In this document: piece by piece, positions 1 to 43,865 of the stretch
Numbering within the stretch: position 1 is the first letter of the stretch
Layout of the letters: each line of letters starts with the position of its first letter
Source of the DNA: Actinomycetota bacterium
Lineage (GTDB): Bacteria > Actinomycetota > Nitriliruptoria > Nitriliruptorales > Nitriliruptoraceae
Reading direction: 5' to 3'
Length of the DNA: 43,865 nucleotides
Assembly (NCBI GenBank): GCA_018335555.1
Contig: JAGXST010000338.1
Location: 1-43,865, forward strand
The notes under the pieces: generated by a model
The model's input: the letters and a program-made list of their open reading frames with translations, nothing else
Databases searched by the model: none
What the model was told of the DNA's origin: nothing
Position numbers and translations under genes: made by a program

Positions 1-69
1 CCCTGGACCGCCGTCCTCGTCGCCGTCCATCGACGACTCGACGCCATGCCCGCCCCCGCCGCCTGCTGA
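1..69 (+). CDS. C-terminal end of an unidentified CDS truncated by the window edge (…PWTAVLVAVHRRLDAMPAPAAC*)
   Basis: Frame 1 is open to TGA at 67-69 with ordinary protein composition; followed by a palindrome at 167-188. Confidence 0.3.
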   Translation, partial: PWTAVLVAVHRRLDAMPAPAAC

Positions 70-166
70 CACCACCCCGCGACCGCAGGCGTCCTCGGAT
101 GCCCGCACCACGCTGCCCGCCGACAACCAGAACCGCGCCGCCGACCGCCCTCACCACCGTCACGTC

Positions 167-188
167 GGGCGATGCCGCGGCATCGCCC
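167..188. terminator. 22-bp perfect palindrome GGGCGATGCCGCGGCATCGCCC, possible terminator-like hairpin
   Basis: Left half GGGCGATGCCG is the exact reverse complement of the right half; lies after the stop at 69. No T-tract. Confidence 0.4.
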
Positions 189-236
189 CCGCGCCCTCAC
201 CCCGTCACCCTCTACGGAGTTACTGAAGGATCGGGG

Positions 237-255
237 CTAGCTACTTCGACCTGAA
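237..255 (+). repeat. Left terminal inverted repeat of the IS (includes flanking CTAG)
   Basis: 17/19 match to the reverse complement of 1842-1860. Confidence 0.75.
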
Positions 256-357
256 GATCCCATCGGGCGGCTGACAGCGGTCGTCTGCTCCCGCGGGGCG
301 GAGCTTGGGTGCGGCGGCCGCTGCGGCGGAGCGTCCGGGAGCTCCCGCGGTTCCGGC

Positions 358-1730
358 CTATGTCATCGCGGCGAGGTGGACCAGGTTGTGGGTCAGGACC
401 CCGTGGCCACTCCAGGTGCGGGCTCCGTCGATGCCGTCGATGCGGGTGCGGTCCATCTGGTAGCCGCGTTTGAGGGCGGAGATGCGGCCTTCAGCGCCGG
501 TGCGCCACTTGACCAGCCGCCGGAACGGGGCTGCCGTTCGATCTCGCGCCGGGTAGCGGAGGGTTTGGCCTTGCGGGGGATCGCGACGGTGGCCACCCCC
601 AGCTCGGTGAGCTTGTCGTCGATGCCAGTGTCGCCGTACCCGCGGTCGGCGGTGACGGCACGCGGGACCTGGCCGACGCGCCGGACGACACGCTCGATAG
701 CTGGGACGAGCAGCTCGGCATCGGGTGGGTTGCCGATGCGGACCTCGTAGTCGAGCACGAGCCCATCGGCGTTGTCGGTGATCTGGGCCTTGTAACCGAA
801 CTCGACTGGCTTGCCGAGCCGTCCCTTGACGATCGGTCGCGCGTCAGGATCGTGCAGCGACACCAGCCGACTCGCCCCCGGTGGGGTGTCGCCGGCGAGC
901 CGGGTACGGGTCTGCACGATGATCTTGCCGGTGCGCTCCAGCAACGTCGCGAGGTCGACAACGGCACGAGCCAGCGTCCCGCACACGGCCGCTCCTTGCC
1001 GCCGTAGCGCCCGTTTCGCGTTCGCTACCACCCGGTGCGCCTCGGCAGCCCCGGTGCCCGCCAGCTCGGCGAGGTCGGCGGTGATGCGCCGAACCTCGTC
1101 CTTGGCCTCGCCCGTGCGCCGCTTGAGGTTGGCGGCGATCGAGCGGGCACGCTTGCCTGCCGAACGTGACCGGTCCCGCGTCGAGGTGCGGGTCGCACCG
1201 CCCGCAGCCTTGACCTTCTTGACGCTCGCGCCGATGCGGCTGATGGCCTTGGCGAGCAGCCCCGAGTCGGTCGGGTAGGCGACGTCGGCCTCGATGACGG
1301 TGGTGTCGGCGCGGACCTTGTGCATCCGCACCAGCTTGGCCTCGGCCGCCTGCTCGAGCAGCGCATCGTTGAGCTGTTCGACCGCTGCCGGGCCGCAGCG
1401 GGTGGTGATCTTCATCAGCGTGGCCGGATGCGGCACCCGGACGCCAAGCGGGATCCGGCAGAACCGCCGCCAGGTCAACGAGTCGGCGACCTCGGCGCAC
1501 AGCGGCTCGTAGCCGAGGCGGTAGCGGTACTTGAGGAACATCAGCCGCAGGTAGGTCTCCATCGGGATCGAGGGACGCCCCTCGCTGGGATGGAAGTGGG
1601 GCACGAACGGGGCGAAGAACCGCTCGTCATCCAACAGCCGATCGACCTTGGCCAACTGCTCGGGCAGCTCGAGCAGCTCCGGTGGGATCGCGTCCCACAA
1701 CGTCGGCTGATCGTTCCGAGTTCGCAGCAT
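358..1730 (-). pseudogene. DDE transposase, frameshifted near the C-terminus
   Basis: Protein MLRTRNDQPTLWDAIPPELLELPEQLAKVDRLLDD… with DTTVIEADV and VTADRGYGDTG motifs. After RREIERQPR the frame leaves the conserved C-terminus; a 1-nt shift near 523-526 restores RRLVKWRTGAEGRISALKRGYQMDRTRIDGIDGARTWSGHGVLTHNLVHLAAMT*, ending at 358. Confidence 0.85.
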
Positions 1731-1841
1731 CCCGCCCCTCCACCGCCACCCGTCGCGGTGAAGTATCCCCCAGAACCGGCGAATCCGAGCATCTAATGCA
1801 GCTAGAACCGCAGAATCCGGTCGAACTCACCCTTCGACTTT

Positions 1842-1860
1842 TTCGGGACGAAGTAGCTAG
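1842..1860 (-). repeat. Right terminal inverted repeat of the IS (includes flanking CTAG)
   Basis: 17/19 match to 237-255 in inverted orientation. Confidence 0.75.
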
Positions 1861-2453
1861 ACCTGCTGGACCGGGCGATGGCCGACTTGCACCTCGACGG
1901 GGACGAGCGCAGCCAGCTGGTCGAGCTCGCTCGGGAGCTCGGACTCAACGCCGGCGAGACCGATCAGGCGCACCGCCGTTGGCTGAACGAGCTGATCGAG
2001 ACGGCCTGCTCGGATGGTGAGGTGACCGTCGAGCAGTACGACGAGTTGTGCCGGGCAGCGTACGCGCTTGGGATCGGTCAGGATCTGGTGGACGAGTGCA
2101 CAGCCACCTTCCGCACCTGCGACCGTGAAGTGAGCTTGCAGCCGGGGATGACGGTGTGTTTCACCGGCGTCGTGGTCGACGACGACGGCGCCGAGCTCTC
2201 CCGCGAGTTGCTGATCGCTCACGCCCGACGGCTTAGTCTCGACCCGGTCGACTCCGTAACCAAGTCGCGCTGTCAGCTTCTGGTAGCGGCCGACACCGCC
2301 TCACGATCGGGGAAGGCAGGCAAAGCCCGCCGGTACGAGATCCCGATCGTTGATGCCCGCGACTTGCTAGCAGCGACGCCGGGCGGGCTATTCGCGTGGG
2401 GCGCCTCACTCTGCGGGCAGGATAGGAGCTGGTTACCCACCAGTTTCGGGTAG
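1860..2453 (+). pseudogene. 3' fragment of an exonuclease (DnaQ-like) gene: TerB-like linker plus BRCT domain
   Basis: Frame continues upstream of the ATG as LDLLDRAMADLHLDGDE… and is cut at the IS boundary; BRCT-type GMTVCFTGVVVDDDGAE…VTKSRCQLLVAADTASRSGKAGKARRYEIPIVD. Confidence 0.65.
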
Positions 2454-2622
2454 GCGGGTCAGAATGGCTAGTAAGCGAGAAGAGGATGAACACGACTCCG
2501 CGCGAATTCACGGCTTCCGCGAGTCCTTTGACGCTGGACGACAAGGACCGGGCACGATGAGACGGCCTTCTTCGACGTCGGCTCGCGATGCACGTCGCGT
2601 CGGAATCGAAGAAGCTGGACTG

Positions 2623-2982
2623 TCAGTCTGCGTCGAGCACCGTGCAGGACCCGACGGCGGCCTCGTTGTCGTCGAGGAACGTCTGGGCCAGACCGATGAG
2701 CGCGGCGGCGCGCTCATCGATGACGCGGTAGCGAACGGTCCGGCCCTGCCGCTCGGCCGCGATGAACCCGCACCAGCTCAGACAGTTGAGGTGTTCCGAG
2801 ACCCGCGGCTGCGAGGCATCGACCCGGTCGAGTAGCTCCGATTGGGTCGCCTCCCCGACCTCGAGCAGCACCTCGAGCAACCGCAGACGGGTCGCGTCAC
2901 CCAACGTGCGAAAGACCCGGGCGAGCAGCTCGTGCCGGGGAAGCGCGATCGGCCCGGCCGTGACGATCGCGGGACGACTCAC
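2623..2982 (-). CDS. ArsR/SmtB-family metal-sensing repressor, CmtR-like
   Basis: Winged HTH ELLARVFRTLGDATRLRLLEVLL…QPRVSEHLNCLSWCGF; Cys-x3-Cys in the recognition helix plus a C-terminal Cys (GSCTVLDAD), the CmtR ligand pattern. Confidence 0.88.
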   Translation of the reverse strand: MSRPAIVTAGPIALPRHELLARVFRTLGDATRLRLLEVLLEVGEATQSELLDRVDASQPRVSEHLNCLSWCGFIAAERQGRTVRYRVIDERAAALIGLAQTFLDDNEAAVGSCTVLDAD

Positions 2983-3007
2983 AACAGGCTCCCGACATCG
3001 GCAGGAT

Positions 3008-3027
3008 ACATCTGGTAAACCGGATGT
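3008..3027. promoter_or_regulatory. Dyad operator ACATCTGG-TAAA-CCGGATGT
   Basis: 8-bp arms with one mismatch in the intergenic region between the divergent repressor and reductase. Confidence 0.65.
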
Positions 3028-3089
3028 TACCGTGAGCCCGTGCCCACGCGGGCAGGACCGAGCAGGAACCGCCGAAGATTGAGCACCGG

Positions 3090-4442
3090 ATGCCTGACAG
3101 CTACGACCTGACCGTGATCGGTGCCGGCATGGCCGGGGTCAATGCCGCGAACAAGTGCGGCGCGGCGGGCTGGCGTGTGGCCATCGTCGACGAGCTGCCC
3201 TACGGCGGGACCTGCGCGCTGCGGGGGTGCGACCCCAAGAAGATCCTTCGCCGCGGCGCGGAGATCATCGACGCCGCCCGCCTGCTGCAGGGCCGAGGCA
3301 TCGACCCTGGCGGCCTGGCCATCGACTGGGCCGCCCTGATGCGGCACAAACGGGGGTTCACCGACCCGGTTCCGGAGAACATGGAACGCGAGCTGGAGAG
3401 CAACGGCGTCGAGACGCTGCACGGCACCGCAACCTTCACCGGACCCAACGAGCTCCAAGTCGACGGTCGCCCGCTGCGGTCCGAGCGGTTCCTGATCGCC
3501 ACCGGTGCCCGCCCACGGCCGCTGGACTTCGCCGGTGCCGAGCATCTCATCGACAGCACCGACTTCCTGCACCTCGACGCGGTCCCCGGCCGGGTGCTGT
3601 TCGTCGGGGGCGGGTTCGTGAGCATGGAGTTCGCCCACATCTCCGCCCGCGCTGGAGCCACCGTCACCGTCATCGACCGCGGCGAACGGCCCCTCAAGGC
3701 CTTCGATCCCGATCTGGTCGACCTGCTCGTGCAACGCTCCGCCGAGGTGGGCATCGACATCCGGGCTGGCACATCCGTCCGCCGTGTCGAGCCCGCCTCG
3801 GACGGCTACCGGGTCACCGTCGAGCGCGACGGGACCAAGTCGAGCATCGAGGCCGACCTGGTGGTCCACGGCGCCGGCCGGGCGCCCGAGCTGTCCAGCC
3901 TCGGCCTCGACGCCGCCGATGTCGAAACCGGACCCCGGGGCGTCGCCGTCACGCCGCACCTGCAGAGCACCACCAACCCGGCGGTCTGGGCCGCGGGAGA
4001 CGCAGCCGACACCCCCGGCATGCCGCTCACCCCCGTCGCGGTATTCGAGGGCAAGGTCGCCGCCTCCAACATGCTCAACAACGAGTCCACCACGCCGGAC
4101 TACGACGGCGTGGCCACCGTGGTCTACACCATCCCCGAGCTCGCCCGCGTCGGCATGCTCGAAGCCGACGCACGGCAGACCGGAATTGACCTCGACGTGC
4201 GCCACCGGGACACGGGCAGCTGGTTCTCCAACTACCGCGTCGGCGAACGAACGGCCGCTACCAAGATCCTCGTCGACCGAAACACCGACACCATCGTCGG
4301 CGCCCACATGTACGGACCCGAGTACGGCGAACTCATCAACTTCTGCGCACTGGCCATCAAGCTCGGTCTCACCACCCGCCAGCTCAAGTCCATGACCGCC
4401 AGCTACCCCAGCGTCGGCTCCGATCTCGGCTCCATGCTCTGA
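3090..4442 (+). CDS. Class I pyridine nucleotide-disulfide oxidoreductase (mercuric/glutathione reductase-like)
   Basis: N-terminal GAGMAG FAD motif, redox site GGTCALRGCDPKK, second Rossmann VGGGFVSMEFA, WAAGDAADTPG, dimerisation domain. No C-terminal vicinal CC of MerA. Confidence 0.9.
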   Translation: MPDSYDLTVIGAGMAGVNAANKCGAAGWRVAIVDELPYGGTCALRGCDPKKILRRGAEIIDAARLLQGRGIDPGGLAIDWAALMRHKRGFTDPVPENMERELESNGVETLHGTATFTGPNELQVDGRPLRSERFLIATGARPRPLDFAGAEHLIDSTDFLHLDAVPGRVLFVGGGFVSMEFAHISARAGATVTVIDRGERPLKAFDPDLVDLLVQRSAEVGIDIRAGTSVRRVEPASDGYRVTVERDGTKSSIEADLVVHGAGRAPELSSLGLDAADVETGPRGVAVTPHLQSTTNPAVWAAGDAADTPGMPLTPVAVFEGKVAASNMLNNESTTPDYDGVATVVYTIPELARVGMLEADARQTGIDLDVRHRDTGSWFSNYRVGERTAATKILVDRNTDTIVGAHMYGPEYGELINFCALAIKLGLTTRQLKSMTASYPSVGSDLGSML

Positions 4443-4624
4443 CGATTGAGCCGAGCGACCCCCGAATAGGCCCCCGGCCTGTAGCCGCCGCTTCCCTGCG
4501 CCTCCGAAGACCTGGCGCGGCGTTCTCGGCAGCCCCAGGGCTCTAGCCGCGCCGCCCATCATCACGTTGCCGCGGGCCCGGGGGATCGGGCGAGCCGGTC
4601 CCCGGGGCATCGTCGCGGTGACGG

Positions 4625-5869
4625 TCAGCCACCGGCACTGGAGGTGGTGCCGTGGGGCCGCGCTCGGGTGAGGCCGGCGAGTCCGGCGAGCAGCAACAGG
4701 ACCCCGCCAAGGTAGTACACCGCAGAGATGCCGACCGCGTCGGTGAGCAGCCCGCCGACACCGAGGGACACGAGCCGGCCGAGCTGCCAGATGGCGTCGA
4801 AGCTGGCGAACACCCGGCCGCGGGTCTGGTCGCTGGTCTCGGCCTGCAGCAGCGAGTTGAAGGTGACCATGCCGGTCGAGGTCCCCACGCCGTAGAAGCC
4901 GAGCGCGCCGAGCGCGACCGGCAGGCTGCGGAAGCTGGCGAGCACGAGGTCGACGAGGCCGCGCAGCACGAACGGGCCGAACACGAACCCGACCCGGCGC
5001 GGGTCGGACACCAGCTTGGTCAGCACCAACGGACCGATCGCGGCCCCGACGCCGATGGCCGACAGCAACATCCCAAACCCGTCCGCACCGACGTCGAGAT
5101 GGTCGGTCGCCAGCACGATCAGCAGCGCGCTGGTGGCACCGGCCGAGAGTGCTGCCAGCGCCTGCACCGACGCCATCAGCCGCAGCAGCGGGGTGGTGGC
5201 GATGACCTGGACACCTTCGGCGGCGCGGGACCACCACGAGCGCCGTTCGGTGGCTCGGTCGACCGCAGCGGGGGCCACGTGGATGATGCGCAGCAGCACG
5301 ACCGCCGAGACCGCGTAAGTGGCGGCGTTGAGCAGGAACGCCGGGGTGACCCCGAGGATGGCCACCATGCCACCGGCCAGCGGAGCCAGCACGATCTGTG
5401 AGATGACCGCGGCGGTCCACAACCCGGAGTTGCCGGCGATCAGCTCACGCTCGTCCACGACCGCGGGCAGAGTGGCCTGGGAAGCGGGGTTGAAGAACAC
5501 CGCGCCGGCGGACAACCCGAACGCGACCGCGTACACCGCCGCGACCGAGTCAGCGACCAGCGGCAGCAGCAGTGCCAGCCCCATCCGCCACACGTCAGCG
5601 ACGATCATGACCTTCACCGCCGGCAACCGATCGATGAACGCACCCGCCACCGGTGCGAGCAGCAGCACCGGGACGATCTCGGCCACCACGACCCCGGTCA
5701 CCCCCAGCCCCGAACCGGTGAGCTGGAACACCAGCACCGCCAGCGCGACGGTGTTGAACACATCCCCCCAACGCGAAACGGTCTGCGCGGTCCACAGCCG
5801 CCGGTACGCCGGACGCGCCAGCACCGAGCGCAGACCCTGACGGTCCGGGTACGACGGCACGACGGTCAC
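4625..5869 (-). CDS. MFS transporter
   Basis: About 12 hydrophobic segments; YRRLWTAQTVSRWGDVFNTVALAVLVFQLTGSGLG… typical of MFS exporters. Confidence 0.88.
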   Translation of the reverse strand: MTVVPSYPDRQGLRSVLARPAYRRLWTAQTVSRWGDVFNTVALAVLVFQLTGSGLGVTGVVVAEIVPVLLLAPVAGAFIDRLPAVKVMIVADVWRMGLALLLPLVADSVAAVYAVAFGLSAGAVFFNPASQATLPAVVDERELIAGNSGLWTAAVISQIVLAPLAGGMVAILGVTPAFLLNAATYAVSAVVLLRIIHVAPAAVDRATERRSWWSRAAEGVQVIATTPLLRLMASVQALAALSAGATSALLIVLATDHLDVGADGFGMLLSAIGVGAAIGPLVLTKLVSDPRRVGFVFGPFVLRGLVDLVLASFRSLPVALGALGFYGVGTSTGMVTFNSLLQAETSDQTRGRVFASFDAIWQLGRLVSLGVGGLLTDAVGISAVYYLGGVLLLLAGLAGLTRARPHGTTSSAGG

Positions 5870-5974
5870 CTCACACGGAAGCGGAACTTCGGGAGGGTAG
5901 GGACCGTGCCGCCCCTGAAGCTTCCAGCCACTGAACCTCTACCGGACCGCTACCTACGGAATGGGAGCTGCACG

Positions 5975-6383
5975 ATGCGGATCGGTGCAGTCGCGGACGA
6001 GCTCGGCATCAACACCAAGACGATCCGCTACTACGAGTCGTATCGGGCTGATCCCTGCCGCGCCCCGTACACCGGCCGGCTACCGCGACTACGCCGACCA
6101 GGACGTCGACCGGCTCGAGTTCATCCGCACCGCCCAGCGTCTCGGACTGAGCCTTCACGACATCGGACACATCCTTCAGCTGCGGGAACGTGGCGAACAG
6201 CCCTGCGACTACGTCGTCGACACCATGCGCCGCCAGTTGTGCGACATCGACCACCGCATCCGCGAACTCATCGCGCTCCGCGACGAGCTCCACCGTCTGC
6301 TGCAGCCGGCCGGCCAACCCGCCGAGGTACCGGATGGCGCGAACGCCCCCTACTGCCGACTCCTAGAAGCCACCGGATCGTAG
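5975..6383 (+). pseudogene. MerR-family heavy-metal-type regulator with a 1-nt frameshift
   Basis: MRIGAVADELGINTKTIRYYES in the frame of ATG 5975; an extra T near 6041 moves IGLIPAAPRTPAGYRDYADQDVDRLEFIRTAQRLGLSLHDIGHIL…GEQPC…APYCRLLE into the next frame. Confidence 0.85.
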
Positions 6384-6577
6384 ATCCGACGTAGCCAACG
6401 CGGGGCACGCGAGTCGGCAGGATCGCCAGTATGGCCATGTGCGCGGAAGCGTCGACGGCCGCGTGCTCGACGTCACGGCCTCGAGCGACTCCCAGGGGAA
6501 CCGGCACCGTCAGCCTGGGTGCCTTCCGGCACGAGAACGTGCTGCGCGGTCAGGCACGTGTCGCGAACGAAGTCCGA

Positions 6578-7648
6578 TTAGACCAATCGAAGCCTCGCCC
6601 TCGTCGACGGCCTTGCGTCACCGCTTCCTTCAACGGGAACCACGGTCGAGAAGAGCAAGCCTCGCAGCTCCGCTGTCGTGATCGCGAGGTCGTCCGCTAT
6701 GGCCGCCATGGTGATGCCTTCTTCTCGTAAGGCATCGAGCACTTTGGGGATGAGTTGGCTGCGTTCACGGTCGATGTCGCCTTCGGTACGCCGATAACCG
6801 GCTTGGGACGCCTCGATGATCAGCGACTTGTATTGCCACTCCGTGAGATGATCGAGGTTGTGCAGTTGGCGGATGTACGCAAGGGCCGAGACCTTCCAGG
6901 TGACCTTTTCGGCCCGGACCACATCGAGCGAGACCCTCCGCGGGACGGTGGATAGCACTCCCCGTTCGGGCAGGAGGAAGTGCCGAGCGAACGCGTCAGC
7001 CTCGTCCTCGTGTACGCGGCCTTGGGGTGCTGCACCCAGGTGGAGAACGAGGTGGCCGAGCTCGTGCGCGGCGTCCCAGCGGGCGCGCTCCGGGCTCTTG
7101 TGCTGGGTCAGGAACACGAAAGGTGTGCCGTCGTTCCACATCGAGAGCGCGTCGAGGTCGGCGCAGTCGTCCACGAGCGAGAACACCCGCACGCCATGGG
7201 CCTCAAGGAGATGAACGAGATTGGGCGCTGGCAGTTCACCGAGGTTCCACATCGATCGAAGTGCCGCCGCGGCCTGGGAGGGCTGGACATCACGAAGGTC
7301 CGGCAAGTCGGGTTCTGGGAGCTCGAAGCGGTCGTCGAACCAGGATGCGACCTCGTACGCCAGAGCTGCTCCAGCGAGCGCTGCATCGCGTCGACCAGCG
7401 GTTAGCTTCGAAAGGGAGCGGAACGACACCTGTTCGGATCGTGGCATCGCGACCTCGCCACGGGTGAAGAACTCGACCGGGAACCGAAGGGCGGCAGCCA
7501 GTGCCGCAATCGTCGACTCGGGCGGGACGTCACCTTCGTTCTCGAACGAGGCGATCCGTCGGGCGGTCAGCCCGACCGCGTCGGCCAGAGCCACCTTCGT
7601 CCATCCACGACGCAGGCGTGCTTGAGTGAGCCTTGCGGCGTTGAACAT
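6578..7648 (-). CDS. XRE-family HTH plus ImmA/IrrE (COG2856) metallopeptidase
   Basis: N-terminal HTH (ARLRRGWTKVALADAVGLTARRIASFENEGDVPPE) and zinc peptidase motif WDAAHELGHLVLH…EADAFARHFLLP. Confidence 0.92.
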   Translation of the reverse strand: MFNAARLTQARLRRGWTKVALADAVGLTARRIASFENEGDVPPESTIAALAAALRFPVEFFTRGEVAMPRSEQVSFRSLSKLTAGRRDAALAGAALAYEVASWFDDRFELPEPDLPDLRDVQPSQAAAALRSMWNLGELPAPNLVHLLEAHGVRVFSLVDDCADLDALSMWNDGTPFVFLTQHKSPERARWDAAHELGHLVLHLGAAPQGRVHEDEADAFARHFLLPERGVLSTVPRRVSLDVVRAEKVTWKVSALAYIRQLHNLDHLTEWQYKSLIIEASQAGYRRTEGDIDRERSQLIPKVLDALREEGITMAAIADDLAITTAELRGLLFSTVVPVEGSGDARPSTRARLRLV

Positions 7649-7667
7649 CGGTCGGTTCCTCGGACGT

Positions 7668-8339
7668 TCAGTTGGCGCGTCGACGTACCGTGACCACCGG
7701 CGCGGGGGGCACGGCCGGGGCGTCCATCGTGCGGCGGTTCCCATCTCGGTCATCGTCAGCCGGAATCAAGAGACGCTCCACCCAGCCGGTCACGTGCCCT
7801 CCGTCGCCGATGGCCGCCGGGAGCGACAGTTCCGCCGCCACATCGCCTTGGTTCGCGACGACGTTGTGGAGCAACAGCCACACCTGCCAGTCCGCGCGCC
7901 CGTGTTCTGCGTCCCACAACGTGTCCAGTGTGCCGTTGACGATGGCCTGAACCATCTCGGGACGTTCGTAGCGCGCGTCCGGACGGTAGTCCTCCAGACC
8001 GGTCGCAGCATCACCGGCCGTGACGATCACCGCGACCCCGGTCCGGTGATTGGTCACCAGGTCAACGCCTTTGACGGCCTCGTGCTCCCAATCGCATCGA
8101 CGTCCGTGTTCGGCGAGGGCCGAGACGGTCTCGGCCCACATGCGGATCCCCCCGTACCCAACCGGATGCCAGGGTGTGACCGAACGTGCCGTACCGGCGC
8201 CGTGCTGAACCGCGTCGCGGACGATCGTCGGCGGCGTGAACCCCAGCTGCTCGAGCCGTGACAGCGCTTCGGCGCCCGTGCGTATGCGACCTGACTGCGC
8301 CTCGCGATCTGGGACGCCGAACATCGAGGACTCCTTCAC
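7668..8339 (-). CDS. Hypothetical protein co-oriented immediately upstream of the ImmA/IrrE gene
   Basis: Intact 223-aa ORF 20 bp upstream of the peptidase start, same strand; MWAETVSAL…VKGVDLVTNHRTGVAVIVTAGDAATG…WQVWLLLHNVV. No family recognised. Confidence 0.75.
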   Translation of the reverse strand: MKESSMFGVPDREAQSGRIRTGAEALSRLEQLGFTPPTIVRDAVQHGAGTARSVTPWHPVGYGGIRMWAETVSALAEHGRRCDWEHEAVKGVDLVTNHRTGVAVIVTAGDAATGLEDYRPDARYERPEMVQAIVNGTLDTLWDAEHGRADWQVWLLLHNVVANQGDVAAELSLPAAIGDGGHVTGWVERLLIPADDDRDGNRRTMDAPAVPPAPVVTVRRRAN

Positions 8340-8351
8340 CGCGGGCTCCGT

Positions 8352-8392
8352 TTCCGGTTCTTCTCACCTCTGGTAGGTTAGCAGAACCGGAA
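8352..8392. promoter_or_regulatory. 10-bp perfect inverted repeat TTCCGGTTCT … AGAACCGGAA (21-nt spacer)
   Basis: Lies between the divergent starts at 8339 (-) and 8454 (+). Confidence 0.65.
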
Positions 8393-8453
8393 GCACACCA
8401 GTGTAATGGTCACTGCCTCGGCGACGACACCTCGAATGGAAGCAGGAGCACGC

Positions 8454-9077
8454 ATGCCGCGCCGCCAGATCCGCATCACTGCCAAGGCGACTGTCCGACG
8501 CACGGTGACGGTTCGCCAGACGACCCGGACGTCCGTGCGTCCCATCGCACAGACGCCCGCCCGCCCTCCAGCAGCCCTCGCGAAGCAACCGTCGCTCACC
8601 ACGCGGCGGGTCCGCGTGGAACATCTACGCGACGCCGGCTACGCGCCGCTGCCCGCGGACGACCGCGACTACGACCTGTTCGTCTGCCACGCCAACGAGA
8701 ACAAGGACTGGGTCGGCCCCCTGGTTGCCCAGCTCGAAGCCCTGAATGTCGATGTCTGGTACGACGAGACCGCGATGACCGTCGGGGACAGCTTGCGCCG
8801 GTCCATAGACACCGGGCTTGCCCGGAGCCGGTTCGGGGTGGTCGTGCTATCGCAAGAATTCTTCGCGAAGCCCTGGGCCAACTACGAACTCGACGGCCTT
8901 GTTGCCCGCGAGATGAGGGGCAAGAAGGTCATCCTGCCCGTCTGGCACCCCAACCTGACGCTCGATCAGGTCGAGGGCTACAGCTGGTCGCTGTCTCAGA
9001 AGCTCGCGCTACGGGGCAGCGAACTTCCGGTCGCGCAGATCGCTGCTGAACTTGCTGCTCTGGTGCAGACACCCTGA
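8454..9077 (+). CDS. TIR-domain protein
   Basis: YDLFVCHANENKDWVGPLVAQLEALNVDVWYDETAMTVGDSLRRSIDTGLARSRFGVVVLSQEFFAKPWANYELDGL; ATG 8454 preceded by AGGAG. Confidence 0.88.
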   Translation: MPRRQIRITAKATVRRTVTVRQTTRTSVRPIAQTPARPPAALAKQPSLTTRRVRVEHLRDAGYAPLPADDRDYDLFVCHANENKDWVGPLVAQLEALNVDVWYDETAMTVGDSLRRSIDTGLARSRFGVVVLSQEFFAKPWANYELDGLVAREMRGKKVILPVWHPNLTLDQVEGYSWSLSQKLALRGSELPVAQIAAELAALVQTP

Positions 9078-9268
9078 CCCCACGTGCGTCCGGGTCGCCC
9101 GCCGTCAGGGACGTGTTGCCGGGCCTACAGCACGTCGGGCGGTTGAAGGGCATCACCCGAACGCTTCCCGCCGCCCACGCCACACCTGTGGAGAACGGCG
9201 CGGTCCCGTCTCCCCTCGCACCTACACTGCCACCTCCGCAGACTCGACCGACCGGATCGGAAGACCGA

Positions 9269-9493
9269 ATGAGTGATGATCGGCGATCGGACGCTGTTGG
9301 TTTCCATGCGCGCGTCGTTGCCGATCTAGAGGCCGTCGCTGCACGTGCCGCCGCCGCTGCCCGCCGGCTTGAGTCCGCTGGTGGTGAGCCGAACGACGTG
9401 GTGGCACTTCAGACCGCGGCGAACCGAGCAGCCAGCGCCGCTACGGAGCTGCGTAGAGCGCAGCTAGCCGCTTCTCAACAGCGAATGCTGTAA
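9269..9493 (+). CDS. Small hypothetical protein (74 aa)
   Basis: MSDDRRSDAVGFHARVVADLEAVAARAAAAARRLESAGG…; helical, ends 7 bp before the RM gene. Confidence 0.5.
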   Translation: MSDDRRSDAVGFHARVVADLEAVAARAAAAARRLESAGGEPNDVVALQTAANRAASAATELRRAQLAASQQRML

Positions 9494-9499
9494 GCCCCG

Positions 9500-12364
9500 A
9501 TGGCCACGGTCAACACCGAGACGCTCGACCAGCACACGGCGCTCACCGCGCGGTCGGTTCAGGAGATTACCGGCGCGCTCACGGCCTTCGCGACCAACTG
9601 GCAGGACTACGACGGTGGCGAGGTAGAAGAAGCCCACACCTTCCTCGACCAGCTCTTCGAGGCGTACGGCCTCGACCGACGCGGTGCAGGTGTCAGGTAC
9701 GAATCCAGTCTGCGACGAGCGGACGGCACGACCGGCTTCACTGACGCCATCCTCCCTGGGAAGCTCCTCATCGAGATGAAGCGGCCTTCCAAGGTGGCGA
9801 CGCTCGAAGGGGACCGCGAGCAGGCCTTCGACTACTGGCAGGAGGTCGGCAGCCGCGACGAAGGGGTACCAGCGCCGCGCTACACGCTGCTGTGCGCGTT
9901 CCACCGGTTCATGGTCTACGAGTTCGGGCGGTACCCCCGCGAACCGATCGCCGACTTCACGCTCGAGGAACTGCCCGACAACCAGGGCGCCCTACGGTTC
10001 CTCGCCGGTCAACGCCCGACGGTCGTGCAACCGAACCGCGAACTGACCGCCACCGCGGCCGAGGCTGTCGTCAGTCTCTACCACGAGCTGGTCGCCCGGG
10101 ATGCTGCAGAACCGACCGAGCTCCGCAGCTTCATCCTGCAGACGGTGTGGTGCCTGTTCGCCTCGGATCTTGGAGTGTTGGCGGGACATCCGGTGCAGGA
10201 GATCATCAGCGACCTGCTCACCGACACCCATGACCGACGATCGTCGGCCGCCGAACTCGGCCACCTCTACCGACTCCTCAACCTTCCCGATCAGCATCAC
10301 CCGGACCACCCAAGCGCGGTTCACCAGCAACAGGGTGGCGTCTTCGCGGGCAAGACCAAGTTCGTCAACGGCGGGCTGTTCGCCACGCCTGCCGCGGTCC
10401 ACCTCACCCGGGAGGAACTCGAGAAGCTGCGCGAGATCGGGAAGTACCGGTGGAGAGAGGTCGACCCGACGATCTTCGGCTCACTCATCGAGGGCTTCCT
10501 CGAACGAGACCGAGCGATCGACGACCCAGGCGCTCGGCGACAGTTCGGAGTTCATTACACGCACGCCGACGACATCCGGAAGATCGTCACGCCATGCATC
10601 GTGGAGCCGTGGCAGGGTCGTATCCAGCGAGCCAGCACCGCCGACGAGGCGCTCGAGGTCCTTGCGGCGCTCTGCAAGCTGCGCGTTCTGGATAGTGCCT
10701 GTGGTAGCGCGAACTTCCTCTACATCGCCTATCAGGAGATCCGGGCGTTGGAACGGGAAGCGCGTGACAAGTTCGAGCAACTGGCTCGGGCCAGCGGCGT
10801 CGAACCCCCGGACACCCGACACCTGCAGTTCCCGCTGCAGAACCTCTACGGGATCGAACTCGACGAGTTCGCCGTCCAGGTCGCACGGGTAGTGCTCTGG
10901 ATGGGCCACGAGATCGCCGGACGGGACCAAGGGACCCCCGAGCCACTACTTCCCCTGCCCGACCTCTCCGCAACCATCGTCCAGGGCGACGCGCTCGAGA
11001 TGGCGTGGCCAGCTACGGACGTGATCATCTCGAATCCGCCCTTCAACGGATCACAACGGCTGCGCGAAGCGATCGGCGATGATGCGATCGAACGGCTCAG
11101 GAGCCAGTTCGGTATCGGCGTCAAGGACTACTGCGTCTACTGGTTCCGCAAGGCGGTCGAGCATCTTCCACCCGGCGGCCGGGCCGGCTTGGTCGCCACG
11201 AACTCGATCGCTCATGGCGGAACTCGCGAGGCCTCTCTGGACCACGTGGTCGAGCAGGGCGGCGTCCTCCTCGATGTCGTTCCAAGCCAGACCTGGCAGG
11301 GCGACGCAGCGGTCCACGTAGCGATCGTCAACTGGATCCACCAGCCGGAAGAGACCGAGGGCCCCTTCGAGTACAGGATCGATCACGCACCGATCGCCGA
11401 GGGCATCGGATCGGACCTCCGCCCCGCGGCCGTGTCGGTCGTCTCTGCCGTAGAACTTCCAGCCAACGACGGGATCGCCTTCCAGGGACCCATCCCCGGC
11501 CACCGGGGTTTCGTGCTCGGCGACGAAACAGCCGCCCAGCTCCTCCAGCGTGACGATGCTGACTACGCAGAGGTCGTCAAGCGCTACCTGACATCGGACG
11601 ACATCGCCTCGAGTCCACGCCAAGAGCCGTCACGTTGGATCATCGACTTCGGCCAGCGTGAGCTACACGAAGCCCGACGGTTCCCTCGGGCACTGGAGAT
11701 CGTCGAGCGAGAGGTTCGACCTGATGTGGATCGCCCTCGATGGTGGCAGCTTCACCGGCCTCGACCTGCACGTCGCGAAGCTATCGCTCACTTGGGTCGG
11801 TACCTCGCGGTGGGGCGTCACGGCAAGCGAATCCTGTTGACCTGGTGCGAACCAGAGTGGATCGCGAGCGATGCCACGGTCACCATCGCGCTCGATGGCG
11901 ACTATCACTTCGGCGTCTTGACATCACGAGCTCACACGCTGTGGGCCGCCTACCGCGGGTCATCCATCAAGTCTGACCCGCGATACACCCATACCACGGT
12001 GTTTCGCTCCTTCCCCTGGCCAGCCCCCGATGAGGGACGCCGGGAGATCATCGCTGCCGCAGCGCGCGAGGTCGCCGAACAACGAACGATCGCGTGCACC
12101 GATGCAAACGCCGGGCTGACGGAGATTTACAACATCGTCGAGGACGGCGGCTACCCCGACCTCCTGGGCGCTCACCGTGACCTCGATCGGGCGGTTGCCG
12201 CGGCGTACGGCTGGCCAGTCGGGATCGCCGGAGATGCCTACGAGATGATCCCGCGCCTCCTCGCGCTCAACCACCAGATCGACGCCGGCACGATCGACTA
12301 CGAACCGTTCGTCGATCATCCAGCGCATCAAGGTGACGGAGAACCAGCGGCACGGCTGTTCTGA
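9500..12364 (+). CDS. Type IIG/IIL restriction-modification enzyme, MmeI-like
   Basis: N-terminal nuclease-like DAILPGKLLIEMKRPSK; methyltransferase motifs LDSACGSANFLYIA and IISNPPFNGSQRL; C-terminal target-recognition-like region (HTTVFRSFPWP). Confidence 0.88.
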   Translation: MATVNTETLDQHTALTARSVQEITGALTAFATNWQDYDGGEVEEAHTFLDQLFEAYGLDRRGAGVRYESSLRRADGTTGFTDAILPGKLLIEMKRPSKVATLEGDREQAFDYWQEVGSRDEGVPAPRYTLLCAFHRFMVYEFGRYPREPIADFTLEELPDNQGALRFLAGQRPTVVQPNRELTATAAEAVVSLYHELVARDAAEPTELRSFILQTVWCLFASDLGVLAGHPVQEIISDLLTDTHDRRSSAAELGHLYRLLNLPDQHHPDHPSAVHQQQGGVFAGKTKFVNGGLFATPAAVHLTREELEKLREIGKYRWREVDPTIFGSLIEGFLERDRAIDDPGARRQFGVHYTHADDIRKIVTPCIVEPWQGRIQRASTADEALEVLAALCKLRVLDSACGSANFLYIAYQEIRALEREARDKFEQLARASGVEPPDTRHLQFPLQNLYGIELDEFAVQVARVVLWMGHEIAGRDQGTPEPLLPLPDLSATIVQGDALEMAWPATDVIISNPPFNGSQRLREAIGDDAIERLRSQFGIGVKDYCVYWFRKAVEHLPPGGRAGLVATNSIAHGGTREASLDHVVEQGGVLLDVVPSQTWQGDAAVHVAIVNWIHQPEETEGPFEYRIDHAPIAEGIGSDLRPAAVSVVSAVELPANDGIAFQGPIPGHRGFVLGDETAAQLLQRDDADYAEVVKRYLTSDDIASSPRQEPSRWIIDFGQRELHEARRFPRALEIVEREVRPDVDRPRWWQLHRPRPARREAIAHLGRYLAVGRHGKRILLTWCEPEWIASDATVTIALDGDYHFGVLTSRAHTLWAAYRGSSIKSDPRYTHTTVFRSFPWPAPDEGRREIIAAAAREVAEQRTIACTDANAGLTEIYNIVEDGGYPDLLGAHRDLDRAVAAAYGWPVGIAGDAYEMIPRLLALNHQIDAGTIDYEPFVDHPAHQGDGEPAARLF

Positions 12365-12569
12365 GCCGCAGTGGTCGTCCAGCAGCGATGGAGCGATCTG
12401 CGTTCCGTGGTGTCGCCTCATACGCGTCCTAGATGCGGATGCCGAGACGTCGAGCCTCTCATCGCGATCTTGAGACGCTCCAGACGATGGTCGTGATGGC
12501 GCACCTGCCTGACGGTCGGGTCGGCTGCGGTGTGCGGTCGACCTTGGGCCGGGAAGGAGCGGGTGTGCC

Positions 12570-15500
12570 GTGTCCTCGACGGGCGGGTCGGGTGCCAGCG
12601 TTGGCGGCCGGGCCAGGCGCGGTCCGGCGTTGTCGCAGGGTGATGGTCAACTTACGTTGGACCTATGGGCTGAGGAGGTCACGGATGAACCGCTACGGGC
12701 AGCTGGCGATGGAGCACTGGGAGCAGCACGCGCCGAGTCGGGTCGCAACGATGACGGATCGGGAGGGGTTCTTCACGGACCTGGGCGTCCAGGTGGAGGC
12801 GCAGGTGGTGGAGTTGACGCAGGGTCTGGAGGGGACGCCGGTCGACGGGGAGAGCTACCCGCAGACGGTGGGGCGGTTGACCAACGCCCGGATGCGGGCG
12901 GAGGCGATCGTGTTGACGGAGTTGGTCTGGATCGAGACGCCGGAGCTGGCGTTGGTCGAGGCGCGGGAGGAGTGGGAGGCGACCCGGACGCCCGACAGCT
13001 GGTTGGCCAGCTGGGCGGAACGGATCCAGGACGCTCCGGAGACCGAGCCGGCGACCGAGGAGGTCGAGGATCTAGCCCACCGGTGGGCGGTGACGCCGGA
13101 GTTGCTGTACGGCCTGCTGCAAGCCGAGATCCCGGGCCGGTTCCTGGCGGAGAACCCGGGGGTGCTGGCGGAGGCGGCCAACATCCGGTTCCTGCGCGAG
13201 CAGACGTAGCTCCACGGTTCGTTCCTGCTTCGCAGGCACCCTTGGCGCCGTCGGGGGCGAAGGCTCGGTTCGGGGCCAACCTCGCCGCCATCCGCCTGGC
13301 CCGCCGGCTCGAACAGGAAGACCGTCCGGCGATCGCGGATGAGCAGCAGGTGTTGTCGCGCTGGTCATCGTGGGGCGCGCTGCCGGAGGTGTTCGACACC
13401 ACCAAGCCCGCGTGGGAAGCGGAACGGGCCGAGCTTCGTGGGCTGCTCACCGAAGCCGAGTGGCGGGCTGCGGAGCGGACCACGATCAACGCCCACTACA
13501 CCGACCCAGTCATCGTCACGCGGATGTGGCAGGTGCTGCGGTCGCTCGGATTCGAGGGTGGTTCGGTGTTGGAGCCGGGCTCAGGCGCGGGCACATTCAT
13601 CGGGCTCGCACCGGACTCGGCACGGATGGTCGGGGTCGAGCTGGATCCGGTGACCGCGTCGATCTCGGCCGCGCTGTATCCGCACGCGCAGATCCGGGCC
13701 GAGTCGTTCGCGGACACTCGGCTGTCGACCGGGCGGTTCGACGCGACGATCGGCAACGTGCCGTTCTCCGACGTGCGGTTGCATGACCCGGTGCACAACG
13801 CCGGCCGCCATTCGATGCACAACCACTTCCTACTCAAGTCGCTGGCACTGACCAGGCCGGGTGGGCTGGTCGTGGCACTGACCAGCCGCTACACCCTCGA
13901 CGGCCAGAACCCCGCCGCGCGGCGCGAGATGAACCAGCTCGCCGAGCTCCTCGGCTCGGTACGGCTACCCACCGGCGCACACCGCCGCGCGGCCGGCACC
14001 GACGCGGTGACCGATCTGCTGGTACTGCGCCGACGCGAACCCGACCGCCCGGCAGCAACGAACGGGTGGGAGACGGTCACCACCGTCGACCTCGACGGCC
14101 AGCCGGCGAAGGTCAACCGCTACTTCGCCGAGAACCCCGGTCAGGTGCTCGGCGTCATGTCGGTGACGCGGGGGATGCACGGCGCGCAGACCTTGACGGT
14201 GACCGGCGAGCTGGACCGGCTCGACGAGCAGCTCGGACAGGCGCTGGGCCGCATCGTGACCGCCGCGACCGGACGTGGCCTGCACATGACCCCACGGCCT
14301 TCCGAGCCGGTGCAGCCGACCATCACGCCGGCACCAGAGGTGGGGGTAGGCCAACGGTGGGATGGCCGCATCGTCGCCGCAGATGACGGCAGCTTCGCCA
14401 CCGTGACCGATGGCGGGTTGGTACCGCTGAGGGTCCCCAACTCCGCCAGGGCCGAGCTGCGAGCACTGCTGGGGCTACGGGACGCGGCCACGCGACTGCT
14501 GGACCTCGAAGCCGCCACCGTGGAGGACTCCGACGACATCGATGCCGCCCGCAGCGAGTTGCGACGCCGCTACGAGACCTACGTGGAACGGTTCGGGCCG
14601 TTGGGACGGTTCAGCTTGCGCCGCACCGGGCGGACCAACGACGCGGGCGAGGACACCTACGCCCGGATCGTCCCCGCCGCGATCCGCAGCCTTCGTGGCG
14701 ATCCGTTCGCGCCGCTGGTGCTCGCACTCGAACAGTTCGACGACCAGGACCAGACCGCTACCCCGGCCGCGATCCTGACCCGCCGGGTCGTCGCCCCCAC
14801 CCCCGAGGTGCTGGGGGTCGAGACCCCGGCGGATGCGATCGCCGTCTCGTTGGACCGCACCGGCCGGCTCGACCTGGATCTGGTCGCCGAGCTGTTGGGG
14901 ATGCCCACCGACGAGGCCCGCAACGCGCTCGGTCCGGCGGTGTTCACCGACCCCGACACCGGCCGGCTGGTCCACGCACCGCAGTACCTGTCGGGTGATG
15001 TGCGCGCCAAGCTCGAGACCGCGACCGCCGCGGCGAAAGACGATCTGGCGTTCACCATCAACGAGGCGGCGTTGCGGGACGTGCTGCCAGACGATCTCGG
15101 ACCGGAGGAGATCACCGCTCAGCTGGGGGCGGTGTGGATCTCCCCGCGGGTCCACCAACGGTTCCTGTCCGACCTGCTTCGGGCGTCGGACGTCAAGGTG
15201 GAGAACCCACTGCCGGGCATGTGGGAGGTCCGGGGCGGCCGGACCGGCATCCGGGCCACGAGCGAGTGGGGCACCGAGCGGCGGCCCGCGCCCGACATCG
15301 CCCAGGCGGTGATGGAGCAGAAGTCGTTGCTGGTCTACGACGAGGTCGAGGACGCCGAGGGTCGCAAACGGCGGGTGCTCAACCCGGTGGAGACCACCGC
15401 AGCGCAGGAGAAGGCCCAGGCGCTCCAGGAGCGGTTCGCCGAGTGGGTGTGGGAGGAACCCGAACGCGCACAGGGGCTGGTGGATGAGTACAACCGGCGG

Positions 15501-18197
15501 TTCAACTCGATCGTGTTGCGCGACTACTCCGATGCGGGCGACTACCTGTCGCTGCCGGGCCTGGCGGCGTCGTTCACGCCGCTGCCGCACCAGCGGGCGG
15601 CGGTGGCGCGGATGATCGCCGAACCTTCCGCCGGGCTGTTCCACGAGGTCGGCGCCGGGAAGACTGCCGAGATGGTGCTGGGCGCGATGGAGCTGCGCCG
15701 CATCGGGCTCATCACCAAGCCGGTTGTGGTGGTTCCGAACCACATGCTGGAGCAGTTCACCCGCGAGTGGCTGCACATCTACCCGCAAGCACGCATCCTG
15801 GCTGCCTCGTCCCAGGATCTGTCGGGTGAGAAGCGGCGGCTGTTCGTCGGGCGGGCCGCGGCCAACGACTGGGACGCGGTGCTGCTCACCCAAGGGGCGT
15901 TCCAGCGCATCCCGCTCGATCCCGACACTGAAGCCGCCTACATCGAACGGCAGGTCGATGAGGTCCGAGCCGCGCTGCAGGACGTCGAGGGCGGCGAGCG
16001 GATGAGCGTCAAGCGGGTCGAACGGCGGCTGCTGCAGTTGGAGAACAAGCTCAAGCAGCGCGCCGACCTCACCCGGGATCCGGGGATCACGTTCGAGACC
16101 GCCGGGTTCGACTACGTGATCGTCGACGAACTGCACCTGTACAAGAACCTCGCGACCGAGTCCAACATCCGTGACGCTGCGATCGACGGCTCCGCAAGGG
16201 CGACCGATCTGCACATGAAGCTCGACTACCTGCGCAGCCGGGGGCGGGAGCGGATCGTGACCGGCGCAACCGCGACCCCTGTTGCCAACTCGGTGACCGA
16301 GGCCTACGTGATGCAGCGCTACCTGCGCCCCGACCTGCTCGATGCGGCAGGGGTGGGGGCGTTCGATGCGTGGGCGGCCACGTTCGGGCAGACCGTGACC
16401 CAGATGGAGATGTCGCCGTCTGGAACCGGGTGGCGGCTCAAGACCCGGTTCGCACAGTTCACCAACGTGCCCGAGATGCTGCGCCTGTGGTCCACGTTCG
16501 CGGACGTCAAGACCGCCGACGACCTCGCCCTCCCCGTACCGGACCTGGCCGAACGCGCCGACGGCACCCGTGCCCCCGAGACGGTCGCGGTTCCGGCGAC
16601 CGTCGAGCTGGAGAGATTCGTCGAACAGCTCGCCGCCCGTGCCGACCAGGTCGCCTGCCGGGCGGTGGCGCCCGAGGACGACAACATGCTGGCCATCTGC
16701 ACCGACGGCCGCAAGGCCGCCCTCGACGTGCGCATGGTCGACGAGCACACGCGTCCGTCGGGGCCGACCAAGATCGATCAGGCCGCTGACGCCATCACCA
16801 AGGTCTGGGAGGACACCCGCGACAACTCCTACCTCGACCCGGCCACCGCCCAGCCCTCACCGGTTCCGGGGGCGTTGCAGCTGGTGTTCTGCGACCTCGG
16901 TACCCCCAACCCGACCCGGTGGAATGCCTACGACGAACTTCGCCAGCAGCTGGTCGCTCGGGGGATGCCCGACGATGCGATCCGCTACATCCACGAGGCC
17001 AAGACGGACGTGGACAAGGCCCGGCTGTTCGCCGCGGCCCGCGCCGGTCACGTCGCGGTGCTGATCGGCTCGACCGAGAAGATGGGGGTCGGGACCAACG
17101 TCCAAGCTCGTGCGGTCGCGTTGTGGCACCTGGACTGCCCGTGGCGCCCAGCCGACATCGCGCAACGCGAGGGGCGCATCCTGCGGCAAGGCAACCAGAA
17201 CCCCGAGGTGACGATCGGGCGGCTGGTCACCGAAGGCTCGTGGGATGCGTTCATGTGGCAGACCATCGAACGCAAAGCCCGTTTCATCGCCCAGGTCATG
17301 CGCGGTCGGCTCGACTCCCGCGAGATCGAGGAGATCGACTCGACCGCCGTGCTCTCCGCCGCTGAGGCCAAGGCGGTCTCGTCGGGCAACCCGCTGCTGC
17401 TGGAGCAGGCAAGCGTCCAGGCCGAGGTCAGCCGCCTGCAACGGCTCGAACGCGCGTACGGCCGCAACGAAGCGATGCTCACCGCCACCCGTGACCGTGC
17501 CCGTAGCGACGTAGCCCGTACCCGCGATGACCTCGCCCAGCTCCAACAGGTGCTGCCGCGCCTGGTCGACACGTCCGGTGACCGGTTCCGCGTCCGCATC
17601 GGCGAGAGCACCTACACCTCCCGTACCGACGCCGCCAAGGCGCTGACCAGCTGGGCAAATGAGGCCGGGCTGCGGTACGCACCGACCTACCGCGAGCGTG
17701 ACCACGGGATCGTCGGCCAGATCAGCAGCTTCGACATCACCCTGGCCACCGGGCCCGCGCTCGGTGGCATCCAAGTCGACATCGCCCTGGCCGGTGTCCC
17801 ACGTAGCGGGTTCAGCATTGACCGCGATGCCTTCCTGACCGGTGGGGTCGGGCTGATACAGCGCATCGAGAACCGTGCCGCTGGAATCCCCACCTACCTC
17901 AGCGACGCCACGGCCCAGCTCGAGTCCGCCGAGCAGACCATCCTTGACACCGACGAACGCATGGGCCAACCGTTCCGCCACGCCGGCGCTCTGCGTGACG
18001 CACAGGCGCGGCTGGCCGAGATCAACCAGCAACTCGAGACACTCCACGAGCAACCGGCCACGGACCCCGAGCCGCCGCGCACGGCGGACGACAACCCGTC
18101 CGTCCAGATCAACGGGCATCGCCCTCGGCCCGCACCGCTCGCTGCCTACGGACCACATGCTGAACCGCGCCGCGACCCGTCCGCGCCAACCCGCTAA
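12570..18197 (+). CDS. Giant methyltransferase-like/SNF2 DEAD-box helicase of mobile elements (true start uncertain)
   Basis: Methylase fold VLEPGSGAGTFIGLAP and degenerate motif IV GNVPF; helicase FHEVGAGKTAEMVLG, VIVDELHLYKN, GSTEKMGVGTNVQARAVALWHLDCPWRPADIAQREGRILRQG. GTG 12570 has an AAGGAG SD but 12685-13209 overlaps another gene in another frame; GTG 13083 is an alternative start. Confidence 0.85.
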   Translation: MSSTGGSGASVGGRARRGPALSQGDGQLTLDLWAEEVTDEPLRAAGDGALGAARAESGRNDDGSGGVLHGPGRPGGGAGGGVDAGSGGDAGRRGELPADGGAVDQRPDAGGGDRVDGVGLDRDAGAGVGRGAGGVGGDPDARQLVGQLGGTDPGRSGDRAGDRGGRGSSPPVGGDAGVAVRPAASRDPGPVPGGEPGGAGGGGQHPVPARADVAPRFVPASQAPLAPSGAKARFGANLAAIRLARRLEQEDRPAIADEQQVLSRWSSWGALPEVFDTTKPAWEAERAELRGLLTEAEWRAAERTTINAHYTDPVIVTRMWQVLRSLGFEGGSVLEPGSGAGTFIGLAPDSARMVGVELDPVTASISAALYPHAQIRAESFADTRLSTGRFDATIGNVPFSDVRLHDPVHNAGRHSMHNHFLLKSLALTRPGGLVVALTSRYTLDGQNPAARREMNQLAELLGSVRLPTGAHRRAAGTDAVTDLLVLRRREPDRPAATNGWETVTTVDLDGQPAKVNRYFAENPGQVLGVMSVTRGMHGAQTLTVTGELDRLDEQLGQALGRIVTAATGRGLHMTPRPSEPVQPTITPAPEVGVGQRWDGRIVAADDGSFATVTDGGLVPLRVPNSARAELRALLGLRDAATRLLDLEAATVEDSDDIDAARSELRRRYETYVERFGPLGRFSLRRTGRTNDAGEDTYARIVPAAIRSLRGDPFAPLVLALEQFDDQDQTATPAAILTRRVVAPTPEVLGVETPADAIAVSLDRTGRLDLDLVAELLGMPTDEARNALGPAVFTDPDTGRLVHAPQYLSGDVRAKLETATAAAKDDLAFTINEAALRDVLPDDLGPEEITAQLGAVWISPRVHQRFLSDLLRASDVKVENPLPGMWEVRGGRTGIRATSEWGTERRPAPDIAQAVMEQKSLLVYDEVEDAEGRKRRVLNPVETTAAQEKAQALQERFAEWVWEEPERAQGLVDEYNRRFNSIVLRDYSDAGDYLSLPGLAASFTPLPHQRAAVARMIAEPSAGLFHEVGAGKTAEMVLGAMELRRIGLITKPVVVVPNHMLEQFTREWLHIYPQARILAASSQDLSGEKRRLFVGRAAANDWDAVLLTQGAFQRIPLDPDTEAAYIERQVDEVRAALQDVEGGERMSVKRVERRLLQLENKLKQRADLTRDPGITFETAGFDYVIVDELHLYKNLATESNIRDAAIDGSARATDLHMKLDYLRSRGRERIVTGATATPVANSVTEAYVMQRYLRPDLLDAAGVGAFDAWAATFGQTVTQMEMSPSGTGWRLKTRFAQFTNVPEMLRLWSTFADVKTADDLALPVPDLAERADGTRAPETVAVPATVELERFVEQLAARADQVACRAVAPEDDNMLAICTDGRKAALDVRMVDEHTRPSGPTKIDQAADAITKVWEDTRDNSYLDPATAQPSPVPGALQLVFCDLGTPNPTRWNAYDELRQQLVARGMPDDAIRYIHEAKTDVDKARLFAAARAGHVAVLIGSTEKMGVGTNVQARAVALWHLDCPWRPADIAQREGRILRQGNQNPEVTIGRLVTEGSWDAFMWQTIERKARFIAQVMRGRLDSREIEEIDSTAVLSAAEAKAVSSGNPLLLEQASVQAEVSRLQRLERAYGRNEAMLTATRDRARSDVARTRDDLAQLQQVLPRLVDTSGDRFRVRIGESTYTSRTDAAKALTSWANEAGLRYAPTYRERDHGIVGQISSFDITLATGPALGGIQVDIALAGVPRSGFSIDRDAFLTGGVGLIQRIENRAAGIPTYLSDATAQLESAEQTILDTDERMGQPFRHAGALRDAQARLAEINQQLETLHEQPATDPEPPRTADDNPSVQINGHRPRPAPLAAYGPHAEPRRDPSAPTR
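12685..13209 (+). CDS. Small conserved-looking accessory protein of the mobile module
   Basis: MNRYGQLAMEHWEQHAPSRVATMTDREGFF…; GAGGAGG 6 nt before ATG 12685. Confidence 0.65.
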   Translation: MNRYGQLAMEHWEQHAPSRVATMTDREGFFTDLGVQVEAQVVELTQGLEGTPVDGESYPQTVGRLTNARMRAEAIVLTELVWIETPELALVEAREEWEATRTPDSWLASWAERIQDAPETEPATEEVEDLAHRWAVTPELLYGLLQAEIPGRFLAENPGVLAEAANIRFLREQT

Positions 18198-18586
18198 TGC
18201 AAGTACGGATGCTCGGAGGCCCGGCCCGCGACTGCGCGCGGTGGCCGAGCCCGTCGGCTACGCGCCGACCGGCGAACGTTCCGTACCAGGACGGTTGCCA
18301 TGATGAGCCCGTGCAGCGCGAGTTTGGCACCGTTCCAGACGAACAAGACCGCCACGATGTTGAGCCATCCCGGTGCGCCACCGTCGAGTAGGACGGTGCA
18401 GACCGCGGCGGCGAACAGGTACGCGACACCGGCCAGCATCGCGGCAACGATCGCCACCGACCGAGGGCGGGCATGCAGCCGACGGAGGAGCCGGTTGGTC
18501 GGCGCGTGCTGCAACACAGCACGGATCGAACTGGCGAGTTGCACGATCAGACGGAACATCACGGCTCCTGTCAACGCGGCTACCAC
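18194..18586 (-). CDS. Small membrane protein
   Basis: Hydrophobic segments SVAIVAAMLAGVAYLFAAAVCTVLL and WLNIVAVLFVWNGAKLALHGLIMATVLV. Confidence 0.5.
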   Translation of the reverse strand: MVAALTGAVMFRLIVQLASSIRAVLQHAPTNRLLRRLHARPRSVAIVAAMLAGVAYLFAAAVCTVLLDGGAPGWLNIVAVLFVWNGAKLALHGLIMATVLVRNVRRSARSRRARPPRAVAGRASEHPYLH

Positions 18587-18640
18587 TCACGATACGGCTG
18601 CGTGTGACACCGCCATGAAGGGCAGGTCTCGTCGGGCGGA

Positions 18641-21600
18641 TCAGAGTGTCGGCCCGCGGGTGCGGCGGCCTTGCGCACGAGCGGGCGCGGCCAGGGGAGG
18701 TTGATCGATGCGTGCGAGCCGCCGGGCGCGCCTCGCCGCGGTGTGGGCTCGCTCCGCGTCGCCTTGCTGCGCAGTGGCCTCGGGGGGTGCACCGAGCGGA
18801 TCGTCGCTGCCGATCTGGTGGCGGTCGCGGTAGGCAGCGACGACACGGACCTGTCGCATCCAGGCGGCGCGGCGGCGCGGATCGGCCGGAGGCTCACCGA
18901 GGTCGCGGGTCCAGGCCGTACCGTCGGCAACAGCGGTCTCGGCGAGCGCGGTGACGCGCTGTTCGATCAGTTCGGCACGCTCGGCCAGGGCGTGGCGCAG
19001 GTCGTGGGGCATGGGGCCGCTGGCGTGGGGGATCAGCCCGGCGATGTACCGGGTCGCGGGCTCTCCGCGGCCGGCCGTCGTCGAGGGGACGGCGGTGGCG
19101 TTGGCAACCCGGTGGTGAAGGACGGCGGCGATGTCGTCAGCGTCATCGAACCCTCGCGTCGCGACGAGCCGCGGGAACAGGGCGTCGAGGTCGCGACCGT
19201 CGGCGTCGGCCCGGCGCAGCTCGGCGGCCAGCGGTCCGAACGCGTCGGAGATCAGCACCGCGGCGACCTGCTCAGGCTGGAGGCCGGAGCCTTGGATCAG
19301 GGCGGTCCAGCGGTCGTGTTGGGCTGCGGCAGCGATGGTGTCGTACTCGGCGGCGAGCTGGGCGATGCCCGTCCAGGTGTGCTGCTCGGCCGTGATGGTC
19401 TCGTGCGCCGAGGGTTCGGCACCGACGTGACGGAGCACGCCGGTGAGCACGCTACGGGCGGTGACGTCGGCGTCGTCGGGGTGCTGGTGATGCTCTGCAT
19501 CGGGCTGGTCGGTGGCCACGTAGGCGATGTTGCTGCTGCGGCCACGGGTGAGGGCCACGTAGCAGGTCTCGCGGGTCATCCCGGGCTGCACGATGGCGTG
19601 GGCGGTGTCGACGGTGGCGCCTTGGGCGCGGTAGGCGGTGGTGGCGTAGGCCAGCTCGACGTGTTCGGCGACGTAGTCGGCCGGCAACGTCACCTTCGGA
19701 CCGTGCCGTCGGCCAGCGCGGCGCACGGTCAGCGACCCTTCGCGGTTCGCTCCCGTGACGGTCCAGCGGTCTCCGTTGGTCACCCAGCCGCGTCCGACGG
19801 TCAGCCGGCGATGGTTGCGGCGGGTGACGACCAGGTCGCCGGCGGACGCTTCGGTGCCGTCGTGGAGTGTCACCTGCCCGGTCGGGGCGACGTGGCCGGC
19901 CACGATCCGGTCCAACCGCGCGCGGGTGTTGAGCAGCGTGACCGTGTCGACGGTCTCGGCGATCATGACCGAGGACCGGCCGGTCGCGAGGTCGGCGGCC
20001 CAGGCCTGGTAGGCGGCGTCGAGCATGTCGGCGGTCTCACCCTCACGCAGCCGCCCGTGGGTTTGGTAGGTGTCGATCACGCTGACGTCGCCGGCGCGGA
20101 GCCGTAACGACGCGGCGGCCTCCCAGTCGTGGTGGAAGCGGCGCACCTCGGCCAGCGTTGGGGCATCGTCACGGGCGCGGGCGAGCATCCCGAACGCTCC
20201 ACCGGCATCGACTGCGGCGAGCTGGGCAGGGTCCCCGACCAGCAGCACCTTCGCTCCGGCCTTGGCGGCCTGGCCGACGATCCGGTCCAGGGTGAGGGTG
20301 CCGGCCATCGAGGCCTCGTCGACGATCACCAGCTGCCCCGCCGACAGCGAGACACCTCGGGCGGTGTGGTCGTGGAGCCACTTGGCGGTGTTCTCGGTCG
20401 GCATGTCGAGGTCGTCGCCCAGCACCTGTGCCGCGGCTGCGGACGGGGCGAGGCCGACGACCGACCCGGCCCCGTGGGCCGTCTCCCAGACGTGGCGCAG
20501 CGTGTGCATCGTGGTGGTCTTGCCGGCTCCGGCCGGGCCGAGCAACACGTCCACCGTCCGGCGGGAGGTGACGATCGCACGCAGCGCGCCGTGCTGATCG
20601 GCACCCAACCTGCGCCCCTTCCGTGCCACCCGACCGACGCCCCATTCGACGTCCGCGACGGAGGCGGTCGGCGCGTTGGTGGTGTCGGCGAGGTGAAGGA
20701 GCCGATCCTCGGCCTCCAGCAGGGCGGTCGAGGAGAACACGGTGGCGTGCTTGGGGCGGAACACGCTGCTCCCATCCGATCGCTGGAGGGCCGCCGGGGA
20801 GGTTGCGAGCTCGGGCGGGGTCAGCCGCAACGATGCTCGTTCGGCGGCATCGACGATCAGACCCACCACCGCCTCGCGATCGACCGTCGACGCGAACCGC
20901 AGGCCCATAACCTGGCGGGAGGCTTCGGCGTGCAGGTTCCAACGACGCCACGTCGAGCGCCTGTCACCTACGACGTCGACCACGGTGCGGCCGATCTCGG
21001 CGAGCGCGTCCAGCGGCAGATCCTCGGCCGCCAGCAGCCGCTCGCTCCGTCTCATGGCGAGCAGGTTGCCCGCCCACCCCGTCGCCTCGGTCTCCAGCAC
21101 CCCGGAGGCACGGACCCGCCACTGGTCGGTGAGATCGGCGAGCGAGGTCAGGGTCTTGGCCGGTCGGGTGGCAAGCGTGGCCTGCGCGCGCAGCTTGAGG
21201 ATGGTCGTGGCCGACGGGCGTCGGCCGTGCTCGGCGCGGTAGCGGGCGATCAGCTCCTCGGTCTCCTGCTCGATCGCATGAGAGCGGCTGGAGAACGCCT
21301 CGACCAGCCGCTCGGGCACGCCGGCGATCTCCCACGCCCGGTTGCGGTCCCGACCGCGATCGCGAGCCTCCCATCCGACACCGAGCATGCGGGTGAGGTG
21401 GTCGGCGAGCAGCCCGTTGTAGTGCTCGGACAGCGCAACGGTGGCCGCGTGCATCGGTCGACCATCAAGCGACCGCCACCGCCCGTCGTAGACGGTCCGC
21501 ACCTTGTTCGAGATCACCACGTGGGTGTGCAACTGGGGGTCGCCGGCACGCGAGTCGTAGTGGTCGTAGGCGGTTGCGATCAACCCCTCGACCTCGACCT

Positions 21601-22234
21601 GCGCAACCGCTCCGTCCGGCCCGTTGGCGCCGGTGCGGGTGGCGGCAACCTCGTGTTCCATCAGCTTGATGACGTCGGCAACCGCCGCGTGATGCGCCGC
21701 CACGATCCTCGCCTTCGTCTCGGCGTCCGCAACCGCCCACAGGGCCGACACCGACTTCGGCACCGAGAACGTGTAGTCGTAGCCGGCCACGGCCCGGCGG
21801 ACCGGACGAGCGGCCTCCTCGGCTTGGATGCCGTCGACCGCAGCAGCACGGTCGCCGGCGGACAGCTCGGGGTCGAGGGCGGCGATGCGCTCGTCGATGC
21901 GCTCCTCGCGGCTGCGGTAGATGGGGTAGGCATGACCCAATGGCTCGCCGGTGACCGGGTCGCAGCCCATCCCCAACAGCAGCTGGAGTTGTTCCTCCGA
22001 CACCGTGTCCCCGGACCGCAGTTGCCCGTCGCCCAGGCTTCGGATACCCGAGCCGAACCAGAACCCTGGTGGACAGCCCGCTTCGGCGTAGTAGCGGGTC
22101 AACGGCGTGGACAGGTCCCGCCCTCCGTCACCCGCAGCGACCGAGGCCAGCAGATAGCGGTAGCCATCTCCCGCCGACATCACCCGCATCGACACCGTCA
22201 CACCACACCACCCGAACGCCGGCCCTCGTGTCAC
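18641..22234 (-). CDS. MobF/TrwC-type relaxase with RecD-like helicase domain
   Basis: MSAGDGYRYLLASVAAGD…; relaxase histidines DPQLHTHVVISNKV; helicase Walker A LLGPAGAGKTTTMHTL, LVIVDEASMAGT, VALTRGRSSN. Start may be the ATG at 22189. Confidence 0.92.
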   Translation of the reverse strand: MTRGPAFGWCGVTVSMRVMSAGDGYRYLLASVAAGDGGRDLSTPLTRYYAEAGCPPGFWFGSGIRSLGDGQLRSGDTVSEEQLQLLLGMGCDPVTGEPLGHAYPIYRSREERIDERIAALDPELSAGDRAAAVDGIQAEEAARPVRRAVAGYDYTFSVPKSVSALWAVADAETKARIVAAHHAAVADVIKLMEHEVAATRTGANGPDGAVAQVEVEGLIATAYDHYDSRAGDPQLHTHVVISNKVRTVYDGRWRSLDGRPMHAATVALSEHYNGLLADHLTRMLGVGWEARDRGRDRNRAWEIAGVPERLVEAFSSRSHAIEQETEELIARYRAEHGRRPSATTILKLRAQATLATRPAKTLTSLADLTDQWRVRASGVLETEATGWAGNLLAMRRSERLLAAEDLPLDALAEIGRTVVDVVGDRRSTWRRWNLHAEASRQVMGLRFASTVDREAVVGLIVDAAERASLRLTPPELATSPAALQRSDGSSVFRPKHATVFSSTALLEAEDRLLHLADTTNAPTASVADVEWGVGRVARKGRRLGADQHGALRAIVTSRRTVDVLLGPAGAGKTTTMHTLRHVWETAHGAGSVVGLAPSAAAAQVLGDDLDMPTENTAKWLHDHTARGVSLSAGQLVIVDEASMAGTLTLDRIVGQAAKAGAKVLLVGDPAQLAAVDAGGAFGMLARARDDAPTLAEVRRFHHDWEAAASLRLRAGDVSVIDTYQTHGRLREGETADMLDAAYQAWAADLATGRSSVMIAETVDTVTLLNTRARLDRIVAGHVAPTGQVTLHDGTEASAGDLVVTRRNHRRLTVGRGWVTNGDRWTVTGANREGSLTVRRAGRRHGPKVTLPADYVAEHVELAYATTAYRAQGATVDTAHAIVQPGMTRETCYVALTRGRSSNIAYVATDQPDAEHHQHPDDADVTARSVLTGVLRHVGAEPSAHETITAEQHTWTGIAQLAAEYDTIAAAAQHDRWTALIQGSGLQPEQVAAVLISDAFGPLAAELRRADADGRDLDALFPRLVATRGFDDADDIAAVLHHRVANATAVPSTTAGRGEPATRYIAGLIPHASGPMPHDLRHALAERAELIEQRVTALAETAVADGTAWTRDLGEPPADPRRRAAWMRQVRVVAAYRDRHQIGSDDPLGAPPEATAQQGDAERAHTAARRARRLARIDQPPLAAPARAQGRRTRGPTL

Positions 22235-22400
22235 GAAGGTGTGCTCCGGGCGGCCTTACCCCTCGACGTGCAAGAGGTGTGACCGCGCGATCCGCTGCCG
22301 TCGGCGGCGGTGAGTCCGAACTCGACGATGGCGCGGCAGACGTTCGCTGCCAGAACGGTGCGGATGTTGCCGACGGGATGTTGAACGCGTCCGGCTCGAC

Positions 22401-23040
22401 GACGACGGCAGCGGATACAAGCCCCGGGAGGCGATCGGCCTCGACGCGATCGCCGCGCTCGGTCTGCCGTTCTGGCTCGCCGGCGGGCTACGAGACCCCG
22501 GCCGGGCTGGCCGCTGCCCGTGAGGCGCGCGCGGTCGGGATCCAGGTCGGGACCCCCTTCGCGGTCTGCGACGAGGCGGGATGGATCCGCAGCTGCGGAC
22601 GGCGGCCCTGGCCGCGGCACGCGCCGGTCGCGTCACGGTCCGAACCGACCCTGGCACCTCCCCCACCGGCTACCCGCTCAAAGTCCTCGACCTCCCTCGC
22701 ACGCTCAGCGAGCAAGCGGTCTCACCCGCCCGTCGGGCCGTTCGAAGGCTTCGCGGAGGTAGCCGAGGTCGCAGGTGCGTGGCCGCTGGTCTCGCTGCCC
22801 CGCCGAACCCATCGAGGACTACCTGGCCAAGGGCAGCGCTCTCGCCGGCACCCACCAGCGCCACTGCCTGTGCGACGCAGTGACCGCGACCCTCGGGCTC
22901 GGCACACCCGTCCCGGCCACGCGGTCGAACCGGCGCTCGTACCGCCGGTGGCTACGCCGCCAACCTCACCCGCTAACCCCCCCGCGGCGCTTGTTCCTAC
23001 ACCGCACGGTACGTGGTCGACCACCTCCTCGACACGACCG
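22401..23040 (+). pseudogene. Decayed nitronate monooxygenase (2-nitropropane dioxygenase family)
   Basis: Reading across frames: IGLDAIAALGLPFWLAGG/YETPAGLAAAREARAVGIQVGTPFAVCDEAG/MDPQLRTAALAAARAGRVTVRTDPGTSPTGYPLKVLDLPRTLS…/RCPAEPIEDYLAKGSALAGTHQRHCLCDAVTATLGLG. Confidence 0.8.
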
Positions 23041-23164
23041 CCACGCTGACACCCGCGTGAACTGCCGACGATGATCCAGAGCAGACCGAGCAGGCAGGAC
23101 GAGACCCCGCGGTCGGGGGTCACTCAGCCCTGTCCCGTCGTCGGCGAGGCAGCTCGTGCGGTCT

Positions 23165-23445
23165 CGGTGAAGGTGGGCGACGGGCGCGCCCTCGACTGGG
23201 CGAGGGTGCTGGCAGCTGGGAGAAGGTGCTGGTGTTCACGCAGTTCCCATGGTGGGGCGGGCAGTCCCAGACACACCTCCGCAGGCGGTTCGAACGCGGC
23301 GCCCTCGCCCTCCATGGCGAGGGCGGTGAGCCGAACGGGACCGGATGGTCGCCGCCTTCCAGCGCACCGTCGGCCCCAGCGTCTTCCTGCTGTCGCTGTA
23401 GGCCGGTGGGGTGGGCTACACCTAGCGTGGTGAACCACGGTCCTT
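23165..23445 (+). pseudogene. Remnant of an SNF2-family helicase C-terminal domain
   Basis: Reading across frames: EKVLVFTQFPWWGGQSQTHLRRRFERGALALHGEG/…RDRMVAAFQRTVGPSVFLLSL*AGGVGYT, matching SNF2 helicase motifs IV-V with frameshifts and stops. Confidence 0.75.
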
Positions 23446-23459
23446 GATCTGGCCCGAGC

Positions 23460-23792
23460 GTGGACGACGAGCTGACCACCCGGCTCGCCTCGTCTCCGCC
23501 CCTCGTGGCCAACTACCTGATCCTGGCGGGCGGCAGGAGCGCGCCACGGCTCGCCCGACACTTCGCCTTACCGGTCGACCAGCGGCGGGTCGCCGTCGAC
23601 GGCGAGTACCGCACCGCGCTCCATGGCGTGTACGCGATCGGGCGGCTCACCCGGCCCGACCGGAGCCAGGCCATCATCTCCGCCGGCGCCGGAGCGGTCG
23701 CCGCGCTCGACATCTTCTGCCGCGAAGCCGGCCATCACATCCACGACTGGGACGCCCCAACCGAGCACGATCACGATCATCCCAACCTGTGA
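23460..23792 (+). pseudogene. C-terminal fragment of an FAD/NAD(P) oxidoreductase (thioredoxin reductase-like)
   Basis: VDGEYRTALHGVYAIGRLTRPDRSQAIISAGAGAVAALDIFCREAGHHIHDWD, without the N-terminal FAD and NADPH motifs. Confidence 0.65.
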
Positions 23793-23813
23793 GAGCCGAG
23801 GGTGCAGCCCGGA

Positions 23814-24923
23814 TCAACCTGGTCCGCTGGGGAGCCGCACGGTGAAAGTGGCGCCCCGACCCAGCCCGTCGCTGTCGGCGGTGATGGTGCCGCCGTGACC
23901 GTGCACGATGGCGCGGCTGATGGTCAGGCCGATGCCGCTGCCGGCAACGGGGCGGCGGGCGGGGTCGGCACGGAAGAACCGCTCGAAGACCTGTGGCAGA
24001 TGCTCTGGGGCGATGCCGGCCCCGGTGTCGCGGACCTCGATGCTGACCTGGTCGTGGACGTGTTCCGCCGAGACGGTGACGCGTCCGCCTCCGGGCGTGT
24101 GCTCGAGGGCGTTGCGCAGGAGGTTGGTGAGCACCTGGGTCAACCGGTCGCGGTCGCCCGTCAAGGTGAGCGGCCCTTCGGGCAGCCGATGCCGCAGTTC
24201 CACCTGACGTTCGCGTGCGTCCGGGGTGGATGCGCCCACGGCCGCGCGGACGATCGCCCCGACGTCGAGCGGGGACAGCTCGAGGGCGAGCTGGCCCTCC
24301 TCGGCGCGGGAGACCAGCGACAGGTCCTCCAACAGACGCTGCAGCCGGCCGGTGGCCTCCTCCAGTATCGCGAAGGTTGCATCGTCGATCTCGACGACGC
24401 CGTCGGCCAGCCCTTCGTGGTAGGCCTGGATCGTCGCCAGGGGGGTGCGCAGTTCGTGGGCGAGGTCGGCGAGGAGCCGGCGGCGGGTGTCCTCGGTGTG
24501 TTCGAGGGCGTCGGCCATCTCGTTGAACGCGTCGGTCAGGTCGGCGAGCTCGTCGTCGGCGGCGGGGCGGGGTGCGCGTTCCGTGAGCCGGCCGTCGGCG
24601 AGGGCCCCGGCGGTGCGGGAGAGCTGTTCGACGGGTCGGGCGATCCTGGTGGCCAGCAGCCAGGAGACGGCGGTGGCGGCGATCGCGGCGGCGAGGACCC
24701 CGAGGGTGAGCGCCAACGAGAGGGTCTCAGACAGGGCCCGGTCGAGGTGGTGGGCGACGACATCGGAGACGGGGCCGACCGCACGTCGGATGTGGTCGTG
24801 GAAGATGGGCGGGGCGACGAGGAACGCGACGACGCCGAGCGTGGCGGCCCCGACGAGGATGACCAGCAGCTGGCCGACGAACAGCCGCCGGACCAGCCGT
24901 CGCCGTGGGGTCCGGGTGCTCAC
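23814..24923 (-). CDS. HAMP-domain sensor histidine kinase
   Basis: HAMP region; LLADLAHELRTPLATIQAYHEGL (H-box), LTNLLRNALEHTPGGG (N-box), VSIEVRDTGAGI, FERFFR, GSGIGLTISRAIVHGHGG. Confidence 0.95.
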   Translation of the reverse strand: MSTRTPRRRLVRRLFVGQLLVILVGAATLGVVAFLVAPPIFHDHIRRAVGPVSDVVAHHLDRALSETLSLALTLGVLAAAIAATAVSWLLATRIARPVEQLSRTAGALADGRLTERAPRPAADDELADLTDAFNEMADALEHTEDTRRRLLADLAHELRTPLATIQAYHEGLADGVVEIDDATFAILEEATGRLQRLLEDLSLVSRAEEGQLALELSPLDVGAIVRAAVGASTPDARERQVELRHRLPEGPLTLTGDRDRLTQVLTNLLRNALEHTPGGGRVTVSAEHVHDQVSIEVRDTGAGIAPEHLPQVFERFFRADPARRPVAGSGIGLTISRAIVHGHGGTITADSDGLGRGATFTVRLPSGPG

Positions 24924-25612
24924 GCGTCGACCATGCGGTAGCCGACCCCGCGCACGGTGCGGACGAAGCTCGGTACCTCGCCGGTGTCACCCAGCTTGCG
25001 GCGCAGGTTGGCGATGTGGACCGCGACGACGTGGTCGTCGCGGTAGGCCGAGGATCCCCACACCCGGTCGAGCAGCTGGTCCTTGGAGAAGACCACCCGT
25101 GGCTCAGCGCTCAGGGTGTCGAGCAGGTCGAACTCAAGACGGGTGAGCTCGACCGGTTCACCGCCGACGTGGACCTCCCGGGCGATGGGTTCGATGGTGA
25201 GCTCACCGAACCGCCGCACGTCGGCGGTGGCCAGGGGGCTTCGGCGGGGGCGGCGCAGCATGGCCTGGATGCGGGCCACCAGCTCGTTCGGCGAGAACGG
25301 CTTGGTGACGTAGTCGTCCGCGCCGACCCGTAGCCCCACGATCCGGTCGACCTCGTCGCTGCGGGCCGTGAGCATCACGATGTAGGGGTCGGCGTCCTCG
25401 CGGACACGCCGGGCGACCTCGAGCCCGTCGATCCCGGGCAGCATCAGGTCGAGCACGATGACGTCCGGTCGGACCTTGTCGATGACCGCGAGCGCCTCTT
25501 CACCGTCGTAGGCGGCGTGGACCTCGTACCCCTCACGACGCAGGTAACGCAAGACCAGGTCCACCAGCGGGCGTTCGTCGTCGACGACGACGATCGAGAC
25601 CGTTCGGTTCAC
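24920..25612 (-). CDS. OmpR/PhoB-family response regulator
   Basis: Receiver VVDDERPLVD…DVIVLDLMLPGIDGLE…YVTKPFSP; winged helix LTRLEFDLLDTLS…VWGSSAYRDDHVVAVHIANLRRKLGD…VRTVRGVGYRM. Confidence 0.96.
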   Translation of the reverse strand: MNRTVSIVVVDDERPLVDLVLRYLRREGYEVHAAYDGEEALAVIDKVRPDVIVLDLMLPGIDGLEVARRVREDADPYIVMLTARSDEVDRIVGLRVGADDYVTKPFSPNELVARIQAMLRRPRRSPLATADVRRFGELTIEPIAREVHVGGEPVELTRLEFDLLDTLSAEPRVVFSKDQLLDRVWGSSAYRDDHVVAVHIANLRRKLGDTGEVPSFVRTVRGVGYRMVDA

Positions 25613-25839
25613 GTGTTACGTCCCTGTCCAGCTGCGGTCAGCTCGTGGCGCAGGTGACGGTACTCGTCGATGTCGAGCTCGCCGCGGGCGAGGCGTTCGT
25701 CGAGGATCGTCCGCGCCGAGGGGGGCGGGTCACCAGCGGGGAAGAGCCGGGTGGTCGCCCAGATCGCGACCAGCACGACCACGAGCCAGAACCCGGCCAT
25801 CGACAGCCAGTGCCACCAGGGTGCGACGGTCCACATCAT
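25609..25839 (-). CDS. Small membrane protein with SHOCT-like C-terminus
   Basis: One TM segment and SARTILDERLARGELDIDEYRHLRHELT. Confidence 0.75.
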   Translation of the reverse strand: MMWTVAPWWHWLSMAGFWLVVVLVAIWATTRLFPAGDPPPSARTILDERLARGELDIDEYRHLRHELTAAGQGRNT

Positions 25840-25872
25840 GTGCGGTCCCTTCTCGTGTGGGGCGGTGTCAGG

Positions 25873-26445
25873 TCAGCTGGCGGAGGCGGTGGGGCTGAAG
25901 TTGCCGGTGACGTGCACGGCCGCTTGCTCGCCGTCGGCGAGCAGCGGGATCGCGAGGTGGTGGGGGCCGTCCATCCCGGCGTGCATCTGCAGCGGGAACT
26001 GCACCAACACCGAGCCTCCCGGTGGGACCGGGAAGCGCTGGTCCACCTGAGTGAGTTCGCCGTCGACGTAGATCGGCCCCGGGCAGCACCCTTCGACGAC
26101 CTGGGGCTGGCCGGCGGTGAAGGCGACCTCCCGGTCGGTGGGGTTGGTGACCTCCCAACCGGGCACGTAGGTCACCTCGAGCGCGACCTCGCCCATCGCC
26201 ACCTCGACGCCGGCGATCTGCAGGCCAGCGAGCTGCACCTCGCCGGACACCTCACCCGGCGCCGTCCGCGCGATCCCTCCCATGGGGTTGGGCAGGGACT
26301 CCTCGAGCGCGATCAGATCGGAAGGTGACAGTGCCGCCGCCACGAGCACAGCGAACACGCCGAGAGCGACGACAGCAGCGATCAGCGGCGTGGACCCGAG
26401 ACGGCCTCGTCGGTCGGCTCGGGTCGGGTGGGTCGTTCGGGTCAT
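25873..26445 (-). CDS. Membrane-anchored secreted protein of unknown function with CCPGPIYVDG motif
   Basis: N-terminal TM then beta-rich domain; VEGCCPGPIYVDGELTQVDQRFPVPPGGSVLVQFPLQMHAGMDGPHHLAIPL; first gene of the two-component operon. Confidence 0.75.
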   Translation of the reverse strand: MTRTTHPTRADRRGRLGSTPLIAAVVALGVFAVLVAAALSPSDLIALEESLPNPMGGIARTAPGEVSGEVQLAGLQIAGVEVAMGEVALEVTYVPGWEVTNPTDREVAFTAGQPQVVEGCCPGPIYVDGELTQVDQRFPVPPGGSVLVQFPLQMHAGMDGPHHLAIPLLADGEQAAVHVTGNFSPTASAS

Positions 26446-26567
26446 GTCCCAGTCTCCTCGCTGCCGGGCCGGAACCGGCTCAGGTGGCGGCGGTGATCCC
26501 GCCGTGCGTCGCTCGTACGCTCGAAGGTCGTCGAGTGCAGCGTGCCGGCGGACGGTGCGGACGGCGG

Positions 26568-26692
26568 CAAGGACGCATCAAGAGACCGTCAAGGCTGCGT
26601 GGCCCTCCCTGGCGCGGCACGAGAACCCCGTGAGGTGTCGAGCATCGTCATGTGTCAGTAGCTCGACAAGGTTGGTTCAAGAACCCATCAAG
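26568..26692. promoter_or_regulatory. Two triplets of CAAG at 11-bp period; probable response-regulator binding arrays
   Basis: CAAG at 26568, 26579, 26590 and at 26667, 26678, 26689; gap between triplets 77 bp = 7 x 11. Confidence 0.65.
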
Positions 26693-26768
26693 CAGGCTAC
26701 CCGGCACCCGTCGGACCGCGAGAACCGGGATACCGTCGATCCCCGAAGCCCCGCTCAAGGACGTCTCC

Positions 26769-27335
26769 GTGCGCATCCGTTCCAAGCTCATCGTCACCGC
26801 GAGCCTCGCGGCCGGGCTCGTCCTTTCGGCCTGCTCCGGATCCGACGAGCCGGCCGCCGTCGATACCGCCGGAGAAACCACCGACGACGCGGTCGGCGAG
26901 GACGGCGATGACACGCCAATGGGGGACGACGGCCTGGACCACGCCGACGATGAGGCGATGGGCGAGGCGATGGGCGAGGCCGCTGACGCCTCCGAAGCCA
27001 CCCGCACGATCTCGGTCGAGGCCTTCGACATGGCCTTCGACCCCGAAACGATCTCGGTCGAGCCTGGCGAGGTGGTGACCTTCGAGGTGACCAACACCGG
27101 CGAGGCCGCCCACGAGTTCTTCCTCGGCGACGGCGCCATGCAGCAGGAGCACGCCGAGGAGATGGCGGGCATGGACAGCGACATGGCGCACGACGAGCCG
27201 TACAGCATCCGTCTCGACCCGGACGAGACCAAGGAGCTCACCTGGCGGTTCGCCGAGAGCGGCGAGGTCGAGTTCGCCTGCCACGAACCCGGCCACTACC
27301 AGGCCGGCATGCACGGCCAGATCACCGTCGGATGA
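26769..27335 (+). CDS. Cupredoxin-domain lipoprotein (plastocyanin/azurin-like)
   Basis: Lipobox LVLSACSGS; TISVEAFDMAFDPETISVEPGEVVTFEVTNTGEAAHEFFLGD…FACHEPGHYQAGMHGQITVG (Cu ligands H…C-H-M type). GTG start at 26769. Confidence 0.9.
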   Translation: MRIRSKLIVTASLAAGLVLSACSGSDEPAAVDTAGETTDDAVGEDGDDTPMGDDGLDHADDEAMGEAMGEAADASEATRTISVEAFDMAFDPETISVEPGEVVTFEVTNTGEAAHEFFLGDGAMQQEHAEEMAGMDSDMAHDEPYSIRLDPDETKELTWRFAESGEVEFACHEPGHYQAGMHGQITVG

Positions 27336-27523
27336 CCACCACCCCGCACCTGCGACCGGAGGAGCGCCAGATGAGTTGCGACCACGAGGGCTGCACCTGC
27401 ACTCCCCCGCCAGCCTCCATCTCCGGCGAGCTGCCCCAAGCCCCGCAAGGCGGCGACGCCGGTCCCGGTGGCTGCTGCGGCGGGCACCGCCACCCGAACG
27501 GTGAGCCGGCCACCGCCCGGTGA
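27332..27523 (+). CDS. Small Cys/His-rich protein, putative metal-binding/metallothionein-like
   Basis: MSCDHEGCTCTPPP…GPGGCCGGHRH; overlaps the cupredoxin stop (ATGA) or starts at ATG 27371. Confidence 0.55.
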   Translation: MTTTPHLRPEERQMSCDHEGCTCTPPPASISGELPQAPQGGDAGPGGCCGGHRHPNGEPATAR

Positions 27524-27842
27524 CGCCACCCCGGTGGCCGGCACCACCCTCAAGGTGCCGGCCACCACGACTCTTCCGGCCGCGCGCAGATGCCCCGCCG
27601 GCCCGCGGGGCACTCGTCGTTCTGAGGCGGGGACACTGCGAGCCGGTGGAGGACCAAGGCGGCCACCGCCACACCTCGCGACCCCCTGCGCGCCTGCCTC
27701 AAGCCCAGGGCGACCGCGACGAGACCGGCGGCTGCCTGTGGCGGACGGCGCTCCACGACGGTGAGTCCAGAACCGGCCGGTCGTGCCGCGACCGTTCTCT
27801 TGCGGACACCGTTCATCGATCCAGTGACCCGAGAACCCGCCG

Positions 27843-28150
27843 CTACGGCTGATCTGCCGGGTGGTCGTGGTCGACGGGACCGCGTGCGCGCAGGTAGAGG
27901 GCCTCGAACGCGAAGATGGCGACGATCCCTCCGACAGGATGACGATCGTGAACGCGACCAGGGCAACGGTGTCGGCGACGATCGCGGCGAGCGGCACCCA
28001 TGTGCGCACACGGATGTCGCCACGCAGGTGGCGGAACACGCCCCATCGGATCAGCTGCGCCTCGCACGGGCCCCGGCCTGCTCGGCGCTGCTCGACCTCG
28101 ACGCGCTGCGGGTCGAAGGGAACCGGAGCCGACCGGTTGCGTTGATGGGA
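27843..28150 (-). pseudogene. Small membrane protein, frameshifted
   Basis: RHLRGDIRVRTWVPLAAIVADTVALVAFTIVILSEG then a 1-nt shift at the CCC run near 27927-27929 gives GIVAIFAFEALYLRARGPVDHDHPADQP*. 5' end unclear. Confidence 0.5.
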
Positions 28151-28151
28151 T

Positions 28152-28775
28152 CTACCCTCGGTCGGAGAGGTCGAGGTCGGCGAGGAGCTGGTCGCGTGGG
28201 ACGAACATCTCCGCGTAGTGGACGACGTCGCTGATCGTGCCCTCAGCGTCGACGCGGACGAAGCTGTGCGACGGTCGGTCGCCGTGTCCGTAGACGCCCA
28301 GCATCCCGTACGCCTCGGAGACACTCCGGTCAGGATCGAGGGCGATCGGGTCGGTCGCGCCGTACCGCTCGGCCTCGATCCGCGTGATCCCCGGATCGTC
28401 GACCACGACGGACACGAGCCGGATGCCACGTTCGGTCATCGCAGGTTCGATCTCGGGGATCTGGGCGAAGCAGCCGCCGCACCCGACCCCCATGGAGAAG
28501 TAGAGCAACGCGCCCTCGGCGCCGTCGGCGAGGGCGCGCTCGAGCGACTGGATGCCGCCGGCGGTGTCGGCGAGCTCGAAGTCCGGCGCGGCCGATCCGA
28601 TCGTCGCGGGTTCCGGTGCCGGACGGAGCGTCTCGGCCGCGACGAACCCTCCGATGGCGAGCAGCGGCAGCAGCAGCCCGGCCCAGGCCAGCCGCGCTCG
28701 GCCGGACCGCGGGGCCGGCCCCTCCGGCGGGTGCACGTCCGGTGCTGGTTCAGTGGCAGGCGTGGTGGGCATCAT
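28152..28775 (-). CDS. Membrane-anchored redoxin (AhpC/TSA or TlpA-like)
   Basis: TM anchor, IGSAAPDFELADTAGG, GVGCGGCFAQIPEIEPAM. Confidence 0.82.
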   Translation of the reverse strand: MMPTTPATEPAPDVHPPEGPAPRSGRARLAWAGLLLPLLAIGGFVAAETLRPAPEPATIGSAAPDFELADTAGGIQSLERALADGAEGALLYFSMGVGCGGCFAQIPEIEPAMTERGIRLVSVVVDDPGITRIEAERYGATDPIALDPDRSVSEAYGMLGVYGHGDRPSHSFVRVDAEGTISDVVHYAEMFVPRDQLLADLDLSDRG

Positions 28776-29667
28776 CGTGCTCCTCGGACGGGGCCGGCAC
28801 GGGTGGCACGTCCTCGTGGCTGCGGGACGACCAGCCCACCATCGCGGCGCCTCCCCCGAGCAGCGCCAGCGCGGTGAGCCAGTTGGGGACGGGGGCCAGC
28901 GTGTCGGCGACTGGGGTGAGCAGGTCGGTCAGCCAGCTGCCGGCGGCGGTCTGGGCGTCGGGCGCCAGGGACGCGCCGGTGATCGCGACCACGATCAGCA
29001 CGCTGGCCATGAGCGCGAAGACGGCGGCCATGGCGAGGTTGAAGGTGGTGGTCGTCAGGCTGCGGCCGGCGACCGTCCAGGTGACGGGCCGGGAGGTCAC
29101 CTTGATGCGTTCACGGAGCCGCGTGCGGTCCCACAGCAGCGTCAGCAGCAGCAGTGGGGACACCATGCCGGCGACGTAGGCGAGGCCGATCCCGAGGCTG
29201 GTCGCGGTCGACGGTGCGACCGCGGTCAAGGTCAGCACGCCGGCCAGTACCGGGGCGCAGCACGCGGACGCGGCGCCGGAGAAGACCCCGAGCGCGTAGA
29301 CGCCGCCGGAGTCGGTGCGCGAGATGTCCGGGGAGCGGCGCAAGAGCGGCAGGGACCAGGTCTTGCCGGCCGCGACCACGAGCGCCATGACCAGCATCAG
29401 TCCGGCCCCGACCAGGTAGACGGTGCTGTGGTAGCGCATCAGGCTGCGGGTGAGCAGGCTCACACCGAGCGTGACCGGCACCAGCACCGTGGCCACCCCG
29501 GCGGCGAACACCAACGTCAACGGCACGAGCCGCCACCGGGCGTTCTTCACCGCCGCGGCGAGGTAGGTCGGGAACAGCACCGTGATGCAACACGGCGCGA
29601 ACAGCGCGATCGAACCCGCCAGGAACGCGGCCGCCAACGACCCGCCCAGGAAGACCCCCTCCATCAC
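28750..29667 (-). CDS. CcdA/DsbD-like transmembrane thiol-electron transporter
   Basis: Multi-TM with APCCITVLFPTYLAAAV and SACCAPVLAGVLTL; His-rich C-terminus EEHDDAHHACH. Confidence 0.8.
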   Translation of the reverse strand: MMEGVFLGGSLAAAFLAGSIALFAPCCITVLFPTYLAAAVKNARWRLVPLTLVFAAGVATVLVPVTLGVSLLTRSLMRYHSTVYLVGAGLMLVMALVVAAGKTWSLPLLRRSPDISRTDSGGVYALGVFSGAASACCAPVLAGVLTLTAVAPSTATSLGIGLAYVAGMVSPLLLLTLLWDRTRLRERIKVTSRPVTWTVAGRSLTTTTFNLAMAAVFALMASVLIVVAITGASLAPDAQTAAGSWLTDLLTPVADTLAPVPNWLTALALLGGGAAMVGWSSRSHEDVPPVPAPSEEHDDAHHACH

Positions 29668-29939
29668 CCCACCTCGAGCGGGAGCAGGCGTACGAGACGG
29701 CGGGACGACAGCCGCCCGTGGGCGATCAGCCGCCCGTCGACGATCACCGCCGGCGGGAACGCGAACCGGTGGACCGCGAGCAGGCGCCGACCCTCCTCGG
29801 AGTCGAGGGACACCTCACGCACCTCCAGCGGGACCCGCTCATCGATCTCGGCCAGCACGGCGCGGCCGTGCTCGCAGTAGTGGCAAGCCGGGGCGGTCAC
29901 GTACGTGACCTGCACCGCGGCGGTGGTCGGCTCCGACAT
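29664..29939 (-). CDS. Glutaredoxin/thioredoxin-like protein
   Basis: VTYVTAPACHYCEHGRAVLAEI (CHYC active site), FAFPPAVIVDG. Confidence 0.82.
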   Translation of the reverse strand: MSEPTTAAVQVTYVTAPACHYCEHGRAVLAEIDERVPLEVREVSLDSEEGRRLLAVHRFAFPPAVIVDGRLIAHGRLSSRRLVRLLPLEVG

Positions 29940-29940
29940 C

Positions 29941-30804
29941 TCAGGCTCCAGGTCGGTGATCGGCAGGGCAGGTATCAGGGGCGACCAGCACAGCAGGTGA
30001 CTCGGCCTGGGCGGGATCGCGGCCCGCTCGGCGGTGCAGGTGGATGAGTCCGGCGATGCCGCCGAGCACCAGGGCCACGGCGACCCAGCCGTTGCGGGAG
30101 AGGCCCAGCAGACGGAAGCTGGTGTCGGTCCGCAGCAGCTCCAGCGCGAACCGACCCAGGCCGTAGGCGACCAGGTAGCCGAGGAACAGCTGCCCGCGCC
30201 GCAGCACCCCGCGGCGTTCGAGCCACAGCAGCACGCCGACGGTCGCCAGGCTCCACAGCGCCTCGTAGAAGAACGCCGGGTGGAACGTGGCGGCGTCGGC
30301 GTAGGCGGCGGGCCGGAACCGCTCGGGGACCTGTACCGCCCACGGCAGAGTGCTCGGGGTGCCGTACAGCTCCTGGCTGAAGTAGTCGGCGGGCCTACCT
30401 ATCGCCTGCGCCAGCGGGACCCCGATGGCGGCGGCACCCGCGAACGCGCCGAGGTCGCCCTGGAAGCGGCGGACCAACCAGATCGCGGTCAGCGTGCCGA
30501 ACGTGAGCCCACCGAACAGCGCCAGACCGCCCTGCCAGACCGCGAACACCTCCAGCCAACGGCCCTGGAACCGGCCCGTGTTGGTCGCGACGTAGGCCAG
30601 ACGTGCCCCGACGAAGCCGACCAGGATGGCGGGGAACAGCACACGGTCCACCAGCTCCGGATCGCCGCCCGCGCGTTCGTACCGGCGGCGAGTCACCGAG
30701 ACCCCGACCAACACCGCGATCGCCACCACGAGGCCGAAGACCGTGACCCGCAACGGCCCCAGGTGCAGGGACGTGATCGGCGGCGGTGGGATGGATGCCA
30801 GCAT
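29941..30804 (-). CDS. lgt: Prolipoprotein diacylglyceryl transferase (Lgt)-family protein
   Basis: FGLVVAIAVLVGV…GARLAYV…GGLALFGGLTFG…AIGRPADYFSQELYGTPSTLPWAV…HPAFFYEALWSL…GRFALELLRTD. Confidence 0.85.
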   Translation of the reverse strand: MLASIPPPPITSLHLGPLRVTVFGLVVAIAVLVGVSVTRRRYERAGGDPELVDRVLFPAILVGFVGARLAYVATNTGRFQGRWLEVFAVWQGGLALFGGLTFGTLTAIWLVRRFQGDLGAFAGAAAIGVPLAQAIGRPADYFSQELYGTPSTLPWAVQVPERFRPAAYADAATFHPAFFYEALWSLATVGVLLWLERRGVLRRGQLFLGYLVAYGLGRFALELLRTDTSFRLLGLSRNGWVAVALVLGGIAGLIHLHRRAGRDPAQAESPAVLVAPDTCPADHRPGA

Positions 30805-30807
30805 CGA

Positions 30808-31263
30808 TCAGTCCCCTGTGACGTCGTGGCCGTGGTGGTCCACCTCGACCTGCTCGGTCGGGGACGTCGCGGGATCCGGGCTGGTCGCGGCACCGATCGC
30901 TGGACCGACGAACAGCGTCGAGACGGTGTAGATCGCCGCGAACGCCGCCAGGGCCAGACCCGGGACGCGCCAGCTGCCGGTACGACGCCGGAGCCGGCGC
31001 AGCATCGGGATCGTCGCGACGAAGCCGGCCACCCCGAACAGCGCTCGGCCACCGGCTCCGGCGACCAGCGCCGTGCCTGCCAAGGGACCGACGTGGTGCA
31101 GCACGTGGGGAGCCGCCCCCGTGACGGCCGCCCACAACCCCAGCAGCGTTGTGCGTACCCGGGTAGCGACGCTGGGCGTCCCCGTGCGGACGTTGCTCGC
31201 TGACGGGTGCATCGGCACGTCACGCGCCGGCGACTCGCGTGGGATCTGGCCGCTCATGTGCAC
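30808..31263 (-). CDS. Membrane protein with His-rich C-terminus
   Basis: Hydrophobic segments around APHVLHHVGPLAGTALVAGAGG; C-term VEVDHHGHDVTGD; overlaps the CsoR-like gene. Confidence 0.7.
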   Translation of the reverse strand: MHMSGQIPRESPARDVPMHPSASNVRTGTPSVATRVRTTLLGLWAAVTGAAPHVLHHVGPLAGTALVAGAGGRALFGVAGFVATIPMLRRLRRRTGSWRVPGLALAAFAAIYTVSTLFVGPAIGAATSPDPATSPTEQVEVDHHGHDVTGD

Positions 31264-31538
31264 CTCACCAGCCGCTGGACCAGCATCAACATCGCCTCCA
31301 GGCGTTCGTCGTCCTGAGCGGGCGTGCCCCGATCCGGTGGTGCGCGGTCGGCGACCTCCTGGGTGATCAGCGCCAGACCGAGACCGCCCAGGGCGGCGCG
31401 GATCGCCGCGATCAGGTCGAGCAGGTCGGTGGTCGGTCGCTCCGCCTCGTACATCCGAACCAGCGCGCGCGTCTGCCCCTCGATCCGGTTCAGGCGAGCC
31501 TGTACCGGTGAGCGGGTGTGGGCCGTGGTGACCGTCAC
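31254..31538 (-). CDS. CsoR/RcnR (DUF156)-family regulator lacking canonical Cu ligands
   Basis: RLNRIEGQTRALVRMYEAERPTTDLLDLIAAIRAALGGLGLALITQEVADR; GTG start 31538 preceded by GAGGAG. Confidence 0.85.
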   Translation of the reverse strand: MTVTTAHTRSPVQARLNRIEGQTRALVRMYEAERPTTDLLDLIAAIRAALGGLGLALITQEVADRAPPDRGTPAQDDERLEAMLMLVQRLVRCT

Positions 31539-31736
31539 GGTGTGCTCCTCGTGCCGTGGCTGGGGCGCGTCGAGGCCACGTTGCCGCTGGACGGTCAAGT
31601 CCTGGCGCGGTTGTGCGTCAATATCTCGTCAAGACCGTCCCGGCACGATGAGGACGTGAGGCGCTCCCCCGCGGGCGACCGGTCGCAACAACCCCGCAGT
31701 CCCAGCCGTCGAACACCGGCGACCGACGCCTCCCAC

Positions 31737-31754
31737 TACTACGCATGAGTAGTG
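31737..31754. promoter_or_regulatory. Dyad TACTACG-CATG-AGTAGTG (within 8-bp perfect inverted repeat CCACTACT-N7-AGTAGTGG, 31733-31755)
   Basis: Arms CCACTACT/AGTAGTGG are exact reverse complements. Confidence 0.5.
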
Positions 31755-31891
31755 GTACGGTCCAGAAGTGTGCGGCGTGCTCGTCCAGACACCCGCATCG
31801 CCGCCGTCCCCTGCGTCCGGCTGGGCGGAAGGCGCCGCGAGTCCGCGGTCTCGCGGCTGACCGAGGGAGGGGCCCGATCAGAACCGGTTGC

Positions 31892-32152
31892 GTGGATCGT
31901 CTCGGGGATCTCGCAAGCTATGCGCTCGACGAGCTCGATGTGTGGCAACGTTCGGCCCTGGAGGAGCACGTGGCGACCTGCCCCGGCTGCCTCGCCGAGC
32001 TCAGCGCCCTCGCTCTAGCAGCGGAACTGCTGACGCTGCTCTGGGCACGACCGGCGGGAGCCATCCGTGCCCCTGCACCCGGGCCCAAGGCATGTCCCGG
32101 TGGGCGGTGGCCGCATCGGACGCTCTCGGGGCGGCGATGGCGGGACCGCTGA
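31892..32152 (+). CDS. Orphan zinc-finger anti-sigma-like protein
   Basis: VDRLGDLASYALDELDVWQRSALEEHVATCPGCLAELSALALAAELL: HxxxCxxC as in ZAS domains. Start uncertain (ORF track starts at 31745). Confidence 0.55.
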   Translation: MDRLGDLASYALDELDVWQRSALEEHVATCPGCLAELSALALAAELLTLLWARPAGAIRAPAPGPKACPGGRWPHRTLSGRRWRDR

Positions 32153-32270
32153 TGCACCGGGTCGCTTCGGCGCGAACGCTTCGGGCGCCGCGACCACGAC
32201 GCCGACCGACTGACGAGGTGTCGACCAGAGCAGGGGAAGGACCGGTTGAGGCCGGGCGACCTCCAGCTGG

Positions 32271-32288
32271 TACGACGAGAGCGTCGTA
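32271..32288. promoter_or_regulatory. Dyad TACGACG-AGAG-CGTCGTA upstream of the M15 peptidase
   Basis: Perfect 7-bp inverted repeat, 38 bp before ATG 32327. Confidence 0.6.
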
Positions 32289-32326
32289 GCTAACCTCCTC
32301 AGCACCCCTGTCGAGAAGGTCGTGTC

Positions 32327-33622
32327 GTGGCGCTGCTCCCCCGCCGCCGGTTGACGTTGTTCCTCGCACTGGCCTTCGTCGCCGCCGCGACCTTGCCGGC
32401 CCAGGCGCAGGCGCCGGAGGACCTGCGCCGAGAGCTCGACCAGACGCGCCAACAGATGGAGGAGGTGGAGCGGCAGCGCGAACGCGCCGAGGAAGCTGCG
32501 GCGGCTGCCCGCGCCGCGGTCGAGGGACTCGAGAGCGAGCTGGAGGCTGCCGCCGAGGTGCTGATCTCAGCGCAGGAACGGGAGCAGCGTGCCGAGGAGG
32601 CCGCGGAGGCCGCCCGAGTGCAGGCGGACCGGGCAGCCGCCGAGCTCGCTTCTGCCCAGGCGGAGCTGCAGGACAAGGAAGCCGAGCTGGGCGGTCTCGC
32701 GCGTGACACCTTCAAGTACGGCGCTCCGCGGTCGTCACCGGTGGCGGTGCTCGGGGCGTTGTCGGCCGGCGAGAGTCCGACCGAGTTCGCCGACGGGGTG
32801 CAGTTCCTGCAGCGGGTGCTCGGTGACTGGTCGGCGCTGGTCGAGCAGGGTGAGACGCTCGTCGTGCAGGTCGAGGCGCTGGCGGCGCGGGCCGGCGAGG
32901 AAGAACAGCGACGGCAGGCGGCCCAGGCCGAGGCAAGTGAGGTACGTGATGATGCGGCGCTCGCGCACGCTCGCGTCTCACAGTTGGCGAGCGAAGCCAG
33001 CCTCGAGCAGCAGCGTCGCGAGGAGCAGGCCGCCGATCTGGCGGCCGAGCAGGAGGCAGCACGGACGCGTGTCGGCCAGGTCGAGCAGGAGCTGGCCACG
33101 GCCGAGGAGCGACGCCGTGTGGAGGCGGAACGTCGACGGCAGGCCGAGGCCGAGGCGCAACGTCGCGCTGCGGATCGGCAGGCGGCACCTCCGGCGCGTC
33201 GAGCGGCTGGGTCGTCCACATCTGGGCTGGTGACGGTGCGGGGGATCACCGTGGCCGCCGAGATCGGTCCTGCGCTGGAGCGTCTGCTGGCGGCTGCTGA
33301 AGCCGACGGCATCGTGTTGGGCGGCTCGGGTTGGCGATCGCCCGAGGCGCAAGCGCAGTTGCGACGCGCCAACGGGTGCCCGGACGTGTACGACTCGCCT
33401 GCGTCGGCGTGCCGGGTACCGACGGCCCGGCCTGGCAGCTCGGAGCACGAGAAGGGCCTAGCGGTCGACTTCACCTGGCAGGGCCGCACGATCTGTTACC
33501 CACTTCGCAGCTCGGCGTGCACCGGGAACGCCGCGTTCAACTGGCTGCAGCGCAACGCTGGCCGGTTCGGCTTCAGGAACCTGCCCTCGGAAGCGTGGCA
33601 CTGGTCAACAACCGGACGGTGA
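32327..33622 (+). CDS. Secreted coiled-coil D-Ala-D-Ala carboxypeptidase/peptidoglycan hydrolase (M15B VanY-like)
   Basis: Signal peptide, long Glu/Ala-rich coiled coil, catalytic SGWRSPEAQ…SSEHEKGLAVDFT…EAWHWS. Confidence 0.9.
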   Translation: MALLPRRRLTLFLALAFVAAATLPAQAQAPEDLRRELDQTRQQMEEVERQRERAEEAAAAARAAVEGLESELEAAAEVLISAQEREQRAEEAAEAARVQADRAAAELASAQAELQDKEAELGGLARDTFKYGAPRSSPVAVLGALSAGESPTEFADGVQFLQRVLGDWSALVEQGETLVVQVEALAARAGEEEQRRQAAQAEASEVRDDAALAHARVSQLASEASLEQQRREEQAADLAAEQEAARTRVGQVEQELATAEERRRVEAERRRQAEAEAQRRAADRQAAPPARRAAGSSTSGLVTVRGITVAAEIGPALERLLAAAEADGIVLGGSGWRSPEAQAQLRRANGCPDVYDSPASACRVPTARPGSSEHEKGLAVDFTWQGRTICYPLRSSACTGNAAFNWLQRNAGRFGFRNLPSEAWHWSTTGR

Positions 33623-33790
33623 GGCGCGTCACGAGCGAGGCGTCTCGTCGTCGGAGATTCGGGCGGGTCGGCTGTCGATGGCGGCACCGGCGGGTCTCGA
33701 CGAGGCGAGCGAGCACACCGCACGCACGCCTGGTCGCGGGCGGGAGCAGTCCCGGGTTCGATGTGGTCGCGCCGCTAGCCTTCACCTGCC

Positions 33791-34709
33791 ATGACGTCAA
33801 AGCGGATCAGCCCGGCGGTCCTCCTGAGCCTGCGGGAGGCGCTGGCGTGTGCATTCTGGTACCGCGGACAGCTGTGTTCGTTCGTGACGTCGTGCCTCGG
33901 CGACCAGGGCATCGTGGCACGCATCGACTGGAACGGGCAGTACAAGCGAGCGAGCATCGATCAGCTCGTCAGTCACCTCGCGAGCAACCAGCACCGCACG
34001 TTCGATGACCTGCTGACGCTCGTGCTCGCCACGGCAGACATCGATGATCCACAGCATCTGCGCAAGCTGGACGACGGCGAGCGCAAGTACGAGGAGGCCG
34101 TCGCTGCGCTCCGTCGGTTCAGGACCCAGGCCGAACCGCTGCGCGGTTGGCGCGACGAGCGAGAACAGGCCACGCGACGACGGGAGCAGGAACGCGAACG
34201 TAACCAGGCGCGTCGTGCACTCACCGAGCAGATGTCGAACCTACGGCAGGGGTTCCAGACGCTGGTCACGCTGCCTGCGCAGGGCCGTGGGTACGCGTTG
34301 GAGGCCTTCCTCACGCGGCTGTTCGAGGCGTTCGACATCGAGGCCAAAGGCCCGTTCCGCCTCGAGGGTGAGCAGATCGACGGCGCGTTCACCTTCCAGG
34401 GCAACGAGTTCCTGGTGGAAGCCAAGTGGCAGGATCCGTTGACTCGGCGTGCGGACCTGGATGTCTTCGCCCAGAAGATCGGCCGGAAGCTGGACAACAC
34501 GCTCGGGCTGTTCGTCTCCGTCAACGGCTACGAGCCCACCGCTGTGGCTGCCACTCGGGGGCACGGCGAACATGATCCTGATGGACGGCGGCGATCTGAT
34601 GGCGGTGCTCGACGAACGCCTGGAGCTGCCTGCGTTGTTGTTGCGCAAACGCCAGCACGCGGCACGCACCGGTGAGGTGTTCATCCCGGCGCGGCGACTG
34701 TTGAGCTGA
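33791..34709 (+). pseudogene. Mrr-like restriction endonuclease with 1-nt frameshift in a G run
   Basis: GYALEAFLTRLFEAFDIEAKGPFRLEGEQIDGAFTFQGNEFLVEAKWQD, then frame change at GGGGG 34557-34561 to GGTANMILMDGGDLMAVLDERLELPALLLRKRQHAARTGEVFIPARRLLS*. Confidence 0.8.
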
Positions 34710-34739
34710 CGGGGCCACCCCCGACGTGGGCCTGGCCGC

Positions 34740-35738
34740 TCAAGGGCGGTCGGATGTGTCAGCGGGCGTGTCGTCGGGTTCCCACTTGGTCTCCACAGCG
34801 AACCCGTAGAGCCGTCGTCGGTGCTCGTCGAGCTCGGCCAGCCGGCGGGCGAAGGTGTGCTCATCGACGAGGGCGAGCCCAGCCGCACGCAGTGGTGTGA
34901 GGGTCAACGGAGGTGGCGGCGTGCCGTGGGCGGGAGTGCCAGCGCGTTCGAGGAGGAGTTCGACGGCCTGGCGGACCTCGGCGAGGACGGCGGGGTGGGG
35001 CCCGTCACGGGAGCCGAGCTGGAGCAGCGTGACGGCGTCGTCGAGGACGGCGAGCTGTGCGCGCAACTCCTGCTCGGGTTCGGCGCTGTGGAAGTAGTGC
35101 AGGATCGGGTACGCCCGGTGGCGTTCGGCGGTCAGGGTGATGGCGTCGGCGAGCTGAGCCAGTCGATGCTCGAGGTAGTTCCACCCGCGGTGGTTCCAGC
35201 CGTTGAGGATCAGCGTGGGGGGGGTGGTGCCCAGACCTGCGATGCTGCTGGCTTGCTGGCGGCGTTGTGTGACGGCGCTGACCACTGGCACCAGATAGGT
35301 GATGGCCATGGTGGTCAACGCAAGGCCGGAGACGACAGCGACGACGGTGAGCAGCTGCCAGACGGGGCCGTTCGGGACGTAGTCGCCCACTCCGAGGGTG
35401 AAGACGGAGAAGCCGGCGAAGTAGGCGCGTGCCCAGCCGTCGGCAGGCACGCCCTCGGGGTCCTGGAGGACCGCCTCGGGGGAGGCGGAGAAGACCAGGG
35501 TCCAGCCGGCCCACAGGAGCCAGGTGCCCAGGGTGAGCACGGCGACGGCCGGTCCGGCGCTGGTGAGCCACCGCGAGTCGGGCCGTCGGGCCAGACGGTG
35601 GGCCGCCCGCCACCACCACCGTCCAAGCCGGGAGGTGAGCGGTCCGGCCGCCGTGGAGGCGGCGAGGGTCGTTGTGATGGCGTCGAGGGCGGCCAGCCCG
35701 ATCAGGATGGCGCCGGCGGCGGCGATAAGAACGCTCAC
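34740..35738 (-). CDS. Two-TM ion channel (potassium channel family)
   Basis: Pore-like AYFAGFSVFTLGVGDYVPNGPVWQLLTVV flanked by TM helices; long cytoplasmic C-terminus. Confidence 0.8.
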   Translation of the reverse strand: MSVLIAAAGAILIGLAALDAITTTLAASTAAGPLTSRLGRWWWRAAHRLARRPDSRWLTSAGPAVAVLTLGTWLLWAGWTLVFSASPEAVLQDPEGVPADGWARAYFAGFSVFTLGVGDYVPNGPVWQLLTVVAVVSGLALTTMAITYLVPVVSAVTQRRQQASSIAGLGTTPPTLILNGWNHRGWNYLEHRLAQLADAITLTAERHRAYPILHYFHSAEPEQELRAQLAVLDDAVTLLQLGSRDGPHPAVLAEVRQAVELLLERAGTPAHGTPPPPLTLTPLRAAGLALVDEHTFARRLAELDEHRRRLYGFAVETKWEPDDTPADTSDRP

Positions 35739-35796
35739 TTCCGGCTCCCAGAACTTGCGCTGGCAGCGGGACGCGAGATCCGGTGCGCTACGGCGT

Positions 35797-35816
35797 CGTC
35801 GCGACCGGTCGCGACG
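35797..35816. promoter_or_regulatory. 20-bp perfect palindrome CGTCGCGACCGGTCGCGACG
   Basis: Exact self-complementarity in the Csp-channel intergenic region, 59-78 bp upstream of the channel start. Confidence 0.5.
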
Positions 35817-35856
35817 CCCGTCGTGGACGCCGCGGTCACGGTCCGGGGCGGGCGGG

Positions 35857-36255
35857 TCAGCTCAGCTGCTGCAGCGCCTGGCTGCAGACCTCGGCGCAGC
35901 GACGGCACGCTTCGGCGCAGATGCGGCAGTGCTCGTGCATCTGGGCGTGCTGGTCGCACTCGTCGGCGCAGGCCCGACAGGCGACCTCGCACGCGTTCAG
36001 TAGGGACCGCAGCGTCTCGCTGTCGCTGTCGGTGAGACGGGAGGCGATGCGGGCGCCGGCGAGGCACACGTCGGCGCAGTCCTGGTTGAGGCGGATGCAG
36101 CGTCGTAGGTCGGCGACCATGTCCTCGGCGAGGCAGGCGTCGGCGCAGCTGGTGCAGGCTTGGGCGCAGTCGAGGAGGCTCTCGATGACCTCGGTGAGGT
36201 GGGTGGTGTCGACGTCGCCGCGTGGGTGGGTCTGCAGGATCTGCTCGGTGTGCAT
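35857..36255 (-). CDS. Cys-rich four-helix bundle protein, copper-storage protein (Csp/DUF326)-like
   Basis: Regular CxxxC/CxxC spacing: LLDCAQACTSCADACLA…RRCIRLNQDCADVCLA…NACEVACRACADECDQHAQMHEHCRICAEACRRCAEVC. Confidence 0.92.
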   Translation of the reverse strand: MHTEQILQTHPRGDVDTTHLTEVIESLLDCAQACTSCADACLAEDMVADLRRCIRLNQDCADVCLAGARIASRLTDSDSETLRSLLNACEVACRACADECDQHAQMHEHCRICAEACRRCAEVCSQALQQLS

Positions 36256-36301
36256 GGTGTCGCTCCTTGGGTCGGGACGTCCCCATGCTGTCGGCGCGTC
36301 C

Positions 36302-36319
36302 TACGACGTGCACGTCGCA
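36302..36319. promoter_or_regulatory. Dyad TACGACG-TGCA-CGTCGCA upstream of the Csp-like gene
   Basis: Contains the perfect 14-bp palindrome CGACGTGCACGTCG (36304-36317), 47 bp upstream of the Csp start. Confidence 0.6.
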
Positions 36320-36360
36320 GCTCGGTACGTTCGGGCGGGGCCGAGCGGGGCCGGCCCTGG

Positions 36361-36392
36361 TGGGGCGGGCCGCGGTGTGCGGTCCCGCCCCA
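36361..36392 (-). terminator. Hairpin downstream of the DUF305 gene
   Basis: TGGGGCGGG/CCCGCCCCA perfect 9-bp stem just past the stop at 36402 on the minus strand. Confidence 0.55.
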
Positions 36393-36401
36393 TCTCTTGG
36401 G

Positions 36402-37046
36402 TCAGACGAGCTCCCACTCCTCGAGCCACTGCTGCATCTGGTCGATCTCGGCCTCCTGCGCGTCGATCACGAGCTGGGCGAGGCCGGCGACCTCCTCGTC
36501 CTGGCCCTCGGCGAGGACCTGCTCGGCCATGTCGATGGCGCCCTGGTGGTGTTCGATCATCGCCTCCATGAAGCGGCGGTCGAACTCGTCACCTTCGAGC
36601 TGGCGCAGCTCCTCCATCTCCCCTTCCTCCATCATCCCCATGTCGCCGTGGTCCATGTCGCCCATGTCGTCCATGGCCATGTCGTCGGCGTCCATGCGGT
36701 CGAGCATCCCGCGTAGGAGGGAGATCTCCTCGTCCTGAACGTCGATGATCTCGTTGGCGAGATCGATCGGTTCCTGACGTTCGGTGCGGCCCTCGACGAG
36801 TTCCGCCATCTCGATGGCGCCCTCGTGGTGCGGGATCATGCCTTGGACGAACTGGATGTCGGCCGCGTTGGCCTCGCCGTCAGCGGCGGCTTCGTCGTCA
36901 GGTTCTACGACGTCGGGGTCCTCGGCGGGCGGCTCGTCCATGGGCATGTCCATGGTGGGGTCGTCGCCTTGGCCGCAGGCGGCCAGGACGACCGAGAGCG
37001 CCGCGGCGGCGGCGATGGCCCGGAGTGGCTTGCGGGTGGTACGCAC
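36402..37046 (-). CDS. DUF305 lipoprotein with Met/Asp-rich insertion
   Basis: Lipobox VLAACGQG; MIPHHEGAIEMAELV and MIEHHQGAIDMAEQVL. Confidence 0.92.
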   Translation of the reverse strand: MRTTRKPLRAIAAAAALSVVLAACGQGDDPTMDMPMDEPPAEDPDVVEPDDEAAADGEANAADIQFVQGMIPHHEGAIEMAELVEGRTERQEPIDLANEIIDVQDEEISLLRGMLDRMDADDMAMDDMGDMDHGDMGMMEEGEMEELRQLEGDEFDRRFMEAMIEHHQGAIDMAEQVLAEGQDEEVAGLAQLVIDAQEAEIDQMQQWLEEWELV

Positions 37047-37129
37047 ACTCGCTCCTTGGTGTCTTCGGTTCGGGAGTCGGCGAGCCCAGGGCGGTCACAG
37101 GTCGGCCTGTGCTCGAGATGATGAAGCCG

Positions 37130-37163
37130 CCGGTCCCCGACCGCGGGAGAGGTCGGGGACCGG
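37130..37163. terminator. Strong hairpin CCGGTCCCCGACC-N8-GGTCGGGGACCGG in a divergent intergenic region
   Basis: Perfect 13-bp stem, 8-nt loop; no T-tract. Confidence 0.5.
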
Positions 37164-37197
37164 GGTGGGCGCAGCAGGGGGAACCGCGCCTTGCTCC

Positions 37198-37215
37198 TAC
37201 GATACCGTCGTAGTT
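37198..37215. promoter_or_regulatory. Dyad TACGATA-CCGT-CGTAGTT (core CTACGA-N5-TCGTAG)
   Basis: Perfect 6-bp inverted repeat core at 37197-37213; 36 bp before ATG 37252. Confidence 0.55.
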
Positions 37216-37251
37216 GACGGGCAGCGAACCGTACATCGAGGAGGTGGACCG

Positions 37252-38169
37252 ATGTCCCGTGGGGCCGGATGGCAGCGTCCGAACGATGCGCGAGGTCGCG
37301 GGTTGGCCACACCGTTTCGTCTGCTCGCGGCCCTACTGGGCGCCGGCCTGCTCTCGGCCGGCTGCAGCGAGACGGACGCGTCGATCGCCGACGCGGGTGA
37401 TCCTGGGGTGGTGCACGTTCACGGGCTGGCCGTCGACCCCGATGATGCCACGGTCGTGCTGGCCGCCACCCACACGGGACTGTTCCGGGTGCAGGACGGG
37501 GCCGCGCAGCGGGTCGGCGAGGGATGGCACGACCTGATGGGTTTCACGGTCGCGCCCGACGGCACGTTCTACGCCAGTGGCCACCCGGACCTGCAGACCG
37601 AGGAGCTGCGCGACGCCGAGGGCGACCCGCACCTGGGGTTGGTGCGCTCGGACGACGGCGGCCAGACGTGGCAGCCCGTGTCGTTGCTGGGCGAGGTCGA
37701 CTTCCACGCGCTGGCCTTGGCCGGCGGAACGCTCGTCGGCGCCGATGCCACCACCGGTCGGGTCCTGGCGAGCGATGACGGGGGTGAGAGTTGGCAGGAA
37801 CGCGGCCGGATGCCGCTGGTCGCGCTGGCTGCACATCTGTCCGATGCGCAGCTGCTGGTGGGTTCGTCGGGCGATGAGCTGGTGCGCAGCGAGGACGGGG
37901 GGAGCACCTGGCGCCAACTGGCCGAGCTGGAGCCGGGTTACTTGACCGCGGACGGGACCGGCTTCGTGGTCGCCCAGGCGCAGGGCCAGGTCGCAGTCAG
38001 CGAGGACGGGCTCGACTGGCGGACCGTGGGCACGCTGCCGGGTCCGCCCGAAGCGCTGGCGAGCGGCCCCGCCGGTGCGCTGCTGGCCGCGGTGACCGAT
38101 GTGGGGTTGCTGCGTTCGGACGACGGCGGGGGTTCGTGGCAGCTGGTCTACGACGCGAGCGGGGCGTGA
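37252..38169 (+). CDS. BNR/sialidase-like beta-propeller lipoprotein (F510_1955-type)
   Basis: Lipobox LLSAGCSE; VVHVHGLAVDPDDATVVLAATHTGLFRV; repeated SDDGGQTWQ/SDDGGESWQ/SEDGGSTWR/SDDGGGSWQ. Confidence 0.85.
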   Translation: MSRGAGWQRPNDARGRGLATPFRLLAALLGAGLLSAGCSETDASIADAGDPGVVHVHGLAVDPDDATVVLAATHTGLFRVQDGAAQRVGEGWHDLMGFTVAPDGTFYASGHPDLQTEELRDAEGDPHLGLVRSDDGGQTWQPVSLLGEVDFHALALAGGTLVGADATTGRVLASDDGGESWQERGRMPLVALAAHLSDAQLLVGSSGDELVRSEDGGSTWRQLAELEPGYLTADGTGFVVAQAQGQVAVSEDGLDWRTVGTLPGPPEALASGPAGALLAAVTDVGLLRSDDGGGSWQLVYDASGA

Positions 38170-38188
38170 GCGAACGGGAGCCAGCACG

Positions 38189-38920
38189 GTGAGCGAACTG
38201 CTGTTGCGTGCGTTCGAGTCGGCCGCACCCGGACCGCTGCTCGGGTTGCTGGTGGGCGCGCTGCTGGGGCTCTCGCCGTTGGCGTTGCCGAGCATCACCG
38301 CGGTGATGGCCACGGCGGGATCGCACACCGTCCCGGCTGGGCCGGGTCACCGCTCGCGCTCGCTGTTGGGCGTGGTCCCGGCCATCGTGGCGTTCACGGC
38401 GGGCCTCAACGGCGTGCTGGGGCTGGCGGGCTACGCGTTCGTGTCGGTCACGGTGCTGCTTGCCCGGGGAGCGGTGGCGATGTACATGGTGGCGGCGGCC
38501 ATGCTTGTGGGCGGCGGTTTCCTGCTGACGCGGCGAGTCAGCGCCTGCGCGCGGCTGCGTTCGCTACCGCTGTCGCCCGGGGCCGCGTTCGTGTACGGGA
38601 TCGGGTTCTCGGTGGGTGGGTGCCCGGGGTGCGGCCCGGTGGCGCTGGGCGTGGGCAGCGCGGCGGCGGCGCTCGGGGGCCCGCTCATCGGGCTGTTGAC
38701 CCTGGTGGCGTTCCTGCTGGGGCACGCGGCGGTCCTGGTGGCAGCCGCGGCGCTGGGGCGCCGGTTGGCGTTCCCGGCCTCGGCGACGGCCTGGCTGCGC
38801 CTGGACCGGGTCGTTGGGGCCCTGCTGGTGCTGGCCGGCACCTACTACCTGTGGCAGGTCCTGTCCGGCGAGGTCACCACGTTGCTGCCAGGCGAGCCGG
38901 GCAGCGGTGTCCTGCCGTGA
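38189..38920 (+). CDS. CcdA-like multi-TM protein
   Basis: Hydrophobic; LSPLALPSITAVM and SVGGCPGCGPVALGVG paired-Cys segment; GTG start 38189. Confidence 0.65.
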   Translation: MSELLLRAFESAAPGPLLGLLVGALLGLSPLALPSITAVMATAGSHTVPAGPGHRSRSLLGVVPAIVAFTAGLNGVLGLAGYAFVSVTVLLARGAVAMYMVAAAMLVGGGFLLTRRVSACARLRSLPLSPGAAFVYGIGFSVGGCPGCGPVALGVGSAAAALGGPLIGLLTLVAFLLGHAAVLVAAAALGRRLAFPASATAWLRLDRVVGALLVLAGTYYLWQVLSGEVTTLLPGEPGSGVLP

Positions 38921-38953
38921 TCCGGCGGTTCGCGGCCGTCGTGCTCCCCTCTA

Positions 38954-38971
38954 TACTATGCCTTCGTAATA
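38954..38971. promoter_or_regulatory. Degenerate dyad TACTATG-CCTT-CGTAATA upstream of ccmA
   Basis: 5/7 complementary arms, 23 bp before ATG 38995. Confidence 0.4.
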
Positions 38972-38994
38972 CCAACCCGACGTCGTGAGGCAAC

Positions 38995-39666
38995 ATGCTC
39001 GTGCGCGCCCGGACGCCGGTCTCCGCCGCGGAGGGGATCGTGCTCGATGAGCGCCTCGAGCTGCGGGCTGACCGCCTGCTCGCTGGTGGCCAGGCGGTGC
39101 TGCGCGAGGTGGACGTAGCCGCCGGCTGCGGTGAGGTCATCGGCGTCGCCGGCCCCAACGGGGCCGGCAAGTCGACGCTGTTGCGGGCGCTGGCTGGCCT
39201 GCCCTGTGGCCAGGAGGTCTCGCGCGAGGTGCCGCGCCCGGTCGGCCGTTGTGGGGTCGCCCTGATCGGGCACGACCCGGCGCTGCACCCGCAGCTGACC
39301 CTCGCCGAGAACCTCGATCTGGCTGTGGCGCTCGCCGCCGGCACGCGCGGCTCGGTGCCTGACGCGTTGCGCCGCGTGGGGCTTCAGGCCGCAGCTGGAC
39401 GCCCGGCGGGAGCATGCTCGGCGGGGATGCTGCGTCGTGCCGGTCTGGCCCGGGCGTGGGCGTGCCGGCCGGGGCTGTTGCTCCTCGACGAGCCGACCGC
39501 CGGTCTGGACGGCGCGTCGCGGACCCTGCCGGCCGACCTGGCCCGGGAGACAGCCCGTGCCGGCGGGATCGTGTTCGTGGCGACCCACGAGCGGCAGGCG
39601 TTCGAAGCGGTTGCCCACCGCTGGTTGCAGGTCGCCGGCGGCCGCGTGCGCGAGGAGCGACCGTGA
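38995..39666 (+). CDS. ccmA: Heme exporter ATP-binding protein CcmA
   Basis: Walker A GPNGAGKST, signature-like CSAGMLRRAGLARA, LLLLDEPTAGLD; followed by ccmB. Confidence 0.85.
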   Translation: MLVRARTPVSAAEGIVLDERLELRADRLLAGGQAVLREVDVAAGCGEVIGVAGPNGAGKSTLLRALAGLPCGQEVSREVPRPVGRCGVALIGHDPALHPQLTLAENLDLAVALAAGTRGSVPDALRRVGLQAAAGRPAGACSAGMLRRAGLARAWACRPGLLLLDEPTAGLDGASRTLPADLARETARAGGIVFVATHERQAFEAVAHRWLQVAGGRVREERP

Positions 39667-40325
39667 GCGGGGGCCAGGTGGCGGCGCTGGTGCGAGCGGA
39701 ACTGCGGCTGGAGACCCGGACCGGGGATGTGCTGCGTGGGGTCGCTCCCTACGCGGTGGCGGCGCTGGTGGTCCTGGCCTTGAGCGTCGATGCGGACACG
39801 AGGTTGCTGCGCCAGATCGGGCTGGGCGCCGGCGGGGCGGTGCTGCTGCTGTTCGGGGCCCAGTCGGCTGCGCGACGGGGGCTGCTCGACACCGACGCGG
39901 TGCGGACGTTGTGCGCGGTCAGCGGGGTGGCGCCTGGCACGGTCCTGCTGGCCCGGGTGGTGACGACGGCCGCCATGCTGTTCGCCCTGACCGCGGTGGT
40001 GGTGCCGGTCACCGTCGTGCTGTTCGACCTGACCCCGGTGGGCGGGTGGTGGCTGGCGGCCACGACGGTGCTGGCGCTGGTCGGGTTGGCCACGTTGACG
40101 GCGCTGGCGGCGACGCTGGTGGCGGCGACGAGCGTACGGGCGGTCGTAGCGCCGCTGCTGGTGGTCCCGCTGAGCGTCCCGCTGCTGCTGGCGGTGATCC
40201 AGATCCCCGCGACGGTGACCTACGGCAGCACGCCGCTGTCGTGGCTGCTGCTGGCCGCCCTGGTCGATCTCGTGCTGGTGACCAGCGCGGTGACGCTGGC
40301 TCCGTGGCTGGAAGGCGTTCGATGA
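39663..40325 (+). CDS. ccmB: Heme exporter permease CcmB
   Basis: Hydrophobic protein; GTG start overlaps ccmA stop; order ccmABC. Confidence 0.85.
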   Translation: MSGGQVAALVRAELRLETRTGDVLRGVAPYAVAALVVLALSVDADTRLLRQIGLGAGGAVLLLFGAQSAARRGLLDTDAVRTLCAVSGVAPGTVLLARVVTTAAMLFALTAVVVPVTVVLFDLTPVGGWWLAATTVLALVGLATLTALAATLVAATSVRAVVAPLLVVPLSVPLLLAVIQIPATVTYGSTPLSWLLLAALVDLVLVTSAVTLAPWLEGVR

Positions 40326-41047
40326 CCCGCTACCGCTCGACCGATCTCGTGGCGTTGGCGTTGCTCGGCGCCGGGTTCGTGGCGATCCTGCTCGCCCCCA
40401 CCGACGGGCTGCAAGGAGTTCTGCAGCGGCTGATGTACGCCCACGTGCCCGCCGCCTGGTTGGCCTACCTGGCGTTCGCGCTGACGCTGATCGCCAGCAT
40501 CGGGTGGCTGCGGACCCGCCACGACCGCTGGGATCACCTGGCGGTCGGGGCGGTCGAGGTCGGGGTGTTCTTCACGGGTCTGGCGCTGGTGCTGGGCTCG
40601 GTGTGGGGCAAGCCTGTGTGGGGGGTGTGGTGGACCTGGGACGCGCGGCTGGTGACCACCGCGCTGCTGTTCCTGGTGTACAGCGGCTACCTGGCGCTGC
40701 GACGCGGGATCGATGATCCGCGGGTGCGAGCCGACCGGGCGGCGGTGCTCGGCATCGTCGCGTTCGTGCAGGTCCCGATCGTGCACTTCAGCGTGGTGTG
40801 GTGGCGCACGCTGCACCAGCCACCGACGGTGCTGCGCCCGGGCGATCCGACCATGGATCACACGATGCTGGCGGTGCTGCTGCTCAACGTGGTGGCCTAC
40901 TCGGCGGTGTTCGTGACCCTGCTGCGGCGCCGCATGGATCTGGCCCGCGGCGAACGGGCGCTCGAACAGGGCCGGCTGGCGCCGGACGCTCCGGTGGCCG
41001 GGGACGCGGTCGTGGCACCGCTGCCCGAAGGAGGCGAACGTGGCTGA
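40322..41047 (+). CDS. ccmC: Heme exporter/cytochrome c biogenesis protein CcmC
   Basis: MYAHVPAAWLAY, VWGVWWTWDARLVTTALLFLVYSGYLALR, VHFSVVWWRTLHQ. Confidence 0.95.
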   Translation: MTRYRSTDLVALALLGAGFVAILLAPTDGLQGVLQRLMYAHVPAAWLAYLAFALTLIASIGWLRTRHDRWDHLAVGAVEVGVFFTGLALVLGSVWGKPVWGVWWTWDARLVTTALLFLVYSGYLALRRGIDDPRVRADRAAVLGIVAFVQVPIVHFSVVWWRTLHQPPTVLRPGDPTMDHTMLAVLLLNVVAYSAVFVTLLRRRMDLARGERALEQGRLAPDAPVAGDAVVAPLPEGGERG

Positions 41048-41156
41048 CCTGGCGTGGGTCGTGCTCGGTCTCACCATCGCCTACGGCGCGATGGCGGGCT
41101 ACCTGGTCAGCCTCGAACTGCGGCGCCGGCGGCTCGAGCGCACGGAGGGACGCTGA
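41040..41156 (+). CDS. ccmD: CcmD-like small membrane protein (38 aa)
   Basis: VADLAWVVLGLTIAYGAMAGYLVSLELRRRRLERTEGR*, between ccmC and ccmE with overlapping ends; not in the ORF track. Confidence 0.75.
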   Translation: MADLAWVVLGLTIAYGAMAGYLVSLELRRRRLERTEGR

Positions 41157-41599
41157 TGCGGCTGCGTCCGCTACTGCTGCCGCTGTCGGGCATCGTGGCG
41201 TTGGCGGTCGGGCTGGTGACCGTCGGCGACCTCAACGGCAACCTCGTCTACTACCTCACCCCCGACGAGGCGGTGGAACGCCGCGCCGAGTTCCCCGAGG
41301 ACCGCCGCTTCCGGCTCGCCGGCGAGGTCGGTGGCGAGGAGGTCCGTCGCTCCGAGCACGGCGCGTCGTTCACGGTGGCCGGGAGCGACGTCGAGGTGGC
41401 GGTGGTCCACGCCGGGGTGGTCCCCCACCTGTTCCAGGCGGGGATCCCGGTGGTGGTGGAGGGGGCCTGGCGGGGCGAGGTGTTCCGCTCCGACACGATG
41501 CTGATCAAGCACGACGAGGAGTACTACCCGGCCGACGAGGCCGACGACGCGCTGGCGGGTCCGGCGGACAGCGGTACCGACCGTGCGGCAGGCCCGTGA
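41156..41599 (+). CDS. ccmE: Heme chaperone CcmE
   Basis: YYLTPDEAVER; heme-binding HxxxY in MLIKHDEEYYP. Confidence 0.93.
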   Translation: MRLRPLLLPLSGIVALAVGLVTVGDLNGNLVYYLTPDEAVERRAEFPEDRRFRLAGEVGGEEVRRSEHGASFTVAGSDVEVAVVHAGVVPHLFQAGIPVVVEGAWRGEVFRSDTMLIKHDEEYYPADEADDALAGPADSGTDRAAGP

Positions 41600-43557
41600 T
41601 CGGCCTGGTGGGCTCGAGCGGGCTGCTGACCGCGCTGGTCGGCGCCGTCGGTACCGCCGCGGTGGCGGGCGTGTCGGTGCGCCGTCCCCGGGCGCGTCGG
41701 CACCTGCGCACGGCCAGCAGGGTCATGGGGCTGGGTGCGGTGGTGGCGTTGGCGGCGTTGTGGACCGCGCTGCTGACCGACGACTTCTCGATCGCCTACA
41801 CCGCCGGCAACCACGCCCGCGCGACCCCGCTGCTGTACACGGTCGCGACCGCCTGGGCGGGGCTGGAGGGCAGCCTGCTGGTGTGGTCGGGGGTGCTGGT
41901 CGGCTTCTGTGTGCTGCTGGTGCGGCAGGTCGGTCGCGACGATCCGCTCGGGCTGCTAGCGGTGGCGGTCACGGCCGCGATCACGGTGTTCTTCCTGGTG
42001 ATGGTGGCGGTGGCGGCCGACCCGTTCGCGCCGGTCGACCCGGTGCCAGCCGATGGGCCGGGACCGAACCCGTTGCTGCAGAACCACGTGCTCATGGCGG
42101 TGCACCCGCCGCTGCTGTACCTGGGCTACATCGGCATGACGGTCCCGTTCGCGTTCGGTATCGGCGCGCTGATCCTCGGCCACGCCGGCCGCGAGTGGGT
42201 GGCGCGCACCCGCACCTGGACGCTCGTGGCCTGGACGTTCCTGACCGCCGGGATCCTGGTCGGCGCGCTGTGGTCCTACGAGGTGCTGGGGTGGGGCGGC
42301 TACTGGGCGTGGGATCCGGTCGAGAACGCCTCGCTGCTGCCGTGGCTGACCGCGACCGGGTTCCTGCACTCGGCGATCGTCCAAGAGCGACGCGGGCTGC
42401 TGCGCTCCTGGAACGTGGTGCTGGTACTGCTGACGTTCGTGCTGACGATCCTGGGCACCTTCATCACCCGGTCGGGGGTGGTCGCCTCGGTGCACAGCTT
42501 CACCCAGTCGGCCGTGGGGCCGTGGCTGCTCGGGCTGCTGATCGGCGTGTCGCTGATCGGGCTGGGGCTGTACGCGTGGCGGGCCTCGGACCTGGACACC
42601 GGGGTACGGCTGGATCACGCGCTCAGCCGTGAGGGCGCGTTCCTGGTCAACAACCTGCTGCTGACCTTCCTGGCCGGTCTGGTGCTGTTGGGCACCATGT
42701 ACCCGGTACTGGTGGAGGCGTTCACCGGTGCGCAGGTGTCGGTCGGGCGACCGTTCTTCGACCGGTTCGCGGTGCCGGTGGGGCTGGTGCTGCTGGCGGC
42801 CATGGGGGTCGGGCCGCTGCTGCCCTACCGCACCAGCCGTCCCGGTCAGGTATGGAGGCGGGTGCGTCCGGCCCTGACGGCCGGGGCGGCCGCGGCCGCG
42901 GCGCTGCTGGCGCTCGGGGTGCGCCACCCCTGGGTGGTGCTGACCGCGGGCGCAGCCGGGTTCGTGCTGGCGTCGCTGGTGGTCGACAGCGCCCGTCGGC
43001 GCCGCCGTGAGCGCGGCGGTGCGCGGGCGTCGCTGGCGGCGCGGCTGGGCTGGTGGGGCGGACAGGTCGCGCACGCCGGGGTCGCGGTCATCGCGGTCGC
43101 CATCGCGGTCACCGGAGGGCTTGCCACCTCCGAGACGGTCACGCTCGAGGTGGGTGACACCGCGGTCGCACACGGCTACGAGCTGCGGTTCGAAGGGCTG
43201 GTCGAGCGGGATGAACCGAACCGGATCGTGCGCGAGGCACCGGTCACCATCGTGCGAGACGGGCGGGAGCTCGGCACCTACGGGCCGAGCCTGAACGAGT
43301 TCCGCAACCAGCCGGCCGCGATCGGGACCCCCTCGGTGCGTACCCGTCCGACCGAGGACCTCTACCTGGCGCTGCGTGACCTGCAGCCCGAGCGGATCGT
43401 GCTGGAGGTGATCCGTTTCCCGTTCATGTGGCTGCTGTGGGCCGGGTCGGCGCTGCTGCTGGCGGGAGGTGCGGTCGCGGTGGCCGGCCGGGTGGTGGCC
43501 CGTCGGGTCTCCGCCGCCGCCGTGCGGACTGCCGAGGAGGTGAACGTCGGTGGGTGA
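41596..43557 (+). CDS. ccmF: Cytochrome c heme lyase subunit CcmF
   Basis: VHPPLLYLGYIGM, WSYEVLGWGGYWAWDPVENASLLPWL, RSGVVASVHSF; GTG 41596 overlaps the ccmE stop. Confidence 0.96.
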   Translation: MIGLVGSSGLLTALVGAVGTAAVAGVSVRRPRARRHLRTASRVMGLGAVVALAALWTALLTDDFSIAYTAGNHARATPLLYTVATAWAGLEGSLLVWSGVLVGFCVLLVRQVGRDDPLGLLAVAVTAAITVFFLVMVAVAADPFAPVDPVPADGPGPNPLLQNHVLMAVHPPLLYLGYIGMTVPFAFGIGALILGHAGREWVARTRTWTLVAWTFLTAGILVGALWSYEVLGWGGYWAWDPVENASLLPWLTATGFLHSAIVQERRGLLRSWNVVLVLLTFVLTILGTFITRSGVVASVHSFTQSAVGPWLLGLLIGVSLIGLGLYAWRASDLDTGVRLDHALSREGAFLVNNLLLTFLAGLVLLGTMYPVLVEAFTGAQVSVGRPFFDRFAVPVGLVLLAAMGVGPLLPYRTSRPGQVWRRVRPALTAGAAAAAALLALGVRHPWVVLTAGAAGFVLASLVVDSARRRRRERGGARASLAARLGWWGGQVAHAGVAVIAVAIAVTGGLATSETVTLEVGDTAVAHGYELRFEGLVERDEPNRIVREAPVTIVRDGRELGTYGPSLNEFRNQPAAIGTPSVRTRPTEDLYLALRDLQPERIVLEVIRFPFMWLLWAGSALLLAGGAVAVAGRVVARRVSAAAVRTAEEVNVGG

Positions 43558-43865
43558 GCGTGTGCGTGCCTTGCTGCCAGAGCTACTGCTGGCGGTGCTG
43601 GTCACGGCCGTCGTCGCGACCTTGCTGGTGGGGGCACGCCCGACGCCGGACCGGGCCGAGCAGCTGGCGGCGGGGCTGCGTTGCCCGGTCTGCCAGAGCG
43701 AGTCGGTGGCCGACTCGCGGTCGGAGACGGCGCTGGCGATGCGCGCTCGGATCGATGAGCTGGTGGCGCAGGGCTGGTCGGACGAGCGGATCGTGGGTCA
43801 CTTCGTGGCTCGCTACGGCGACTGGATCGTGCTCGACCCGCCGTTCGACGCGCGCTCGGCGGCGT
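43550..43865 (+). CDS. ccmH: CcmH (truncated by the window end)
   Basis: LAAGLRCPVCQSESVADSRSETALAMRARIDELVAQGWSDERIVGHFVARYGDWIVLDPP. Confidence 0.92.
   Translation, partial: MGERVRALLPELLLAVLVTAVVATLLVGARPTPDRAEQLAAGLRCPVCQSESVADSRSETALAMRARIDELVAQGWSDERIVGHFVARYGDWIVLDPPFDARSAA

Follow-up and report, generated by a model that had tools for sequence, protein, structure and literature searches.

Two TCAAG direct-repeat arrays as predicted operators of a CopRS-like two-component switch in an actinobacterium

The 323-bp intergenic region at 26446-26768 separates a leftward operon, which includes a two-component system, from a rightward gene for a cupredoxin lipoprotein, and the question it raises is what two CAAG triplets of exact 11-bp period are doing between them. 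An earlier note on this DNA had read CAAG at 26568, 26579 and 26590 and again at 26667, 26678 and 26689, and all six were confirmed, as were the start-to-start distances of 77 bp and 99 bp between the triplets. In the window, by which we mean the whole 43.9-kb stretch of DNA analysed, an exact pattern search for (CAAG-N7)x3 with no mismatch returned two sites only, array 1 (GCAAG-N6-TCAAG-N6-TCAAG, 26568-26593, + strand) and array 2 (ACAAG-N6-TCAAG-N6-TCAAG, 26667-26692, + strand). Read leftward, array 1 becomes CTTGA-N6-CTTGA-N6-CTTGC; the leftward operon starts 123 bp from it, and array 2 ends 76 bp upstream of the cupredoxin lipoprotein GTG. CAAG occurs seven times on the + strand of the intergenic region and not once on the - strand. 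A CAAG triplet of period 11 arose in none of 5000 dinucleotide shuffles of this region, and two triplets with the same 4-mer and the same period (any 4-mer, periods 8-14) arose in 3 of 5000. The window CAAG triplets are not due to chance. Downstream of array 2 the sole TANNNT hexamer ahead of the cupredoxin gene is TACCGT (26731-26736, + strand), a weak candidate for a -10-like element from its consensus match; no shared -35/-10 layout was found across the array promoters, except for this hexamer, and no -35/-10 pair before the leftward operon was convincing.

The arrays are flanked as had been described, but the first leftward gene is not one of the two-component pair. It encodes a membrane-anchored beta-sandwich protein, P190 (25873-26445, - strand), and is followed by a small membrane protein with a SHOCT-like C-terminus, scoring under the Pfam cut-off (25609-25839, - strand), with the regulator and kinase as third and fourth genes of the operon. 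The regulator (24920-25612, - strand; recognition helix DHVVAVHIANLRRK) contains a receiver domain (PF00072, 6.7e-31) and a Trans_reg_C domain (PF00486, 1.7e-25), which bears out its placement in the OmpR/PhoB class. More specific assignments were rejected, both to the CzcR/SilR/CopR model TIGR01387 (151.5 against a cut-off of 279.2 bits) and to MtrA, NF040689 (233.3 against an equivalog cut-off of 300 bits). The sensor histidine kinase (23814-24923, - strand) has a short extracytoplasmic loop, IFHDHIRRAVGPVSDVVAHHL, with histidines that are conserved in the window's group, and in several relatives the loops are Met/His-rich. On the other side, the cupredoxin lipoprotein (26769-27335, + strand) belongs to the plastocyanin/azurin family and is CopI-like, under the NCBIfam cut-off. 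P190 has no Pfam or NCBIfam match, and its model matches general Ig/PapD-like sandwiches only, which carry no functional meaning; judged from its ligands and neighbours it is likely to be metal-related, and the motifs LPNPMGG, EGCCPGP and FPLQMHxGMxG are invariant. In addition to the window protein at 25873-26445, family members were seen at L084 5801-6373, L126 2026-2610, L129 3601-4164 and L132 5668-6186.

From its genes, the contig as a whole appears to be an island for copper or heavy metals. It carries a CsoR-family repressor (31254-31598), a DUF326 protein (35857-36255) and a DUF305 protein (36402-37046), and the stretch 2623-4442 encodes an ArsR regulator as well as a pyridine nucleotide-disulphide oxidoreductase. 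There is also a defence-like cluster at 8406-18197, with a TIR protein near ThsB models, a restriction-methylase of type IIG that resembles MmeI, and a helicase-like protein of 1875 aa whose matches to BrxH/DrmD are weak. A 1197-aa ORF at 18641-22234 resembles, by eye, a relaxase of conjugative type that includes a helicase domain, and for this reason the island may be mobile.

The source genome (G000) is a 3.3-Mb assembly of 349 contigs, ~78% complete, and the genome scan for (CAAG-N7)x3 that had been suggested pointed to a coherent small regulon. Exact matches numbered three, namely the two window arrays and a triplet on contig C160 (4627-4652), which directly precedes a paralogous operon in the order cupredoxin, PCYCGC protein, P190 homologue, response regulator and histidine kinase. 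The C160 regulator is 75% identical to that of the window, with a single I to M difference in the recognition helix. When the window and C160 promoters were aligned, the TCAAG words and a weaker CG[GA]CAAG unit 1 were common to both while the spacers differed; the conserved core is the TCAAG of units 2 and 3, with unit 1 (GCAAG or ACAAG in the window) weaker. TCAAG-N6-TCAAG occurs four times in the 3.3 Mb, the fourth on contig C163 (6743-6758), ~94 bp upstream of a gene for a small secreted Met/His-rich protein with no family match, and each of the four pairs lies at the promoter of a gene for a secreted protein that is cupredoxin-type or rich in metal ligands. The window regulator and its C160 paralogue probably share a small regulon, comprising the divergent window pair, the C160 operon and the C163 gene, and this may be larger, since the assembly is 78% complete. 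The small Met/His-rich protein was recorded at L086 1610-1924 and L127 4593-4913, with a TCAAG pair upstream in two genomes.

Judged from sequence and gene context, the arrays are almost certainly what a two-component switch of CopRS-like kind, probably one that senses copper, would bind. In a class survey of 66 genomes, regulator orthologues (at least 64% identity and >270 bits, below which scores drop to ~213 bits) formed a group from G000, G024, G029, G051, G060 and G064. In G051 a triplet is flanked by a divergent cupredoxin on one side and a PCYCGC/P190/SHOCT/regulator/kinase operon on the other. In G024 there are two pairs, 81 bp apart and on opposite strands, the left preceding a cupredoxin/SHOCT/regulator operon and the right preceding an orthologue of the Met/His-rich protein. 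In G029 a pair is found 150 bp before the regulator, and G064 and G060 contain one-base variants of the pair. G040 has kept P190, but neither a regulator orthologue nor an array was found there. These loci also bear on whether the window arrays are bound mainly by some other OmpR-class regulator, above all the C160 paralogue, which would be suited to the task by its close identity, its almost unchanged helix and the same triplet in its own promoter. However, G051, G024, G060 and G064, with one orthologue found in each, have all kept the array beside the regulator gene, and we consider such a reassignment improbable. Because the two paralogues most likely share sites, binding by the C160 regulator would supplement control by the window regulator and not replace it.

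Across the Actinomycetota we compared 35 loci in which the 24920-25612 regulator has an orthologue, and T[CG]AAG-N6-T[CG]AAG was present within 3 kb in 27, with one-base variant arrays in five further loci (L128, L129, L006, L148 and L153) and no array in the locus DNA searched for L144, L151 and L152. The 2 kb upstream held 22 T[CG]AAG pairs at period 11 and none at periods 7-10 or 12-14; likewise, TCAAG pairs numbered 18 at period 11 compared with none at these other periods. Upstream of paralogous regulators, period-11 TCAAG pairs were found at 0 of 99 loci, which ties the arrays to this regulator lineage, although the looser T[CG]AAG pair, sought in a larger region, matched at 11 of the 99. 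The repeats are thus conserved in orthologous promoters, a point that the earlier note had left to alignment, and their period of 11 is specific. That they arose by chance or as a functionless short tandem duplication could draw on the shuffles, in which some 4-mer forms a triplet of period 8-14 in 483 of 5000 (~10%) for one intergenic region, but it is barely credible given that only TCAAG is conserved, that the N6 spacers differ, and that both the period and the conservation extend across families. Array length ranges from two to four units, with three exact units in L143 and L147 and four in L139, and in family f15 many arrays closely follow the kinase gene instead of preceding the regulator.

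In most contexts compared, CTTGA is oriented toward the nearest gene. The exceptions are array 2 and the G051 array toward its cupredoxin, and both window arrays therefore point toward the regulator operon; the distance from array 1 to its start codon is ~50 bp longer than usual among these contexts. The earlier note had put the two arrays on the same helical face and raised the possibility of looping, and looping or same-face assembly would couple the divergent promoters through two arrays of equal orientation, 99 bp apart, with three units each. However, 99 bp corresponds to 9.43 turns at 10.5 bp per turn, so a shared face does not follow, and this spacing is repeated in no other orthologous promoter, since two-array layouts elsewhere are 81 bp and opposed (G024) or 31 bp (L137 and L154) and most orthologous promoters have a single array. 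Furthermore, a single CopR box, TGAAGATTTgaTGAAGATTT, activates two divergent operons in C. glutamicum (PMC3140484), so that a second array is not required in principle. Coupling of this kind is therefore very improbable, and one array per promoter is the simplest reading of the two-array layout. As a separate observation, two TCAAG pairs exactly 31 bp apart are found upstream of the regulator in L137 and L154, and in L154 also past the kinase, which makes three promoters of one family and a second recurring two-array geometry.

Wider scans showed how far the motif can be used by itself. The TCAAGA triplet (three units) was found at three sites in 398 genomes, of which that in G089 lies ~1.1 kb past a regulator orthologue. 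The pair TCAAGA-N5-TCAAG, searched class-wide, gave 8 sites in the 6 orthologue-bearing genomes and 13 in 60 genomes without an orthologue, approximately the control level, and because of these 13 sites the two-unit motif alone is not diagnostic, while its neighbourhood is. A match at G064:C158 was considered as an operator and rejected, as no copper gene lies beside it and it looks like background. Pairs of TCAAGA-N5-TCAAG sites 364-381 bp apart were observed at G036:C84:5460 and 5841 and at G039:C118:500 and 864, in related genomes with no regulator orthologue.

The regulators themselves offered a further line of evidence. In the aligned DNA-binding domains, an Asn (VHxANLR) accompanies TCAAG arrays and a His (VHVGHLR) accompanies arrays that include TGAAG or TAAAG units. 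Pure TCAAG arrays were found at 23 of 24 loci of the Asn type and 0 of 7 of the His type, with TGAAG or TAAAG units at all 7 of the latter; L129, of the Asn type, combines TCAAG with TAAAG. Fisher's test gave p = 3e-6, a value valid for independent loci, which these are not. On the tree, half-site base 2 changes from C to G/A in a single clade along with the Asn to His change, and as this is one event the covariation is effectively a single observation. In a gap-free alignment with the PhoB-DNA structure 1gxp, the variable residue falls on Arg201, for which a hydrogen bond to a guanine is described (PMC3973317). By residue pattern it corresponds to Tyr220 in PhoP of M. tuberculosis, where the contact is with the C at base 2 in the motif TCACAGC (PMC4832192); base 2 is also the base that changes in the arrays here. 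This pattern is indirect evidence that the window regulator would read TCAAG words. TGAAG arrays occur in the actinobacterial homologues L007, L008 and L140, with L006 having one TAAAG unit. We give even odds to a broader reading, in which a phylum-wide family of CopR-like regulators in Actinomycetota would use TSAAG-N6-TSAAG in two to four units, with the residue at PhoB position 201 setting base 2 (Asn for C, His for G/A), and the window lineage would have two paralogous systems sharing one code and a regulon that includes the P190 family and the Met/His-rich secreted peptide.

For the window itself we put a probability of about 0.88 on the whole explanation, namely that the arrays are operators of the 24920-25612 regulator, which would act with a copper-type kinase and control both genes. 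The autoregulated OmpR/PhoB-type system proposed earlier for both genes is well supported, as far as sequence can speak, by conservation, period specificity, location and helix covariation. In the mechanism we propose, the kinase would sense an extracytoplasmic metal, most likely copper, via its short loop and phosphorylate the regulator, molecules of which would bind the DNA directly in a head-to-tail row, with a single molecule on each 11-bp TCAAG unit. OmpR/PhoB regulators are known to bind direct repeats in this manner, and PhoP can bind cooperatively as trimers and tetramers where the repeats are suitable (PMC4832192), so arrays of three and four units fit. Once phosphorylated, the regulator would fill the three units of each array and activate, and not repress, transcription in both directions, with array 1 serving mainly the leftward P190/SHOCT/regulator/kinase operon (autoregulation) and array 2 the rightward cupredoxin lipoprotein. 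Copper as the signal is suggested by gene content, that is, the cupredoxin and the nearby CsoR-family, DUF326 and DUF305 genes. A repeat first noticed by eye thereby becomes a testable operator code for a predicted metal-sensing system in an actinobacterial lineage that has been little studied. It also connects secreted proteins that otherwise lack annotation with the handling of copper, and provides a natural exchange of one residue and one base for work on DNA reading by OmpR-class regulators.

Among known systems, the proteobacterial CusR/CopR/PcoR group resembles the proposed window system in having periplasmic copper proteins next to an OmpR-class regulator that responds to metal, but its operator is an inverted repeat instead of an 11-bp direct repeat. 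PhoB and M. tuberculosis PhoP have in common with the window regulator a winged helix and, as predicted for the latter, head-to-tail use of 11-bp direct repeats, and the PhoP motif TCACAGC shares TCA with TCAAG, although the half-site differs, as do the helix residues (RR in PhoB, SY in PhoP and AN here). CopRS (CgtRS9) of C. glutamicum, with its operator TGAAGATTTnnTGAAGATTT between divergent operons (PMC3140484), shares with the predicted window system an OmpR-class regulator, an 11-bp direct repeat (9+2), copper-related targets and a tiny regulon, as well as a site between its own operon and a divergent copper operon, a layout also seen in the window and G051. The consensus of the orthologous arrays, TSAAGATTCGNTSAAG, resembles the CopR box, although the window units, being TCAAG with a poor match beyond base 5, do not match the CopR operator, and G000 contains no CopR box with up to two mismatches. 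A phylum scan with that box at two mismatches defined no family, with scattered matches, many in few genomes, and a control alike. In contrast to CopRS, half-sites here are TCAAG and not TGAAG, there are three units and not two, two arrays per intergenic region and four sites in the genome, and the predicted targets are a cupredoxin and uncharacterised proteins rather than the CopO multicopper oxidase and CopB ATPase. We found none of the TCAAG operator form, multi-unit arrays or these targets in the open papers that were searched. An OmpR-class direct-repeat operator of the CopR-box type is already a known kind of regulation, and what is new here is that regulation of this kind is traced in detail in an unstudied lineage.
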